A DNA stretch of 64,000 nucleotides from Ignavibacteriota bacterium (lineage in GTDB: Bacteria; Bacteroidota; Ignavibacteria; Ignavibacteriales; Melioribacteraceae): positions 372,001 to 436,000 of the forward strand of contig PAAX01000026.1 of the NCBI GenBank assembly GCA_002698995.1, in the 5' to 3' direction. Shown one piece after another: positions 1 through 64,000 of this stretch; the stretch's first letter is position 1; every line of letters starts with the position of its first letter. A program made the translations under genes and the position numbers. Under the pieces are notes generated by a model, which saw nothing but the letters and a program-made list of their open reading frames with translations, was not told the DNA's origin and did no database searches.

Positions 1-1033
1 AGTCATATATGTCATCAACTGTTTCTTTTGGTGTACCAACTATTATAAATGCTTTTACATCAAGTCCTAATTCACAAGCTGTTTTAACTGCGAATTCAAT
101 CTGCTCAAAGGTTTCCCCTTTCTTTAAATCTTTTAATACTTTATTGTTACCTCCGTCAACTCCAAATCCTACTTCTCTAACACCAATATCCATCATGCGT
201 TTAAGCATTTCTCTATCAACTCTATCAGCTCTAATTCCGTTAGAACACCTTATTAGTAAATCATTTAATCCTCTATTCTCAATTTCTTCGCATATTTCAA
301 AAACTCTTTCCTTAAGCAAAGTAAAATTGTCATCATCAATTGCAAACTGCTTGTAGCCATGTTTTCTCCAGTATTCAATTTCATCAACAAAGTTATTTAC
401 ACTTCTCTTTCTAAATTTTCGTCCCAATAGTTTATTTGGACAAAAAGTACAAAGTTGAACGCATCCTCTACTCGAGCTTATTGGTATTTGTTTTGAGTAA
501 TGACTGAGATCAAATTTGTAATATCTTGGAAAGCTATAACTATCCAAATTATTTTGTAATTCCCTATAACCATTAAATACAATATTACCGTTTACTCTAT
601 GAATAACTCCTTTGATATTACTGATTTCTTTTTCACCTTTACAAATTTCTACAAGAGTTTCTTCTCCTTCGTGAACTACACCTAAATCAATACTGCTGCA
701 TTCATTAAGTACTTCCTCTTTTAGAATTGTAACATGATGTCCACCAACAACTATATCTATATCTGGAAAATCTTTTTTGATTGTATCAATTAATTTGTAA
801 GTATGTTTATAACCTAGAGTAATCATGCTTACACCTATTAAATCCGGTTTTAATGATTTGATTACCTTTGATAAGTAATTATATGAGTAACCAATCCTCA
901 TATCTACATAACCGTAATCAATTTCTTCATTAAATAAAGCTTGTGCTAAATAGCCTATTCCGGCGGGAACTCTTAATCCCCCATATCTGCTGTTTGATGG
1001 AGGACTGACAAATAATACTTTCTTGTATTTCAT
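1..1033 (-). CDS. B12-binding radical SAM protein (3' end beyond window)
   Basis: Only the first ~344 residues are visible; the C-terminus lies outside the window. The N-terminal ~140 residues look like a cobalamin-binding Rossmann domain (GVSMITLGYKHT, then VVGGHHVT). A radical SAM domain follows, with the iron-sulfur motif C191-x3-C195-x2-C198 (GCVQLCTFCPN). Later segments (IDDDNFTL, EVGFGVDGG) fit the radical SAM barrel. The family does methylations, rearrangements or ring chemistry using cobalamin and SAM. The start at 1033 has an AGGAAA ribosome site upstream and lies 18 bases after the ATP-grasp gene, so it is the last visible gene of the exopolysaccharide operon. The substrate cannot be read from sequence; modification of a sugar or lipid carrier is inference from context. 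Confidence 0.85.
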   Translation of the reverse strand, partial: MKYKKVLFVSPPSNSRYGGLRVPAGIGYLAQALFNEEIDYGYVDMRIGYSYNYLSKVIKSLKPDLIGVSMITLGYKHTYKLIDTIKKDFPDIDIVVGGHHVTILKEEVLNECSSIDLGVVHEGEETLVEICKGEKEISNIKGVIHRVNGNIVFNGYRELQNNLDSYSFPRYYKFDLSHYSKQIPISSSRGCVQLCTFCPNKLLGRKFRKRSVNNFVDEIEYWRKHGYKQFAIDDDNFTLLKERVFEICEEIENRGLNDLLIRCSNGIRADRVDREMLKRMMDIGVREVGFGVDGGNNKVLKDLKKGETFEQIEFAVKTACELGLDVKAFIIVGTPKETVDDIYD

Positions 1034-1051
1034 TTAAGTTTCCTATCGTTT

Positions 1052-2221
1052 TTAAAAGCCTCTCTTTTTCCACAAGTAAGGGATAATAATAAGTTCGATG
1101 AAAAATGGGAGCGGATCCTTTAACGAAAAAACTGCAAATTCTTTTTTCCCTCTTAAGGATTTTATATAATCGGTAATTTTCAGTCTTCTATGAAAAATTT
1201 CTTTAATAACAGTAACACTGTCAGTAGTTAATCTTATCCATTTCATTTGCTTTTTAGTTTTGATATCGGGTAATTTTTTACCGGTTTCATCAAGAAATAA
1301 AAGATAAGGGAGATCGGCACCGCTGGCAATTGCTAATGTATGCCAGCCCCATACTCTCGGATTAACTTCAATTAATTTGAACTGCTCTGTTTTTTCATCA
1401 TACATAAATTCAACTTCACAAATTCCTTGATAATTTATTATCGATAAAAATTTAACTGCTAGTTCTTCTAGAATAGGTAACTCTACAACTTCCGCAAAGG
1501 TAGTTGCATGTCCAAAATCCATAGGATGCTGCCGTGATCTTCTGGCAGTTACCGATGCAATTACTTTACCATCCTTAAAATATGGACAGAAAGAATAGAG
1601 GTTTTTTGGTCCTCCATCAATTAATTCTTGAATTAGAATTTCTTCCGAATCAATTATTTTATTTACTTCATTGTAAACTGACTTTAGTTCATCTTGATTA
1701 TTAATTCTGTATGCTTTCTTCTTTACTTTAGAATAAAAATGATCTCTAATTGAAGGTTTTAATACTATCGGATAGTTAAACTCGTAGTCTAATATTTCAG
1801 TAATACTTTTTGAGAAATATGTTTTTGGAATTGGAATATTATTTATTGCACAGGTTTTATAAGTTATTTTTTTATCATAAACTTTCTTTATAGTATCGAT
1901 TGGCGGTACCGGAACTTTGATAAATCTAGAAAGAACATCTTTATTTTTCGAAATGACATAGACTATTTGATCACTGTTTGGAAATATTATCCAATCATAT
2001 AGTTTTTCTTTTTTTATAAGATTAATAAGATATTGAATATATTCTTTCTCATTAAATGGTGATGGTCCTTTAAAGCATTTTGTTACATAGCGAGAATATT
2101 TAGCTATACAATACTCAGGATCGATTAAAACTATAGGAATCCCTTTTTCTCCAAGTGAGCGGATAACGCCTAACCCTTGAAAATCACCACCTGTAACAAT
2201 TGCTCCGATTTTCTTTTCCAT
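1052..2221 (-). CDS. ATP-grasp carboxylate-amine ligase
   Basis: A 389-residue ATP-grasp enzyme. The N-terminus (TGGDFQGLGVIRSLGEKG) is the pre-ATP-grasp Rossmann part, the middle (YPIVLKPSIRDHF) carries the ATP-binding lysine, and the C-terminal part has the metal-binding run ICEVEFMYDE...LIEVNPRVWGWH. ATP-grasp enzymes join a carboxylate to an amine or thiol through an acyl phosphate. It lies between the acyltransferase and the radical SAM gene, 18-29 bases from each, in the exopolysaccharide operon. A role in attaching an amino acid or similar group to a sugar is inference. It is one of two ATP-grasp genes in this locus, and the two are not close copies. Confidence 0.85.
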   Translation of the reverse strand: MEKKIGAIVTGGDFQGLGVIRSLGEKGIPIVLIDPEYCIAKYSRYVTKCFKGPSPFNEKEYIQYLINLIKKEKLYDWIIFPNSDQIVYVISKNKDVLSRFIKVPVPPIDTIKKVYDKKITYKTCAINNIPIPKTYFSKSITEILDYEFNYPIVLKPSIRDHFYSKVKKKAYRINNQDELKSVYNEVNKIIDSEEILIQELIDGGPKNLYSFCPYFKDGKVIASVTARRSRQHPMDFGHATTFAEVVELPILEELAVKFLSIINYQGICEVEFMYDEKTEQFKLIEVNPRVWGWHTLAIASGADLPYLLFLDETGKKLPDIKTKKQMKWIRLTTDSVTVIKEIFHRRLKITDYIKSLRGKKEFAVFSLKDPLPFFIELIIIPYLWKKRGF

Positions 2222-2250
2222 GTCAATAACTAGATTTGTTAAAAAATGTT

Positions 2251-2706
2251 CTAAATAGCTATGTCTAACTTTCTGATTGGTCTTGCCGGAATTCCAACAA
2301 CAATAGTAAGATCTGGAACATCGCGTGAAACTACAGAACCTGCTCCAACCACTGCTCCTTTACCGACTGTAACATTTGGTAGAATTATAGAGCCTGTTCC
2401 CAGCCATGCATCTTCCTTGATTGTTATTTTTCCGTGAATCTTATTTATGTAAGGAGTAATTCTCGAATTATTCGGATAAGATGATACAACCAGTGTAACT
2501 CTTTCAGCAAATGCAACTCTATCGCCAATAGAAATCAAGTCTTTATCTTCAAGCTCATCTATAACTATTAAATCTTCACCGATATAAACATCTTTACCAA
2601 TTGCCAATCCTGCTGTTTTCCAAAGTCTGCATCTAATTGAATTCATTGGAAATACTTTCGCTAGAGATTTGCATAATCGCTTTTTTATTTTCCAAAAGAA
2701 TTTCAT
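2251..2706 (-). CDS. Hexapeptide-repeat (left-handed beta-helix) acyltransferase
   Basis: A 151-residue protein of the LbetaH acetyltransferase type. Imperfect hexapeptide turns run through the second half (AWLGTGSIILPNVTVGKGAVVGAGSVVSRD broken into six-residue repeats), ending in the usual VVGIPARPIRKL tail. Such enzymes transfer acetyl or another acyl group from CoA to a sugar hydroxyl or amine. The start sits one base after the stop of the upstream fusion gene, so they are probably translationally coupled. The acceptor sugar is unknown. Confidence 0.85.
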   Translation of the reverse strand: MKFFWKIKKRLCKSLAKVFPMNSIRCRLWKTAGLAIGKDVYIGEDLIVIDELEDKDLISIGDRVAFAERVTLVVSSYPNNSRITPYINKIHGKITIKEDAWLGTGSIILPNVTVGKGAVVGAGSVVSRDVPDLTIVVGIPARPIRKLDIAI

Positions 2707-2707
2707 C

Positions 2708-4828
2708 TTAATGATGGATTGTTAATTCAATTTTTTGTGCAGATTGTCTTTCCTTTTTATTCCACCATTCCGCCATTTCACAAGGTAGACATTTCCAGCT
2801 TTGTTCAATACTAGATACATAATCAAGAAGGTTTTCAAAGAGTGAAAGATAATTTTTCTCCATTAAATAATCGGGATGAGTAATACTTAGTACCATTCCA
2901 TTGTTTTTAATTATCCAATCAATCTTTTTTTTCCAAATGGAAATGTCTGTTTGTCTTAGTTCGTAAAAAAGCGTATGATCTTGAGGAATTGTATAAGGAA
3001 GTTCAATAAACTTTAAAAACTTAAATGGCCAAATTGTATAAGTTCCGCCTGGGAAAGGTTGAAAAGGATCATAATCAAAGCATGAAGCATCATATTCAAT
3101 ATCAAGTTCTTGAAGCCATAATAAATTTCTATGCACCATTGGTGAACGAAATCCTTTAGCATTATACTTCTTTACTGCTGCGTTGATAAATTTTGCACGG
3201 TTATGAAATGTTTTGTAATCTATAAATAGTTTACCGTCATGGTTAAAACCGTGAATACCTATTTCATCTCCATAATCTTTTATTAACTTTATAATGCCTT
3301 CATCAATTGGATATTTATAAGGAATTATATACCAGCACGATTTTATATTAAATTTTTCCGATAGTTCTAAAATTTTGGGGATAAACTTAAATCCTTCCAG
3401 TGAATCTACATCGTGTGTAATAATAACAGCACATTTCTTGTTATCGGGATATAATTTTGAAATTTGATCATTAGATAAATTGTAATTTACAGTTCTCTTA
3501 ATGTGATCTATTAAGTCGGTATTTTTCCTAACGTTACTTCTATAGATTTGCTGAAATCTTTTTCGGTAAACGCTTGGCAAGCTCGGTCTGATTATTTTGT
3601 AATAAAGCTTATGTTTAATATCAAAAGCCTTTACTGTGTCATTTAATATCTGTAACGAATGGTGTTTATTATTTGGAATATTGTTCTGAACATAATCTAA
3701 ATCAAGCTTTACATTTTGTTTTTTTACAGCCGGGTGATAATTGAGAATTACATGATGATAAAGTTTCTCATATTCATCAACAATAGAATCCCAATCAAAT
3801 TGATGCATATCTAATTTTGAAACTCTGAATTCATATTCATTTCTTATAATTTGATTTTTATATACACTCTTAAGCTTGTCAGCTAAATCAAAGTGATTTT
3901 TATTTTCAAAATAAATAACATTGTCTTCTGCAATATTATATATACCTGGTATTTTGGATGCAATGATACATTTATTAAAGGAAAGCGATTCAAGTAAAAC
4001 CATTGGACATTCTTCAGATTCGGACGGAATAACTATTGCAAATGCATTTCTATATATTTCTGCAAGTTCTTCACCGTATTTATATCCCAAAAATTCTATA
4101 TTCACATTTCCATTGGCTAAATCTAAAAGATGATTGTAATACTTTTCGGCGTGTTCATGTCCTCCAACTATTTTAAGCTTCATATCATAAAAACTACATT
4201 CTATGTAAGCCTTTATTAAAGTATCAATTCCCTTTTGATAAGCTATTCTCCCTACATAAAGAAAATAAATATCATGATTTGCTTTCTTTAATTCTTTATG
4301 ATTGTTATTTCTGCTTACTCCATTCGGAATTAAAATGTTTTTGATTCTTCTTCTATTAAGTTCTTTATGCTGCTCAATGGAAACTGTTGTAATGGCATCT
4401 GAATATTTTTTAAGAGTCATAATGGGAAGACGAAGTAAAATTTTTCTTTCTATAAAATTAAATCTTGTTTGTCCCCATTCAAAACCATGCAGATGAAGAG
4501 CAACAGGAATACCAAATATCTTAGGAATAAAATTAAGAATAGCATTGCCGAAAGAATGAATTGCAACAACATCAACATCTCTTTTTATAACATCAAGCAG
4601 AGAAAGAAATGTATGAGACAAAGTATCAAGTCGTCTAGACTTAATTCCCTTGATTATTATGTTAGTTATGTTATTGCGGGTTATAGTATCTTGCGTATAG
4701 TGCGATCTTGAATAAACATAGCATTGATGACCACGTTCTGCCATTCTATTTGCAATTTCTTCAACAACTTTTTCTACTCCACCATACAGTGATGGATAAC
4801 CCTTATGTCCAATAAAGGCAATCTTCAT
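2708..4828 (-). CDS. GT4 glycosyltransferase fused to polysaccharide-deacetylase-like domain
   Basis: At 706 residues this is about twice the length of a normal glycosyltransferase. Residues ~1-355 form a GT-B family 4 enzyme: the N-terminal GGVEKVVEEIA loop, a C-terminal nucleotide-binding half (YVGRIAYQKGIDTLI) and the acidic ESEECPMVLLESL motif. After a ~60-residue linker, residues ~455-690 resemble a NodB/polysaccharide-deacetylase fold: a THDVD metal-binding motif, GIHGFNHDG with the second metal histidines, FRSP, and a late SITHPDY. The family removes acetyl groups from amino sugars. A single chain that adds a sugar and deacetylates it is the simplest reading. The deacetylase part is called on motifs only and may be inactive. 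Confidence 0.85.
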   Translation of the reverse strand: MKIAFIGHKGYPSLYGGVEKVVEEIANRMAERGHQCYVYSRSHYTQDTITRNNITNIIIKGIKSRRLDTLSHTFLSLLDVIKRDVDVVAIHSFGNAILNFIPKIFGIPVALHLHGFEWGQTRFNFIERKILLRLPIMTLKKYSDAITTVSIEQHKELNRRRIKNILIPNGVSRNNNHKELKKANHDIYFLYVGRIAYQKGIDTLIKAYIECSFYDMKLKIVGGHEHAEKYYNHLLDLANGNVNIEFLGYKYGEELAEIYRNAFAIVIPSESEECPMVLLESLSFNKCIIASKIPGIYNIAEDNVIYFENKNHFDLADKLKSVYKNQIIRNEYEFRVSKLDMHQFDWDSIVDEYEKLYHHVILNYHPAVKKQNVKLDLDYVQNNIPNNKHHSLQILNDTVKAFDIKHKLYYKIIRPSLPSVYRKRFQQIYRSNVRKNTDLIDHIKRTVNYNLSNDQISKLYPDNKKCAVIITHDVDSLEGFKFIPKILELSEKFNIKSCWYIIPYKYPIDEGIIKLIKDYGDEIGIHGFNHDGKLFIDYKTFHNRAKFINAAVKKYNAKGFRSPMVHRNLLWLQELDIEYDASCFDYDPFQPFPGGTYTIWPFKFLKFIELPYTIPQDHTLFYELRQTDISIWKKKIDWIIKNNGMVLSITHPDYLMEKNYLSLFENLLDYVSSIEQSWKCLPCEMAEWWNKKERQSAQKIELTIHH

Positions 4829-4846
4829 TTTATTCTTTTCTTTTTA

Positions 4847-5977
4847 TTATAGATTTATTTTTGTCAGATTATAATTATATGATATGTCTTTTTGAGAAAT
4901 GCTATTGCTAATTGTATCTAGAAAATTTAAGTATCTTTCTTCAAATTTTTTTAATGAATAATTTTCTTCAAGAATTTTAAAACTCTTTTTACCCAATTCA
5001 ATTCTGTATTTAGGATATCTTACCAAAATATAAAGTGAATTTGCAAATCCTCTCCAATCCGATATATCGCATAAAAATCCGTTTTCTGCATTTCGAACTA
5101 GATTAACATTGTCTCCTGCTTTAGAGGCAACTATCGGCAATAAATGATTCATCGCTTCCAATATCGAATTTGAAACTCCCTCATATAAGGAAGTACACAA
5201 GTAAATATCAGCATTTAAATAAATCTCGTTTAATTCAGAATCATCAATAATTTTTATTACATCTGTAAGTTCTCTTTTATCAATTTCATTTTCTATTTCA
5301 TTTCTTAGTTCACCATAACCAACTATATAGTATTTAATTCTAATACCGGTATTACAAAGCAAATGATAATAGAGATAATTAATTGACTTAATTGCAGTTA
5401 AATAATCTTTCTGCTTTACAAATCTGCCCACACTTAGAATTACAATTTCATCTTTACTTTTATTTTTTTGAGGTAGCATAAATTCTCTCATTCTAATTCC
5501 ATTTGGAATTACCAAAAGTTTTTTCTCATCAAATCCTTTTGATTTTAGCTTATCAATTGAAGAAATACAATTAACAATCGAATAATCACTTAAGTAGTTG
5601 TGGATAATTTTCAGAAGATATTCTTTTAAAAAAGGATGATAGCTATTTCTTATTCCGCCAATTACAAAATCAACTTTTGCTGCTTTACCCAGTATTGATG
5701 CGGCTAAATTAGTTGTTAGTAAATAACTAAAAATTAAATTGATTTTATATTCTTTCAATATTTTGAAAAACTTTAAAGAACGCATAAAACAATTTCCGGT
5801 TAAAGAGAATACAGGATAAAGATTTTTAATTGTTTCCTCTTCATATTGGTTTTTACTATTTCCATTCCAAACAACATAAATTACTTCGCAGCTTTTTGAT
5901 AATGTTTCAGCTAAAAGAAGGCTCTGTTTTTCAGCGCCCCCTTTTAGTAAAGTTTTAGTAAGTACACAAATTTTCAT
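4847..5977 (-). CDS. GT4 family glycosyltransferase
   Basis: A 376-residue GT-B fold enzyme. The N-terminus KTLLKGGAEKQSLLLAE is the typical acceptor-side loop. The C-terminal half carries ILSVGRFVKQKDY (donor-binding domain start) and the EX7E motif in YEGVSNSILEAM. It would transfer one sugar from a nucleotide donor to the lipid-linked repeat unit on the cytoplasmic face of the inner membrane. It abuts the next upstream gene by one base. Donor and linkage cannot be read from the sequence. Confidence 0.88.
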   Translation of the reverse strand: MKICVLTKTLLKGGAEKQSLLLAETLSKSCEVIYVVWNGNSKNQYEEETIKNLYPVFSLTGNCFMRSLKFFKILKEYKINLIFSYLLTTNLAASILGKAAKVDFVIGGIRNSYHPFLKEYLLKIIHNYLSDYSIVNCISSIDKLKSKGFDEKKLLVIPNGIRMREFMLPQKNKSKDEIVILSVGRFVKQKDYLTAIKSINYLYYHLLCNTGIRIKYYIVGYGELRNEIENEIDKRELTDVIKIIDDSELNEIYLNADIYLCTSLYEGVSNSILEAMNHLLPIVASKAGDNVNLVRNAENGFLCDISDWRGFANSLYILVRYPKYRIELGKKSFKILEENYSLKKFEERYLNFLDTISNSISQKDISYNYNLTKINL

Positions 5978-5978
5978 A

Positions 5979-7160
5979 TTAGTTTACTGCCGAAGTATTT
6001 ATTTGATTTTTTATATCTACCGACTGTAGATATTTCCTATTTAATAATCTTTCATAAGTCTTAATTGTATTTTCAGCCATCGATTTTATTGAGAACTTTT
6101 CTTCAATCAACTGTCTATTTTTCAATCCGATTTTTTCCGCTAAAGCATGGTTCTCTAATAGAAACAGTATCTTATTTTTTATTTCGTTGGGAGTTCTCGG
6201 TTTGCAAATAAATCCATTAACTTGATCTTGAATAATTTCCGATGTACCTCCACCATCAGTTGCAATAACGGGTTTGCCTAATGCCATATATTCAATTATG
6301 GAATTCGAGATACCTTCTCCATGGATCATACTGTTTGTGCAAAGTACTCCAACATCAAATATATTTATGATCGATTCGACATCATGCTGCTTTCCGGTAT
6401 AAATTATATTATTATAATTTTTTGTCATTTCTTTGAATTGAAAAAGCATTTCACCATCACCAACAACCATAAAAGAAATATCTTCCCTAATTCTGCATAA
6501 ATCCATAGCCGTAATTAGAAATGTTATATAATCTTTCTTAGGCAGCACTGTACCAACCATTCCGACAACATATTTTGTTTGTATATTAAATTTTTCCCGA
6601 ACTTGTTCTTTGTTCTCAATATTGTCAAGTCTGTCAAAATCAAAACCATTGTAAATACAGATTGATTTATCAATTGGGGCATTGTACGATTTTATACCGG
6701 CAATAGAATTTGAAGCAATTAAATCCGATAACTTAAATGATACTTTGGTTCTAAGAAACTGTTCGAATGATATTGATTGAGGAGCATTTACAATTTCAGC
6801 ATTTAATATTTTTTTTGATAGCAATTTAACTGTAGGAAGTGAATAAATGGTTGGCATTGAACCCCAAGAATGAATTAATGCGGGATCAATCTGTTTAACT
6901 AGATTGTAAATCTTAGTAAAAATTGAAAGATCATGTTTTCTCTTTCTTCCTAAAATATGAATTTGTTTTGGATGAACCGGAAGATCATTATAAAATCTTT
7001 CATTATCAATAAGAGCTAAATCAACTTCTATAAAATGCAGTTTAGAAAAATATTTTAGTAATGAGATTAATCTTCTCTCTTTACCACCGCATGCAAGATT
7101 ATCAGTTATCATTAATACTTTTAGCTTTTCGTTAAAAGAATATGAATGGAAAAAGTACAT
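5979..7160 (-). CDS. GT4 family glycosyltransferase
   Basis: A 393-residue GT-B enzyme with the N-terminal TDNLACGGKERRLISLL loop, the mid-protein MVGTVLPKKDY donor-domain start and the EX7E motif in HGEGISNSIIEYM, followed by GKPVIATDGGGTSEII. It is a separate transferase from its downstream neighbour (one base between them), and the two diverge clearly in sequence, so they are not a recent duplication. Function inside repeat-unit assembly is inferred from position in the operon. Confidence 0.88.
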   Translation of the reverse strand: MYFFHSYSFNEKLKVLMITDNLACGGKERRLISLLKYFSKLHFIEVDLALIDNERFYNDLPVHPKQIHILGRKRKHDLSIFTKIYNLVKQIDPALIHSWGSMPTIYSLPTVKLLSKKILNAEIVNAPQSISFEQFLRTKVSFKLSDLIASNSIAGIKSYNAPIDKSICIYNGFDFDRLDNIENKEQVREKFNIQTKYVVGMVGTVLPKKDYITFLITAMDLCRIREDISFMVVGDGEMLFQFKEMTKNYNNIIYTGKQHDVESIINIFDVGVLCTNSMIHGEGISNSIIEYMALGKPVIATDGGGTSEIIQDQVNGFICKPRTPNEIKNKILFLLENHALAEKIGLKNRQLIEEKFSIKSMAENTIKTYERLLNRKYLQSVDIKNQINTSAVN

Positions 7161-7178
7161 ATTGAAATCCGAATCGAG

Positions 7179-7916
7179 TTAAGGTTTTATAAATTCTACT
7201 CTGAAATGACTATTGGTTAGAAAAGAAACTATTTTATTTCCGAAGATAATATTCCCAAGTTTTCCAAAATATTTTGGAGTATTCCATTTCAAACTAATTT
7301 TCTTAAATCCTGCCCTTTCAAATATCCTTATCCAGCGCTGTGGTGATTGATGAGTTTTCCAATCGATATTTTGAGCAATAGGATTCTTTAATCCAACCAT
7401 GGGAAATAGATTCTTGTTAGAACAATCGCAAATAATAAGTCTTCCATTATTGTTCATCAAATCATAAATCTTTTTTACCAATTCAAAATACGATTTGTTG
7501 GCTGCAATACTCTGTTCCATATTTCTGCACGCATTTTCATCCAAATGATTAATAGAATTATGCAATAGAACAATATCATATTTAATATCAGTTTGGTTAT
7601 AATCTTGAAATGTTTTTTTCAAAAGAAAGATATTATTGAGTTTCAGTTTTTGTTTAACTGCTTCAAATGTATTATTCATTCCTTTGCTTGATCCATTTAG
7701 TTCCGGTTCTAGACATGTTACTAAGTCAGCTCCTTTAACTGCTGCATATAAAGCATAAATTCCGGTGCCGCTTCCAATATCCAATACTTTCTTGTTCTTA
7801 AAAGTTATGTCCCCAAATAATCTGCAAAGCTTATTTTTTAGATGACTTTTCTTAGAGTATAATTTGTTTTCAATTATTACGTTATAATATTTTGACAGCG
7901 GCATAATTAATCCCAT
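7179..7916 (-). CDS. SAM-dependent methyltransferase
   Basis: A 245-residue class I methyltransferase. Motif I is VLDIGSGTGIYALYAA, which forms the SAM-binding loop; DIVLLHNSINHL is motif IV and GRLIICDCSN the post-motif strand. The start overlaps the stop of the upstream ATP-grasp gene by one base, so the two are probably made in equal amounts. O-methylation of a sugar, or of the group installed by the ATP-grasp ligase, is inference from this coupling. Confidence 0.82.
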   Translation of the reverse strand: MGLIMPLSKYYNVIIENKLYSKKSHLKNKLCRLFGDITFKNKKVLDIGSGTGIYALYAAVKGADLVTCLEPELNGSSKGMNNTFEAVKQKLKLNNIFLLKKTFQDYNQTDIKYDIVLLHNSINHLDENACRNMEQSIAANKSYFELVKKIYDLMNNNGRLIICDCSNKNLFPMVGLKNPIAQNIDWKTHQSPQRWIRIFERAGFKKISLKWNTPKYFGKLGNIIFGNKIVSFLTNSHFRVEFIKP

Positions 7917-8980
7917 TAGTGATTTTTATTTAATATTAAGTTTCCGGGTAATTTTAAATTCGGTAAATTCAAAAGATCAACAAGATGATAATACTCAGCA
8001 CAATTTTTTGATTTATGAAAATGAAAATCTTTATCCCAATATCCTTCAGCTTTTTCTATAGGCATATCCGGATAATTATAAGACATTTCCACAATCTTTG
8101 GATTTTTCTTCTCATCATAAATAAAATCATAAGCCATAGTTTGGAACTGATATTTTTTAGAAATTCTGTATGCAATCTCTATCATTCTTGTATCAACTTT
8201 TTCATAATTAAAATCAGTTTTCCCGCTTCCAGAAGCACGAAAATCACCATCTCTAATAAATCGTCTTACACCAAATATTCTATCACCAATTGTTGTAATC
8301 CTAGTGTCATATGTATTATTCGGTAAAAATTTTTGAAGCAAAATGTAATTTTTTTGTTTTGTCCAATAGAGTTTAGTCTCTTCATCATTTATAAATCTTC
8401 TTACCCTAAGGGCGGTTTCTTTAATAATTTTTTTTACTGATAAATCCTTTATAACTGTCGATTCCTTGAAATACATTCTTTCAGAATATATACCTGATCC
8501 AAATATTTTTTTAATTATTCTTTTATAATCGTTTTTGTTTTTAAGAAGTATGACATTTTGAGAACGGGAACCGCCTTTCAGCTTAAACACAACCGGGTAA
8601 AGTAATTTACTGCTATAATCGATTGCATTTTTTTTATCATAAAATATCCATGAATCAACTAACACATTATCTTCATTTCTCAAAAGAAAAGTTTCCCTTA
8701 TTTTATCGTCATAAGACCAGCATGTATTTGAATCCGGGAAAGTTTTTACATTGTAATATTTTTCAATAACGGGAATTATATCATTTGCGATTTGTTTTTG
8801 ATCATCATATAAACTATAACGGAAAATGAAGTAATCAATTTCCTTTATTTGATTCCAAAAGTTTACTTCATTAATATCCATTAACATAAAATCAATCTTA
8901 TTGTAATCAAGTATTGATAAATATTTATCAATCTTGTCATTGGTTTTACCGTTTAAGTCCCTATGGATACCGACTTTCAT
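7916..8980 (-). CDS. ATP-grasp family protein
   Basis: A 354-residue protein with RimK-like ATP-grasp features: the substrate domain ending in FPDSNTCWSYDDKIRE, the ATP-lysine segment YPVVFKLKGGSRSQNV, and a C-terminal metal site around MAYDFIYDEKKNPKIVEMSYNYP. Such proteins form amide or ester bonds through acyl phosphates. It is coupled to the methyltransferase downstream. Together with the second ATP-grasp gene at 1052 it suggests that the exported polymer carries amino acid or similar acyl decorations; that is inference. Confidence 0.78.
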   Translation of the reverse strand: MKVGIHRDLNGKTNDKIDKYLSILDYNKIDFMLMDINEVNFWNQIKEIDYFIFRYSLYDDQKQIANDIIPVIEKYYNVKTFPDSNTCWSYDDKIRETFLLRNEDNVLVDSWIFYDKKNAIDYSSKLLYPVVFKLKGGSRSQNVILLKNKNDYKRIIKKIFGSGIYSERMYFKESTVIKDLSVKKIIKETALRVRRFINDEETKLYWTKQKNYILLQKFLPNNTYDTRITTIGDRIFGVRRFIRDGDFRASGSGKTDFNYEKVDTRMIEIAYRISKKYQFQTMAYDFIYDEKKNPKIVEMSYNYPDMPIEKAEGYWDKDFHFHKSKNCAEYYHLVDLLNLPNLKLPGNLILNKNH

Positions 8981-9014
8981 AAAGTGATTCTATTGAATAT
9001 TTAGTTAGAAGGAT

Positions 9015-10247
9015 TTATTTATATTGAATGGAGTTTTTCGGATGTTCAGATTTATTATCAACGATACATGTTATAAACTCACTCAGTTTAGTGCCGTTTA
9101 TTTTATAGTCAAAAATATTCTTTGCAATTTCTCTCCCTTTACTACCGGCTAATAATGCATCTTCATAATTTTCTATAATCCAAATGATTTTCTGCGCAAA
9201 CATTTCAATATTGTCAGGTTCAGCTAAAAATCCGTTCCATTCTTCCTTTATGTAATTTGAAATAACTCCGGTATCAGTTGTTAGAACAGGTTTACCGGTC
9301 AATAAATATTCACCTAATTTTGTCGGGAAACAGTATTCGGATTCAATACTTTTTGGTTTTGCAAGAGTTAATAAATCAGCACTTGAAAGTAGTTCTACAT
9401 ATTCTTCTCTCGGTAAATAACCGGTTAATTTTATAACTGAGTTTAATTCAAGTTCATCAATCAATTTAAGAATTTTATTTCTGTCACTTTCATTTTGAGT
9501 ATCACCAACAATTAATAACTTTACTTTATAACCTTTGTTATCAACTAGTTTAATACTTCTTATTAGGTTTAAGACACCATCTTTTTTTTGGCATAACGTT
9601 CCTGCATAAACAATTGTAAAAGGATTACTTTTCGGCACATTATTGTTAATATGAAATTCATTTGAGTCGGCTAAGATAGGAATGATAATCGTTTTAGTTT
9701 TATTTGATATTTTTGTTTTAAAGTAATCATAAAGATTATCCGAAATTATGATCAGTCCGTCAAATAATTTGTATATATTATTCACATACCAATCGGAATA
9801 TAGTTTTCCGATTTTACCGAAACTCTTGTAAATAAATGGTAATTCACCTTTTTGATGTAAATAAACAATACCTGTTAATTTTGTGATAATCTTATAGAAA
9901 AGTGTTTGAATTAATCCGCCGCTTACAAATAAAATTGCATCAATTTTTTTGGAATTTCTTATAAAGTAAAATCCGCTCTTAGTAAATCCTTGCAGATCAT
10001 GAAATCTTCTAATAATAAAATGCTTGGAACGCAGCGTAGTATTACAAGTGTAGAAATAATCTATTCCGTCAAAACTACCATTTATATTAGTGTTCAGCGG
10101 TTTGTAACCGTATAATTCAGTTGGTCTGTGGATTAAAATTTTTACATTATTTCCAGCCTCTTGAAGTCCCTTAGCAAAATACTTAACTCTATTTGAACAC
10201 GCTTTCCCAACCGGAAAGGAATCGTTGTAAATTATTATAATATTCAC
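9015..10247 (-). CDS. GT4 family glycosyltransferase
   Basis: A 410-residue GT-B enzyme: N-terminal FPVGKACSNRVKYFAKGLQEAG acceptor loop (split here for length), donor domain beginning IVYAGTLCQKKDGVLNLI, and an acidic motif in SIESEYCFPTKLGEYL, followed by GKPVLTTDTG. It overlaps the upstream glycosyltransferase by four bases. A longer gap of 34 bases separates it from the ATP-grasp gene. Sugar specificity is not determinable. Confidence 0.87.
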   Translation of the reverse strand: MNIIIIYNDSFPVGKACSNRVKYFAKGLQEAGNNVKILIHRPTELYGYKPLNTNINGSFDGIDYFYTCNTTLRSKHFIIRRFHDLQGFTKSGFYFIRNSKKIDAILFVSGGLIQTLFYKIITKLTGIVYLHQKGELPFIYKSFGKIGKLYSDWYVNNIYKLFDGLIIISDNLYDYFKTKISNKTKTIIIPILADSNEFHINNNVPKSNPFTIVYAGTLCQKKDGVLNLIRSIKLVDNKGYKVKLLIVGDTQNESDRNKILKLIDELELNSVIKLTGYLPREEYVELLSSADLLTLAKPKSIESEYCFPTKLGEYLLTGKPVLTTDTGVISNYIKEEWNGFLAEPDNIEMFAQKIIWIIENYEDALLAGSKGREIAKNIFDYKINGTKLSEFITCIVDNKSEHPKNSIQYK

Positions 10248-11572
10248 TTTGCCGCCATTGCGATAGTATTTCTAAAATTTTCACAGACAATTTTTGAATC
10301 ATGTTTAAGTAATGCAATTGATCTTCCTCTTTCACCAAGTGATTTTCTTAGTTCTTCATTTAAGTATAGATCAATTATAGCTCTTTTCAATTCACTCTTA
10401 TCTTTTTTATTTACAATCAAAGCCCAATCATTAACTCTGGCATAAGAAACCATTGCAGTATCTTCAGGAGCATATACTAAAATCGGCACACCTGTAATCA
10501 TAAATTCAGTTACTTTTGTAGGCATTGAATATTTAATATAACGCTGAGCTTTTTCATCAAAATCAATTGGAAGTAATAATACATCAGCCCTTGATAATAC
10601 TTGCGGTAATTGATCGTAACTAATGAAATTATGTAACTGAGTGTACTTTAAAGAAATTAATCTTGGCGGTACATTAAAGCTGTTAATATTAAGTTGAATT
10701 TTTAATCTTATATCTAAACCTTCATTCACTAATTCTTCTACTGCTTCGGCTATATCTATTAATGATTCTTCTGTCCCAATTCCAATTCTTCCCGCATACA
10801 TTAAAGTAAAAGGAGTATTTTCCTTCCAGTTTGTTTTTGAATACTTAAGCCACGAATCTGAATCAACAGGATTATGACAAGGGAGAAAGTCCAATCCAAA
10901 TTTCTGTTGATAGATTTTACTCATTCCTTCACTAATACTTAACCGTGATTTGGAATTCTTAAGAAGTTTCAAATATTCTTTCTTTAGAACTGATCTCCAA
11001 TAAGGTTTTAGTATTCCCCCAATTATCATTGTATTATAGTGATTATCCATAATATGAAGTACATAAGGAATTTTTAATTCATCATTAATTTGATTTATAA
11101 ATTTTACTAACTGTAGATTGGATGCCTGTGCATAAATAATGTCCGGATTGAATTTCATAAGCCATTCCGTAAATTCAATAGATAATTTTAATCTATACAC
11201 ATAGTGATGCAGACCAATAAAATTAATAATCTTCTCAACCAGATTGTGGATAGATTTATACAATTGAGATTCCTTAGAATTGACGGAGTTATATTTTTTT
11301 AGTGATTTATCATCTAGAATTATTTCCCCAGACTTTCTTCTTTTCTGAAATAACCTAAAAATGAAAGGTCTAATATCTTCTTTATTCCCAAGCTGATAAT
11401 AAATTTGACATATATCTGCTTCACTGATTGACATCATGTAAGTTGCAGCAGCTAATTTATTGACAGGCCAGCCTTTGAATAGATTAGACATTGTAATTCC
11501 GCCGCCGCTTTTAGTGTGAAAAGTATTTCCAACTACTAAAACTTTCGGATAATATTTTTTATCTTGTTTCAT
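10244..11572 (-). CDS. GT4 family glycosyltransferase
   Basis: A 442-residue enzyme. The N-terminus (VLVVGNTFHTKSGGGITMSN) holds the glycine-rich acceptor loop, and the second half starts at LMYAGRIGIGTEESLIDIA. The late motif is YIKYSMPTKVTEFMITG, where the usual EX7E first glutamate is not obvious. It lies between the polymerase gene and another glycosyltransferase, 5 bases after the former and overlapping the latter by four. Assignment rests on the GT-B layout and operon context. Confidence 0.83.
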   Translation of the reverse strand: MKQDKKYYPKVLVVGNTFHTKSGGGITMSNLFKGWPVNKLAAATYMMSISEADICQIYYQLGNKEDIRPFIFRLFQKRRKSGEIILDDKSLKKYNSVNSKESQLYKSIHNLVEKIINFIGLHHYVYRLKLSIEFTEWLMKFNPDIIYAQASNLQLVKFINQINDELKIPYVLHIMDNHYNTMIIGGILKPYWRSVLKKEYLKLLKNSKSRLSISEGMSKIYQQKFGLDFLPCHNPVDSDSWLKYSKTNWKENTPFTLMYAGRIGIGTEESLIDIAEAVEELVNEGLDIRLKIQLNINSFNVPPRLISLKYTQLHNFISYDQLPQVLSRADVLLLPIDFDEKAQRYIKYSMPTKVTEFMITGVPILVYAPEDTAMVSYARVNDWALIVNKKDKSELKRAIIDLYLNEELRKSLGERGRSIALLKHDSKIVCENFRNTIAMAAK

Positions 11573-11577
11573 TCTGT

Positions 11578-12840
11578 TTAGGAAATGGTTTTTAATTTAC
11601 CAACCCGATTTTTTCCAGAGATACTATTTATAGATGTAAATGAAAGGATATATCCTTTAGCGTTTTCTATACATTTATTTCTATATAAAATTAGAGCGGC
11701 AGCAAAATTGAAAATCATAATATTTCTGGAACTATAGAAGTTTTCATTCAGCAAGGTAAACACAAGGTAAAATAGAATTAATAAAAACATTTGAAACGAA
11801 TAGGAATCCCGTCTGTTTTTATAGCTTATATAAATTATTAATGAAATTAGAAATGTATGAATTACAAATCCAGTTATTCCTTGAGTTGCCAATAGTTGAA
11901 AAATGAAACTATGGGGAGGTATATTATTCATTGATTCATCAAAGTAGAATTTTGTATTTATCATAGAACCGTTTAATGGGTGCTGAATAAAAAACTCCCA
12001 AGCCATTTCATATTGTTCAAATCTGGAATCAGCATTCGGATCATCTGTAGTAAAAGAGGATGTTACTCTTCCCCAGAAATTATCTGCAATAAATGGAATT
12101 TGAGTAAGTGGAACAATAATCAAAATCAAAAGAATAGATACTTGTAAAGCAATTCGAAATTTATTTTTTATTCTGTTTAAGTTAATTAGCGAAAATAAAG
12201 TTATAATAAAAACACCAAGATAGGCAGACTTATGATTAGCAAATATTAATCCTAGTAGAGAAATAATTAAGAAGAAGAAGTTGTTTTTATGTTGAGAGAA
12301 TAATGAAAAGTTAGTTATTAGCATAAATGCAAATAGTATTGTTGAAGCACCCGATGCAATTCTTACTTCTCCGGTGCTGGTATGATCAATTATCCCATTG
12401 AAATAATTGTATATGTATAAAAGGAGTAACACCGTTCCGGATAGATTGATTATCAAAATTGGTGTTGAGTTTTTTTTGAAATTTGGAAATAAAAAATAAT
12501 AGAAGAAAGGAATAACCAAAAAATATGATTTCCTAAAAACAGCATATGCAATTTCTTTGAACGATACACCCTGTGCAAATAATACCGGCGCTACAATAAT
12601 TAATTGATAAAGAAATAATCCAATTACTGCTGTTATAAATAATCTATTATGGAAATTATCTTTAACCGGATTGAAAATTATTAAAATAATTGTTAGAAAT
12701 ATTGATGCAATTACTCCTATTTCAAACAGAGTGAATTTAAAAATAAGAATAGATTGTAATTCTGATTCAATAAATAATTCCAATAATTGCACTGTTATTA
12801 TATACAAAAATATTACTGAAGTAATAATTTTGATTTTCAT
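11578..12840 (-). CDS. wzy: Wzy-type O-antigen/exopolysaccharide polymerase
   Basis: A 420-residue integral membrane protein with about 10-12 hydrophobic segments and a large periplasmic-type loop (residues ~255-310, FWGRVTSSFTTDDPNADSRF then HPLNGS) of the kind found in O-antigen ligase/polymerase proteins. Wzy joins undecaprenyl-linked repeat units in the periplasm. Its partners Wzx, Wzc and a Wza-like protein are all encoded upstream in the same operon. A ligase (WaaL-type) cannot be excluded by sequence alone, but the context favours polymerase. It overlaps the aminotransferase gene by one base. Confidence 0.78.
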   Translation of the reverse strand: MKIKIITSVIFLYIITVQLLELFIESELQSILIFKFTLFEIGVIASIFLTIILIIFNPVKDNFHNRLFITAVIGLFLYQLIIVAPVLFAQGVSFKEIAYAVFRKSYFLVIPFFYYFLFPNFKKNSTPILIINLSGTVLLLLYIYNYFNGIIDHTSTGEVRIASGASTILFAFMLITNFSLFSQHKNNFFFLIISLLGLIFANHKSAYLGVFIITLFSLINLNRIKNKFRIALQVSILLILIIVPLTQIPFIADNFWGRVTSSFTTDDPNADSRFEQYEMAWEFFIQHPLNGSMINTKFYFDESMNNIPPHSFIFQLLATQGITGFVIHTFLISLIIYISYKNRRDSYSFQMFLLILFYLVFTLLNENFYSSRNIMIFNFAAALILYRNKCIENAKGYILSFTSINSISGKNRVGKLKTIS

Positions 12841-14018
12841 TAGTTTGACTCACAATTAAATGTTTTCTTTTCATTTCTTGACTTATAAATTGCTTCCTTA
12901 ATACTGCTGCAGACATATAATAAGTTCTCTTCACTCAAATTAGAATATAGCGGAAGTGTAATTTCTGTTGAAGCAAAATACTCTGTAACCGGAAGATCAT
13001 AATACTGATGATTATAAATTCTGAATTGGTGAACTGCAGGATAATGAATACTGGTTTGAATTCCTTTCTTTGATAGATAACATCGAATGCTTCCTCTTTC
13101 TATATAGTTTGAGTCTTTTAACACAACAGGAAAAATGTAATTTGAGCTGAACTGCATTTGATCCTTAAAAGGAATTACCAATTCATCTATCTCGCTTAAC
13201 TGCTCAATATATAATTTCCTCAATTCCATTCTTCTTTGAATATCCTTTTTCAATTTTTGCAATTGAGCAATTCCCAAAGAAGCACGCATATCATCCAGTC
13301 TGTAATTAAATCCTAATTCCACAACATCATATCCCGTGCTGTGTCCTTTTGACCGTTCATATGAAAGAGAAGTCATACCATGAGATCTTAACAACCTTGC
13401 TTTGTTATTATAGTAATTATTATTAGTAACAATCATTCCCCCTTCACCGGTACTAATATTTTTGTTTGAAAAGAAACTATAGCAGGCAATATCACTTTCC
13501 GTTCCTATTGTTCTTCCTTTATATTTTGAAAGAGGAGCATGGCAGGCATCTTCAATAAGTTTTAAATTATTCTTTTTACATATATCTATTATTTCATCCA
13601 TACTGCAAGGGAATCCTCCATAATGCATAACAAGTATTGCTTTAGTTTTAGGTGTAATTAATTCCTTTATTTTTTCCGGATTAATAGTAGGGTTTTCAAT
13701 ACTAGTAATATCGCAGAAAATTGGATTAGCATTAACAAACTTAATTGAGTTTGCAGTTGCAACAAAAGTTAAAGAAGGACAAATTATTTCATCACCTGAA
13801 TTTATTCCAATTGTACTTAATGCAATGTGTAGGGCTCCGGTGCAGCTTGATATAGCTACAGCATGCTTAACACCCAGCATTTCCGCAAAAAGATTTTCAA
13901 ACTTCTCATTCTGTGGACCTATAGAAATCCATTTAGAACGAATTGTGTTTAGAATTTCTTTTTCTTCATGTTCGTCATAATTAAGATCAAACAAAGGGAC
14001 TTTAATTTGGGTTTTCAT
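12840..14018 (-). CDS. DegT/DnrJ/EryC1 sugar aminotransferase
   Basis: A 392-residue PLP enzyme of the sugar aminotransferase family. The N-terminus PLFDLNYDEHEEKEILN, the substrate segment AISSCTGALHIAL, the aspartate strand LIEDACHAPLS and the PLP lysine in SFFSNKNISTGEGGMI are all present. It would transfer an amino group to a keto-sugar nucleotide. Overlap with the epimerase and adjacency to a nucleotidyltransferase suggest that the three build one amino sugar donor. It is distinct from the second DegT enzyme at 25686. Confidence 0.9.
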   Translation of the reverse strand: MKTQIKVPLFDLNYDEHEEKEILNTIRSKWISIGPQNEKFENLFAEMLGVKHAVAISSCTGALHIALSTIGINSGDEIICPSLTFVATANSIKFVNANPIFCDITSIENPTINPEKIKELITPKTKAILVMHYGGFPCSMDEIIDICKKNNLKLIEDACHAPLSKYKGRTIGTESDIACYSFFSNKNISTGEGGMIVTNNNYYNNKARLLRSHGMTSLSYERSKGHSTGYDVVELGFNYRLDDMRASLGIAQLQKLKKDIQRRMELRKLYIEQLSEIDELVIPFKDQMQFSSNYIFPVVLKDSNYIERGSIRCYLSKKGIQTSIHYPAVHQFRIYNHQYYDLPVTEYFASTEITLPLYSNLSEENLLYVCSSIKEAIYKSRNEKKTFNCESN

Positions 14019-14992
14019 ATGTTTGTATATTTTTTAGAGTATGGATCTTCAATCTGCTTCTTATCAAGAATATTATAGATCTCATTCAATCCATAAGGAA
14101 GAGTTTTGGTAATTTGAAAATCTAGCAGATTCTTAATTTTTGAAAAATCTACTTTATAATTTCTTGGATCTTCTTCTTTGTGTATATAATTAACATTCGT
14201 TTCCGGAATAATTTTAAGTATCTCTTCTGCAATCATTTTTTTCTGATAGTTTTGATTACTATCACCAACTCCAAATACTTCATGAGATACTTTATTCGGA
14301 TTGCTTTCTAATATTAGGTGAATTGCTCTTACAATATCAGCAACATGACAATAAGGACGCCAAAACTCCTCACCGTATATTGTCAATCTTCTCTTCAAGA
14401 ATGCATCTCTTATAAATTCATTAACTGTAAGATCAAATCTAATTCTTGGTGATGCACCGAATATGGTTGCAAATCTTAATGCAGTTGGATAAAAATCTTT
14501 TCTTGTTTCAGATTTTAGCAGATACTTCTCAAATTTAACTTTCAACTTTGCATAAAGAGATACAGGTCTGAGCTCAGAATTTTCATTAAGAAATTCTTCA
14601 TTATCCATTTTACCGTAGTTGCTGCAAGTGGATGCAAAAACAAAGTGAGAAATATTTCTTGCGTTTTTGCAGGCATCAAACAGATATCTAGTTGCAATCC
14701 AATTTACTTCAAACGCTTCTTCGGGCATTTTAGAACAGGCCGGATCACCAACAATTGCAGCTAAATGCACAACATCTGTAACTTCATTTACAATTCTATC
14801 AATCAGCTTAAAATCTCTTATATCTCCTTTCTGAAAAACAAAATATGGATTATTATATAATTGAGAAATTGATTCATCTCCGTACTTTAATGAATCCAAA
14901 CCAATTATGTGATAATTATAGCTCAGTAAATGTCTTACAAGTTTGGAACCGACATAACCGGCAGCACCAGTAACTAAAATTTTCCGTGTCAT
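14015..14992 (-). CDS. NAD-dependent sugar epimerase/dehydratase
   Basis: A 325-residue extended short-chain dehydrogenase. The NAD site is GAAGYVGSKLVRHL; the catalytic region has FASTCSNYG and Y-x3-K in LYAKLKVKFEKY. It acts on a nucleotide sugar as an epimerase, reductase or dehydratase. Four-base overlap with the aminotransferase and one-base overlap with the nucleotidyltransferase tie the three into one sugar-nucleotide route. Exact product unknown. Confidence 0.88.
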   Translation of the reverse strand: MTRKILVTGAAGYVGSKLVRHLLSYNYHIIGLDSLKYGDESISQLYNNPYFVFQKGDIRDFKLIDRIVNEVTDVVHLAAIVGDPACSKMPEEAFEVNWIATRYLFDACKNARNISHFVFASTCSNYGKMDNEEFLNENSELRPVSLYAKLKVKFEKYLLKSETRKDFYPTALRFATIFGASPRIRFDLTVNEFIRDAFLKRRLTIYGEEFWRPYCHVADIVRAIHLILESNPNKVSHEVFGVGDSNQNYQKKMIAEEILKIIPETNVNYIHKEEDPRNYKVDFSKIKNLLDFQITKTLPYGLNEIYNILDKKQIEDPYSKKYTNI

Positions 14993-15693
14993 TATTGTAC
15001 TTCCGCTAATTGTGAAAAATAATCATGTTGTGCTTTTTCATAATCTTCCGGCTTTCCTATATCCAGCCAGTATTCTTTCAATTCATATTTTGAGATCGGA
15101 ATCTGTTTTGCAAGAAGATCCCTAATCAAGTAATCCATCCCATAGTAAGTTTTATTAGGAATTAAGTGAAGAATTTCCGGCCGCATTATATAAATACCGG
15201 CTAGAGCATAAGTTATAATATCGGGCTTTTCAGTTATGTTGGTTACATAATCACCCGTGAAATAGATATTTCCAAAATCATAAGGAGTAATTATTTTCTT
15301 AATTGCTATTGTAAGAAGTGTCTGTTTTTTTACTGCATATTCATAAAACTTCTTAAAATTCATTAACGTAAGAATGTCACCATTCATAACTAAAAAGGGT
15401 TCATCAAATTCATCTGATAGTAATTTTAGTGGACCTGCAGTACCGAGCGGTTTTTCTTCTTTGCTTATGAAAAGTTGAATTCCATATTTATTTCCGTTTC
15501 CAAAAAAATTTTCTATGTATTCAGATTTATAATTAGTAGCAAGATATACTTCATCAAATCCATACGATTTTAGTCTTTCAATCTGTACTTCCAAAACAGC
15601 TTTTTTACCGACAGGCAATAGAGGTTTAGGTATAACTTCCGTAAATGGTTTTAGTCTGCTCCCCAATCCACCCGCTAAAATTACTGCTTTCAT
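14992..15693 (-). CDS. Sugar-phosphate nucleotidyltransferase
   Basis: A 233-residue GT-A-like nucleotidyltransferase. The signature LAGGLGSRLKPFTEVIPKP covers the nucleotide loop and the catalytic arginine/lysine; VMNGDILT is the metal-binding aspartate region, and EYWLDIGKPEDYEKA is the C-terminal signature. It activates a sugar-1-phosphate to NDP-sugar, the first step for the epimerase and aminotransferase that follow. The length is that of short RmlA/ManC-type single-domain forms. Confidence 0.9.
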   Translation of the reverse strand: MKAVILAGGLGSRLKPFTEVIPKPLLPVGKKAVLEVQIERLKSYGFDEVYLATNYKSEYIENFFGNGNKYGIQLFISKEEKPLGTAGPLKLLSDEFDEPFLVMNGDILTLMNFKKFYEYAVKKQTLLTIAIKKIITPYDFGNIYFTGDYVTNITEKPDIITYALAGIYIMRPEILHLIPNKTYYGMDYLIRDLLAKQIPISKYELKEYWLDIGKPEDYEKAQHDYFSQLAEVQ

Positions 15694-15731
15694 TTTTAAC
15701 CTCGTGATCTAATGTTTATAATAATTTATTT

Positions 15732-16943
15732 TTATACTGTTATTGATTTCTCTTTTAATATTTGACTGTAAAGCTGAAGGAGCTGCTCAACAACTTTATG
15801 CGGTGAGTATTTTTCCAAAGCAATCTGAAATGCATTTACAATAATTTTATTAACTTTTTTCTTATTAGTTAATAACTCTTCTACAGCATTTGTAAGTTTT
15901 TCTATATTTCCGCATTCAACTAGAATGCCGCTAACATTATTTTCTATCATTTCCGGTAGTCCATCTACATTATAAGAAATAACAGGTGTACCAATTGTCA
16001 TACTTTCTGCAACTGCTCTTGGACCGGTATCTACATAAGTAGGCAGTAGTAATATTTTTGATTTTTTTATTTCCATTAATACATCGGAATGTTCTTCAAC
16101 ATAACCGACGAATTCAATATTGTTTTCAAGTTCTTCTGATTTAATCAGTTCTTTGATATGCTTTAAGTATTCTTCGTTTCCGGTAAAACCAATTATCTTA
16201 CTTTTGATGTTTAATTTTGACTTCAATCTTTTGGTAACTTCAATAAAATCTTCTATTCCTTTTCTTTTTACTATCTCTGCAGCATAAATAATATCGCTTG
16301 TTTTTGTTATATCCAGATTAAACATATCAAAGGCATATTCTGGATTTGGATGATATATATTGTAAAACTTTGCCCTGGGATTGTGGTTTTTTATGAACTG
16401 CTCCATCTCACCGGGAAATGTTATAAAGTGTTTTTGATGTGAGATGATTTTATTTTCATTCTCAAGCCAGTATTTGTATTTAGAGCTTTCTTGATATTTA
16501 GTCACAAAGTTCATTAAGCCCTGCATCCAAACAACTGTTGGAATATCAAAATTATTTCCTAATACCTGCAGATTACCTTCAGTACCATGAATATTAATTA
16601 CATCGGGATTAATCTCTTCAATTATTTTAAGTACTTTCTTTTTCCAAAAGATATTTACAGAATGAATTTTCCTTTTTGAAATGCTTCCGAACTTTAGTGT
16701 CGGAATTACAAATGGTCTTTCTTTTATTAAGTGATAATGTATTCCATCTTCAATTATATAATAATCTTTTTCAAGATCACTGCTTAGTGTTAAGATATGA
16801 AGTTCAACATCTTTTATTTTGGATATTTCTTGAACCAAGTAATAAAGCCATGGAATTGGATGTTTACTTTTATTATCAATTTTAATTTTCAATTGATGCT
16901 GAAGATACTTCAATGAATAATTACAAAGCCATAGTACTTTCAT
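15732..16943 (-). CDS. GT4 family glycosyltransferase
   Basis: A 403-residue GT-B enzyme. The donor domain begins IIYAAEIVKRKGIEDFIE; the late motif is LLPTYVDTGPRAVAESMTIG, where the usual first acidic residue of EX7E is replaced (DTGPRAVAE), followed by TPVISYNVDGLPE. It overlaps the flippase stop-start by four bases and is followed by 38 bases before the nucleotidyltransferase. Repeat-unit assembly is inferred from context. Confidence 0.85.
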   Translation of the reverse strand: MKVLWLCNYSLKYLQHQLKIKIDNKSKHPIPWLYYLVQEISKIKDVELHILTLSSDLEKDYYIIEDGIHYHLIKERPFVIPTLKFGSISKRKIHSVNIFWKKKVLKIIEEINPDVINIHGTEGNLQVLGNNFDIPTVVWMQGLMNFVTKYQESSKYKYWLENENKIISHQKHFITFPGEMEQFIKNHNPRAKFYNIYHPNPEYAFDMFNLDITKTSDIIYAAEIVKRKGIEDFIEVTKRLKSKLNIKSKIIGFTGNEEYLKHIKELIKSEELENNIEFVGYVEEHSDVLMEIKKSKILLLPTYVDTGPRAVAESMTIGTPVISYNVDGLPEMIENNVSGILVECGNIEKLTNAVEELLTNKKKVNKIIVNAFQIALEKYSPHKVVEQLLQLYSQILKEKSITV

Positions 16944-18328
16944 TTTAACCAGATACCTTTTGCTTTATTAGTTATTATTTTTTTGTACTGAATAGGCCAG
17001 ATTATAAAAGCAATAAAATTAGCTATACATGTGGCCATAATTACTCCGGTTGATCCGTAATTCATATATTTAGCGAGAAAGATTGAAAGAGGAATGTTTA
17101 TAACTGCTTCACATACGCCAACTATTAACTGGAGAGTTATTACTCCAACACCATTGATAAAATTTACATAAGGAATTGTAAACATCATCAATATGGCATT
17201 TAATCCCATAAATAATGAAAGTGAAAAAGGGATATTGACAATTGATCCAATCCATAATTTATAGACATAATCTGCTAGAATTACCATAATGATTACTATA
17301 ACTGAAAGTGCAGCTGCCATCTTCCTTAAATTCTTGATTGACGATTTAATCCAATTAAAATCTTTTTTCTGATATGCATCTGTAAAACTTGACCAATACG
17401 GGGTTGTGACAATTGTAAATAACATCATAACTGCTGAAAAATATTTAAAAGATATTGTATAGGGTGTAACTTCTGTTGGACTTAATACTTGTGCAATAAT
17501 GATGTTATCGGATGAATATAATACCAATGCTGATATTTGGATTATAAAAAACTTTATCCCCAACGAGGTTAAATCTTTGGTATAATTAAAATTCACAAAA
17601 CTGAAAGAAGGTTTGTATCTCTTATAATTGTTATTGAAGAAATAGAATGTAAAAAATAGATAAACTACTATCGGAACAATTCCAAATACCAATCCAACGT
17701 AAATTAATGAGCCGTCTGAAATCAGACTTAATATTATAATTCCTATTAAGGTAAAAAGACTGGCAGTAAATTTAATAAAATCAAAATATGCCGGTCTCTG
17801 GTCTGCAATCGGAATTGTTCTAACAATTTGAAGTACAAATCCAATTGAGAACGAAGTAAATACAATAAACACCAAAGGATTGATAATATTATCGAAACTC
17901 TCAGGTGCATTAAATATAAATCTCCAATTTATATATGGGAACAGCAATAAAAAAATAGTATAAATAATTAATACAATTGAGATTACAAGAACATAAGTAA
18001 GAGAGACATATATTCTTCCTAAAGCATGATTATCATTTGAAATAGCTTCAGCAAGTTTATTTCTTAATCCATGTGATAATCCAATATCAAAAAAACTAAA
18101 TAAAACTATTACAGAACCAATAGTTGCCCAAATACCGTAAGCGGTTGGTTGAAGATAATTTAGTGTAATAGGCACCTGTATAAAACCGATCAGCATTGCA
18201 AAGCCGCGCCATAAAATTGAACCGGCAATATGCTTTTTAATTCTAACTGATCTGGCATTTCCTTTATTGAAATAATTATAAAGTATAATGCTGCTTTTTT
18301 TTAATGAAGTTAATACTTCTTCCATCAA
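16940..18328 (-). CDS. wzx: Wzx-type polysaccharide flippase
   Basis: A 462-residue integral membrane protein with about 12-14 hydrophobic helices and the MATE/PST layout (GSILWRGFAMLIGFIQVPIT near the N-terminus, FDIGLSHGLRNKLAEA after helix 2). Wzx turns the finished undecaprenyl-linked repeat unit from the cytoplasmic to the periplasmic side. Four-base overlaps with both neighbours place it in the operon core. No other flippase is visible here. Confidence 0.88.
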   Translation of the reverse strand: MMEEVLTSLKKSSIILYNYFNKGNARSVRIKKHIAGSILWRGFAMLIGFIQVPITLNYLQPTAYGIWATIGSVIVLFSFFDIGLSHGLRNKLAEAISNDNHALGRIYVSLTYVLVISIVLIIYTIFLLLFPYINWRFIFNAPESFDNIINPLVFIVFTSFSIGFVLQIVRTIPIADQRPAYFDFIKFTASLFTLIGIIILSLISDGSLIYVGLVFGIVPIVVYLFFTFYFFNNNYKRYKPSFSFVNFNYTKDLTSLGIKFFIIQISALVLYSSDNIIIAQVLSPTEVTPYTISFKYFSAVMMLFTIVTTPYWSSFTDAYQKKDFNWIKSSIKNLRKMAAALSVIVIIMVILADYVYKLWIGSIVNIPFSLSLFMGLNAILMMFTIPYVNFINGVGVITLQLIVGVCEAVINIPLSIFLAKYMNYGSTGVIMATCIANFIAFIIWPIQYKKIITNKAKGIWLK

Positions 18329-19362
18329 ACAGTCGCTTTTGCTTTTAAACTGCTCTCTATTGTTTCGTTTTGATTGTAGTAATACTTTTTAAACCAGTTG
18401 ATAAACTTTGGAAGTCCAATTTCTATAGGAGTTTGAGGATTATAACCTATAAAGGATTTAAGTTTTTCTATATCGGCATAAGTTTCATAAACATCACCGC
18501 TCTGCATAGGTAAAAAATTAATCCTAGCTTTTTTCTTTAATTCATGTTCAATAATATTGATAAAATATTTGAGCTCAACCGAAGTATTATTCCCGATATT
18601 AAATATTTCATACATAGGTCTGTCAAAATGATTTCCAGTGAATATTATTTTTTTTATGATCCCTTCAATTCCTTTTACAATATCACCAACGTAAGTAAAA
18701 TCTCTTTTCATAATTCCGTTGTTAAAAAGAGATATAGGTTTATCGTCAAGAATATTTTTTGTAAAAACAAAATAAGCCATATCCGGTCTTCCCCATTCGC
18801 CATAAACAGTGAAGAATCTCAAGCCAATTAAATTTATATGCGATTGAGAATGATAAGTGTAAGCAATTAACTCATTGGTTTTCTTTGATGCGGCATAAAT
18901 TGAAATCGGATTATCAACAGAATCGGTTTCACTGAAAGGAATTTTCTTATTATTTCCATAAACCGAACTTGAGGAAGCATAAAGTACATTTCTGATTTCA
19001 TGACTTTTAACTTCCTCCAGTATGTTCAAGAATCCTGTTATGTTATTATCAATATATGAGAAGGGATTCTGAATGGAATACCTTACTCCGGCTTGTGCTG
19101 CCAGATTAATAACCAAATCAAAATTATACTTGTTAAATAATGTCTTTAATTCACTTCTATTTTTTATATCAATTTTATGAAACTTGAAATTACGAAATGA
19201 ATGCAGAAGTGATAACCTGTCAACTTTCAATTGTATATCATAATAATTATTTAGATTATCTATTCCAACTATATCAAAGTATTTGCTGCCGGATAATTTC
19301 TTTGAAAGATGGAATCCGATAAAACCGGCACAACCGGTAACAAGTATTTTATACTTTTTCAT
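18325..19362 (-). CDS. UDP-glucuronate 4-epimerase-like NAD-dependent epimerase
   Basis: A 345-residue extended SDR. The NAD motif is GCAGFIGFHLSKKL, catalytic serines are in YASSSSVYG, and Y-x3-K is in IYAASKKTNELIAY. The RLSLL segment, LAAQAGVRYSIQNP and RFFTVYGEWGRPDMA strongly recall UDP-glucuronate 4-epimerases (CapI/GalE group). It would supply UDP-galacturonate or a related donor. Substrate assignment comes from sequence style, not testing. A poor second candidate is dTDP-glucose dehydratase. Confidence 0.85.
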   Translation of the reverse strand: MKKYKILVTGCAGFIGFHLSKKLSGSKYFDIVGIDNLNNYYDIQLKVDRLSLLHSFRNFKFHKIDIKNRSELKTLFNKYNFDLVINLAAQAGVRYSIQNPFSYIDNNITGFLNILEEVKSHEIRNVLYASSSSVYGNNKKIPFSETDSVDNPISIYAASKKTNELIAYTYHSQSHINLIGLRFFTVYGEWGRPDMAYFVFTKNILDDKPISLFNNGIMKRDFTYVGDIVKGIEGIIKKIIFTGNHFDRPMYEIFNIGNNTSVELKYFINIIEHELKKKARINFLPMQSGDVYETYADIEKLKSFIGYNPQTPIEIGLPKFINWFKKYYYNQNETIESSLKAKATV

Positions 19363-19391
19363 TTTTTGATTTGAATAAAATTGAAGATGTT

Positions 19392-21926
19392 TTATGCTTC
19401 TGCGGTAGTAATTGGTTTATTCTGCTTTAATCCGTTTCCGTTAGAAGGTATTGAATTTTCATCTGTATAATTGCATGAATAGCTTCCGGCATATCCATAC
19501 TTATATTTGAACGGGGAATTGTCAATATCGCAAGCATTAATGACAATACCATGAATTTTGATACCGGTCTGTTTCAATTCGTGAACACCCCACTTAAAGC
19601 TGTCTTTCATTGTATAATCATCTCTAACAATTAAGATTGCATCTTTAACATACTTGGCTATAATTAAAGGATCAACAACACGATTAACCGGAGGTGTATC
19701 AATTAGAATATAATCATACTGCAATGTTTCAATATTTTTGATAATCTTAGCAAATATTTCACTTTCCAATATTTCGCTGGAATTATCAAGTATTCCACCA
19801 GGTGGAATTAAATGTAAATCATATTTTGCAGCTCCATTATTTTTAGAAGGTTTTATTAAGCTGTAAATCATTGGATTTATCTTTTGTTCTTTTGCAGCAG
19901 TTATTATTCCGGGAGAATTTTTACTTACATTAAACATATTAGTAAGTCTTCCTCTTTTCAAATCACAGTCAATCATAAGTACTTTTTTATCTGATTGAAC
20001 AAGTAAGAGTGCTAGGTTAGCAACAACCGTAGTTTTACCCGAATTTTCTTCACAGCTTGTAAACATTAGTGTTTTGACTTTATTTTTTGAGTTGTAAATT
20101 TTAGTTCTTAGTATTCTGTATGTTTCTTTATAACCTTCGGCTGTATTCATCATTACAACAAATCTGTCTTCTATTTTCTTGGAATTATAAATTCTCTTTT
20201 TTAATTCCTTGCTATAATTAGGAATTATTGAGAAGATAGGAATTAGGTACTCATTCTCTAAATCATCTAAATGAAGTTTCTTTTTATTGTTTAGTTCAAC
20301 GGCAACTATTAGAAAAATACCGCAGACAAATCCGGCAAATATTCCAATTGATAAATTAAATTGTTTATTAGGAAAGACTGCAATCAGAGGAATTTGTGCC
20401 GGTTCAACGACTGCAATATCCTGAAGTTTTGATAGTTCTGCTAATTTCAGCTCTTCTCTTTTATCTATAAGAAGAGTATATACTTTTTCATAAACACTTT
20501 TCTCTCTTAATAATTCAGCGTATTTGTTTTCCTTTGCCGGTAAAGAAGAAAGCTGAGAATTATATTTAGAAACCAATCCCTCTAAATTATTCTGCTTTGC
20601 TTTTAATGTGTTAATAATAATTTGATAAGCAGTAATTGTATTTTGATTGAATGAAGATAACCGATTTTTTATCTCTGCAATTTGTTCATCAATTTTTACA
20701 ACTTCCGGATGCGATTCCAATTTTCTGTTTAAAGTTTCAATCCGCAGAACTTCAAGATCGGCAAGTTTAAGCATTAAAGATGAGAACGGTGTGTATGCCT
20801 CCGATGATCTTTCGGGAGTTAAATAAGTTTGATCAAAGTAACCTTTATCCTTATACTCATTTTCTATTGCACCTAATTTGTCTTGATATTGATTAAGCTC
20901 CAGATCAACATTTACTTTTTCAACTTCCAATTGACTAAGCAAATCTACAATTTGACTTGAATTTTCATTCATTGAAAGAAGCCGGTTTTTCGATTTGTAG
21001 TCTAAAAGTTCTTCCTCACTTTTCTTCAGGTTTTCAGATATTTCATCAATTTGATCATCAATAAACTTGTAAGAATATCGAATTGCCATTTTCTCTTGAT
21101 CAATTCTTGTTTCCTTAAATTTATCTGCAATTGTATTTGCAATCATTTGTGCTGACTTTGGATTGGTGCTTTCAACAGTAATTCTGAATATGTTAGTCTC
21201 ATCTTCCTGCTGAAGATCAATCATTGATTCTAGCATTTTAATTGCTGCTCTTCCGTTTAGGACAGTAAAATATAATTCCGAATTTGGAACTGCACTAGTC
21301 CAATCTATAATAAACTCAGAAGAAGAAGTATTGATTACGAACGAATTTTCCCGAGGTGATCTGCTGATTAATTTGTTCTTTTCAATATCATATAATTCGT
21401 AAGTATCATCGCTCAGTTTTTTAATTTTATAGCTGTTAGTTGAATTGCTTATAGATTTAAACTCTACAAACCTCGGATAGCTCATTCCATTTGGATTTGC
21501 TACTAAGTATTCATTTATGTAGTTGAGATAATAATCATCTATAATTAACTCTTTCTCGTTAGGTATTACAATCTTATCGAAAACTAAATTTAATTTCAGT
21601 TCATCAATAACTTTATTTAATACTTCGCTCGTTTTAACAAGCTTCATTTCTGTTTCAATCTTATCTGTATTTTTTGATTCTATTATTTGTTTGAATTCAT
21701 CTTGTCTGTATGTATTATCTACATTTTCTTTTTTCATCAAAACAGATGAAGAGTAAGTTTCGGGAACCAGGTAATTAAACATAAGAGCAGCCGAGATAAA
21801 AAAGAAAAGACTAAGTATTAGAATCCATTTTCTCTTCATAATTACATTCAGATATTCCAACAAAGATTTTTCTTTAGAATTAATTGAGAGATTCTGAAAT
21901 AAATTTAAGAAATCATCATTTTTCAT
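19392..21926 (-). CDS. wzc: Wzc-type chain-length determinant with tyrosine autokinase domain
   Basis: An 844-residue fusion of a Wzz co-polymerase and a BY-kinase. The first transmembrane helix is at ~34-52, a long periplasmic coiled-coil region spans ~270-500, and the second helix is at ~530-550 after a proline-rich VVEPAQIPLIAVFPN. The cytoplasmic kinase has Walker A SCEENSGKTTVVANLA, Walker A' VLMIDCDLKRG and Walker B YILIDTPPV. The C-terminus holds the tyrosine cluster FKYKYGYAGSYSCNY, the site of autophosphorylation in this family. It sets polymer length and works with Wzy and the export protein. Confidence 0.93.
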   Translation of the reverse strand: MKNDDFLNLFQNLSINSKEKSLLEYLNVIMKRKWILILSLFFFISAALMFNYLVPETYSSSVLMKKENVDNTYRQDEFKQIIESKNTDKIETEMKLVKTSEVLNKVIDELKLNLVFDKIVIPNEKELIIDDYYLNYINEYLVANPNGMSYPRFVEFKSISNSTNSYKIKKLSDDTYELYDIEKNKLISRSPRENSFVINTSSSEFIIDWTSAVPNSELYFTVLNGRAAIKMLESMIDLQQEDETNIFRITVESTNPKSAQMIANTIADKFKETRIDQEKMAIRYSYKFIDDQIDEISENLKKSEEELLDYKSKNRLLSMNENSSQIVDLLSQLEVEKVNVDLELNQYQDKLGAIENEYKDKGYFDQTYLTPERSSEAYTPFSSLMLKLADLEVLRIETLNRKLESHPEVVKIDEQIAEIKNRLSSFNQNTITAYQIIINTLKAKQNNLEGLVSKYNSQLSSLPAKENKYAELLREKSVYEKVYTLLIDKREELKLAELSKLQDIAVVEPAQIPLIAVFPNKQFNLSIGIFAGFVCGIFLIVAVELNNKKKLHLDDLENEYLIPIFSIIPNYSKELKKRIYNSKKIEDRFVVMMNTAEGYKETYRILRTKIYNSKNKVKTLMFTSCEENSGKTTVVANLALLLVQSDKKVLMIDCDLKRGRLTNMFNVSKNSPGIITAAKEQKINPMIYSLIKPSKNNGAAKYDLHLIPPGGILDNSSEILESEIFAKIIKNIETLQYDYILIDTPPVNRVVDPLIIAKYVKDAILIVRDDYTMKDSFKWGVHELKQTGIKIHGIVINACDIDNSPFKYKYGYAGSYSCNYTDENSIPSNGNGLKQNKPITTAEA

Positions 21927-21958
21927 TTTAATTTCCCCTTATTTGTTGGCATTTTGAT

Positions 21959-22567
21959 TTAATTACTTACTACAATTGTTACAACTGCCGCAATAACAGC
22001 TGCAAATGCCGACAAAATAACTGATGTATTTCTAGCTCCTCCAAACCATATTTGCGTAACGTATATTTTATCGCCCGGCAATATTTTTATATCATTTTCT
22101 GTTGCACCATCTTCCAATATTTCTTCCATATCAATAGTTATCTCAGAGTTGTTTCTTGTTACTATAACTTCGCTTAAATCTGAATCCTGTGTTTGACCAC
22201 CTGCAATCCCAATTACATCGGTAATTGTTTCAATTCCTGTTATATAGTAAGTACCAGGATTTCTTACTTCACCAAGTACATTTACTCTGAATAGCGGTTC
22301 AATTGAAAGTTCAGGAGTACGATAAATTGAATTATACTTCTCAGTAATTTCATTTTTTAATACTTCATAAGGTTTTGAGTGATTATCAATCGGATCTAAA
22401 AAAGGAAGCTTTAAAGTATTGTTCTCGAGTACGTAATACTCACCCGATACACTCTCGGGAATATTGAATATTGTAATTCTTATTCCGTCAAGAGGTTTTA
22501 ATTGCTGCGCATAACTGCTGCAAAACAGAATTAGAATGCAGTACAATATAATCGCCCGTTTTTTCAT
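21959..22567 (-). CDS. Wza-like polysaccharide export protein (short form)
   Basis: A 202-residue protein with an N-terminal signal peptide (hydrophobic core to about residue 20, FCSSYAQ), a Poly_export domain (ITIFNIPESVSGEYYV to LPFLDPI) and one SLBB-like domain (NVLGEVRNPGTYYITG to GDKIYVTQIW). It is about half the length of E. coli Wza and ends in a hydrophobic helix (VILSAFAAVIAAVVTIVVSN). Wza-type proteins form the export channel next to Wzc. The lack of further SLBB repeats and the hydrophobic tail suggest a periplasmic adaptor or inner-membrane-anchored form. No clear lipobox is seen. Confidence 0.82.
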   Translation of the reverse strand: MKKRAIILYCILILFCSSYAQQLKPLDGIRITIFNIPESVSGEYYVLENNTLKLPFLDPIDNHSKPYEVLKNEITEKYNSIYRTPELSIEPLFRVNVLGEVRNPGTYYITGIETITDVIGIAGGQTQDSDLSEVIVTRNNSEITIDMEEILEDGATENDIKILPGDKIYVTQIWFGGARNTSVILSAFAAVIAAVVTIVVSN

Positions 22568-22607
22568 TGCTTACCTCTAAAATATTGTTATTATTTTGGC
22601 AGGATTT

Positions 22608-23102
22608 TTATAAGGAAAATTCTACTACTTTCGTTTTAATTTTTTTAACCACTTTTGCCGGAACTCCCATAGCAACTGCGTTTGAAGGTATATCCTTGGT
22701 AACTACTGCACCGGCTCCGACTATAGCATTTTCACCGATTGTCACTCCGCACAAAATAGTGCTGGATGAACCAATGCTTGCCCCTTTTTTTACGTAGGTT
22801 TCAGTTACATGCCAGTCCGCTTCAGTCTGTAATTCGCCATTTTCATTTGTAGCTCTTGGATACTTGTCATTTATAAAGGTAACATTGTGGCCAACAAAAA
22901 CATTGTCCTCTATATGAACTCCTTCACAAATGAATGTGTGGGAAGATATTTTGCAATTCTTACCGATAAAAGCATTTTTCTGAATTTCAACAAATGTTCC
23001 AATTTTAGTGTTATCATCAATTGAACAGCCGTACAAATTAACAAAGTCGTAAATCTTAACATTCTCACCAATTTTAACATTATTGATATTTTGCTTATCC
23101 AC
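22608..23102 (-). CDS. WlbB/WbpD-like sugar N-acyltransferase
   Basis: A 164-residue left-handed beta-helix acyltransferase. Hexapeptide repeats run almost from the start ([17 protein letters not shown], then [16 protein letters not shown]) to the tail ([13 protein letters not shown]). The segment [17 protein letters not shown] matches the N-acetyltransferases that act on 3-amino-3-deoxy-UDP-GlcNAc-uronate. The gene directly follows a Gfo/Idh/MocA oxidoreductase by 20 bases, the usual partner. It would acetylate the new amino group using acetyl-CoA. Confidence 0.85.
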
Positions 23103-23122
23103 GTTATCACCTTATTGATTAT

Positions 23123-24214
23123 TTATACAAAAGATTTTTTTCTTCTGTTATTTTTGAATTCTACTTTATCTTTTTTAATCATTTCCGGATTTGTTTTATG
23201 ATTGAAACCATTATCTATCTTTACCGTTAACCCATTATTTTTAATCGAATGTTCAGCAGCTTCAAGAATTTGGACTATTTTTAATCCATCTCTTCCGTTA
23301 GTTAACGGTTCTCTCTTTTCTATTATTGATTGAAGAAATTCTTTTGCCGCAAGAGATAATGCTTCGGTCTGCATAACCTTTGGAGAATACATATCACCGG
23401 TTCTATATTGAACAAGCATTTTATGTATACATTCTTTTGATTTGATTTCAACACCGCAGTCATATACCTTTATCTTTTCCGAATTTTCCATATCGTCAAA
23501 CACAAGCATTTTTTTATCACCGGCAACAATCATCTTTCTTATTTTAATTGGAGAAGTCCAATTAACATGAAAATGCGCAAAGCAATTATCTTCTTTAAAG
23601 TTTAGTGATAATTGTGCAATATTCTCATGCTCATTAAAGTTTGAAACCCCGCAGGCTGTGAGTGAAGAAACAGTTTTATCCGGAATTAAATAATACATTA
23701 TAGATAGATCATGCGGAGTTAAATCCCAAATAACATTTACATCATGCTGAAAAAGACCAAGATTTATTCTAACCGAATCGAAGTAAATTATATTGCCAAG
23801 TTCACCGTTCGAAATAATTTCTTTCATTTTTCTAACTGCACCGGTATATAAAAAAGTATGATCTACAAATAATCTAAGATCATTTTCTTCAGCAATTTTT
23901 ATTAGTTCTTCGGCATGATTTGATTTGGCAGTGAACGGTTTTTCAACCCAAATATGTTTTCCGGAAAGCAAAGCCTCCTTTGCTATTTGATAATGAGAAC
24001 CAACAGGTGTTGCTACTACTACTGCATCAATATTCTTATCAAGCAGTTTTTTGTAATCAAGTTCAGTAGTGATGTTGGGGAACTTTGATTTGATATACTC
24101 TAGTCTCTCTTCATCAAAATCGCAGACTGTTATACTTGCAACTTCTTTTATAGAGTGAAAATTTCTAATCAGGTTTGGTCCCCAATATCCGGCTCCTATA
24201 ATTCCAATTTTCAT
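23123..24214 (-). CDS. Gfo/Idh/MocA oxidoreductase (WlbA-like)
   Basis: A 363-residue NAD(P)-dependent oxidoreductase. The cofactor motif is GIIGAGYWGPNLIRNFHS, and EKPF in HIWVEKPFTAKSNHAEEL is the family signature. The substrate half includes WDLTPHDLSIMYYL. Enzymes of this subgroup oxidise C3 of UDP-N-acetylglucosaminuronate. With the aminotransferase at 25686 and the acyltransferase at 22608 it would give a 2,3-diacetamido uronic acid. The UDP-sugar 6-dehydrogenase needed before it is not in the window. Confidence 0.87.
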   Translation of the reverse strand: MKIGIIGAGYWGPNLIRNFHSIKEVASITVCDFDEERLEYIKSKFPNITTELDYKKLLDKNIDAVVVATPVGSHYQIAKEALLSGKHIWVEKPFTAKSNHAEELIKIAEENDLRLFVDHTFLYTGAVRKMKEIISNGELGNIIYFDSVRINLGLFQHDVNVIWDLTPHDLSIMYYLIPDKTVSSLTACGVSNFNEHENIAQLSLNFKEDNCFAHFHVNWTSPIKIRKMIVAGDKKMLVFDDMENSEKIKVYDCGVEIKSKECIHKMLVQYRTGDMYSPKVMQTEALSLAAKEFLQSIIEKREPLTNGRDGLKIVQILEAAEHSIKNNGLTVKIDNGFNHKTNPEMIKKDKVEFKNNRRKKSFV

Positions 24215-24228
24215 AATAACCTCAAGAT

Positions 24229-25671
24229 TTATTTCCCTTTTGCAAAAATCATTGCTGGTAAAGTTTTGATTATGTATTCAATGTCGTTAATCGGTGACAT
24301 AACATATGTGTAATAAATATCCATAATTGTAGAATCGAGAAATGATACTTTATTTCTTCCGAAAATCTGCCAAAACCCGGTACAACCAGGAAGAACCTGC
24401 AGTCTTCTTTTCTGCCATGATTTATAATTCTCATATTCATAAGGAAGACATGGACGCGGACCAACTAAACTCATATCCCCTTTAATTACATTAAACAGCT
24501 GCGGCAGTTCATCAATAGAAGTTTTTCTTATAAACTTACCAACTTTAGTTATTCTATTTTCATTTATAACTTTGAATTCATCATTCCCTTCTTGATTTGT
24601 TTTGATGAATTTTATCATATCATTTTTTCTTTTGACATCATCAGACTCATCAATAGTCATAGAGCGGAATTTATAAAACTTGAATGTTTTACCGCACATA
24701 CCAACTCTTTCCTGTGCATAAATTGCCGGACCTTTTGAAGTTAATCTTATTATTAAAAATGTGATGAGGTAGAGCGGAGAAAGAATTATGATTCCAATTG
24801 AAGCAAAAAACAAATCAAATATTCTTTTATAGAGGAGAAATCTTTTTAATTTCTTTGAGGGTTTTGAGGAATGAATACTTAAAAGCGGAACTTCGTAATA
24901 GGTTTCAGGAGAGATTTTTTCATTAATAATCTCAAATTTTTCGGATGCTAATCTTATGCAAATATCAAGATCATCCAGTTCATCAAGTTTTTCCAAAATT
25001 GTAGAGTAATCGTTATCTTCAAATGAAATAATAATCTCATCAATTTTTTTTGATCTTACTATTTCATTTAATTTCGAAATGCTCCCCAAATAATTTATAC
25101 CGGAAATGAATTCATTCTTCTCATTATTCTTATCAAACAAAATTCCAATTATGTTGATTGGTAATGAATTATTAATTAAATACTCGGCTGAAATTATCTT
25201 TGAGAAATTTCCGGTTCCAACCAAAAGAATATTATTCCTTAATAACTTTCTTGAAAGCAATCGGTATAAATTTGTGAATAGATAAATTCTTAATAAAAGA
25301 AGAGAAATACTAAGCAGCGCAAGATTCAGTACACAGTCAATTAGATTTTTGTCAATAAAAATATTTAGTAAGAAAAGAACAAATAAAGTAACAAATAAAA
25401 GTTTGATTAAAGCTGCTGCCAGTTTTTGTAAATGTAATTTTCTGTTTAGAATTACATTTATCTTATAAAGATCCGAATTTCTGAAAACAAATAAAATTAG
25501 TGACGAATATAGAATTAATTTGAATAACAATTCAATTAAATTATGAAGTTGATCCAAGGCACTTAATCCGCTATTGTTGAGCACGGAATAATTTGCAATT
25601 ATAATACCGATTGATATTATCATCATATCAAAGAATAAAAAAGCTATTTTATAGCGCGGTATATTCAGCAT
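24229..25671 (-). CDS. Polyprenyl-phosphate phosphoglycosyltransferase (WbaP/WcaJ-type)
   Basis: A 480-residue initiating enzyme. Four hydrophobic helices fill the first ~140 residues, a Rossmann-like domain follows (NILLVGTGNFSKIISAE), and the C-terminal catalytic domain begins KRIFDLFFASIGIIILSP. Diagnostic motifs are FKFYKFRSM, SIDELPQLFNVIKGDMSLVG and PRPCLPYEYENY. It transfers a sugar-1-phosphate from a UDP-sugar to undecaprenyl phosphate, starting each repeat unit. Fourteen-base gaps on both sides show operon membership. Confidence 0.92.
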   Translation of the reverse strand: MLNIPRYKIAFLFFDMMIISIGIIIANYSVLNNSGLSALDQLHNLIELLFKLILYSSLILFVFRNSDLYKINVILNRKLHLQKLAAALIKLLFVTLFVLFLLNIFIDKNLIDCVLNLALLSISLLLLRIYLFTNLYRLLSRKLLRNNILLVGTGNFSKIISAEYLINNSLPINIIGILFDKNNEKNEFISGINYLGSISKLNEIVRSKKIDEIIISFEDNDYSTILEKLDELDDLDICIRLASEKFEIINEKISPETYYEVPLLSIHSSKPSKKLKRFLLYKRIFDLFFASIGIIILSPLYLITFLIIRLTSKGPAIYAQERVGMCGKTFKFYKFRSMTIDESDDVKRKNDMIKFIKTNQEGNDEFKVINENRITKVGKFIRKTSIDELPQLFNVIKGDMSLVGPRPCLPYEYENYKSWQKRRLQVLPGCTGFWQIFGRNKVSFLDSTIMDIYYTYVMSPINDIEYIIKTLPAMIFAKGK

Positions 25672-25685
25672 AACAACTCTTAATT

Positions 25686-26870
25686 TTATTTAGGAATTTT
25701 TTGAAAGATTAATTCTTCAATTTCCTTTTCGGAAGAACTTTTGAAACGGTTACCATTTGTGAAGAATACTTTTATTTTAAGACAGACATAATCAACTTGA
25801 GAAATTGTCATTTCAGGATAGATTGGAAGGGACAAGCAATTATCAGCCAGACTTTCAGTTACAGGAAAATCTCCTTTTTTATGTCCCATATAAGAAAAGC
25901 AATTCTGTAAATGAATAGGAACCGGGTAATGCATTCCGGTTGAGATTCCTTCATCTAGTAAATACTGAGATAATTTTCTTCTTGTGTTGTCGTTTTCTCT
26001 AACTTGAATAACATATAAATGATAGACATGTTTTGCATAATTCATTTCTTTTGGAAGAATAATATCATCAATACCGGAAAGGAGTTCATTGTATCTTTCT
26101 GCAATTTCTCTTCTTTTCTTTGTCCACTCTTCAATGTATTTCATTTTAACATTAAGAACAGCTCCTTGAAATCCTTCCATTCTATAATTGTGACCATAAA
26201 CATCATGGTAATATTTTTGGCTTTGTCCTTGATCTCGCATCATTCTAAATTTAACAGCGATGTTATCATCATTTGTTACTACTGCACCGGCTTCACCATA
26301 TGCACCAAGATTTTTTCCGGGATAAAAACTAAAAGAAGCTGCCTCGGAAAGACTTCCGACTTTTGCTCCTTTAAATTCTGCTAAATGTGCTTGTGCAGCA
26401 TCCTCAACAAGATGTATTTTATATTTTTTTGCAATCCTTAATAGTTCATCCATATTTGCCGGCTGCCCGTACAAATGAACTGCAACTATAGCTTTGGTTC
26501 TAGGTGTTATAGCTTTTTCAACTTCAACCGGATCAATGTTGTAACTATCTTTCTCACAATCAACAAATACCGGCTGGGCACCGCAAAGTGTAACTCCCCA
26601 TGCCGTTGCAATAAAAGTATTTGCCGGAATAATAACTTCATCTTCCGGGCCAATTCCCAATGCCCACAGAGCCATATGATTTCCCGCAGTTCCCGAAGAA
26701 ACTCCCAAGCAATGCTTTACATTATGTTTCTCTGCAAATTTAATTTGAAATTCCTTAACCGAATCTCCTAACACAAATTGTGAATTATTAAGAACATCTT
26801 GAATAGCCTTATTAATCTCAAAGCTTATGTTTTCATATTGGGTTTTTAAATCTAGAAATGGAACCTTCAT
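25686..26870 (-). CDS. DegT/DnrJ/EryC1 aminotransferase (WlbC/WbpE-like), first gene of the exopolysaccharide operon
   Basis: A 394-residue PLP-dependent sugar aminotransferase. Key parts are GVSSGTAGNHMALWALG, the VEDAAQAHLAEF strand and the PLP lysine in SFYPGKNLGAYGEAGAV. In combination with the Gfo/Idh/MocA and hexapeptide genes just downstream it matches the 3-aminotransferase step to 2,3-diamino uronic acids. It is the first gene after a 376-base gap that holds a sigma-54 promoter, so it leads the transcript. About 140 bases separate the predicted start of transcription from the ATG. Confidence 0.88.
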   Translation of the reverse strand: MKVPFLDLKTQYENISFEINKAIQDVLNNSQFVLGDSVKEFQIKFAEKHNVKHCLGVSSGTAGNHMALWALGIGPEDEVIIPANTFIATAWGVTLCGAQPVFVDCEKDSYNIDPVEVEKAITPRTKAIVAVHLYGQPANMDELLRIAKKYKIHLVEDAAQAHLAEFKGAKVGSLSEAASFSFYPGKNLGAYGEAGAVVTNDDNIAVKFRMMRDQGQSQKYYHDVYGHNYRMEGFQGAVLNVKMKYIEEWTKKRREIAERYNELLSGIDDIILPKEMNYAKHVYHLYVIQVRENDNTRRKLSQYLLDEGISTGMHYPVPIHLQNCFSYMGHKKGDFPVTESLADNCLSLPIYPEMTISQVDYVCLKIKVFFTNGNRFKSSSEKEIEELIFQKIPK

Positions 26871-27010
26871 GTTAATCTCGTTTTTATTTTTGAATGGAGT
26901 TAATTGTTAATTTTAAAATGAAGCTCCGCTTATGTAAGTCACATTTGCTTACTCTTATGAATTATTATTTTAGGATTGCAACATATTTTCAGAACATTGA
27001 ATACTTTTGA

Positions 27011-27026
27011 CGCAATAAGAATGCCA
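27011..27026 (-). promoter_or_regulatory. Sigma-54 promoter P2 of the exopolysaccharide operon
   Basis: Read on the minus strand this is TGGCATTCTTATTGCG. It carries the -24 GG and -12 GC elements at the correct 12-base offset and matches TGGCAC-N5-TTGCW at nearly all fixed positions. It points into the operon starting at 26870. A sigma-54 activator gene lies about 900 bases upstream. The rest of the 26871-27246 gap is AT-rich and shows no gene. Confidence 0.8.
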
Positions 27027-27086
27027 TTAAAAGAGATGTATATTTATTATGTTTTATGAACAAATGATTGCTGGAAGGAAAAATCA

Positions 27087-27101
27087 GTAAAAGTATTTTA
27101 C
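27087..27101. promoter_or_regulatory. Putative activator-binding palindrome upstream of P2
   Basis: GTAAAA-GTA-TTTTAC is a perfect inverted repeat about 70 bases upstream of the P2 -24 box, the normal place for an enhancer of an NtrC-type activator. The same arms occur upstream of P1 (27880-27894). A weaker GTAAAA half-site lies at 27149. Confidence 0.6.
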
Positions 27102-27246
27102 CTTTTATTAAAGATTTTTTACTGAATTAATAAATAAAGCTTTGAACCGTAAAATTTTTATCATTGGCTGAAATTGAGGTTGTGCTGGTCTTATATATAA
27201 TTGAAAATTGGTTTGTAAGTATTTACTGGGTCTATAATCAAAATTA

Positions 27247-27750
27247 TTATTTAGGAAAACTGTTTTGATTATGAAATGAATTACTTGATGGTTTCTTTGG
27301 AATAAATTCGTTACCGATTTTTTCCAAATCCAATATTATAACTTCGGAGTTCTCAAAATTAATTGTCCCTTTTATGTATTTACTTTTTAACTGAGGTTCT
27401 AAAATTTCCTCGGTATCTTTATAATAAGTATCATGAATAACAATATGGTGAATTTGATCTACTAAAAAGTAAAACTTCAATCCATCTGCATCATAAAGGA
27501 GTAATCTTGTTTTTTCGGAAAGTGATTCTTGGTTAAGGATAAGCAGTTTTGAAATGTTTATTAAATGATAAAGGTAGTCATCAACAATAATTTTACTTAC
27601 AAGCGATTTGTTGTAAGTCTCGGGAAGCTCAACATATTTCATTTTCAGAATGTTATTAATCTTTGCAATGTCGGTGCAAAATTTCCTTTTTGAAATTTCA
27701 TAGATTATTAATCCTTGAGCGTTCTTTATTTCATTTTCATTTTCTAGCAT
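27247..27750 (-). CDS. CheW-like domain protein
   Basis: A 167-residue protein whose order of hydrophobic strands fits a single CheW-like domain: GLIIYEISKRKFCTDIAKI at the start, LINISKLLIL, then TRLLLYDADGLKFYFLVDQI and a late GTINFENSEVIILDLEKI. CheW domains couple sensory proteins to kinases. The last ~20 residues are a polar tail. It stands alone between the regulator and the exopolysaccharide operon, with a sigma-54 promoter in front. It may link surface sensing to polymer output, which is inference. The fold call is from pattern only. Confidence 0.65.
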   Translation of the reverse strand: MLENENEIKNAQGLIIYEISKRKFCTDIAKINNILKMKYVELPETYNKSLVSKIIVDDYLYHLINISKLLILNQESLSEKTRLLLYDADGLKFYFLVDQIHHIVIHDTYYKDTEEILEPQLKSKYIKGTINFENSEVIILDLEKIGNEFIPKKPSSNSFHNQNSFPK

Positions 27751-27783
27751 TAGAACATTGTATTTTTGGTGACCGTTATCAAA

Positions 27784-27799
27784 GGCAATAAAAATGCCA
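27784..27799 (-). promoter_or_regulatory. Sigma-54 promoter P1 of the CheW-like gene
   Basis: On the minus strand the sequence is TGGCATTTTTATTGCC, with GG and GC elements spaced as in sigma-54 promoters. It shares TGGCATT-N2-TATTGC with P2. The predicted transcript would begin around 27774, some 24 bases before the ATG at 27750. Confidence 0.78.
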
Positions 27800-27860
27800 C
27801 AATTATCCTTTGATTAAAGATGTGAAATTGAATTTATTTTGAGAAGGTTTGTATAAATAA

Positions 27861-27895
27861 GTAAAGTAATTTTATAGCTGTAAAATATTTTTACA
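27861..27895. promoter_or_regulatory. Putative tandem activator sites upstream of P1
   Basis: TGTAAAA-TAT-TTTTACA at 27879-27895 is a perfect 17-base palindrome containing the same arms as the site upstream of P2. A second, looser copy (GTAAAG-TAA-TTTTAT) is at 27861-27875, centred 19 bases away, about two helical turns. Both lie 70-100 bases upstream of P1. Confidence 0.6.
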
Positions 27896-27916
27896 AATTA
27901 ATATTGATGTTATTTT

Positions 27917-29275
27917 CTAATCGGCTATGTTTGAAACTCTTTCAATTTTATATTCCTTTATTTTTGAATTTAGTGTTGGTTTTGAAATACCTAAAATTTC
28001 CAAAGCTTTTTTCTTTTCCCAATTAACTTTTTCCAAAACTCTTTTTATATGTACAGCCTCAATTTGTGCCAGACTCAAATTAACATCATTACCCGAAATT
28101 ATATGACTGTTACTATGCAGCAAAATGTGTTCCTTTTCTACAACATTACCATTTGCAAGCACTACGGCTTGTAAAAGTGTGTTTTCTAATTCTCTTACAT
28201 TACCAACCCAGTTATAATTTTGTAAAAGCTCCATTGCTTCATAAGTTATCTTTCTTACATTTTTATGTAAATCACGATTTATTTTTTTTAAGAAGTGCAC
28301 AACCAAATCGGGTATATCTTCTTTTCTTTCTCTTAAAGGAGGGACTTCAATAGTAAATACCTTTAATCTGTAAAAAAGATCTTCTCTAAATTGTCCCGAT
28401 TCTACAAGCTCAGCAAGGTTTTTATTTGTAGCAGCAATTATTCTTGCTTTCATCGGAATTGTAGATTCACCTCCTACTCTTTCAAATTCTTTTTCTTGAA
28501 GAACTCTTAAAAGTTTAGCCTGTAATTTTGTTGATATTTCAGAAATCTCATCAAGAAAAACAGTACCTTCTTCAGCTAATTCAAATTTTCCTTTTTTATC
28601 CCTTATTGCTCCGGTAAATGCCCCTTTCACATGTCCGAATAATTCACTTTCCAAAAGTGATTCAGTTAGTGCAGTACAGTTTACCGCAACCAAAGGCTGG
28701 TTTTTTGTAACACCTGTATGATGAATTACTTTTGTGATTAATTCTTTCCCGGTTCCACTTTCACCTTGAATTAATACATTTACTTTACTGTTTGATATTT
28801 TTCCTATCTTTTTAAATATCTGTTTTATAGCAGGAGTTTTACCAACTATACTATCCCCAAGTTTAATATCTTTAGTATCTTCAAAAATTGAGATTGCCAT
28901 TCTTTCACTTAGTTTTTTACTTTCCAAAGCACGTTTTATGGTATGTCCAAAAAGTTCAATCTCCAGCGGTTTTTCGATATAATCATAAGCTCCCATTTGC
29001 ATTGCTTTTATTATAGATTGCATGTCTTCGAATGCGGTTATTAAAAGGACTTGAATGGAAGGATCAATCTCGCGGGCTTTTTGAAGAACATCAATTCCGG
29101 TCATATCAGGCATTCTTAAATCGGTAATTATTAAATCGGGAGTTGTTTCGGAAATAATTTTAATTCCCTCGGTACCTGTACCGGCAAGCAATACTTTATA
29201 CTTTAAATCGGTCAAATACATGTAAATAAATTCACGTGTATATTCATCATCATCAATTATAAGAATTGTGTCCAT
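27917..29275 (-). CDS. NtrC-family sigma-54-dependent response regulator
   Basis: A 452-residue regulator in three parts. The receiver (1-120) has the acidic pocket DDD at 8-10 and phospho-acceptor D52 in IITDLRMPDMTG. The AAA+ domain (~140-370) has Walker A GESGTGKEL, the sigma-54 contact GAFTGA in HVKGAFTGAIRDK, and Walker B TVFLDEISEIS. The C-terminal Fis-type helix-turn-helix ends ALEILGISKPTLNSKIKEY. It overlaps the histidine kinase by 23 bases, so they are a two-component pair. The nearby sigma-54 promoters and shared palindromes are likely its targets. Confidence 0.95.
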   Translation of the reverse strand: MDTILIIDDDEYTREFIYMYLTDLKYKVLLAGTGTEGIKIISETTPDLIITDLRMPDMTGIDVLQKAREIDPSIQVLLITAFEDMQSIIKAMQMGAYDYIEKPLEIELFGHTIKRALESKKLSERMAISIFEDTKDIKLGDSIVGKTPAIKQIFKKIGKISNSKVNVLIQGESGTGKELITKVIHHTGVTKNQPLVAVNCTALTESLLESELFGHVKGAFTGAIRDKKGKFELAEEGTVFLDEISEISTKLQAKLLRVLQEKEFERVGGESTIPMKARIIAATNKNLAELVESGQFREDLFYRLKVFTIEVPPLRERKEDIPDLVVHFLKKINRDLHKNVRKITYEAMELLQNYNWVGNVRELENTLLQAVVLANGNVVEKEHILLHSNSHIISGNDVNLSLAQIEAVHIKRVLEKVNWEKKKALEILGISKPTLNSKIKEYKIERVSNIAD

Positions 29276-31394
29276 AGTTTACTCCGTTCAATGGGAAAAT
29301 AATTTCAAAAATAGTATTGCCCGGTTCACTGCTTAATAATTGAATATTTGCCTTATGCAGCTCCAAATATTTTCTTACCAGAGGAAGTCCTAATCCGGTG
29401 CCGCAAGATTTTGTTGTAACAAAAGGTTCAAAAATTTCTGCAGGTAATTTAATTCCAATTCCCGTATCCCTTACTTTTATTGATGTAAAATTTTCAGTAA
29501 GATTAATATCGGCTGTAATTTCAATCATACCATTTTGCTTTGAAGCTTCAATAGAATTTTCTATTAAATGAAGAAACACACACTGCAGTTTTTCAAAATC
29601 TGCCATTAAATTAACATCAGCATTTACATGATTATTTAATATTATTTCTTTTTCATCAAGAAGATTTATGAAGCTTGTTTTTAATGATTCTATCATAGAA
29701 TACAAATTGATAGATTTGATATTAACACTTCCGCATTTTGAAAATTCTAACGTATCTTTTACCAAGTGCTCAAGTCTTTCTATCTGCTGCTTGAGTAAAT
29801 TTGTGTATGAAAATCCTCCATTATTAATTGGTGTATTTTTATTTAAGTAACTTATTGTCATCTTAATGGGATTAATGTAAGATTTAATTTCGTGAGTTAA
29901 GAATGAAGTTAATTTTCCAAGTGAAGCAAGTTTTTCAAGATTTACCAGATTCTGCTCGGCTTTAACTTTTGCGGTATTGTCTCTAAAAATTGCCAATGTT
30001 AAGTAATCATTTTCTTCCCATTTTATTATTGAAAAAGTAATTTTTAGAAATACTTTTTTCTGTGATTTTAGTTTAACTTCTTTTTGAAAAGGAATTCGCT
30101 GAATAGAAGAATTAGAAAAACCGGAATTATGAATTGTACTATCAATAAAATTATTTAGATCAGTTTTTTCATCATAAATACAATCGAAATTTTTTCCCAT
30201 AAGTTCATGCATCTGCATATCAACAAGTTTACAGAATGCATCGTTAACGGCAATTATATTTCCTTTTGAATCGGTTAAACGCATTGCATCAAAAGAGTTA
30301 TGCCAGATTGTATTAAATCGCATTTCTGCAAGCATGTGAAGTTTTTCATATCGGTGCTGCTGAAGATAATCCTCTAGATTTACAGCAATCATTTCAATGA
30401 AATTAGATAATTCCGCTTTTAATGAATCATCATTTTTCTCAGGTGAATCATCACTGAAAGAGAAGATAATTTTACCGGCACTTAATCCGTTCAGGAATAT
30501 TTTTTTCTTGATATAGTTAGATGTTAGCTCAAAGTTATCAGTTTGAAATACTTTTGATTCAATTTCCAAATAGACTTGTGCTAACTGCTGAAAGGAGGAT
30601 ATCTGAATTAAAACATTAAAAATGCTTTGATAAATTTCATCATCAGATAAATCAAATCGATTTAAGAGCTGATTAATTTTATAAAGTGAATTCAGCAGTT
30701 TATTTTCATAATCCAATTGTTTTGTTTTATTCGTTAATTCTTCTTCGCGGTTTTTAATTTGAATAGCCAGACCGATACTTTCACATAAGTCTTCAAAGTA
30801 ATTTATAACCTCTTCAGTATAAATATTTTTTCGTTTATCGTTCATTTGAAGAAGTCCAATTGTATCTTCGTTTACTCTAATTGGAATTAAAGCAATAGAT
30901 TCATAACCGGCACGGTTGCATTCATTCCTAAATTTGCTGACCTGCTCTTTGGAAAACTGCATTAATAATCTTGTAGAAGAATTAGTCCAGAAACTGCCAC
31001 GGCTGGTAATAAATTTTTCACTTCTGCTGATTTTATTCTGTAAAACCATTCCGCACATACAGCTTAAATTAATATGATCGCAAAGGCCACTATTATCAAA
31101 TAAATCTTCTTCAGACTTTTCAAGAAGTGAACTTTCTCTTTTAACAAAATATTTTGGGAAGCCAACTGAATAGAAATAAGGGTAATCTTCTTCTTTTTTT
31201 AATCTAATTGCAATTGCATTAATTTTGGTATGATCCTTAATAAGATTTACAATATCACTTATTAGTTTTTCGAAGTTCTTTGAAACATTAATTGCGTGAA
31301 GAATTTTTGAGATCAGTTCCTGCTTATTTAATTCAATAACATTTACTAAATCTACGGGTACATCAGCAATCGTCTCTTTCTTAATTTTATTCAT
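29253..31394 (-). CDS. GAF-PAS sensor histidine kinase
   Basis: A 713-residue kinase without obvious transmembrane helices, so probably cytoplasmic. The first ~215 residues are GAF-like (ESIALIPIRVNEDTIGLLQM is the typical late strand). A PAS domain lies at ~365-470 (RLTDSKGNIIAVNDAFCKLV). The dimerisation domain carries the phospho-histidine H501 in LTHEIKSYINP. The ATPase domain has ENSIEASKQNG (N box), VRDTGIGIKL (G1) and GTGLGLPLVRKY (G2). It overlaps the NtrC-type regulator gene. Architecture recalls the PrsK/PrsR-type kinases tied to exopolysaccharide loci; that link is inference. Confidence 0.92.
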   Translation of the reverse strand: MNKIKKETIADVPVDLVNVIELNKQELISKILHAINVSKNFEKLISDIVNLIKDHTKINAIAIRLKKEEDYPYFYSVGFPKYFVKRESSLLEKSEEDLFDNSGLCDHINLSCMCGMVLQNKISRSEKFITSRGSFWTNSSTRLLMQFSKEQVSKFRNECNRAGYESIALIPIRVNEDTIGLLQMNDKRKNIYTEEVINYFEDLCESIGLAIQIKNREEELTNKTKQLDYENKLLNSLYKINQLLNRFDLSDDEIYQSIFNVLIQISSFQQLAQVYLEIESKVFQTDNFELTSNYIKKKIFLNGLSAGKIIFSFSDDSPEKNDDSLKAELSNFIEMIAVNLEDYLQQHRYEKLHMLAEMRFNTIWHNSFDAMRLTDSKGNIIAVNDAFCKLVDMQMHELMGKNFDCIYDEKTDLNNFIDSTIHNSGFSNSSIQRIPFQKEVKLKSQKKVFLKITFSIIKWEENDYLTLAIFRDNTAKVKAEQNLVNLEKLASLGKLTSFLTHEIKSYINPIKMTISYLNKNTPINNGGFSYTNLLKQQIERLEHLVKDTLEFSKCGSVNIKSINLYSMIESLKTSFINLLDEKEIILNNHVNADVNLMADFEKLQCVFLHLIENSIEASKQNGMIEITADINLTENFTSIKVRDTGIGIKLPAEIFEPFVTTKSCGTGLGLPLVRKYLELHKANIQLLSSEPGNTIFEIIFPLNGVNYGHNSYN

Positions 31395-31628
31395 ATAAAA
31401 CCTTTAATTGATTATAGCACAAGTGCATCACCAATAAAAATATGACTATAAATGAGAAAGAAAGCAATGAGCTTAGTAAGAAGAGGAAATTGAGTATGTT
31501 AATCTGCGTTAAACGCGATCTTTATATTTACGAGGGCTATGAGGGAATAAAAATAATTATTAATTCAACATAAAGCAATACAATTTATTTATTCGATAAA
31601 ATTAAATTTAGAATAAATAAAATATACT

Positions 31629-32957
31629 TTATCTTAATATAGTAGAAAGCGGGTTTACCGTATTTCTCATTGAATGAACTTTGTTTTTAACCGGTAAAAT
31701 AATTTCCGGTTTTAAATATTCTTCAAGCTCATTTCTAAATCTTTGGATCATAAATTTAACTGGCCAGGCAGCTGCATCTCCTAAAGCACAGATTGTGTTC
31801 CCTTCTATATTATTGGCTACACTTTCCAGCATGTCCAAATCTTTTGGGGTACCGTTACCATCTGCTAATCTCTTTAAAGTTTTTTCCATCCAGCCGGTTC
31901 CCTCACGGCAAGGAGTACACTGTCCGCAGCTTTCATGATGATAAAATTTAGTAATTCTAAGAAGGACTTTAAGAAGATTGGTATCTTCATCCATTACCAT
32001 AACTCCTGCAGTACCAATAGCCGATCCGGCATCACGAAGTGAATCTGCATCCATCTTAATTCCCTCAAGCTGATCACCTCTTAAAGGAGGCATAGAAGAA
32101 CCGCCGGGAATTACACACTTTATTTTTTTACCGTTTAATACACCGCCGCCGTATTTTTCAATAAGTTCGGTAAGAAGAATTCCTGAAGGGAGTTCATACA
32201 CACCAGGTTTGTTTAGATGTCCGCTTAAACCAAATAAAATAGTACCGGGATGTTTTTGAGCACCAATTGACGAAAACCACTCCCAACCATTTTCAATAAT
32301 TTTCGGAATATTAGCTATTGTTTCAACATTATTTATTGTAGTTGGATTTCCCCATAAACCTCTTTGAGCAGGAAACGGAGGTTTAATTCTAGGATAACCT
32401 CTATAACCTTCAAGTGAATTCATTAGAGCAGATTCTTCACCGCAAATGTATGCACCGGCACCTTTGTGAATGTAAATATCGCAGTAAAAATCTGTACCGA
32501 ATTTCTCTTTCATTTTTTCGCCGACATATCCAGCTTCATAAGCATCATCCAAAGCTTTCTGCATAAGCTTTATCCATTTATGATATTCACCTCGGATATA
32601 TATGTAAGCAGTCTTTGCACCAATTGCATAACAGGAAATTAAAATTCCTTCTATTAACTGATGAGGATTATCTTCGAAAACTTGTCTGTCTTTAAAGGAA
32701 CCTGGTTCACTCTCGTCGCCATTAACTGCAAGATATTTTGGTTTATCAGTAGTTTTAGGCATAAAGCTCCATTTCAATCCAGTTGAAAATGCAGCTCCTC
32801 CCCTTCCTCTTAAGCCGGATTTTTTAACTATATCGATAACTTCATCGGTAGAAATATTAAAAGCTTTTTTAGCTGATTGATAACCGCCGTTGTTTTCATA
32901 AACTTCTATCTTGTGATAATCCGGTATTTTCGGTAAAACTATTCTAATTTCTTCCAT
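31629..32957 (-). CDS. nuoF: NADH-quinone oxidoreductase subunit F
   Basis: A 442-residue NuoF, the NADH- and FMN-binding subunit of complex I. The FMN/NADH region is SGLRGRGGAAFSTGLKW and VNGDESEPGSFKDR; the SLBB segment follows (HLNKPGVYELPSG); and the N3 4Fe-4S cluster cysteines are in ESCGQCTPCREG with a fourth in NTICALGD. Length is normal. It overlaps nuoE by one base and ends the visible nuo block; nuoG and the membrane arm genes are not next to it. The 234 bases between it and the kinase gene hold no gene. Confidence 0.96.
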   Translation of the reverse strand: MEEIRIVLPKIPDYHKIEVYENNGGYQSAKKAFNISTDEVIDIVKKSGLRGRGGAAFSTGLKWSFMPKTTDKPKYLAVNGDESEPGSFKDRQVFEDNPHQLIEGILISCYAIGAKTAYIYIRGEYHKWIKLMQKALDDAYEAGYVGEKMKEKFGTDFYCDIYIHKGAGAYICGEESALMNSLEGYRGYPRIKPPFPAQRGLWGNPTTINNVETIANIPKIIENGWEWFSSIGAQKHPGTILFGLSGHLNKPGVYELPSGILLTELIEKYGGGVLNGKKIKCVIPGGSSMPPLRGDQLEGIKMDADSLRDAGSAIGTAGVMVMDEDTNLLKVLLRITKFYHHESCGQCTPCREGTGWMEKTLKRLADGNGTPKDLDMLESVANNIEGNTICALGDAAAWPVKFMIQRFRNELEEYLKPEIILPVKNKVHSMRNTVNPLSTILR

Positions 32958-33430
32958 TACTTTAACGAGTCCAAAATTTCTAGCACTTTTTCTTTATTAA
33001 GGTTTTCGTGAAAATTTTCATTAACGGCAATCATTGGGGCGTAACCGCAAGCCCCCATACATTCAACTTCTTCCAAAGAAAATTTACCGTCTGAAGTAAC
33101 TTCCATATTTTCAATCCCAAGTTTATCTTTTACGGCATCCCATATTTCATAGGCTCCGCGCAGCATACAAGAAACATTTGTACAGACTTGAATATGGTAT
33201 TTCCCCATTTTCTTTTGGAAGTACATAGTATAAAATGTAACTACACTTAATACATTTACTTTATCTATCTGAAGAACTTCGGCAACATGACTCATAACTT
33301 CTTCGCTAATGTATCCATTCTGTTCCTGAGCAATCCATAAAGTTTCCATAACTGCAGCAAGAGAAGTTGGATATTTGCTTTTAGCTTTGTTTACTCTAGC
33401 TATATTTTCTTCAGTAAATTGAAATCCCAT
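32957..33430 (-). CDS. nuoE: NADH-quinone oxidoreductase subunit E
   Basis: A 157-residue thioredoxin-like 2Fe-2S subunit of complex I. The cluster ligands follow the NuoE pattern: C83-x4-C88 in QVCTNVSCML and C124-x3-C128 in VECMGACGY. The N-terminal helical domain (PTSLAAVMETLWIAQEQNG) is complete. It forms the electron-input module with NuoF. A 69-base gap separates it from nuoD. Confidence 0.95.
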   Translation of the reverse strand: MGFQFTEENIARVNKAKSKYPTSLAAVMETLWIAQEQNGYISEEVMSHVAEVLQIDKVNVLSVVTFYTMYFQKKMGKYHIQVCTNVSCMLRGAYEIWDAVKDKLGIENMEVTSDGKFSLEEVECMGACGYAPMIAVNENFHENLNKEKVLEILDSLK

Positions 33431-33499
33431 TTTATACCAAAAATTTTATTAATAACTATTTCTTAATCATGATCATGATCTTAATCTTGCAACTAATAT

Positions 33500-34756
33500 T
33501 TACTTATCCGCTTCTCCCATAACAGGATCAATACTTCCGATGATTGCAACAACATCAGAGATCATCTGATTTTTACAAATTAAAGGAAGAGCCTGCAGAT
33601 TACAGAAGGATGGAGAACGAATCTTGAATTTCCAAGGATAACCTGTTCCGTTGCTTACAATATAAAAACCGAGTTCCCCTTTCGGATTTTCTACTGCCGA
33701 ATAAACATCACCAACAGGAGGATTAATACCAAAATTTACAAGCATAAAATCATGAATCAGTTCTTCCATCTTTGTATAAATTTCCTCTTTTTTAGGAAGA
33801 ACTTTTTTGGCATCATTTGCCATTGTTGGTCCTTGAGGAAGTTTATCCAGACATTGGTAAACAATCTTAGAAGATTCTTTAAGTTCATCAACTCTAACAA
33901 AATATCTTGCTAAAGAATCTCCTTCATTATAGACAGGAATATTAAAATCTATTTCGTTATAGAAGAGATAAGGCTTTGCTCTTCTAATATCATACTCAAC
34001 TCCGGAACCTCTTAGGTTTGGTCCGGTTATGCCAAGATTAATAGCATCTTCTTTAGGAAGAATACCAATACCTTCCAGGCGGTCAATAAAAATTCTATTT
34101 GTATTAAGGAGCTTTTCAAATTCTTCATGAGCATCTTTATATTGATCCAAAAATTCCTTAATCATTTTAATGGCTTCTGAATCGAGATCAGAAGCAACAC
34201 CGCCGATTCTTGTATAAGAAGTAGTAAATCTGGCACCGGCAATTCTATCAAAAATATTTTGAATCTTTTCTCTTTCTCTGAAAGTCCACATAAAAGCAGT
34301 AACGGCACCAACATCAAGAGCAAAAGTACCAACAGCAACAAGATGTCCGGCAATTCTGGAAAGTTCAGCAACAATCATTCTTATATACTGCGCTCTTTTA
34401 GGAACTTCGATACCGGCTAATTTTTCAACAGCCATAACATAAGCAACATTATTAGCCATAGTAGAAGTATAATCAAGTCTATCTGTGTGAGGTATATATT
34501 CAAGATAAGTCATATTCTCAGCCATCTTCTCATAACCTCTGTGAAGATAACCAAGTTCGGGAACAACAGACATAACTGTTTCACCATCCAAGCGGGCAAC
34601 AAGCCGCAAAACACCATGAGTAGCGGGATGCTGAGGACCCATATTAATTATCATTTCATTTTCTAAAGCATCTTCAATAGTAATATCGGGATCTTGAGCA
34701 ATTAATGCATCAATAATTCTTTGATCTGATAAATTTGCTGAGTGATATTTTTCCAT
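33500..34756 (-). CDS. nuoD: NADH-quinone oxidoreductase subunit D
   Basis: A 418-residue NuoD, part of the quinone-binding connecting module. The hallmark INMGPQHPATHGVLRL is near the N-terminus, followed by GYLHRGYEKMAE, DRLDYTS and the C-terminal DPVMGEADK end. Homologous to the large subunit of NiFe hydrogenases but without the nickel cysteines, as expected. It starts one base after nuoC. Confidence 0.97.
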   Translation of the reverse strand: MEKYHSANLSDQRIIDALIAQDPDITIEDALENEMIINMGPQHPATHGVLRLVARLDGETVMSVVPELGYLHRGYEKMAENMTYLEYIPHTDRLDYTSTMANNVAYVMAVEKLAGIEVPKRAQYIRMIVAELSRIAGHLVAVGTFALDVGAVTAFMWTFREREKIQNIFDRIAGARFTTSYTRIGGVASDLDSEAIKMIKEFLDQYKDAHEEFEKLLNTNRIFIDRLEGIGILPKEDAINLGITGPNLRGSGVEYDIRRAKPYLFYNEIDFNIPVYNEGDSLARYFVRVDELKESSKIVYQCLDKLPQGPTMANDAKKVLPKKEEIYTKMEELIHDFMLVNFGINPPVGDVYSAVENPKGELGFYIVSNGTGYPWKFKIRSPSFCNLQALPLICKNQMISDVVAIIGSIDPVMGEADK

Positions 34757-34757
34757 G

Positions 34758-35252
34758 TTAATCTATTTGTTTAGGAAGTGGAACCGAACCGGGAATTCCC
34801 ATAACAGGAAATTCTTTTCTTAAAGGATGATACTCAAATTCTTCGGGCATATACATTCTTCTTAAATCGGGATGATTAATAAATTTAATTCCGTACATAT
34901 CCCAAGTTTCTCTTTCATACCAATTTGCACTTCCCCAAACCGAAACAACAGATTCAATTTCGTTTGAAGTTCCTTCCAAATCGGCTTTAATTCTTAATCT
35001 AAAATTGTTCTTTAATGAAAGAACATGATAAACAACAGTGAATCTATTTTTTCTTGTAGCCCAGTCAATTGCAGTAACATCTTCGCATAACTCAAATTTA
35101 AGTTCTTCATCATACTTAAGAAGATTAGCGATTTCAATAATTTTAGTTGAATCAACTTTAACGCAGAAATCATCTCTAAACTCAGTAACTTCTTTAACTA
35201 CTGCAAATCCAATTGAGTTAATTTTATTAACAATACTTTCTTTTAAATTCAT
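34758..35252 (-). CDS. nuoC: NADH-quinone oxidoreductase subunit C
   Basis: A 164-residue 30-kDa subunit of complex I. The signature ERETWDMYGIKFINHPDLRR and the end HPLRKEFPVMG are present. It binds NuoD in the peripheral arm. It is a separate gene, not the NuoCD fusion of some gammaproteobacteria. Confidence 0.95.
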   Translation of the reverse strand: MNLKESIVNKINSIGFAVVKEVTEFRDDFCVKVDSTKIIEIANLLKYDEELKFELCEDVTAIDWATRKNRFTVVYHVLSLKNNFRLRIKADLEGTSNEIESVVSVWGSANWYERETWDMYGIKFINHPDLRRMYMPEEFEYHPLRKEFPVMGIPGSVPLPKQID

Positions 35253-35262
35253 CTTCCAGTTC

Positions 35263-35775
35263 TTATTTAAGTTCTAAATCAAGCGCTTTTTTATCCTGCC
35301 AATCTCTAGCTTTAGATTGGTCAATCTTTTTCTGAATCTGCATAACAGCATTTATAAGATTTTCAGGTCTGGGAGGACAGCCGGCAGTGTAAACATCAAC
35401 CGGTAAAAACTGATCAATACCTTGAACCACATTGTAAGAACGATACATTCCGCCAGAAGAAGTACAAGCACCCATAGCAATAACCCATTTAGGATCGGGC
35501 ATCTGGTCATAAATTCTTCTTACAACATGAGCCATTTTATAAGTAACAGTTCCCGCAACAATCATAAGATCACACTGTCTTGGTGTAAATCTCATAACCT
35601 CGGAACCGAATCGAGACATATCATATTTGGGATCAACAGCAGACATCATTTCGATAGCGCAGCATGAAATACCCATTGGCATTGGCCATACTGAACTTCT
35701 TCTAGCCCATGCAATAATTGCATCTAAAGTTGTAGTTAAATATCCATCTCCGGTAAGTTTGGCTTCTAATCCCAC
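35263..35775 (-). CDS. nuoB: NADH-quinone oxidoreductase subunit B
   Basis: NuoB carries the N2 4Fe-4S cluster that passes electrons to quinone; the cysteine sets are in [21 protein letters not shown] and [11 protein letters not shown] place the start at the GTG at 35775 (170 residues, beginning [16 protein letters not shown]). It has a strong AAAGGGGG ribosome site about 7 bases upstream and matches the usual NuoB N-terminus. An in-frame ATG at 35835 would add 20 residues unlike NuoB, inside nuoA. The gene overlaps nuoA by ten bases. Confidence 0.95.
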
Positions 35776-36152
35776 TTTAAGCCCCCTTTCTTGTAGATAT
35801 ACAAAAATCCTAATTCCAATACAATAAGAAACCATAACATTGGTAAGAAGGCAATAATTCCAAATTCACCAAATAACTGTTTGAACTGGACTCCCCATGG
35901 GTAAACAAATATCACTTCTATATCAAAAATTATGAAGAGCATTGCAACCAGATAATATTTAATTGAAACTCTTTCTTTAATTGAACCGATAGGATCTTTA
36001 CCACTTTCGTAGGGACTAAGTTTAACTTTATTTGGTCTGCTTGGACCAAATAATTTAGATGAAAAGATTACAGCAAGTGCAAAAACTGCCGCAAAACCGA
36101 GCACTAAAAATATAGGGATATAGTTTTCGAGAGGCTGAATAGATTGCTCCAT
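35766..36152 (-). CDS. nuoA: NADH-quinone oxidoreductase subunit A
   Basis: A 128-residue membrane subunit with three hydrophobic helices (~12-32, ~68-90, ~97-118). The conserved [13 protein letters not shown] loop and the acidic [13 protein letters not shown] helix are NuoA hallmarks. It is the first gene of the nuo block; a promoter with good hexamers lies about 35-60 bases upstream. Confidence 0.95.
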
Positions 36153-36185
36153 TATCTCATTTTCACTTAATAATTAAACCGAAAA

Positions 36186-36212
36186 ATTATAGAAAAGAAG
36201 CCATAATGTCAA
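36186..36212 (-). promoter_or_regulatory. Candidate promoter of the nuo operon
   Basis: On the minus strand TTGACA (36212-36207) and TATAAT (36191-36186) are perfect housekeeping hexamers, but the spacer is 15 bases rather than 17. It lies directly upstream of nuoA and downstream of the REP-like cluster. Confidence 0.5.
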
Positions 36213-36296
36213 TTTGCAAAAAGTACTGGTTTCTAGCATCAAAAGAGGATATTGATTAAGAATTAAGAATTAAGAATTAAGAATGAAGAATCATGT

Positions 36297-36676
36297 GTCA
36301 GTCCGGCCGAACAAAGTGAGTGCCGGAATCTCAGACTCGTTGCAAAAGGCAAAAAGCAATAGGCAAATTACAATTAGGAATTAAGAATCCGTCTATAAAA
36401 CAGCCGGACAGGTTAGAAATTAAGAATCATTTGTCATTCCGGCCGAGCGAAGTGAGTGCCGGAATCTCAGACTATATAATTATTTAGATGCCGGTATTCT
36501 CAACAAAATACGTTTCGAAACCGGCATGACAGGATTTGTCATTCCGGCCGAACAAAGTGAGTGCCGGAATCTCAGACTCGTTGCAAAAGTGAAAAGGCAA
36601 AAGGCAAATTACAATTATGAATTAAGAATGAAAATTAAATGTCATTCCGGCCGAACGAAGTGAGTGCCGGAATCTC
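36297..36676. repeat. Cluster of four REP-like inverted repeats
   Basis: Four near-identical units begin at 36297, 36433, 36538 and 36641. Each carries ATTCCGGC and GCCGGAAT arms (first copy AGTCCGGC) around a 14-base loop (CGAACAAAGTGAGT-like), followed by CTCAGACT in three copies. Between units 2 and 3 is another hairpin (ATGCCGGT/ACCGGCAT, 36488-36527). Short AAGAATT direct repeats (GAATTAAGAATTAAG around 36258-36285) and AAAGGCAAAA runs flank the units. The pattern fits a mobile palindromic repeat family. It separates the nuo promoter from the plus-strand dehydrogenase gene; the remainder of 36153-36780 holds no gene. Confidence 0.85.
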
Positions 36677-36780
36677 CGTTCATTTAGAAAAATATATGGT
36701 TTGAACATCAAAACAAATCGGAACGTTAGTAGATTTTAGTTTGTTTTGGGATAAAGAAAAACATTAGAAACGAGGATAAA

Positions 36781-37635
36781 ATGAAAGATAAAGTCGTAAT
36801 TATAACAGGAGCCAATAAAGGAATTGGGAAAGAGGCGGCAAAGGAAATTGCTAAACTTGGTGCAAAAGTTTATATGGCCTGCCGCAATCTTGATTCCGCT
36901 TATGAGGCAAGAGATGAAATTATAAAAGAAACTAATAATCAAAATGTTTTTGTAAAGCATATTGATCTAGCTTCAGTTAATTCAATAATAAAATTTGCCG
37001 AATCATTTAATTCCGAGGAAACAAAGCTTGATGTTTTAATTAACAATGCCGGACTTTGGACAAAAACCAAAAAGCTCACCGATATTAATGTTGAGCAGAC
37101 ATTTGCGGTAAATGTACTTGGGCATCAGCTTTTAACTGAGCTTTTGATTGACAAACTAAAAAATGGTGCTCCTTCCAGAATAATTAATGTTGCCTCTCAT
37201 TTTGCGGGGGGACTTGATATAGATGATATCAATTTTGACAAAAGAAAGTACAATGAAACTCTTGCCTACAAACAAACTAAGCAGGCAAACAGAATGCTAA
37301 CGCGCGAATGGGCAAGAAGATTAGATAGTGATAATATTTCTGTCTATTCTTTAACTCCGGGATTTATACCGGAGACCGAACTTTTTAGAGAACAGAATGC
37401 TTTTGGAAAGATGCTGCTTAAGGTATTTGCGCTTATTGAAGGAAGAACAATTGCCGAAGGGGCTGATACTATTGTATGGCTTGCTTCATCTGAAAATTTA
37501 AACGGAAAGAACGGCGGCTTCTTTAATAAAAGAAAAGAAGAAAAATGTAAGTTTTATAATCCCTATGATGAAAAAAGACTATGGGATAAATGCGAAGAAT
37601 ACTTAAATAAAATAAACAGTGCTGTTGTTCAGTAA
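36781..37635 (+). CDS. Short-chain dehydrogenase/reductase (retinol-dehydrogenase-like)
   Basis: A 284-residue SDR. Cofactor loop ITGANKGIGKEAAKEIAKLG, the NNAG motif in LINNAGLWTKT, catalytic serine in VASHFAGG and Y-x3-K in AYKQTKQANRML are all intact, so it should be an active NAD(P)-dependent oxidoreductase. The C-terminal FFNKRKEEKCKFYNP style is typical of the retinol/WW-domain dehydrogenase-like group. Substrate unknown. It is a single gene, probably monocistronic, followed by hairpins that can end transcription. Confidence 0.88.
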   Translation: MKDKVVIITGANKGIGKEAAKEIAKLGAKVYMACRNLDSAYEARDEIIKETNNQNVFVKHIDLASVNSIIKFAESFNSEETKLDVLINNAGLWTKTKKLTDINVEQTFAVNVLGHQLLTELLIDKLKNGAPSRIINVASHFAGGLDIDDINFDKRKYNETLAYKQTKQANRMLTREWARRLDSDNISVYSLTPGFIPETELFREQNAFGKMLLKVFALIEGRTIAEGADTIVWLASSENLNGKNGGFFNKRKEEKCKFYNPYDEKRLWDKCEEYLNKINSAVVQ

Positions 37636-37660
37636 ATAAAAACAGAAACTAAAAATTATC

Positions 37661-37713
37661 AACCTCTGAGGTTTTGTCCAAAAAACTCCCTTCGGGAAAA
37701 CCTAGGAGGTTTT
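37661..37713 (+). terminator. Hairpin cluster after the dehydrogenase gene
   Basis: Three nested palindromes: AACCTC-T-GAGGTT (37661-37673), TCCC-TTC-GGGA, and AAAACCT-AGG-AGGTTTT (37697-37713). The last ends in a short T run. The outer AACCTC can also pair with the final GAGGTT. Location 25 bases after a stop codon suggests a terminator. Confidence 0.6.
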
Positions 37714-37844
37714 AACATTTCATCATTCCTATAAACTTAATACTAAACTAAAAACATCTATTTAGTTGTATATAGATAAAACCTTAAAAAAGAAATTGCA
37801 AATTATACCGGAATATCTTAAGTTCTACCTCAAATATTAACTAA

Positions 37845-37930
37845 ATGAGTTGATATTATTCTTTGTTCGATAAGATATATTAAATTTTCCACTCCCCCGG
37901 TTTATAATTCCTTTGGAATGATAGATAAAA
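37845..37930 (+). repeat. 86-base dispersed repeat, copy 1
   Basis: Aligns without gaps to 53744-53829; I count 70 of 86 identical bases. The last third is best kept and includes an ATTCC-N3-GGAAT hairpin and TGATAGATAAAA. No open reading frame. The two copies bracket the first 16 kb of the accessory region. Confidence 0.8.
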
Positions 37931-38010
37931 TTACTTTGATAATATGATTTGTACTCACGTTGTAAATATTGATGCTTCTATTAAAAATTTTAGACTGAAT
38001 TAAACAAGTG

Positions 38011-38186
38011 GATTGTTATACGGAAATTATTCTAGTCTAACAATCTTGACTAAAAATAGATAAGCTATTTAATTAATTATATTTAAATCCGTTTTGAGAG
38101 TAATATAAGGATTGTTATAACGACAAAATCTACGGTCTAACAAACTTTTTGATGGAATTCTCAATCGGGTTGATTAGTAGTTAGGT
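38011..38186 (+). repeat. Paired inverted boxes resembling integron core sites
   Basis: GATTGTTATA (38011 and again 38110) and GTCTAAC (38035 and 38135) alternate, so GTCTAACAATC...GATTGTTATAA spans 38035-38120. GTCTAAC...GTTAGGT spans 38135-38186 and ends 9 bases before the next ATG. GTCTAAC fits RYYYAAC and GTTAGGT fits GTTRRRY. Could equally be an operator pair for the operon at 38196. The rest of 37714-38010 shows nothing else. Confidence 0.4.
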
Positions 38187-38195
38187 GCTAAATTT

Positions 38196-38627
38196 ATGAA
38201 CACAAAAAAGATAATATTATTATTCGGAATATTTTTGATTGTTGGCATTATTTCATTTCCAATTTTGTATAGTCCAGATAATTTGGGCGTAAGTTTAAAG
38301 AGAGTATATATCAAAAAAGGAAGTGAAAAGATGAAATTAAGCTCCATCATTAATATAGAATATCAAAAATTTGTTGTGTTTTTTTCATATGATTGTTCTG
38401 CTTGTAAAGAACTAAGTGATAATAAATTCGTTGCTGATAAATTAATTTTCGTAAATGTTGATTATAATAAAAGAATTCCTACCGATGTATATCAATTGAT
38501 ACCATCCAAAGAATTAGAAGTATTTTATATCCCATATATAGTAAGAATTGACTCTAATTATACAATAATCGAAGAGTATAAACTTTACGAAATACAAGAC
38601 TTAATCAAAAACAAGGTGTTATTATGA
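38196..38627 (+). CDS. Membrane-anchored thioredoxin-like protein
   Basis: A 143-residue protein with one N-terminal membrane segment (residues ~5-25) and a small thioredoxin-like part carrying C67-x2-C70 in FFSYDCSACKEL, the place of a redox CXXC motif. A cis-proline-like segment IPYIVRIDSN follows. It probably faces the periplasm and handles thiols. The stop overlaps the next start (ATGA). It leads a five-gene cluster that includes a cysteine-rich secreted peptide, so disulfide handling for that peptide is a possible role (inference). Confidence 0.65.
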   Translation: MNTKKIILLFGIFLIVGIISFPILYSPDNLGVSLKRVYIKKGSEKMKLSSIINIEYQKFVVFFSYDCSACKELSDNKFVADKLIFVNVDYNKRIPTDVYQLIPSKELEVFYIPYIVRIDSNYTIIEEYKLYEIQDLIKNKVLL

Positions 38628-39244
38628 ATACTATATCAAAAATAATAGTTCTGATTTTAGCTTCCAGTACATTGTATGCACAAAGCTTAAACAAATCAAT
38701 TACTTGGGAAGGTAAAATGATAGGTGAGTATTTACCAAAATTACATTCCGATTGGGAAACAACTTCCTTAGGAGGCTTAATTTCTTTTCAAATTGATAAT
38801 AACGAACATTTTTTTACTACGTTATTTGGAAAGTTGAATTTTATGCCAATCAATGGAGGGGATAATTTTGATTATTCTTCCATTCGAAATGCAAGTCTCT
38901 CATTATCTTATGATCCCGCACTAAATAATTCTTTTAATTTTATAATTTCAGCTGGTATTGGTTATACTCAAGGGAAAATCTCAAATGCTACATATAAGTA
39001 TATTAATACTTTTGCTCAATTAAAATTCGATTATAATATAAATGAAAAAATAACATTATTCACTAATATCAATAACGTAATCGATCTAAAGAATAGTCTT
39101 TTCACGCCTTCAGTTAAAGTTGGTTTCATAGCTGATTTTATAATTATTTCGTTTGAACTACTACAGTATATAAATTGGAGCAGTCAAGAGTTGAGACACC
39201 ACAACTTTTTTTCTGCTCCATATATAAATCATCATAATCAATAA
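38624..39244 (+). CDS. Predicted outer-membrane beta-barrel protein
   Basis: A 206-residue protein with a clear signal peptide (cut after STLYA, before QSLNKS) and alternating hydrophobic strands throughout (LFGKLNFMPING, ASLSLSYDPAL, INTFAQLKFDYNI, VKVGFIADFIIISFEL). No recognised family. It lies in tandem with the thioredoxin-like gene by four-base overlap. Confidence 0.55.
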   Translation: MNTISKIIVLILASSTLYAQSLNKSITWEGKMIGEYLPKLHSDWETTSLGGLISFQIDNNEHFFTTLFGKLNFMPINGGDNFDYSSIRNASLSLSYDPALNNSFNFIISAGIGYTQGKISNATYKYINTFAQLKFDYNINEKITLFTNINNVIDLKNSLFTPSVKVGFIADFIIISFELLQYINWSSQELRHHNFFSAPYINHHNQ

Positions 39245-39260
39245 ATTATTAGGAGGTTCT

Positions 39261-39455
39261 ATGATTTCTTTACTCAAGAATCGTTTCATTTCCTTCTTTC
39301 TTCCTTTCGCATTGATTTTTACTGCATTTACATCTACTGTCAATGCTGCTGAGGAAGTTAATTGCGAAGCATTATACGCAATTTGTTTGCTTATGGGAGC
39401 AAATTTGCCAATGTGCTCAGTATTTTACATATCCTGTTTAATTTTTGGTGTATAA
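39261..39455 (+). CDS. Small secreted four-cysteine peptide
   Basis: A 64-residue precursor with a strong ribosome site (AGGAGG, 39251-39256). Residues 1-29 are a signal peptide ending TSTVNA, leaving a ~35-residue hydrophobic product with four cysteines spaced C-x6-C-x9-C-x6-C. This symmetric spacing would suit a two-helix hairpin held by two disulfides. No known family is recognised; the NCEAL run faintly recalls Bacteroidota NVEALA peptides, which is weak. The neighbouring thioredoxin-like and beta-barrel genes suggest folding and export partners (inference). Confidence 0.6.
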   Translation: MISLLKNRFISFFLPFALIFTAFTSTVNAAEEVNCEALYAICLLMGANLPMCSVFYISCLIFGV

Positions 39456-39513
39456 CAAATCCATTGGATGCTGTAAATGCAGCATCCATATTTAAATTAC
39501 AAGAGAGGTCATA

Positions 39514-39960
39514 ATGTTAAAATATATTTTTATTTCCGTATTGTTTTTTAATATATCCTACAGCCAAATTAGTATTGACAAAATAATAAATGAATCTTGG
39601 GCACTCACAAAGCAAGAATTTTTTAGTTCTCTTAAAACAGAAAATTTCGAAAAACGCGAAGCAATGGGCTATAGCGGTTTTGTAATCGATGACACATTAA
39701 ACTCTGACATCGTTGAGATTGGCTATTTTTTCAATTCTGAAGGAATACAATCGATGAGGGGAATTTCTAATAAAAACAAATCTGAAAAAGAGTCAAAGAA
39801 GCTTTTTGATTTTCTGTATTCTTCTATCAAAGAATTACTTGGCAAACCAATCTCAGAAAATGAAATGCTTGGCTCTAAGATTATTCAATGGAAAAATAAG
39901 AATTCAAAAATTTTCATTAACTATAATTCAGAAACTTGTATGTTATCAATTATAAAGTGA
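39514..39960 (+). CDS. Secreted protein of unknown function
   Basis: A 148-residue protein with a signal peptide ending around ISYSQ. The rest is mixed alpha/beta (FFSSLKTENFEKREAMGYSG, then KLFDFLYSSIKELLGKPI, IIQWKNKNSKIFINYNS). The second half resembles short periplasmic proteins that read a -FD- or -LG- repeat, but I do not recognise it. It has an AAGAGAGG ribosome site and sits in the same cluster as the cysteine-rich peptide. Confidence 0.55.
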   Translation: MLKYIFISVLFFNISYSQISIDKIINESWALTKQEFFSSLKTENFEKREAMGYSGFVIDDTLNSDIVEIGYFFNSEGIQSMRGISNKNKSEKESKKLFDFLYSSIKELLGKPISENEMLGSKIIQWKNKNSKIFINYNSETCMLSIIK

Positions 39961-39967
39961 GTGATTT

Positions 39968-40633
39968 ATGAAAGAATTAATAAATTTCTATCTTAGTCCA
40001 AATCGCTTTACACAAATACAATATATTGACAATTTTTTTAAAACTAGCTTAATACTTTATTTCACCACAATTATAATATATTCTTTTCCATCATTCATTT
40101 ATTTAGATGAGGCAACAGTTTCTGCTTCCCCAATATCAAATCATTATACATTTATTTTGATAAAAACCATTAGCTTACTTTTGAAGGAACCAATCCAAAT
40201 ATTATTTCTTACAAGCGGGCTCTACATATTTTTTAACCTTATTTTAAAACAGAAATATTCTTTTCTTACATTTTATAAATTACTTTTCATATCCTTTAAT
40301 ATTGTGATAATTGCTTACTTCATTGATATAATAAATATTTTCACAAAACAACTTTATGATTTTTATTTAATAAATATTTTAAAATTTTCACTAAATGATC
40401 TATTTATGAAAATTTATGATTGCTCTCAATCAGTTGCTTCGTTTTTATCAAGAATAAATGTTTTGTTAGTGCTGTCACTTTTATACTCATTTTTCCTGTT
40501 TAAAAGTGTATTGCAACTTTCAAATAACAAATTACTGATGATAGTTATTCCGGCATCCGTTTTATTAATTTTATTATTGTTTACAGCTATACCTATGTTC
40601 TTATTAAGTTTATTTAAATTAGCAAGCACCTAA
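39968..40633 (+). CDS. Polytopic membrane protein of unknown function
   Basis: A 221-residue protein with about five hydrophobic helices (ILYFTTIIIYSFPSFIYL, IQILFLTSGLYIFFNLIL, LFISFNIVIIAYFIDII, VLLVLSLLYSFFLF, LLMIVIPASVLLILLLF). The layout is like small YIP1-type membrane proteins, but no motif confirms it. It is the last gene of the five-gene cluster; its stop codon lies inside the first attC-like core (ACCTAAC). Confidence 0.55.
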   Translation: MKELINFYLSPNRFTQIQYIDNFFKTSLILYFTTIIIYSFPSFIYLDEATVSASPISNHYTFILIKTISLLLKEPIQILFLTSGLYIFFNLILKQKYSFLTFYKLLFISFNIVIIAYFIDIINIFTKQLYDFYLINILKFSLNDLFMKIYDCSQSVASFLSRINVLLVLSLLYSFFLFKSVLQLSNNKLLMIVIPASVLLILLLFTAIPMFLLSLFKLAST

Positions 40634-40863
40634 CCCGCCAATCAAGCGGACGCCGTTTTCGCATTTGGCATTTTATAAATTATAGAGTTAGTCTTTCCGT
40701 TTCGGCTAACTTGTTAAAGTAGTTCTATTAAATAACATTGTTGCAAACTGCGCTTACAATGAAAGTTAAGCACAGTTTGCTAAATTATCGGCAGTTGTTT
40801 TCTAAGCGGCATTGCTGTTCTGGGGCGCCGTTTATCGGCAACGTCGTTAGCGCAACGTTATAA
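40628..40863 (+). repeat. Cassette-spacer element 1 (attC-like ends)
   Basis: Begins ACCTAAC (overlapping the upstream stop) and ends GGCAACGTCGTTAG then CGTTATAA at 40857-40863. Internal AAGCGGACGCCG and GGGGCGCCGTTTATCGG parts could pair. The 3' end shares the TTTA-N3-GCAAC-N2-CGTT style with elements 2 and 8. No gene inside. Confidence 0.5.
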
Positions 40864-40891
40864 TCATTATAATCCAAGGAGGATAGTGAGT

Positions 40892-41485
40892 ATGAATAGT
40901 AAAATTTATGTTACCATTTTAATAATATTTATTACGATTAGTTGTTCAAAAAATTCGAAAGATTATTTAAGCGAAGCTAAAGTAATTATTGATTCAAAAA
41001 CTGCAGACAAAAGTGAACTTCTTAATGTAGTTGATAATATGAAATTAGTATTAAAAGATGATCCTAATTCGATTGATGCGATTAACTATATAATGATGGC
41101 CTATACTCAATTAGATGACAATGAAGCTGCTCTCAAATTTGTGAATGATCTAATTGATGGAAGTGAAAAACCTTCAGCCATATTATTTTATAATAGAGGA
41201 ATGTTAAAAACACTTCTCGATGATAAAAAGGGAGCAATTGAAGATTTTCAAAAAACAATTCAAATTAATCCCCAATACAAAAAAGCTTACAATAATATTG
41301 TATCACTTAAGTTAGAACAAAATTATTTTGTGAATAACGAATGGATCCAATTCACTAAAGATGATATTCAAAGATTTATAGATGAAACATATCCAGAAAG
41401 TATAAATAAACCATCGATCGAAGAATTTATTAATAGTGATCAAATCTGTTACATAAACTTTGGCAATCTTGATATAACTAAATAA
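40892..41485 (+). CDS. TPR-containing lipoprotein
   Basis: I start this at ATG 40892 rather than GTG 40886 because AAGGAGGA (40877-40883) is then at the right distance. The 197-residue product has a signal sequence ending ITISCSKN, a plausible lipobox, and then helical repeats of TPR type (AINYIMMAYTQLDDNEAALKF and ILFYNRGMLKTLLDDKKGAIEDFQ, split for length, and KKAYNNIVSLKLEQN). Probably outer-membrane anchored. It stands alone between two repeat spacers, like a gene cassette. Confidence 0.7.
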   Translation: MNSKIYVTILIIFITISCSKNSKDYLSEAKVIIDSKTADKSELLNVVDNMKLVLKDDPNSIDAINYIMMAYTQLDDNEAALKFVNDLIDGSEKPSAILFYNRGMLKTLLDDKKGAIEDFQKTIQINPQYKKAYNNIVSLKLEQNYFVNNEWIQFTKDDIQRFIDETYPESINKPSIEEFINSDQICYINFGNLDITK

Positions 41486-41500
41486 GAATAAATATTTAGC

Positions 41501-41870
41501 GCCTAACAAGCAAATGCAAATGGCATCTATTGAAAAGAGCTGAATTTGAGTTAAAAGGAGTTACCTACAATTTGAAAGAATTGAATAATTTAGAAGTGGT
41601 CATTTACTTTTTGAATATGCCAAAGGCATTCCTTTGGAAAAGACAAGGTCTTTATTGGGGCCTCAAAGCGACCGCATAATCGATGCAGCAATTTTTAAGT
41701 TTTAGGCTTTAATTTTTCGTGCAAGGTTACATTAAAGGTGTCTTTCTAATTAACAAAACTAAAAATTGTATTTACGATTAAAGAAAAATACAATTTGTAA
41801 AACATTCGGCGTTTGCAGCTAAAGTGGCTTAGCTTTGTTGGGCGGCGCTTTAGTTGCAACATCGTTTTAT
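41501..41870 (+). repeat. Cassette-spacer element 2 (attC-like ends)
   Basis: Starts GCCTAAC (fits RYYYAAC) 15 bases after the upstream stop and ends TTTAGTTGCAACATCG then GTTTTAT. Contains a block GAATATGCC..GGCATTCCTTTGG (from 41615) that recurs in element 3, and a degenerate version in element 8. GTTGGGCGGCGC near the end recurs as TCTGGGCGGCGC in element 3. No gene inside this 409-base gap. Confidence 0.55.
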
Positions 41871-41894
41871 TGCTAAAAAATACTAAGGATATTT

Positions 41895-42545
41895 ATGAAA
41901 ATTAATCTCTCAAACATTTCGAAAATAATATTCATTCTTTGTGTACTCACTATTTCTCCATTATTAGCTCAATCAAAAATATATTTGTATGGTGCTGGTG
42001 GAGTGAATTATTTGCCGATGAAGAGTTTTTCTCATTTCTTAAACGGATTAACAAATAGTAAAATTGATGAGATTGGATTTAACGGTGAAATAGGATTAAG
42101 GTATAACTTTTTAAATAATCATAACGTTGGTTTAACTACTGGGATAATTAATAAAAACGCTTCATTCAGTGGTGGTTTTGGTGGTGCTAATTGGAATATT
42201 AGAATTTTTCCAATATCTATCGGGTACGACTTTACTTTTGGGAATGAAAAAGAAAATAAATTTCTTACAAACGTTGGGTTAAATCTATCTTACAATTTTA
42301 TTCAAATAGACGAAAAAAGTTATAGTGATATTGGCGGACATAATCCGAATGATTTTTATAAGATTAATAAATTTGGGATAGCTCCTTATGCGATTTTAAC
42401 TTATAAGCTTTACGATAATTTAATTTTGTTGGGGAAATTTGAATATAGATTTATGGATGATGTTGAGTTATGGTCTCAAGAATTAAATCTATCTGGAATA
42501 ACATTAAATGTTGGTTTACAAATAAAATTATTCAATGCAAGTTAA
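41895..42545 (+). CDS. Outer-membrane beta-barrel protein (porin-family-like)
   Basis: A 216-residue protein with a signal peptide ending SPLLAQ, then alternating amphipathic strands typical of an eight-stranded barrel: KIYLYGAGGVNYLPM, NGEIGLRYNFLN, NVGLTTGII, FPISIGYDFTFG, LTNVGLNLSYNF, GIAPYAILTYKL and a C-terminal ITLNVGLQIKLFNAS. Similar in style to OmpW/opacity-type porins. Single gene between two spacers; its stop codon overlaps the start of element 3 (TTAACAAGC). Confidence 0.65.
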   Translation: MKINLSNISKIIFILCVLTISPLLAQSKIYLYGAGGVNYLPMKSFSHFLNGLTNSKIDEIGFNGEIGLRYNFLNNHNVGLTTGIINKNASFSGGFGGANWNIRIFPISIGYDFTFGNEKENKFLTNVGLNLSYNFIQIDEKSYSDIGGHNPNDFYKINKFGIAPYAILTYKLYDNLILLGKFEYRFMDDVELWSQELNLSGITLNVGLQIKLFNAS

Positions 42546-42860
42546 CAAGCAAATGCCAATAACCACTTTTGAATATGCCGCAGGCATTCCTTTGGAAAAG
42601 ACAAGGCCTTTATTGGGGACTCAAGCCGACTGCATTTTCGTTTCGGCAATAATCAAAATTTTGGGTTGGTATTTTTCGTTAAAAATTGTTGTTATAATTT
42701 TGTTATAAATGTCCCAAAAGGATCGCTTCGGGATAAGTTAAGCCGCCGCTATTGTTGGGAAATTTTCTGTCGGCTGCAATCCGCCGCGGCGGAATAAATT
42801 AACGTCGTCTATTTGTCATTGCTTTTCTGGGCGGCGCAATAATTACATACAGTAGAATAA
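42541..42860 (+). repeat. Cassette-spacer element 3
   Basis: Begins GTTAACAAGCAAATGCC (AACAAGCAAATGC also in element 2) and contains CCAATAACCACTTT and the GAATATGCC..GGCATTCCTTTGG block shared with element 2. Near its end TTTCTGGGCGGCGCAATAA parallels elements 1 and 2. The last core is not well preserved. No gene inside. Confidence 0.5.
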
Positions 42861-42874
42861 AGAAATATTAAATT

Positions 42875-43414
42875 ATGACTGTTGATCGAAAAACATTAGT
42901 TAGACTTTATTTGTTGTTTATTCCCTTTGCTTACTTTTCTTATCTCTTTCACGAATTCGGACACTGGATTGTTGGAGAGATTTTAGGGAATGATATGATT
43001 TATAGTCTAAATTATGTCTGGCCTAAAGAAGGACGTTATATAAATGAAGGTCATAATTTATTCGTAAGTATTGGGGGACCTGCATTTACAATATTGTTGG
43101 CATTGACAGCTCTAGCAATTGTAGAGAAATATTCAACAATATATTCTTACCCATTATTATTTTTTCAATTTGTGATGCGTTTTTTCTCTCTTGTTTTTGG
43201 GGGTTTTAGTAAACAAGATGAAGCAAGAGTATCTTTGATGATGGGAATTGGGATATATACAATAGGTATAATTGTTCTTTTAATATTGTTTTTATTTATT
43301 GTAAGGGCGAGTTATAAACTAAAAATAGATTTAAGACAGAATGGTTATTTTTTTACAGTAAGTATTCTAAGTCAACTTTTAGTCATATTAACTTATGAAA
43401 TAACTGGTCTATAA
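42875..43414 (+). CDS. Membrane protein with HExxH motif (M50-like peptidase candidate)
   Basis: A 179-residue protein with about four hydrophobic segments. H26-E-F-G-H30 lies at the end of the first helix (YFSYLFHEFGHWIVGE), and SIGGPAFTILLA in the next helix sits where M50 (site-2) peptidases have their second conserved region. The usual NPDG-type aspartate motif is not seen. It may be a small intramembrane metalloprotease or an inactive relative. It occupies one cassette-like slot with spacers on both sides. Confidence 0.55.
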   Translation: MTVDRKTLVRLYLLFIPFAYFSYLFHEFGHWIVGEILGNDMIYSLNYVWPKEGRYINEGHNLFVSIGGPAFTILLALTALAIVEKYSTIYSYPLLFFQFVMRFFSLVFGGFSKQDEARVSLMMGIGIYTIGIIVLLILFLFIVRASYKLKIDLRQNGYFFTVSILSQLLVILTYEITGL

Positions 43415-43430
43415 AATTAAAATACGGTAT

Positions 43431-43523
43431 GAAGCGCATGCAAATAACCACTAAGTAATCATTCCAAGGCTGTCGCGTTAGCACCGTAACTGTGCATTGA
43501 AGGTTTAAGAAGAATTAATATTT
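43431..43523 (+). repeat. Cassette-spacer element 4
   Basis: GAAGCGCATGCAAATAACCAC, TAAGTAATCATTCC, then CTGTCGCGTTAGCACCG and TAACTGTGCATTGAAGG with a TTTAAGAAGAATTAATATT end. This last half recurs nearly exactly in elements 5 and 6. Followed by ACATGATCCCCGAG and about 85 bases of AT-rich sequence. Confidence 0.65.
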
Positions 43524-43603
43524 GAGTCTTGGTGCGAACATGATCCCCGAGCAAAATACCAATATTGAAAAGAGAACAAAATGCTTGAAAATTAGTATCA
43601 AAC

Positions 43604-43623
43604 GTAGTACATTATTTTGTACA
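43604..43623 (+). promoter_or_regulatory. Operator-like palindrome before the YefM/RelE-type pair
   Basis: AGTACATTATTTTGTACA: GTACA and TGTAC arms around TTATTT. The TGTACA core (43618-43623) matches the core bound by YefM antitoxins. It ends 22 bases before the antitoxin ATG. Confidence 0.5.
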
Positions 43624-43644
43624 ATATATTAGCGGAGTAAACAG

Positions 43645-43926
43645 ATGCATAAAATACAATTAGATAAAGATATTCAACCACTTTCAACATTTCGATCAAA
43701 AGTATCTTTCTATTTTGATCAAGTAAAGAGAACAAAAAGACCATTAGTAATTACCCAGAATGGTAAGAGTTCAGCAATCTTATTGGATGTTTCAGAGTAT
43801 CAACAAATGGTTGATAAGATAGAAGTTCTTGAAGATATAAGATTGGCAGAATCTCAAATAAATCAAGGTCAAGGGGTTTCACATAAAGATGTCAAAAAGA
43901 GATTTGCTAAAAGAACAAAAGTATGA
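43645..43926 (+). CDS. Phd/YefM-family antitoxin
   Basis: A 93-residue antitoxin. The N-terminal part PLSTFRSKVSFYFDQVKRTKRPLV (read as two halves) and ITQNGKSSAILLDVSEYQQMV are the usual Phd/YefM DNA-binding dimer strands, and the basic C-terminus KDVKKRFAKRTKV would wrap the toxin. It overlaps the toxin start by four bases (ATGA). As in the family, the complex should repress its own promoter. Confidence 0.88.
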   Translation: MHKIQLDKDIQPLSTFRSKVSFYFDQVKRTKRPLVITQNGKSSAILLDVSEYQQMVDKIEVLEDIRLAESQINQGQGVSHKDVKKRFAKRTKV

Positions 43927-44216
43927 AAATAATTTGGTCTCCCTTATCGATTGAAAGATTAGAAGATATTTATGATCACATAGCCCAAGATAATATTTCA
44001 GCTGCTCAAAATTTGATCAACAATATTATCGCTAAAGTTGAATCGCTTGTTGACAACACAACAAGAGGAAGAGTTACACCAGAAACCAATCGGGAAGATA
44101 TTCGAGAATTATTTGAAGGAGAATATAGAATAATTTATCGAATAGAAAAAAAGCAAATATCCGTTCTTACTATCAGAAATTTCAAACAACTATTACCAGA
44201 TACAGATATTGAATAA
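43923..44216 (+). CDS. RelE/ParE-family toxin
   Basis: A 97-residue toxin of the RelE/ParE fold: KIIWSPLSIERLEDIYDHIAQ, VTPETNREDIRELFEGEYRI and IIYRIEKKQISVLTIRNFKQ. Members cut mRNA on the ribosome or poison gyrase; which one cannot be told from sequence. The FEGEYRIIYRI segment is typical of ParE-like members. Partner antitoxin directly upstream. Confidence 0.88.
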   Translation: MKIIWSPLSIERLEDIYDHIAQDNISAAQNLINNIIAKVESLVDNTTRGRVTPETNREDIRELFEGEYRIIYRIEKKQISVLTIRNFKQLLPDTDIE

Positions 44217-44223
44217 GGGGAAC

Positions 44224-44400
44224 CCTTGCCAATAATCACAAAGTAATCATTCCAAGACTGTCAAGTTCGCACCTTAACTGTGCATTGAAGGTTTAAGTAG
44301 AATTAATATTAGTTCAATATTAGTAACATAACCCTCGAGGAAAATAGAAAGTAATCTTTAAACACGGAGTTGTTTATTAACATAAAACCTCGGTATGTGC
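44224..44400 (+). repeat. Cassette-spacer element 5
   Basis: CCAATAATCACAAAGTAATC, TTCCAAGACTGTCAAG and TAACTGTGCATTGAAGG parallel element 4; ACACGGAGTTGTTTATTAAC and ATAAAACCTCGGTATGTGCG (to 44400) parallel the end of element 6. The final GGTATGT takes the place of the GTTATAT core. Confidence 0.65.
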
Positions 44401-44433
44401 GGTTAAAATTCATAAACTTTTCTATTGAAACCG

Positions 44434-44451
44434 GTTAGCATTAATGCTAAC
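44434..44451 (+). promoter_or_regulatory. Perfect 18-base operator palindrome
   Basis: GTTAGCATTAATGCTAAC is fully self-complementary and ends 8 bases before the toxin ATG at 44460. Toxin-antitoxin pairs with an Xre-type antitoxin commonly autoregulate through such a site. Confidence 0.7.
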
Positions 44452-44459
44452 TTTGCGAC

Positions 44460-44807
44460 ATGCCCGAAGTTAATTTTTATAAATTGGAGTCCGGGAAAAA
44501 TCCGGTAATTGAATTTTTTGATTCTTTAAATGGTAAACAAGTTCAAAAGATAACCTGGGTTTTGGAGTTATTTGAGGAGATGTCAGTTGTCCCAAAACAA
44601 TATTTCAAGAAACTAAAAAATACAGATGATATTTGGGAAATTAGAATCACATTTTCTGGAGATATATTCAGAATATTAGGATTCTTTGAGAGCAACAATA
44701 ACTTTGTTTTAACTAATGGTTTCATTAAAAAATCACAAAAGACTCCGCAAAGTGAAATTAATTTAGCTGAAGAAAGAAAAAGAAATTATTTTGAAAGGAA
44801 AGAGTGA
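44460..44807 (+). CDS. HigB-like (Gp49/DUF891-type) toxin
   Basis: A 115-residue protein with the phage Gp49/HigB-like layout: PVIEFFDSLNGKQVQKITW, then KYFKKL-type KQYFKKLKNTDDIWEIRI and FRILGFFESNNNFVLTNGF, followed by KKSQKTPQSEINLAEERK. It comes first in the operon, toxin before antitoxin, as in HigBA systems. Probably an mRNA interferase working with ribosomes. The start follows the palindrome by 8 bases. Confidence 0.87.
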   Translation: MPEVNFYKLESGKNPVIEFFDSLNGKQVQKITWVLELFEEMSVVPKQYFKKLKNTDDIWEIRITFSGDIFRILGFFESNNNFVLTNGFIKKSQKTPQSEINLAEERKRNYFERKE

Positions 44808-45082
44808 TGAGTGATTTGAAAAATTATATCACGAAAAGAAAAAAAGAAGACAGAGAGTTTTCACAAAATTATGATATCGGTTATCAAGATTTTAAGATAG
44901 GAATTTTGCTGAAGCAATTACGAGAAGAATCTGGAATGACTCAAGAGGAATTAGCAGAAAAATTAAAAACAAAAAAGTCAGTCATTTCAAGAATAGAAAA
45001 TCATTCAGAAGATATTAGATTGTCAACTCTTCGTCGATATGCAAGAACTTTAGGAAGAAGAATAAATATAGAAGTTGTATAG
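44807..45082 (+). CDS. HigA-like Xre antitoxin
   Basis: A 91-residue DNA-binding antitoxin. I start at ATG 44807, overlapping the toxin stop (TGATG), with AAAGGAAAG upstream; a GTG three bases earlier is also possible. The helix-turn-helix runs LLKQLREESGMTQEELAEKL with recognition part KKSVISRIENHSEDIRL, ending in the family-typical LRRYARTLGRRINIEVV. Confidence 0.88.
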   Translation: MSDLKNYITKRKKEDREFSQNYDIGYQDFKIGILLKQLREESGMTQEELAEKLKTKKSVISRIENHSEDIRLSTLRRYARTLGRRINIEVV

Positions 45083-45095
45083 TTCTCAAGATGAT

Positions 45096-45328
45096 CGCAT
45101 ATATCAAGTAAATACCAATGACAACTAAGTAATCATTGACTAAAGAGAGTAACTAAGTTGTTTGGCTGGGTTTTTGCAAGACTGTCGCGTTAGCATAGTA
45201 ACTGTGCATTGAAGGTTTAAGAATAATTAATATTACTGCAATAGTGCCATCATGACCCCTGAGAACAGTTGAAGGAAATATTATAAATTAATCACGGCGT
45301 TGTTTTTTAACATAAAACCTCGTTATAT
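45096..45328 (+). repeat. Cassette-spacer element 6 (ends GTTATAT)
   Basis: CGCATATATCAAG start box (also in elements 8 and 9), ACCAATGACAACTAAGTAAT, CATTGACTAAAGAGAGTAAC, TAAGTTGTTTGG, then the CGCGTTAGCATAGTAACTG and TGCATTGAAGG blocks of elements 4 and 5, and a clean ACCTCGTTATATACC end at 45322-45328. This is the fullest copy and joins the two halves seen separately elsewhere. Confidence 0.7.
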
Positions 45329-45368
45329 ACCTGTCCTTAAAAAGTAGGTTGAAATATTATTTGAATAT

Positions 45369-45388
45369 GAATACATTAGAATACATTG
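45369..45388 (+). promoter_or_regulatory. Direct-repeat operator candidate
   Basis: GAATACATTA followed at once by GAATACATTG: two ten-base direct repeats one helical turn apart, 28 bases before the ribbon-helix-helix antitoxin ATG. A weaker third half (TGAATATG) precedes them. Tandem sites are normal for ribbon-helix-helix repressors. Confidence 0.55.
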
Positions 45389-45416
45389 CAATGATTATTA
45401 TTCATAGGAGGAAATA

Positions 45417-45659
45417 ATGTCTAAAACAATCACACTTCGTCTAAGTGAGGAAAGTTACAAAAAATATAAAAAATTAGCTGATAGAGATAATAGACCTATT
45501 TCTAATTTTATTGAAACAGCTGTGAAAAGATTTATTGAATCGAACATATATGTAGATGAGTTTGAAATGGAGGAAATTAAAAATAATACGGAACTCAATA
45601 AGAGTCTTAAACGAGGCTTATCTGATATGAAATCAAAAAAAGGACGTTTCGTTGGGTGA
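45417..45659 (+). CDS. Ribbon-helix-helix (CopG-type) antitoxin
   Basis: An 80-residue protein. The N-terminus KTITLRLSEESYKKYKKLAD has the ribbon strand and first helix; RPISNFIETAVKRFIESN gives the second helix. The C-terminal half is acidic then basic and would bind the toxin. A good ribosome site AGGAGGA (45405-45411) lies upstream. It overlaps the toxin gene by eight bases. Confidence 0.85.
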   Translation: MSKTITLRLSEESYKKYKKLADRDNRPISNFIETAVKRFIESNIYVDEFEMEEIKNNTELNKSLKRGLSDMKSKKGRFVG

Positions 45660-45930
45660 TTATAGAATTTTTGAAACTAGTGAATTCCTAAAGAAAATTG
45701 AAAAAATCTCTCAAAGAGATAAATCCTTTATCCAAAATAAGCTTACCCAATATATCTATCCTCAAATAAAAGACGAACCTCATTACGGAAATACTATAAA
45801 GAAGTTAGTCAACTACAATCCAGAAACATGGCGTTATAGAATAGGAAGATTTAGACTATTCTATGTAATTGATGAATCAGACAAAATAATCTATTTAATT
45901 TCTATCGATTTGAGAAAAGACGCATATTAA
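45652..45930 (+). CDS. RelE-family toxin
   Basis: A 92-residue RelE/mRNA-interferase-like protein: FETSEFLKKIEKISQRDKSF, YGNTIKKLVNYNPETWRYRI and GRFRLFYVIDESDKIIYLIS. The start is probably TTG at 45652, inside the antitoxin reading frame; no ATG is available near. RelE-type arginines (WRYRIGRFRL) are present. Confidence 0.85.
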   Translation: MGDYRIFETSEFLKKIEKISQRDKSFIQNKLTQYIYPQIKDEPHYGNTIKKLVNYNPETWRYRIGRFRLFYVIDESDKIIYLISIDLRKDAY

Positions 45931-45958
45931 TAAAACAGTTTATTAAAAGTTAGAAAAG

Positions 45959-46025
45959 GTATAACCAACTTTTATCAATGACAACTAATTAATCATTGGC
46001 TGAAGAGAGTAAGCAAACAGTCCAA
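45959..46025 (+). repeat. Cassette-spacer element 7
   Basis: GTATAACCAAC start box, then TCAATGACAACTAATTAATC and ATTGGCTGAAGAGAGTAAGC. The CAATGA/TCATTG stem replaces CAATAA/TTATTG of elements 8 and 9 with a paired change. No clear 3' core; 46026-46265 shows nothing further. Confidence 0.6.
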
Positions 46026-46265
46026 GAGTCTTTCTTCGTCAACTTACTTCTCCCCTTTTTTTTGCACAGACTTAATCTCCAACAGAAAATAATCTATTTG
46101 GTTTTCTAATTACATACATGATTGAGAATCCTAAAGATTGATTTTTTGAATAAACTAAAATAATGCGTAAATTGAAATATAGATAACAGCTCTTATATTC
46201 TTAACACCACAGTAAAAGACGAATAATTGTACACAAATTTTACCAATCAAATAGAAATCAAACTA

Positions 46266-47432
46266 ATGAATAAACCATTTATTGTAATACTATTTTTGCT
46301 AATAATCGTTAATCAGGTTAAATCACAAAATTTTGAGCAGATTGTAATCGGTACCGAACATTCAATTTGGTCTAATATACTTGAAGAAGAAAGAGAATAT
46401 TGGATCAGCCTCCCGGATTCATATAACAATAATGGAATGTCATATAAAAGATATCCGGTGCTTATTCTGCTTGACGGGAATCTGCACTTTAAGTCCATAG
46501 CGGGAATGGTAAACTACTTAAGTTCCGATATTTACAGAAGCAGGAAAATTCCGGAGATGATTGTGGTTGGAATTAAAAATGTTGATAGAAGAAGAGATTA
46601 CACACCTGAAAAAATAATTACAGTTAGAGAAAATAATACAGGGGGCGGTGAAAATTTTCTGAGTTTTTTGGAAGATGAACTTTTACCTGAATTGGATAAA
46701 GAATATCGAACTCTTCCCTATCGAATTCTTTTTGGACATTCTTTAGGGGGTTTGTTGGCTGCTCATACCTACATGAAGGACAAGACTCTTTTCAATTCCT
46801 TTATTGCAGTTGATCCAAGTTTTGGAACTTGGGATTCAGAAACAATGGATAAAAAGTTAGACTCTTTGACTGAAAATTCATTTGAAAGATTCATATATAT
46901 AGCCTCTGCTAACTGGGGTAAAAGGAATATCAGAAATCGAGACCGTCATTTAAGATTTTATGAATCATTGAATAATAAATGCAGCGGAGAGCTTCCTGCA
47001 GAATTAGAATACTTTGAAAATGAAAATCACAGCTCAGTTCCAATTATTGCTTTTTATAACGGAATCTCTGCAATTTTTGAAGGGTATGGAATTTCCTATC
47101 GCGATATAGAAAGCAAAGAGGAGCTGATTGAGCATTTCCGGAAAATTTCAAAGAGACTTTCATGGAATATTCCCCCGCCTGAATTTCTAGTAAACCAATT
47201 AGGTTATAGAATAATGCAGAGTGGAAATAATAAGGAGAAGGCTTTAGAATACTTTATTTTGAATGTGGAAAATTTCCCCACATCTTTTAATTCTTATGAT
47301 AGTCTTGGAGAAGCTTATGAAGTATTAGGTGAAACTCAAAAAGCAATCGAAAACTACAGAAGATCTCTTGAACTAAATCCAAGTAATGAACACGCTGCAA
47401 TGAGAATAAAGGAACTGAACAAAAGTAAATAA
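46266..47432 (+). CDS. Secreted esterase (alpha/beta hydrolase) with TPR tail
   Basis: I begin at ATG 46266, where a signal peptide starts (NKPFIVILFLLIIVNQVKSQ); the frame opens 39 bases earlier without such a signal. The 388-residue product is an enterochelin-esterase/esterase-D-type hydrolase: oxyanion LILLDGNLHF, nucleophile S159 in FGHSLGGLLA, acid VDPSFGTW, histidine ENENHSSVP. The last ~90 residues form a tetratricopeptide pair (SYDSLGEAYEVLGETQKAI, then ENYRRSLELNPS). A periplasmic ester hydrolase of unknown substrate. Confidence 0.82.
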   Translation: MNKPFIVILFLLIIVNQVKSQNFEQIVIGTEHSIWSNILEEEREYWISLPDSYNNNGMSYKRYPVLILLDGNLHFKSIAGMVNYLSSDIYRSRKIPEMIVVGIKNVDRRRDYTPEKIITVRENNTGGGENFLSFLEDELLPELDKEYRTLPYRILFGHSLGGLLAAHTYMKDKTLFNSFIAVDPSFGTWDSETMDKKLDSLTENSFERFIYIASANWGKRNIRNRDRHLRFYESLNNKCSGELPAELEYFENENHSSVPIIAFYNGISAIFEGYGISYRDIESKEELIEHFRKISKRLSWNIPPPEFLVNQLGYRIMQSGNNKEKALEYFILNVENFPTSFNSYDSLGEAYEVLGETQKAIENYRRSLELNPSNEHAAMRIKELNKSK

Positions 47433-47555
47433 ATATTACAAACAGTAATTATGCAAATAAAACAGGCCAACAAAGAGATCAATAAAAAAGCAGAGTACTC
47501 AATTTTAAAAACAATTTTGTATTAACTTAGTATTTTATTCATCAGCAAAAAGAAA

Positions 47556-48593
47556 ATGACGAAAAATAAATCAAAACCGATTGTTAGATTACTTAGAATA
47601 GTAATGCCTGCTGTTGCATTATTAAGCTTAATTGTTTTTCCACCTTGGAAAGAAATATGGTTATGGATTGCACCATTGCATGATACTGTTCAAGAGGAAA
47701 TGAATATCGGAATTGAACATGGATTAGATGGAATTATTGTTTATGTAAATAAAGGAGGAAAAGAACCTCAGTTTTATTCAGCCGGATGGAAGAATAGAGA
47801 GAATAGAATACCTGCTGATCCACATGCATTATTTAAGATTGCCAGCATTAGCAAGCTATATGTCGCCGCCTCAGCGGCAATGCTTGTAAATGATAAACAA
47901 TTATCATTAGATAAACCGCTTACATATTACCTGCCGGAGCTTTCCGGAAGAATTGAATTTGGAGATAAAATTACATTAAGACAAATGCTTCAGCACAGAA
48001 GCGGAATTCCCAATTTAACAGATCATCCAGATTACCCTTGGGGAAATCCTCCACAGAATAATGAAGAAGCACTTAAATATGCACTTGACCTCCCTGCCGA
48101 TTTTAATCCCGGCGAAGATTATGCTTATTCTAATACCAATTATTTATTGATTTCCGAAATTATGGATAAAGTTCTAGGTTACAGTCATCATCAATTTATA
48201 AGAGAGAGAATTTTAAATCCCCTTGGATTAAAGAATACTTTCGGTTCAATAAAAGAAGTTGACATTGAAAAGGTGATGAGCGGTTATTCTGTTGGATGGG
48301 AGAGTGATGTTAAGAATAACTATCACGCCTCTATGATTGCAACTGCTGAAGATGTAGGAATATTTTTGAGAGCATTAATTGAGGGCACATTATTCACCGA
48401 TGAAGAGCAGAAAATCTACTCCTCTATTTATGTTTATGAACATACCGGATTAGTACCGGGATATTACAGCATTGCACGTTATCATAAAGATATTGATACA
48501 ATTATAATTCAGTTTGTAAATACAAACGGAGGAAATTCCGAATGGATTTCCAATATTATTTATGATAGGATTGTAAAGTTACTTCACCAATAA
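47556..48593 (+). CDS. Beta-lactamase-fold serine hydrolase (class C type)
   Basis: A 345-residue protein anchored by one N-terminal helix (VMPAVALLSLIVFPPW). The catalytic S97-x2-K100 is in FKIASISKLYVA, and Y-x-N is in DYAYSNTNYLLISE. The end has HTGLVPGYYSIA, near the usual third HxG motif. The family covers beta-lactamases, DD-peptidases and esterases; no basis to choose, though relatives near esterases are often EstB-like. Gap upstream is 123 bases. Confidence 0.85.
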   Translation: MTKNKSKPIVRLLRIVMPAVALLSLIVFPPWKEIWLWIAPLHDTVQEEMNIGIEHGLDGIIVYVNKGGKEPQFYSAGWKNRENRIPADPHALFKIASISKLYVAASAAMLVNDKQLSLDKPLTYYLPELSGRIEFGDKITLRQMLQHRSGIPNLTDHPDYPWGNPPQNNEEALKYALDLPADFNPGEDYAYSNTNYLLISEIMDKVLGYSHHQFIRERILNPLGLKNTFGSIKEVDIEKVMSGYSVGWESDVKNNYHASMIATAEDVGIFLRALIEGTLFTDEEQKIYSSIYVYEHTGLVPGYYSIARYHKDIDTIIIQFVNTNGGNSEWISNIIYDRIVKLLHQ

Positions 48594-48679
48594 CGGTTAT
48601 ATATTTAACCCACATTTTCCAAACCGGTCTTATCTGCAAAATATGGAATCTAAGTAAAACAACAATTAATAACCTTTAT

Positions 48680-48707
48680 ACAATAATTTCTTATTGTTTT
48701 ACAATAA
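48680..48707 (+). promoter_or_regulatory. Three alternating half-sites, likely Xre operator
   Basis: ACAATAA (48680), TTATTGT (48691) and ACAATAA (48701) form two overlapping palindromes, with half-sites 10-11 bases apart on one DNA face. It ends 39 bases before the first gene of an operon encoding an Xre regulator, so autoregulation is likely. Confidence 0.6.
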
Positions 48708-48745
48708 TTTTTTATTTACTTTACCGCCAATAAAATAATAAAGCT

Positions 48746-49255
48746 ATGAAGAAAACAAGAATAATTTCAAAGATATTATACTTATTAACAAGAATTTTGA
48801 CTTGGATATATTTAATTACAACAGTGTATGCTGTTGTAAGCTGGGTAGGTAAAATAAATATTCAAATAGATGAGAATAGAAAAATTATAGAATATCCATT
48901 AACAGATACTCCGTTTTTAATTTTAGACAACACATTGAATTACTTTATTTTTGCTTTTCTTCTTCCAATGATTTCTTATAATCTCTTTTTTTATCTTCTT
49001 TCAAATGTGTTTAAAGTATTCTTTCAAGAGAAACTTTTTACTCAGTTAAACGTACTTCAACTTAAGAAGTTTTATATAACTAATATAATTCTACCGATAG
49101 CACTATTGATATTCTCCTCATTTTTTATTGAAGTAGAAGCGGGAATATTTATGATAGTTGCATTACATATTTTTTTAGGGATTTTTATTTTTATTTTCTC
49201 TGAAATTTTTAATCAAGGTTTATCATTGCAAAACGAACAGGATTTATTCATTTAG
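48746..49255 (+). CDS. DUF2975-family membrane protein
   Basis: A 169-residue protein with four hydrophobic helices (~10-30, ~70-92, ~118-137, ~140-160). The mid segment NVFKVFFQEKLFTQLNVLQL, placed between helices two and three, is typical of DUF2975 proteins. These are usually encoded just before a small Xre regulator, as here (three-base gap). A membrane partner that controls the regulator is an idea from that pairing, not shown. Confidence 0.78.
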   Translation: MKKTRIISKILYLLTRILTWIYLITTVYAVVSWVGKINIQIDENRKIIEYPLTDTPFLILDNTLNYFIFAFLLPMISYNLFFYLLSNVFKVFFQEKLFTQLNVLQLKKFYITNIILPIALLIFSSFFIEVEAGIFMIVALHIFLGIFIFIFSEIFNQGLSLQNEQDLFI

Positions 49256-49258
49256 ATT

Positions 49259-49462
49259 ATGCCGATTGTAATAAACATAGATGTAATGCTTGCCAAGCGA
49301 AAAGTAAAGAGCAAGGATTTAGCCGAACAAATTGGAATTACACCTGCTAATTTATCCATTCTGAAAAACGGAAAAGCAAAAGGCATCCGTTTTGAAACCC
49401 TTGAAGCGATCTGTAAAGCACTTGATTGTAAACCCGGGGATATAATGGATTTCGAAAAATAA
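49259..49462 (+). CDS. Small Xre-family (Cro/CI) regulator
   Basis: A 67-residue helix-turn-helix protein: MLAKRKVKSKDLAEQIGITP, then ANLSILKNGKAKGIRFETLE and AICKALDCKPGDIMDFEK. It resembles YozG-like regulators that follow DUF2975. It likely acts at the half-sites 48680-48707. Nineteen bases separate it from the ABC ATPase gene, so it is in the same operon. Confidence 0.88.
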   Translation: MPIVINIDVMLAKRKVKSKDLAEQIGITPANLSILKNGKAKGIRFETLEAICKALDCKPGDIMDFEK

Positions 49463-49481
49463 TTTTACAGACTTACTAATT

Positions 49482-50342
49482 ATGAACAGACTAAAAATTG
49501 AGAATGTATCTCTTGCATACAGTAACGGGCATCAAGCACTTACTGATATAAACTTGGATATTAGCAACGGAATATTTGGGCTGCTTGGACCAAACGGTGC
49601 GGGCAAATCTTCGTTGATGAAAACTATAGTCGGATTACAAAAACCAACTACTGGAAAATTATCTTTTAACGGATTTGATATTGTTAATAATCCTCTTTAC
49701 ATACAAAAGTATTTAGGATTTTTACCACAGGATTTTGGGGTTTATCCTAATGTATCTGCTTTTAATTTATTAGATCATATTGCAAAATTAAAAGGAGTGG
49801 AATCTAAAAAACAAAGACATAATCAGATTATGGAATTACTGGATAAAGTAAACTTAACTGATTTCAGAAATAAAGAGGTTCATACTTTTTCCGGTGGAAT
49901 GAAACAGCGGTTTGGAGTTGCTCAAGCTTTACTCGGAGATCCCAAAATTGTTATAGTAGATGAACCGACAGCAGGACTCGATCCCGAAGAACGCAATCGG
50001 TTTAATAACTTGCTTAGTAATATCAGTGAAGATATAATCATAATTCTTTCTACACATTTGGTAGAGGATGTGAGAAATCTTTGTTCTCAAATGGCAATAA
50101 TTAAAGATGGTTCAATAATTACACAAGGTTCACCAAAAGATTTTATTGAACAGCTAAAAGGAAATTTATGGATAAAAGCAATTTCGAAGGAGGATTTGCC
50201 AAACGAGAAAACAAAGCATCAAGTTATCAGCACACAGTTAATCCAAAAGGTGCTGCACATTACTGTGTTTGCAGAAGATTGTCCGGATGGTTTTACCGGA
50301 ATTGAACCTACTTTGGAGCACGTATATTTTAAAAATTTATAA
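49482..50342 (+). CDS. ABC transporter ATP-binding protein
   Basis: A 286-residue ATPase with Walker A GLLGPNGAGKSSLMKT, Q-loop LPQDFGVYP, signature TFSGGMKQRFG, Walker B VIVDEPTAGLDPEE and the H-loop ILSTHLVED. The last ~65 residues form the small extra domain of ABC-2-type ATPases. Its permease is the next gene, 12 bases on. Confidence 0.92.
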   Translation: MNRLKIENVSLAYSNGHQALTDINLDISNGIFGLLGPNGAGKSSLMKTIVGLQKPTTGKLSFNGFDIVNNPLYIQKYLGFLPQDFGVYPNVSAFNLLDHIAKLKGVESKKQRHNQIMELLDKVNLTDFRNKEVHTFSGGMKQRFGVAQALLGDPKIVIVDEPTAGLDPEERNRFNNLLSNISEDIIIILSTHLVEDVRNLCSQMAIIKDGSIITQGSPKDFIEQLKGNLWIKAISKEDLPNEKTKHQVISTQLIQKVLHITVFAEDCPDGFTGIEPTLEHVYFKNL

Positions 50343-50354
50343 CTCTCCCTTTCA

Positions 50355-53300
50355 ATGAAAACAATAATATTAAATGACATCTTAACTTCGTTAAAACAAA
50401 GAATAACATTTGCGGCATTTATTGTTTTTATTGGACTTGGATTTTTAACAGGATTCAAATTCAACATTTCCGTAGGTGATGAACTTGCAGTTAATTCAGC
50501 TTATTCAATCGGTTTTATGATAGGGCTGCTGAGTTTAACAATCATATTAATTGCTACTGTTTTTGCTTTCGTATTATTGTTCAAAGAAGAGGATGCAAAC
50601 TTCGGATTGATTATTTTTTCAACTCCTATAAATAAAAAAGAATTTGCAATTGCTCGTTTTCTCTCCTATTTCATAATTACTCTGCTGGGCTTTTTTCTTT
50701 TGGTTATAGGTTATGCTGTTGGACTTAATCTACAATCAGAAGCTCAAATGAATCCAAGTTTTAATCTCTGGCATTATCTTTTTCCCTTTATAATTTTTGG
50801 TATAATAAACTCATTTATGGTTTCCAGTATCATATTTTTTATTTCTCAGAAATTTAAGAATAAGCTACTGGCTGCGTTAACAGGAGTACTGCTTTATGTT
50901 TTTTATATGATAGGACTTATGTTTTCTAATGCTCCTTTTATGGCGCAGTCTTTACCTCAATCAATTTTTGTTCAACAAATTTCTGCAGCTGCAGATATTT
51001 TCGGACTTTCAGGATATTTCTTTGAAGCTAAAGATCTTACTCTATTGCAAAGAAATAATCAAGTCGTTCCCCTTTCAAATTATTTTCTTTTTAATAGACT
51101 TATGATTATCCTTTTCTCTTTAACTGCAGTCTATTTAGGAATTCGTTCCTTTTCATTCCTCCCTATTTACAAAGGAAAATCAAGAGTTCAGAATTCAACA
51201 CTAAAAGCTGAATATTTACACACTCCTTTTTCAACAGCAAGTAGTTTGTTTAATCTAAAGACTAAATTAAATGCAGTATTCTCATTTATTAAAATCAATT
51301 CAATTTATTTGTTCAAGAGTACAGCTTTTACGGCTGTTACTTTACTCCTTTTATTTTATTTAGGAGTAGAAATGTTTGATGATATTGATAAAGGAATTCG
51401 TCTTCCCCAGCATTATGCCTCTTCCGGACTTTTAGCTCAAACTATAAATAGTACCTTTTATTTTTTAGGAGCTTTACTGTTAGTTTATTTTGTTAACGAT
51501 ATTTTTTGGAGAAGCAATGCTTCCCGATTTTCAATTATTGAGAGCACAACCTATTTTTCAAAGGAAAAAGTTTTCGGGCATACCGGAAGTATTATTGTAT
51601 TAATACTTTATCTTACATTCATCTTAATTTTAGAAGCAGTTACTTTCCAGATAATTTTCAACAATCCTTACTTTGATTGGAATGCATATTACGGTGTTTT
51701 GGTCTTTAACACTTTTCCGCTGATACTTCTCTCATTATTCCTTCTTTTATTAAATATTGTTAGCAAGAATAAGTCAGCTGCATTAGGATTATCAATTTTA
51801 TTCTTTTTGATTTTCACTACACCAATTTCAAGATCAATAATTGATAATTCCTTATTTAGATTTTTATCCGGTTACAGAGGAAATTATAGTGACTTTCTAG
51901 GTTATGGTATTTATCCAAATTCATTTCTATTAAGATTAACTTTCGGCTTTTCAATTGCCGGTCTGCTTTTCCTAGTCTATTATTATTTAAAGAACAAAAA
52001 CAAAAGAATAATAAAAAGCATTGCAATTTCGATTTTAGTTGTGACTGGCTTTTTAAGCGGTTCAATTTATTCGGAAGGATATATTCCACAAGATGATGAA
52101 AGTATTATAAAAGAAAAAGTATTGTATGAAAAAGAATTAAGGAAGTACCAAAATATTCCCCAGCCGGCAATAAATGAAGTTACTGCAGAAATTGATTTAT
52201 TCCCTAATGAGCAGTCTTATCGGATTAGAGGTAATTATATCATTCAAAATAAAGAAGATAAATCCATCGATTCGATTCTATTAAATCTTCCTAATGATTT
52301 TAAGATAATATCTTTAATCTACCGATATAAAGATGAAGTTATATCAATCGATAAACCTGTTTCAGAACTTATACTAAGTAAAGCTATTACACCTAACAGT
52401 TTTGCAGAGCTTGAGTTCGAAATCAGCTATAAGTGGCATTCGGTTAACGGTCATAATTCTTTTAATGCAATAGTTGAGAACGGTTCATTTATGAGAGTCA
52501 GCCGTTATTTCCCCCGCTTTGGTTATGATGAAGAAATGGTAATACAGGATAACAATCAAAGAAAAAAATATGGATTAGGAAGTGCAACTGAAATTAAACC
52601 TTTAGAATCACCAAAAGTTAAATCAGATGATTTTATTAATTTGGCGATGACAATTTCTACTCCCAAAAACCAAACTGTTGTTGGTACTGGTGAACTAAAG
52701 AAAGAGTGGCAGCAGAACGGACGAAATTATTTCGAATATCGAGCTGAATCAATTCCTTTTAGATTTGCTCTTTCTTCAGCAGAGTACAGAATAAAAAGTG
52801 TTGAACATAACGGAATTAAGATACAAGTTTTATATCATCCTCTGCACCACAATAACGTTGATCATCTAATTGAAAACACGAAACTGACTTTGGATTATTG
52901 TATAAACAATTTTGGACCTTATCCATTTCAATCAGTTGTTTTTGCAGAGGTTTCTTCATTTACCGAAGGCTTTGCCGGAACAGCTTATCCCGGTGTTATT
53001 TTTATGACCGAAAACATGACCTTTAACGCAAATATTAAAGTGGAGAAAAATCAAGATGTAGTTAATGAGTTAGCGGGACATGAAACAGCACATTTTTGGT
53101 GGGGAACCAACCAGATTGATCCAGACTATAGAGAAGGTTATGCTATGCTGACCGAAAGTTTAGCAATGTACACCGAAATGATGATCTACAAAAAAATGTA
53201 CGGCAAATCAAAAATGCTTGAGCGTTTAGATATTCACCGGCAAATATATGACGCAGAAAAAGGTTTTAATGAAAATATCTCTCTTTTAAAAGCAACAAAG

Positions 53301-53513
53301 GATCACCCATATTTAGCATATTCAAAAGGGGCTGTTGTATTTGTTGAACTAAGTGAATTAATCGGTGAAGAACAGCTAAACCTGGCTTTAAAAAATTTTC
53401 TAACAAAGCATAAGCATCCTAATGCAAAACCGATATCTACTGATCTGCTTACGGAAATCATTGAACACTCTGATGAAAAATATCACGCAGAAATAAAATT
53501 ATTATTCGAGTAA
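50355..53513 (+). CDS. ABC-2 permease fused to M1-type metallopeptidase
   Basis: A 1052-residue protein. The first ~580 residues hold about twelve hydrophobic helices in two ABC-2 blocks. The rest is an aminopeptidase-N-like domain with H909-E-x2-H913 in AGHETAHFWWG and a likely third ligand E934 in LTESLAMYTEMM. The exopeptidase GAMEN motif is not present; the corresponding place reads EGFAGTAYPG. This permease-peptidase fusion is a known Bacteroidota-type design. The transported substrate is unknown. It works with the ATPase upstream. Confidence 0.88.
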   Translation: MKTIILNDILTSLKQRITFAAFIVFIGLGFLTGFKFNISVGDELAVNSAYSIGFMIGLLSLTIILIATVFAFVLLFKEEDANFGLIIFSTPINKKEFAIARFLSYFIITLLGFFLLVIGYAVGLNLQSEAQMNPSFNLWHYLFPFIIFGIINSFMVSSIIFFISQKFKNKLLAALTGVLLYVFYMIGLMFSNAPFMAQSLPQSIFVQQISAAADIFGLSGYFFEAKDLTLLQRNNQVVPLSNYFLFNRLMIILFSLTAVYLGIRSFSFLPIYKGKSRVQNSTLKAEYLHTPFSTASSLFNLKTKLNAVFSFIKINSIYLFKSTAFTAVTLLLLFYLGVEMFDDIDKGIRLPQHYASSGLLAQTINSTFYFLGALLLVYFVNDIFWRSNASRFSIIESTTYFSKEKVFGHTGSIIVLILYLTFILILEAVTFQIIFNNPYFDWNAYYGVLVFNTFPLILLSLFLLLLNIVSKNKSAALGLSILFFLIFTTPISRSIIDNSLFRFLSGYRGNYSDFLGYGIYPNSFLLRLTFGFSIAGLLFLVYYYLKNKNKRIIKSIAISILVVTGFLSGSIYSEGYIPQDDESIIKEKVLYEKELRKYQNIPQPAINEVTAEIDLFPNEQSYRIRGNYIIQNKEDKSIDSILLNLPNDFKIISLIYRYKDEVISIDKPVSELILSKAITPNSFAELEFEISYKWHSVNGHNSFNAIVENGSFMRVSRYFPRFGYDEEMVIQDNNQRKKYGLGSATEIKPLESPKVKSDDFINLAMTISTPKNQTVVGTGELKKEWQQNGRNYFEYRAESIPFRFALSSAEYRIKSVEHNGIKIQVLYHPLHHNNVDHLIENTKLTLDYCINNFGPYPFQSVVFAEVSSFTEGFAGTAYPGVIFMTENMTFNANIKVEKNQDVVNELAGHETAHFWWGTNQIDPDYREGYAMLTESLAMYTEMMIYKKMYGKSKMLERLDIHRQIYDAEKGFNENISLLKATKDHPYLAYSKGAVVFVELSELIGEEQLNLALKNFLTKHKHPNAKPISTDLLTEIIEHSDEKYHAEIKLLFE

Positions 53514-53743
53514 TAAGAAGATCATATAATTCATTTTAATAAACAGTAAAATCCCATTGCAAAATAATCCATTAGTTTCATAGTCATAAAATCTGTTATA
53601 CTTCACTTCTTAACAGTCCTAATCCCGATGTGCAAATTTTAATAGAGAGATGAAAAGTACTATATAAATGTAATTGATTGAAAATTCTATTTGTCAATTA
53701 TTAATCCAAGTATTATTTTAATCGTTAAATATTAATAAATAAT

Positions 53744-53829
53744 ATGAGTTGATATTATTTACTGTTCGATAGGACATACAAAACTTTCTGCTGCCTCAGA
53801 TTATAATTCCGTAGGAATGATAGATAAAA
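53744..53829 (+). repeat. 86-base dispersed repeat, copy 2
   Basis: Gapless partner of 37845-37930, same orientation, 70 of 86 bases the same by my count. Lies about 100 bases before the retron promoter. The preceding 53514-53743 has no gene or other structure that I can see. Confidence 0.8.
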
Positions 53830-53929
53830 ATAATAAATACAAAATCGTAAGTCAGCTAAATAGAATTGAGATATTATGAAATTTCTATATTTATTAACTC
53901 ATTTACTGATAAAATTATAAATAGTTAGG

Positions 53930-53958
53930 TTGTTGTTGAAAGAAAAAAAATCTATTAT
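53930..53958 (+). promoter_or_regulatory. Candidate retron promoter
   Basis: TTGTTG (53930-53935), a 17-base spacer, then TATTAT (53953-53958). Predicted transcription start near 53965, seven bases before the a1 arm of the retron RNA. Confidence 0.55.
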
Positions 53959-53971
53959 GGTATTTAAATAT

Positions 53972-54127
53972 TGAAAAGTTATGTTCTGGTGTTCTTTTAG
54001 AAGGGTGTTTAGCCATTCTTTTTGCATATTTTACCTTTCTGTGGCGAGATAAAATCTCGTCTTCAGAAAAGTCTTTCTTCAGCCGAGCTTTTATCTCGCT
54101 CGTACTTTTGCAGAGCATAACTTTTCA
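53972..54127 (+). ncRNA. Retron msr-msd RNA
   Basis: The arms TGAAAAGTTATGTTCTG (53972-53988) and CAGAGCATAACTTTTCA (54111-54127) pair over 17 positions with one G-U, the a1/a2 duplex of retrons. After a1 comes a small hairpin TTCT-TTT-AGAA. TTTAGCC follows, whose G at 54012 is the best candidate for the branching guanosine (retrons use an AGC context). The msd forms a long hairpin with perfect 11-base arms GCGAGATAAAA (54044-54054) and TTTTATCTCGC (54089-54099), extended inside by CTCG/CGAG. The effector ATG follows 8 bases after a2. The exact msr/msd border and branch point are inferred. Confidence 0.85.
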
Positions 54128-54135
54128 TTTTAATT

Positions 54136-55035
54136 ATGAAGAAAAAAAATTCATTATCCCCAGATGCTGTTAAGATTATAAAAGACTCATTTGAAGCAAA
54201 TGAAGTTTTTTTAAATACTGATTCTAGCATTATATTTTTGTGCGGGAAAAAGATAAGCCCAGAAATTCTTAGTGCTCGTGAATTATTATTGAAATACTCA
54301 CAAAAACACTTTTCAAATTACTTGTTTTTCTTAGCAGAAGATTTTTTTGATGCGTATCCATTACCATCAACTAAAGATCTGCTGTCAATAGAACATTATC
54401 TTTCAAAATATTCTGATTGCATAATTATTATTTTAGAGAGCGAAAGTGCATTTGCAGAACTTGGAGCTTTTTCAATAGATGATGAAATTGCAAAAAATCT
54501 CATTGTAATTAACGATAAAAAATTTAAGGAATCAGATTCATTTATAAATTTGGGACCAATTAAAAAAGTTAATCGTGTATCAAAATTCGGGGAAGTAATA
54601 AATACAAATCTCGAGACTATCACCTTATCCGGTCATGACCTTGGTCAAAAACTCACAAAGATTCAGAGGAAAAAGAGAAAGCGTATTAAATTATCTAATC
54701 CTCGTGAGTTCAAATCATTTGATGGTAAAGAAAAAATGTTGCTTCTACTTGATCTTGTAAATTTATTTGAACCCATAAGTTATAGTGAACTAATCGAGTT
54801 ATTAATTAATTTTTTTGGTAAGGGTACTTATGATATTCAATTTGAGATTGGATTACTATCTGCTTTAAAATTGATTGCAAAATTTGATAACTATTATGTA
54901 AGAAATATTAGAGAACTTAAATATTACTATGATTTTGAAAAGAAAGATTCAAGGCTAATTAAGTCACTAAATATCAATCATATTCATAAGTATAATAAGG
55001 TGAAATACCAGCACCTTTTAGAGAAAGTAAAATGA
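54136..55035 (+). CDS. Retron effector, nucleoside-deoxyribosyltransferase-like (St85/Ec86 style)
   Basis: A 299-residue protein. Residues ~30-145 resemble the nucleoside deoxyribosyltransferase-like domain of type II retron effectors: SIIFLCGKKI (nucleotide loop), FFLAEDFFDAY, then ILESESAFAELGAFS with putative catalytic E108, and LIVINDKKFKESDSFINLGP. Residues ~190-270 look like a winged-helix domain (LLDLVNLFEPISYSELIELL). In such retrons the effector is held inactive by msDNA and the reverse transcriptase until phage attack, then depletes a nucleotide pool. The gene overlaps the reverse transcriptase by four bases. Confidence 0.85.
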   Translation: MKKKNSLSPDAVKIIKDSFEANEVFLNTDSSIIFLCGKKISPEILSARELLLKYSQKHFSNYLFFLAEDFFDAYPLPSTKDLLSIEHYLSKYSDCIIIILESESAFAELGAFSIDDEIAKNLIVINDKKFKESDSFINLGPIKKVNRVSKFGEVINTNLETITLSGHDLGQKLTKIQRKKRKRIKLSNPREFKSFDGKEKMLLLLDLVNLFEPISYSELIELLINFFGKGTYDIQFEIGLLSALKLIAKFDNYYVRNIRELKYYYDFEKKDSRLIKSLNINHIHKYNKVKYQHLLEKVK

Positions 55036-55949
55036 GCTTAATTGAAAATGTTTCAAGATATCTTAGTTTCAATGAAAGTGAATTATTGTCTTTCGCTCAA
55101 AAAGCTCCTACAACTTATCGCACTTATCAAATTCCTAAAAAGAATGGTAGATTGAGAACAATTCATCATCCTGCTAAAGAAACTAAATCACTACAATATG
55201 CATTGATAAATTTAATTTTTAAAAATTATCCGATCCACAGTTCTGCAGTTGCATATAGAAAAGGTGTAAAATCACCTTTGAAATTGAATGCTGAAAGTCA
55301 CTCAAAGTATTTATACACAATAAAAATGGATTTTAAGGATTTTTTTCATTCAATTGTTTTTGAAGATCTAAAAAACATTTTAGATTCACCTTATACTCAG
55401 CAAGAATTAGAGTTTTTAAAAAATGTGTTATTTCTAAATTATCAAGGAATATATTGTTTGGCAATTGGAGCACCTTCATCACCGATATTAAGCAATATTG
55501 TAATGCACGGTTATGATGAAAGCATATTAAAAATAGTAACAAAAATTGATCCCGATGCTACATATACTAGATATGCAGATGATATAACCTTTTCTTCAAA
55601 TAAAAAATCTCATTGTTTAAATTTTGCGAAAGAACTTAATAAGTTGACAAAGGACAAACTGACACCTTCATTAAAATTAAATTCAAAAAAAACAATCTTA
55701 TTATCAAAGGCAAATCATAGGATGGTCACTGGATTAGTAATCACTCCTCAAGGCAATGTCTCTGTCGGTCGTCATAATAAGAAGTATATAAAAAAATTAC
55801 TAAATGATCTTAAATATGATAAAATATCGCCAATAGCCTTTAAATATTTAAAAGGCTACTTTGCATTTGTAAGAGATGTTGAACCAAAATTTGTTAATTC
55901 GTTAACCAATAAATATGGTGCAGCATTAATTAATAAAATTATAATATGA
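55032..55949 (+). CDS. Retron reverse transcriptase
   Basis: A 305-residue retron-type reverse transcriptase. Fingers IPKKNGRLRTIHHPAKETK; retron region X NAESH (86-90, fitting NAxxH); catalytic D100 in IKMDFKDFFHSI; AIGAPSSPILSN; the active site Y181-A-D-D184; and region Y VTG (232-234) in RMVTGLVIT. All key residues are intact. It would copy the msd part of the RNA upstream, starting from the branching guanosine. Length matches the compact retron class without a C-terminal fusion. Confidence 0.95.
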   Translation: MSLIENVSRYLSFNESELLSFAQKAPTTYRTYQIPKKNGRLRTIHHPAKETKSLQYALINLIFKNYPIHSSAVAYRKGVKSPLKLNAESHSKYLYTIKMDFKDFFHSIVFEDLKNILDSPYTQQELEFLKNVLFLNYQGIYCLAIGAPSSPILSNIVMHGYDESILKIVTKIDPDATYTRYADDITFSSNKKSHCLNFAKELNKLTKDKLTPSLKLNSKKTILLSKANHRMVTGLVITPQGNVSVGRHNKKYIKKLLNDLKYDKISPIAFKYLKGYFAFVRDVEPKFVNSLTNKYGAALINKIII

Positions 55950-56098
55950 CACAACCTAACCTTTTAAATAAGTAAAAAGTCTCACCACATAAAGCAATGG
56001 AGTGGGCAGGCAAGAGGAAAATTTATTACAGGGCTATCACAGTCACAACATGCATTAATAACACGCTTTGTTCACAAAGAAATAATTTGGTAAATAAA

Positions 56099-56494
56099 AT
56101 GTATAAAATTTTATTAGTTATTATCTTCACTTTGTTTTTATTGAGTTGTAACAATTCAACAGAACCAAATAATTCAGATTCACTAAAGTTGATTTTCTCC
56201 TCAGATAAAAGTAATGGTTCAGCACCATTAACTGTTAAATTCACTGGAAAGATAGAAGGTGATACTGAAGGAATAATTGGACGAGTTCCGGATTATTTTT
56301 TCTTTTCTCAAATTGGAATGACAGTAATCCCATACAGTATTCCAGATACTACACAAGCTTTAAATAATACTTGGAGTTCTGAAATTACATACCCAACTTC
56401 CGGAGAATTTAAGGCTGTTTTATTGTATCAAGGGAAAAAAGAAGGAGAGAATTTTAATCTTCTATCAGATACGTTGTTTATAAAAGTAAATTAA
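56099..56494 (+). CDS. Lipoprotein with PKD/Ig-like domain
   Basis: I start at ATG 56099, where a lipoprotein signal begins (YKILLVIIFTLFLLSCNNS, lipid cysteine in LLSC). The frame opens 102 bases earlier, but that part is not signal-like. The 131-residue product has a PKD-type opening NGSAPLTVKFTGKI and beta-strand content to the end. Outer-membrane anchored, role unknown. Confidence 0.6.
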   Translation: MYKILLVIIFTLFLLSCNNSTEPNNSDSLKLIFSSDKSNGSAPLTVKFTGKIEGDTEGIIGRVPDYFFFSQIGMTVIPYSIPDTTQALNNTWSSEITYPTSGEFKAVLLYQGKKEGENFNLLSDTLFIKVN

Positions 56495-56502
56495 AGTTTG
56501 CA

Positions 56503-56870
56503 TATATCAAGCCCACACCAATAACCACTAAGAAATTATTGGCAGAAGAGAGTAAACAAGTTGTTTAGGTTGTTTACGCCGCGGCGCACAAGTTTTAAAG
56601 TATTTCATTTTTGTTCTTTTTCTTTTTGTATATGCCAAAGACATTCATTTTTAAAAGACAATTTTTTTATTGGGAAACTCGACCCGATCGCGTTTTCAAA
56701 TCAGCCGAATTTACTTACTGAAGAAAAGTACAAAAAGAAAGTAGGCTTTTAACATTATAGAACATAAATATTTAGGACGCACTGCTTTTTATGAAATTTA
56801 AGAAGCACTACAAAATCTGGGCAATTGTGCCTGAATTGGCAAAGCAGTTTATTTGCAACGCCTTTATATG
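56503..56870 (+). repeat. Cassette-spacer element 8
   Basis: Begins CATATATCAAGCCCACACCA, then a CCAATAA...TTATTGG hairpin (56518-56542), GCAGAAGAGAGTAAACAAG, TTGTTTAGG, a weak TATGCCAAAGACATTC block (shared with elements 2 and 3) and a TTTATTTGCAACGCC/TTTATATG end. A 63-codon open frame across it (56561-56752) has no ribosome site or known composition. After 56870 only the antitoxin promoter follows. Confidence 0.6.
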
Positions 56871-56904
56871 TTCTCAAAAATTCTATTGTCTTTTACAAAT
56901 CCTA

Positions 56905-56928
56905 AGTTTATATTAAAAAGTATAAACT
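56905..56928 (+). promoter_or_regulatory. Operator palindrome before the Phd/VapC pair
   Basis: AGTTTATA and TATAAACT are perfect inverted arms around TTAAAAAG, ending 16 bases before the antitoxin ATG. A GAGAAGGA ribosome site follows. Autoregulation by the antitoxin is likely. Confidence 0.6.
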
Positions 56929-56944
56929 ATGAGAAGGATAAAAG

Positions 56945-57184
56945 ATGTATTCGACTGCCAAAGAATTGAGATTTCATACAAAAGAACTTCTGGATTCTGT
57001 CTCAAGAGGAGAAGAAGTTGTAATAACTTATCGTGGTAAACCTTATGCTAAATTAGTTCCATTTAAAAAGTCTAAACAAACCAATGAAAATGCAGATGAA
57101 CTTTTTGGTATGTGGAAAGACCGAAAGGATATCAAAAATGTTAATAAGTATGTCCGTGAACTAAGGAAAGGAAGATATCAATGA
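56945..57184 (+). CDS. Phd-type antitoxin
   Basis: A 79-residue antitoxin: STAKELRFHTKELLDSVSRG (DNA-binding half), EEVVITYRGKPYAKLVPFKK (dimer strands), then a toxin-binding tail with ADELFGMWKDRKDIKNV and a basic end. The FGMWKDR segment is typical of antitoxins for VapC. It overlaps the toxin by four bases (ATGA). Confidence 0.88.
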   Translation: MYSTAKELRFHTKELLDSVSRGEEVVITYRGKPYAKLVPFKKSKQTNENADELFGMWKDRKDIKNVNKYVRELRKGRYQ

Positions 57185-57561
57185 AAATGATTGATACGGA
57201 TGTTCTTATTTGGTATTTACGTGGTAATAAAAAATCAAAAGAAATAATTGAAAAGCTAAATGGTTTCTTTATCTCAGTTGTAACTTATATGGAATTAGTA
57301 CAAGGAATGAGAAACAAACGAGAGTTAACAGCACTTAGAAGCGCGCTGAGAAAATGGAATGCAAAAATACTTTTTATTAACGAAGATATTTCAGCAAAAG
57401 CTATGTTTTTGGTTGAACAGCATTATTTAAGTGATTCACTTTTTTTAGCTGATGCACTTATTGCATCGACTGCTATTTCAAATGGGCTACAACTTCTTAC
57501 TGGTAATGTAAAGCATTATAAAATTATAAAAAATTTAGAGATAGAAGAATATAAACCATAG
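57181..57561 (+). CDS. vapC: VapC-type PIN-domain toxin
   Basis: A 126-residue PIN nuclease. Acidic residues are D5 (MIDTDVLIWYLRG), the glutamate in TYMELVQGMRN, and the aspartate in SLFLADALIASTAI; a late TGNVKHYKII matches the C-terminal strand with N/H. VapC toxins cut tRNA or rRNA. Partner antitoxin directly upstream. Confidence 0.92.
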   Translation: MKMIDTDVLIWYLRGNKKSKEIIEKLNGFFISVVTYMELVQGMRNKRELTALRSALRKWNAKILFINEDISAKAMFLVEQHYLSDSLFLADALIASTAISNGLQLLTGNVKHYKIIKNLEIEEYKP

Positions 57562-57587
57562 TTAAGTAAATAATAAAATAAATCTCG

Positions 57588-57700
57588 CATATATCAAGCG
57601 CACGCCAATAACCAGTATGAAATTATTGGCTGAAGAGAGTAATCAAGTTGTTCAGCTTGTCTCTGCGATGTTCAATCGTTTCTAGGTCATGACCAAAGTT
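57588..57700 (+). repeat. Cassette-spacer element 9
   Basis: CATATATCAAGCGCACGCC, then the CCAATAA...TTATTGG hairpin (57604-57628), GCTGAAGAGAGTAATCAAG and TTGTTCAGC. Very close to the first 70 bases of element 8. The 3' end is not clear; the rest of the gap to 57864 contains only AT-rich sequence. Confidence 0.6.
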
Positions 57701-57864
57701 TTGCAGTTTTATCAATCAAATAATAACTAAGTAAATAGAAAGAACAGGAAGATAATCTTTAACGGATGAAACCTTTAACTTTGCTGCAGCAGTAATAGTA
57801 AAGTTATTACGTCCATTTAATAGTACTACCTTTACAACTAACTATAAATTTTAAGGGGATACTT

Positions 57865-58275
57865 TTGAAAGAAATTACTGAATTAAACGGATCTTGTTTG
57901 TGTGGTGAAGTAAAATTTGAAATAATAGGAAAATTAGAAAGTTTTTATTTATGTCATTGCGGATGGTGCCAAAAGGATACCGGTTCAGCTCATTCTGCAA
58001 ATTTGTTTTTTAGTAAGGCTCACATAAGATGGATAACCGGTAAAGAAAGAGTTACAAATTATCAACTACCGGAAACTGAACATTACAAGAGCTTTTGTTC
58101 AATATGCGGCTCTGCCCTCCCCAACCTACAAATGAATGGAAAAGTGGTAGTAGTTCCAGCCGGATGTATAAGAGATGTACCAATAGAACCGACAGCACAT
58201 ATATTTATTTCTAAAAGAGCAAATTGGGATAATGGTTTGGAAAAAATTAAGATGTATGATAAAGTACCGGAATAA
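57865..58275 (+). CDS. GFA/CENP-V-domain protein
   Basis: A 136-residue zinc protein of the glutathione-dependent formaldehyde-activating type: GSCLCGEVKFEI, CHCGWCQKDTGSAHS and FCSICGSALPNL supply the zinc cysteines. Family members bind S-hydroxymethyl adducts or have unknown functions. The start is TTG at 57865 with AAGGGGA upstream. It is a single gene between a spacer element and the 41-base array. Confidence 0.82.
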   Translation: MKEITELNGSCLCGEVKFEIIGKLESFYLCHCGWCQKDTGSAHSANLFFSKAHIRWITGKERVTNYQLPETEHYKSFCSICGSALPNLQMNGKVVVVPAGCIRDVPIEPTAHIFISKRANWDNGLEKIKMYDKVPE

Positions 58276-58381
58276 TTTACTATTTGCGGTTAATCTGCAG
58301 AATAAGTCTTTATTGCAATACTAGTATATACCAACCACAACTAGATAAATCTAACTCAGCAAGAGGCTTGACAAACGCATC

Positions 58382-58745
58382 AATGTAATTTGTACATTCG
58401 CTAATGATTTTTTCTTGTTATGTAATTTATACATTTGCTCACCAAGCAATTGGGGAAGGAATGTAGTTTGTACATTCGTTCACTCAGCATTTAGACAAGG
58501 AATGTAATTTGTACATTCATCCACCCAGCATTTGGTGAAGGAACGTAATTTGTACATTTGCTCAACAGGCATTTGGTGAAGGAATGTAATTTGTACATCG
58601 GTTGACCAAGCATTTGGACAAGGAATTTAATTTGTACATTCGTCCACCCAGCATTTGGTGAAGGAATGTAGTTTGTACATTTGCTCACCCGACATTTGGT
58701 TAAGGAATGTAGTTTGTACATTTGTTCACCCGACGTTTGGACACC
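58382..58745 (+). repeat. 41-base tandem repeat array (about nine units)
   Basis: Units begin at 58382, 58419, 58460, 58501, 58542, 58583, 58624, 58665 and 58706: one step of 37 bases, then seven steps of exactly 41. Each holds AATGTA-(A/G)TTTG-TACATT, an inverted repeat with TGTACA at its right arm, followed by a looser CACCCAGCATTTGGTGAAGG part. The variation is scattered and grows toward the left end. No gene is supported; 58746-58925 is AT-rich with no structure. Confidence 0.9.
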
Positions 58746-58925
58746 ATATCACTAGAATTCATAAACTAAAAAAGTAGATTTTTAACACTATAGAAAAGAA
58801 ATTTCACTTAAAGATCAAAAGTTTTGTAAAGTTTTTTATATTAATGGAAATAATAATGGGTAATTACAAGAAATAATTTAGTATTCTTTTCTATTATAAA
58901 AAAAACAATAAGATAAATCATCAAT

Positions 58926-59849
58926 ATGAAAAAGTTAATTGAGAAAATAGAAGAAAAAATTGGTTGTGTTCAACTAGTTGATCGGATTTCTGAAAATATA
59001 TCAAATTCTGATTTAAACTCACTTTTATTGGAAATTTTTAAAAATAAAACAGAGAAAATTTGTCCGGCTGATCTGCTAAACCAATTTTCAAACAATCGTT
59101 TTACTCTTCCTTCAACAATAGACGTAATAGAATACAAGAAATTCGAAATAAAATGGCTTGAATCAGCTAAGACTATTGGTTTTACGCCTATCCAATTATC
59201 TCCCCTTACCCAACTAGGGAGCTGTTCTGCAGTAGGTTTTGTCAATCAGAATAATGTTGTAAGTGCATTAAGGAACACAGAAGTTGTTTCCGATTCTACA
59301 AATGTTTTGGCATTAATTACTGCAAATGAATTTAAGAAAAATCATTCTAATGATAGGATAAGATATTCAACAGCTCACAGGCATACTAGAGCACAGCATT
59401 TTACCAATCCAGCTTTTTCAGCACACTTCGGAGCATTCTGTATGGTTTCCGGCGGATTAGATAAAGGGAGTTTTTCTTTCGAATTAGAAGAGTTATATAA
59501 ACACTTGGCTTTTTATTTGAGTATTCTTGAAAATGAATTGGAAAGTAAATTAATTGTTAAAGTCCAATTAAAAAGTGAGAGAAAAGATTTTGCTGACAAG
59601 TTAATTGAAGCTGCTTCAAATATTTCGAGTAAAGTTAATTTTATTAAAGAAGAAGTTGACAATACTGTTGATTATTATGATTTAGTACGCATAAAAATTT
59701 TTACGATTTATAAAGAGCTTGAAATTGATTTAATTGATATGGGATTTGTAGACTGGACTAAAAAATTGTTAAACAATAAAAAACATCGCATGCTTACAAG
59801 CGGAGGCGGATTGGAATTGATATTCAAATTAAAGAACAAGTTGATTTAG
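58926..59849 (+). CDS. Protein of unknown function
   Basis: A 307-residue soluble protein that I do not recognise. The middle has strongly patterned runs: SPLTQLGSCSAVGFVNQNNV, RNTEVVSDSTNVLALIT, RYSTAHRHTRAQHF then NPAFSAHFGAFCMVSGG. The end is RMLTSGGGLELIFKLKN. The histidine/arginine-rich run before a core strand and the late glycine run vaguely recall motifs 2 and 3 of class II aminoacyl-tRNA synthetases, but this is only a resemblance. No signal peptide or membrane helix. Single gene. Confidence 0.6.
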   Translation: MKKLIEKIEEKIGCVQLVDRISENISNSDLNSLLLEIFKNKTEKICPADLLNQFSNNRFTLPSTIDVIEYKKFEIKWLESAKTIGFTPIQLSPLTQLGSCSAVGFVNQNNVVSALRNTEVVSDSTNVLALITANEFKKNHSNDRIRYSTAHRHTRAQHFTNPAFSAHFGAFCMVSGGLDKGSFSFELEELYKHLAFYLSILENELESKLIVKVQLKSERKDFADKLIEAASNISSKVNFIKEEVDNTVDYYDLVRIKIFTIYKELEIDLIDMGFVDWTKKLLNNKKHRMLTSGGGLELIFKLKNKLI

Positions 59850-59977
59850 TTAATAAATGATTATCTACAAAAAATATATTTATTAAGAAGTTTAGAGATT
59901 AAAGATTGTTTATAATGTTCATTATTAATCCCATTTTTATATTGGAAAAAATCTCTAATTGTTAAAAGGAATGAAAA

Positions 59978-60328
59978 ATGACTAAACATAGAATCTATAC
60001 AACAAGCTTTGCAAGTGTTTATCCTCACTACGTTGCAAAGGGGGAAAAGAAAGGGCGCACTAAAAAAGAAGTTGATGAAATAATCTGCTGGCTGACCGGT
60101 TACAATCAAAAAGAATTAGAAAAAGTGATTGAAAACAAAATAGATTTTGAGACATTTTTTTCTGAAGCTCCGCAGCTTAATCCTTCACGCAAATTGATTA
60201 AAGGAGTTGTATGCGGTGTGAGAGTTGAAGATGTTGAAGAACCATTAATGAGAGAAATCCGCTACCTGGATAAACTGATTGATGAGCTTGCAAAAGGGAA
60301 AGCTATGGAAAAGATTTTGAGGAAATGA
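59978..60328 (+). CDS. DUF2200-family protein
   Basis: A 116-residue protein matching the DUF2200 style: [60 protein letters not shown] and [20 protein letters not shown]. The function of this family is not known. It starts 128 bases after the previous gene and is followed in 3 bases by a kinase-like gene, so they share an operon. Confidence 0.82.
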
Positions 60329-60331
60329 TAA

Positions 60332-60853
60332 TTGATGAGAAGAAAGAAAGTCTTTTTGCTAATAGGACAAAAAGGAAGCGGAAAATCATATATTGGAAAA
60401 TTGTTTGAAGAGGAACTCGGAATTAAATTCATTCGTGTTGAAGACTGGGCAAAGCGAATCAAAAAAGATAGAGCTGTTAACAATGAAGATTACATCCGCC
60501 AGGTTTTTGAAGAAATTGAAGTTGGCATCAGAAACATTTTAGAAGCTAATGATAGAGTTGTTTTTGAATCAACCGGACTAACAGAGTTTTTTGATAAAAT
60601 GCTCGCAAATTTAAAGAGTAATTTTGAAGTTGTAACAATAGGAGTATTTGCTGAGAGCAAATTATGTTTGGAAAGAGTAAGAAACCGGGATCAATCAATA
60701 CATATAAACGTTTCCGATGAACAAGTTACAATGATAAATCAGAAAGTAATCGAAAAAAATATGAAGACTGATTTCAAGATACTTAATAATGAAGAAAATG
60801 ATGATCTGCTTGAGCAAATAAAAAATATTGTTAAAATGGAATTAGAGAGTTAA
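60332..60853 (+). CDS. P-loop kinase-like ATPase
   Basis: A 173-residue protein of the shikimate/adenylate-kinase-like P-loop fold: VFLLIGQKGSGKSYIGKLF (Walker A), EDWAKRIKKD, then VVFESTGLTEFFDKML, and RVRNRDQSIHINVSDEQV (lid-type arginines). It probably phosphorylates a small molecule. It is paired with the DUF2200 gene. Confidence 0.8.
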   Translation: MMRRKKVFLLIGQKGSGKSYIGKLFEEELGIKFIRVEDWAKRIKKDRAVNNEDYIRQVFEEIEVGIRNILEANDRVVFESTGLTEFFDKMLANLKSNFEVVTIGVFAESKLCLERVRNRDQSIHINVSDEQVTMINQKVIEKNMKTDFKILNNEENDDLLEQIKNIVKMELES

Positions 60854-60931
60854 CCGGTTAGTTAATTCAGTAAAGAAATTACAACTTGATAATGCGTACT
60901 TATTTACAACGTCGATAAAAAAGAAATTTAG

Positions 60932-61174
60932 ATGAAAGCAATAACAGCTGCTGAAGCTCGAAAGAATTTACACAAATTAATTGATGAAATATTAGTGGCA
61001 AATCAACCTATTATTATTTCTGGTAAAAGAAAAAATGCTGTTTTAATATCTGAGGGTGATTGGAGATCAATTCAAGAAACTATTTATTTGTCATCAATAC
61101 ATAATATGAGGGAATCAATAGTTAAAGGTCTGGAAACTCCGATAATTAAATGTGATGATAAGCTTACTTTTTAA
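60932..61174 (+). CDS. Phd/YefM-type antitoxin without a visible toxin
   Basis: An 80-residue protein: MKAITAAEARKNLHKLIDEI, then PIIISGKRKNAVLISEGDWR and SIQETIYLSSIHNMRESIVK. All three are YefM-like. No RelE/YoeB-type gene lies up- or downstream; 61175-61385 has no open frame of that size. It is either an orphan or has lost its toxin. Confidence 0.82.
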   Translation: MKAITAAEARKNLHKLIDEILVANQPIIISGKRKNAVLISEGDWRSIQETIYLSSIHNMRESIVKGLETPIIKCDDKLTF

Positions 61175-61385
61175 AATGGAAAATGGTAATTGTTAATTAA
61201 TGACAAGATAAAAAAAAAGCTTATAGCTGGCAGGAATCGAATATCATAATTAGCCTTGAAATAATTAAGAACTGTAAAAGTAAAAAGAATGTATGCACAT
61301 TATGAAAGAACCGGTAAAACATTTTTGTTATTATAATTCAGTATATAGAATTCAAAGGTTTTTGTTAATTCAAATAGCTTCTTTT

Positions 61386-62234
61386 TTAATCTGTAACCTC
61401 ATATGTTTTTAGATTTTTTCCATTTTTAAGTTTCCATTCTGTTAATCCGTTAGCATTTCTCCCTAAAACAATTGAGGCTGCTGTTGAAGGACTGCTAAAA
61501 ATATAATCCTCTGGAAAGAAATAAAAATTATTCGACTCTTTTAGTACTCCTTTATCAATTAATTTTTGTCGTAAAACTTTAAAGTTATCTGTCATAGAAT
61601 TTACTATACTTATCGCAGCTTTAGAACCTTTAAAAACAACAAAGCCATCAGAAGTTGGTTCACCTTGTGCATCCGCCCCTCTTGCCGCCTTAATGAAAAA
61701 GGTTTCTTGCTTTTGTTTTTTCTTAACTTCTCTTTTTTCTTCAAAGACTTTATGTCCAAGTGAATTTGTTAACATTTTTATATTCTCAATAAACTCTTCC
61801 ATTTCGGAAGTATCTGATTCAGAAATTGATGATTGTGTTGGGATAACAGAGTTTACAATGTTGTATCTATTTGCAACTCTGGCTATCTCATACAACCTAT
61901 TTTCTAAATATTTTACATGAGCTTTATTTAAATTTTCATCCTTGCTAATAAAAATTATTGTTTCATTCCAGAATTCTTTATCCTTGATTTGAGTATTTAA
62001 GCGTTTTATAATAGACTCAGCTTCGCCTATATAAACAAGTTCTTTGCCTTCATCATCTCGTCCAAAGAGTAGGTAAATTCCTGTATTTGTCAAATCAGAT
62101 CGATCAGTACAATCTTTTATTTTGATTCGTGGAATCTTATAAGCCTTCCCATTCCAATTTGATAACTCGCAAGTCATCCGTCCATTTGGATCACCGTCAA
62201 TCAAGAAAATCTTTATTGTTTTTCCAAATTTCAT
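61386..62234 (-). CDS. GIY-YIG nuclease-domain protein with DUF4357-like C-terminus
   Basis: A 282-residue protein. The GIY-YIG core has G52-I-Y in NTGIYLLFGRDDEG, Y68-I-G in ELVYIGEAESI, arginine in IIKRLN, and the metal glutamate in VKYLENRLYEIA. The C-terminal ~100 residues (GFVVFKGSKAAISIVNSM, YIFSSPSTAASIVLGRNANG) match the DUF4357 type that often follows GIY-YIG. Probably a DNA-binding or DNA-cutting protein of defence or restriction style; function unknown. Confidence 0.85.
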   Translation of the reverse strand: MKFGKTIKIFLIDGDPNGRMTCELSNWNGKAYKIPRIKIKDCTDRSDLTNTGIYLLFGRDDEGKELVYIGEAESIIKRLNTQIKDKEFWNETIIFISKDENLNKAHVKYLENRLYEIARVANRYNIVNSVIPTQSSISESDTSEMEEFIENIKMLTNSLGHKVFEEKREVKKKQKQETFFIKAARGADAQGEPTSDGFVVFKGSKAAISIVNSMTDNFKVLRQKLIDKGVLKESNNFYFFPEDYIFSSPSTAASIVLGRNANGLTEWKLKNGKNLKTYEVTD

Positions 62235-62319
62235 AAAAACTCTAATTTAGTTTATAGTATCAAATTAATAATTAATTTTAATAAAATTCCTATAAGACGA
62301 ATTTATTTTTATTGATTCT

Positions 62320-63492
62320 CTATACTTTCACTGCCAATTTATAAATCTCTCTAATATCATCTTTCATAAGTTTTTTTCTTCTGCCGAGAGGTAATCTTAT
62401 TGCAGCATTCTCTGTTAGTTTTTCAATTTCATCTGCTGTAATTCCAAAATCATTAAGAGTAGTAGGAGCACCGATTTCCTTAAAGAACTGAGAGACTTTC
62501 TCAATCCCCATTTCGGCTTTTTCCAATTCTGTTCCCTCTTTAATTCCAAATACATTTTCGGCTAACTGCGCAAATTTACTTGGATTATCTTTATAGACAT
62601 ATTTCATCCAAGCGGGAAACATTACTGCTAATCCGGCACCATGTGCAACATCATAAAAAGCAGAAATAGAATGTTCCAAAGTATGTGTTGCCCAGTCGCC
62701 GTAATTTCTTCCGGAACCTATTACTCCGTTAAGTGCATTTGTGGCTGACCAGCAGAGTTCAGCTCTTGCATCATAGTTTGAAGGATCATTCAACAGAATT
62801 TTTGTGTTTTTCATTACTGTTCTGATTATACCTTCAGCAAATTCATCAACAAGATTTGTATTTTCGGTTCCATCAAAATAGAGTTCAAAAACATGGGATA
62901 ATGTATCAACTGCACCGTAAACAGTCTGCTCTTTGGGAAGTGAAGTCTGAATTGAAGGATCAATAATAGTTACTTTTGGATATGAATCTATTCCGGCAGT
63001 AAATGCCCATTTTTTGTTCTCTTTTTCATTAGTGATTACTGCAAAAGCATTCATTTCAGAAGCGGTCGCAGATAAAGTTAATACGGTAAATATTGGGAGT
63101 GATTTGTTTAAAGCAGCTTTCCCCTCAAATGCATCCCAGATATTCGCTTCATAAAGAGCGCCGGCAGCAACTGCTTTTGCTGTATCAATAACACTTCCTC
63201 CCCCTACAGCCAGAATTGAATCGATATTTTCGTTTTTACAGATTTCAATTGCATCCTCCACAAAAGAAAGAATTGGATTAGCTTTAATTCCACCTTTTTC
63301 AATTACTTCAACCCCATTTGAATTAAGAGATTCCATAACTTCTTTATAAACACCATTTTTGAATATCGATTTCATACCGTAAAGCATAAGTACTTTCTTT
63401 GCATTAAATTCTTTTATTTCTGCGCCTATCTTAGAAATTGTTCCCTTTCCGAACAAAACCTTTGTCGGATTATGATATACAAAATTATTCAT
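62320..63492 (-). CDS. Iron-containing alcohol dehydrogenase (BdhA/YqhD-like)
   Basis: A 390-residue group III alcohol dehydrogenase. The NAD(P) site is AVGGGSVIDTAKAVAAGA, and metal ligands are in VDTLSHVFELYFDG and EHSISAFYDVAHGAGLAVMF. The N-terminus NFVYHNPTKVLFGKGTISKI is typical of butanol-dehydrogenase/YqhD members that reduce aldehydes. Normal length, single gene, divergent from the dehydrogenase gene at 63713. Confidence 0.93.
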   Translation of the reverse strand: MNNFVYHNPTKVLFGKGTISKIGAEIKEFNAKKVLMLYGMKSIFKNGVYKEVMESLNSNGVEVIEKGGIKANPILSFVEDAIEICKNENIDSILAVGGGSVIDTAKAVAAGALYEANIWDAFEGKAALNKSLPIFTVLTLSATASEMNAFAVITNEKENKKWAFTAGIDSYPKVTIIDPSIQTSLPKEQTVYGAVDTLSHVFELYFDGTENTNLVDEFAEGIIRTVMKNTKILLNDPSNYDARAELCWSATNALNGVIGSGRNYGDWATHTLEHSISAFYDVAHGAGLAVMFPAWMKYVYKDNPSKFAQLAENVFGIKEGTELEKAEMGIEKVSQFFKEIGAPTTLNDFGITADEIEKLTENAAIRLPLGRRKKLMKDDIREIYKLAVKV

Positions 63493-63712
63493 CTTCCCCT
63501 CGTGAATTATTTTTCAATTTTTATTGTTCATTAAATAGATATAAACTCTTATTTAATCAGTGCGATGTAGATAAAATAGTGAGCCAAAAATAACTAATTT
63601 TCTTTTTATTTTAATAAGCTATTTATATGTTTGTTATTCAAATAAATGAAAAAGTTTGTGCAATAAAATAAGACTAAATCTCTTTTTAATAACTAAATAA
63701 AAACTATAAAAA

Positions 63713-64000
63713 ATGGAAGAGCAACTATCAAAGAAGTACCATCAAGAACTATTTAATCATTTCGGTTATAATTTCGGATTTGTAGCAGATTTACTAGATA
63801 AATATCTCGAAGATCATTCTTCAGTATCAGATTACTGGCAAAATTATTTTTCAGAATTGACCGGAAACGGTATTTCATCTGATCAGACAAAAAAAGCTAA
63901 AAAGAGTACCGCTGTTAAAAATAACGGAAAAGTAGAAAATAATGTTCGTCCCTACATAGCTCCTACTTATGATATATCAGAAGAAGATGAACCGCAGCTT
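63713..64000 (+). CDS. 2-oxoglutarate dehydrogenase E1 (5' end only)
   Basis: Only the first 96 codons are visible. The N-terminal peptide FVADLLDKYLEDHSSVSDYW, continuing QNYFSELTG, is the E1o lipoyl-complex-docking helix. A lysine-rich linker (TKKAKKSTAVKNNGKVENN) and VRPYIAPTYD follow, where the extended multifunctional forms continue into an acyltransferase-like part. The ATG at 63713 fits. Assignment as sucA/kgd type awaits the rest of the gene. Confidence 0.8.
   Translation, partial: MEEQLSKKYHQELFNHFGYNFGFVADLLDKYLEDHSSVSDYWQNYFSELTGNGISSDQTKKAKKSTAVKNNGKVENNVRPYIAPTYDISEEDEPQL

Follow-up and report, generated by a model that had tools for sequence, protein, structure and literature searches.

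A predicted sigma-54 switch with a CheW-fold protein ahead of an exopolysaccharide operon of an Ignavibacteriota bacterium, and its cassette among relatives

In the window (the whole stretch of DNA analyzed, 64,000 nucleotides) a gene for an NtrC-type activator is followed by a CheW-like gene and an exopolysaccharide operon, each behind a similar promoter word. This raises the question of whether one two-component system switches the operon, and what part a relative of a chemotaxis protein would play in such a switch. A preliminary description of this DNA had answered the first part with yes, which is still a prediction. On the minus strand the gene order is nuo genes, kinase, NtrC, P1, CheW-like gene, P2 and exopolysaccharide operon, and the main features are:

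29253..31394, minus strand: histidine kinase, 713 aa, PAS-HisKA-HATPase (Pfam PAS_9, HisKA and HATPase_c above cut-off)
27917..29275, minus strand: NtrC-family response regulator, 452 aa (Pfam Response_reg, Sigma54_activat and HTH_8; GAFTGA intact in alignment)
27784..27799, minus strand: P1, -24/-12 promoter read from the sequence, TGGCATTTTTATTGCC, upstream of the CheW-fold gene
27247..27750, minus strand: CheW-fold protein, 167 aa, without NLRG (PF01584, 41.7 bits, cut-off 23.5)
27011..27026, minus strand: P2, -24/-12 promoter read from the sequence, TGGCATTCTTATTGCG, upstream of the exopolysaccharide operon
1052..26870, minus strand: exopolysaccharide operon, 22 ORFs with gaps of at most 40 bases, running on past the window start

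These elements probably form a sigma-54 switch of kinase, NtrC and CheW that governs cell-surface operons. In the proposed switch, the soluble histidine kinase would phosphorylate the adjoining NtrC-type regulator, which would bind the dyad pairs lying some 70 bp upstream of each promoter and activate sigma-54 polymerase at P1 and P2 alike. P1 would give the CheW-fold protein and P2 the exopolysaccharide operon, and since both would be activated by NtrC, the two products would be made together. The CheW-fold protein would serve this regulator branch as a dedicated accessory outside the chemotaxis array, most likely binding the kinase or the regulator and so tuning the response (feedback), or else acting on the product machinery. 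This regulator-CheW cassette recurs in relatives, ahead of exopolysaccharide, curli or PKS operons; at the exopolysaccharide loci, a NusG paralogue is probably brought to the long operon through a leader element. The genes, promoter words, dyads, spacing and conserved gene order are direct observations on the sequence.

Both promoter words lie at the positions and on the strand given in the preliminary description, and exact matches to the 15-base pattern TGGCATTNNTATTGC were found at P1 and P2 only within the window. The spacing from GG to GC is 10 bases in each, in TGGCA-like and TTGC-like words, which fits -24/-12 promoters as had been claimed. The genome scan that was suggested at the same time also agreed: TGGCAYNNNNATTGC, which is related to TGGCATTNNTATTGC, occurred six times in the 4.23-Mb genome and not at all as a reversed control, with P1 and P2 making up two of the six sites (same strand, 773 bp apart), while TGGCRN6TTGCW gave 23 genomic matches against 3 for its control. 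Mismatch-tolerant words did not exceed chance in the window, neither the word of the preliminary description with up to three mismatches (31 found, 29.5 expected) nor TGGCRN6TTGCW with up to one (12 found, 10 expected). For this reason the hexamers by themselves are moderate evidence for sigma-54 promoters. Sigma-54, on whose presence the prediction depends, is encoded in the genome (PF04552, 200.5 bits).

The targets behind the promoters were likewise as described, P1 fronting a gene that matches PF01584 and P2 an exopolysaccharide operon of at least 22 ORFs, as a further ORF crosses the window start. The operon encodes a DegT aminotransferase, a sugar-phosphate transferase, Wza-like, Wzc-like, Wzx-like and Wzy-like proteins and glycosyltransferases, with Pfam support from Polysacc_synt, Wzy_C, Poly_export and Wzz/AAA_31. 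The set of a Wzx/Wzy operon is present, i.e. Wzx, Wzy, Wza, Wzc and an initiating transferase (TIGR03025, 347.7 bits, cut-off 295.55). The promoters and the exopolysaccharide target of the predicted switch appear well supported.

The neighbouring activator, described earlier as NtrC-type with an intact GAFTGA, has a receiver, an AAA+ domain and a Fis-type HTH by Pfam, and the GAFTGA is seen in the alignment. It scored below the cut-off of the equivalog for nitrogen NtrC (TIGR01818, 415.2 bits, cut-off 558.6). In the kinase no membrane segment was evident (highest 19-residue hydropathy 1.07) and a GAF_2 match stayed under its Pfam cut-off. No full-length relative of the kinase was found in the family, the next best match reaching 167 bits against 1561, and the kinase was therefore set aside as a probe for related loci. 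A Cys cluster, LCDHINLSCMCG, lies in its N-terminal half, and its N-terminal part recurs in other large kinases, those of G003 and G034, at 40% over about 200 residues. The kinase is possibly a redox or metal sensor.

Comparison of P1 and P2 with six relatives revealed paired inverted repeats, GTWAA-N5-TTWAC, placed 19-21 bp apart upstream of the promoter words:

27880..27894, minus strand: upstream dyad 1 of P1, GTAAAAATATTTTAC, no mismatch to GTWAA-N5-TTWAC
27861..27875, minus strand: upstream dyad 2 of P1, ATAAAATTACTTTAC, one mismatch, centre 70 bp from the -24 GG
27108..27122, minus strand: upstream dyad 1 of P2, GTAAAAAATCTTTAA, one mismatch
27087..27101, minus strand: upstream dyad 2 of P2, GTAAAATACTTTTAC, no mismatch, centre 69 bp from the -24 GG

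No other dyad pair in the window came within two mismatches of the consensus; the P1 pair is centred 70 bp, and the P2 pair 69 bp, upstream of its promoter. Simulated 64-kb windows from two second-order Markov models gave no pair at up to one mismatch (40 windows per model), and a mean of 0.07 or 0 pairs at up to two (15 per model). A dyad pair with up to three mismatches was absent from all 26 other distinct -24/-12-like sites of the genome that were tested. The consensus was derived jointly from the window and the six relatives, and their fit of 7/7 is not independent; outside that set, 6 of 19 CheW-linked loci had a pair at up to three mismatches, giving 13/26 overall and 2/10 for exopolysaccharide loci. 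Across 14 promoters with good pairs, the distance from dyads to promoter clustered around 60, 70 and 79 bp (Rayleigh p about 0.0008 at 10.5 bp, and about 0.015 once close relatives were collapsed), as helical phasing would predict. Because the dyad pairs are common to P1 and P2 at a like distance, one activator plausibly serves both.

That activator could be another enhancer-binding protein, with the neighbouring NtrC controlling something else. More NtrC-family genes do exist in the genome, among them a 59% identical paralogue on contig C35, but at 13 of the 26 loci such dyad pairs lie ahead of CheW next to an NtrC of this branch, where the branch is shared and the place is not, and this alternative is considered very unlikely. 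The earlier claim that two like sigma-54 promoters are served by the neighbouring NtrC gains support from the shared dyad pairs and from the NtrC-CheW-exopolysaccharide order in relatives.

The conservation of this order was surveyed across the 164 genomes of the order, in which 82 NtrC relatives were listed at E 1e-130 or better; all 82 were examined, and the window was counted among the loci. A CheW-like gene, scored when it started within 1.2 kb downstream of NtrC, directly followed 26 of the 82. With locus classes resting on BLAST to window genes and a few relatives, the genes after the cassette were exopolysaccharide genes in 10 loci (including the window), PKS genes in 6, curli csgE/F/G in 4 and unclassified in 6. 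Two of the neighbourhood tables covered unlabelled ORFs from 120 or 100 aa upward. Among the 56 relatives lacking a CheW-like gene, 34 stood ahead of OEP-HlyD-RND efflux genes and 22 were unclassified, some of these being contig ends. None of the 34 efflux-linked NtrC loci had a CheW-like gene. Pfam confirmed CheW in all six PKS-linked loci and Csg proteins in the four curli loci. It also identified PKS domains (G040, G036) and, in G018, an AMP-ligase/carrier start. In the curli loci (L158, L159, L161 and L164) the cassette lies immediately ahead of csgE/csgF/csgG, the part of the L164 contig that was examined ending in the csgE/csgF region.

In an NtrC tree built by a quick method, all 26 CheW-linked regulators fell within one clade of 30 rows (SH-aLRT 99). 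Four members of the clade had no CheW downstream; in L284 the contig stops 608 bases past NtrC, and in L263 a CheW-like gene lies on the other side of NtrC. A profile search found a CheW-like gene in G002. When 80 of the 591 NtrC loci of named genomes were searched with the CheW profile, there was one match, 5 kb from NtrC and on the opposite strand. Among the hits listed from named genomes, the nearest came from a Bacteroidetes MAG (53%) and an Ignavibacteriae MAG (47%), which probably indicates the group of the source genome.

A P1-like site scoring at least 11 of 13 was present between NtrC and CheW in 22 of the 26 loci, and in 21 of 26 the best promoter word was matched by no more than two of 100 base shuffles. 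Scores below 11 were obtained at four loci, three of them exopolysaccharide loci. Neither promoter word nor dyad pair was clear in L166, L289, L290 and L294, which belong to one genus. P1 is widely kept among relatives, and the dyad word is kept much less. P2 with dyads was found in one of 12 loci tested, the window itself, and was missing from the other 11 (at L162 the gap ahead of a Wza-like gene was used for the search); P2 looks specific to the source genome.

This distribution bears on an alternative in which NtrC acts on P1 only, the operon being transcribed mainly by read-through or from an ordinary promoter, with P2 minor. It would account for the absence of P2 with dyads from those 11 loci; moreover, no terminator-like site was found between the CheW gene and the operon, and sigma-70-like words do occur in the region, in about the number expected by chance (11 found, 7.8 expected). 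Against this, the P2 word equals that of P1, and its dyad pair is equally good and equally well placed. A P1-only action of NtrC is regarded as unlikely, and activation at both promoters is preferred.

There remains the role of the CheW-like protein in the switch. An AlphaFold2 model predicted a CheW fold with confidence (pLDDT 85.7), its best PDB match was CheW 2qdl, and the 18 PDB matches at E of 0.001 or below were all CheW, CheA or chemotaxis core-unit chains. Canonical CheW is coupled to receptor and CheA through its NLRG motif. This motif was present in 8/8 canonical CheW proteins and in 0/18 NtrC-linked CheW-like proteins, the alignment having taken in 18 of the 26 and left out 8. Among 22 cassette genomes, a CheA match was detected in 13, including the source genome, and was absent in 9, of which 7 are at least 95% complete; some genomes have a second CheA-like match outside this CheA survey. 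Since NLRG is missing in 18/18 and CheA was undetected in 9 of 22 cassette genomes, a place of this protein in a chemotaxis array seems unlikely.

The array could nevertheless be involved if the CheW-like protein coupled exopolysaccharide control to the chemosensory array of this genome in a Dif-like manner, with the NtrC pair as a separate input. The source genome has one CheA match and four CheW-domain matches, i.e. three besides the gene studied here, and Dif signalling governs exopolysaccharide in Myxococcus (PMC12802240). However, the motif is lacking throughout the alignment, the cassette is retained in the nine genomes that have no CheA match, and the gene adjoins NtrC and not CheA or receptors, making a link to the array quite unlikely. 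The best reading is that the CheW-fold protein would work with the two-component system, or with what that system produces, rather than as an array scaffold. That it has left the array and is now a dedicated third component of a sigma-54 two-component branch governing operons of the cell surface (exopolysaccharide, curli, PKS lipids), expressed from the very promoter that is switched and acting back on the kinase or NtrC, is proposed tentatively, at slightly less than even confidence.

The CheW-fold protein alone was rejected as an orthologue probe, its other family matches being 20-31% identical and mostly ordinary CheW. Seven of these matches had their wider surroundings examined (L169-L175), and none lay beside an NtrC relative of this branch.

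Several known systems resemble parts of this locus. In the part of PMC9850573 consulted, the PrsK-PrsR/RpoN system of PEP-CTERM floc-formers (Aquincola, Zoogloea) has a kinase and an NtrC-type regulator beside exopolysaccharide genes and a sigma-54 promoter with an upstream enhancer, all of which it shares with the arrangement described here. RpoN1 there drives a PEP-CTERM gene and, according to the same portion of the paper, seems not to drive the exopolysaccharide genes. Unlike the present locus, no CheW beside the regulator is reported for PrsK-PrsR in that portion. The window's proteins stayed below the cut-offs of the PEP-CTERM PrsK/PrsR models TIGR02915 and TIGR02916 (395.6 vs 502.6 and 82.3 vs 300).

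Dif of Myxococcus xanthus has its own CheA-type kinase and acts post-translationally through EpsW (PMC12802240, in part). Both systems tie chemotaxis-type signalling to exopolysaccharide synthesis, but in the window the gene comes after one for an NtrC regulator, and it is transcription that would be affected. With canonical CheW the protein shares PF01584 and the predicted fold, and differs in the missing NLRG and in some carriers having no CheA. According to PMC3521004, curli systems in Bacteroidetes mostly occur without csgD, and the section consulted does not mention CheW.

No description of an NtrC-CheW cassette was found in the open-licence papers searched. Sigma-54 regulators are familiar, and so are exopolysaccharide and curli operons. 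If true, the tie of a CheW-fold protein to a branch of NtrC regulators, seen even where the genome has no CheA match, would put a chemotaxis component to a new use. It would also offer a single, testable switch controlling extracellular matrix in an order that has received little study. A regulator and a small CheW-like protein ahead of slime, curli-fibre or lipid genes point to an unstudied control of the bacterial surface.

The predicted 5' leader of P2 contains one more element:

26923..26942, minus strand: ops-like leader element, GTGACTTACATAAGCGGAGC

On the sense strand, no further than 9 kb from NtrC, 8 of the 10 exopolysaccharide loci carry the pattern GTGA-N5-12-GCGRAGC; as it was drawn from four loci, the independent count is 4 of the 6 others. 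It was found in none of the 34 efflux, 6 PKS or 4 curli loci and in 3 of 28 unclassified loci, including one with a Wzc match. L290 carries a variant, and the window has one further match, at 60167. A DNA hairpin was considered for this element and is unsupported by folding: of four sequences folded as short DNA, none was clearly above shuffles.

Besides the NusG-domain gene in the ribosomal-protein cluster, the genome has a second one (L177, G000:C19:223360), which is a candidate UpxY/RfaH-type antiterminator. RfaH/ops and UpxY are known analogues of the leader element (PMC7593976, in part): there as here, the leader of a long operon for surface polysaccharide carries a short element, and the genome encodes a NusG paralogue. 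They differ in the word, the DNA hairpins here are no better than shuffles, and the link between paralogue and element is putative. The ops-like leader element hints at a second layer of control.

The C35 NtrC paralogue has its own kinase and stands ahead of an OEP-HlyD-RND operon behind TGGCACTCTCTTTGC (L124, G000:C35:2000-18500), and loci near-identical to it occur in G032 and G013. On the same contig, L006 (G000:C35:86567) has a -24/-12 word accompanied by a weaker dyad pair (TTTAA-N5-TTAAA-like, 58 bp), preceding Met-rich and metal-transporter-like genes as read from their translations; this site is perhaps a target of the C35 paralogue. At L001 (G000:C7:93597), a -24/-12 word lies just ahead of a short response-regulator-like ORF, which is followed by a cytochrome-like gene.
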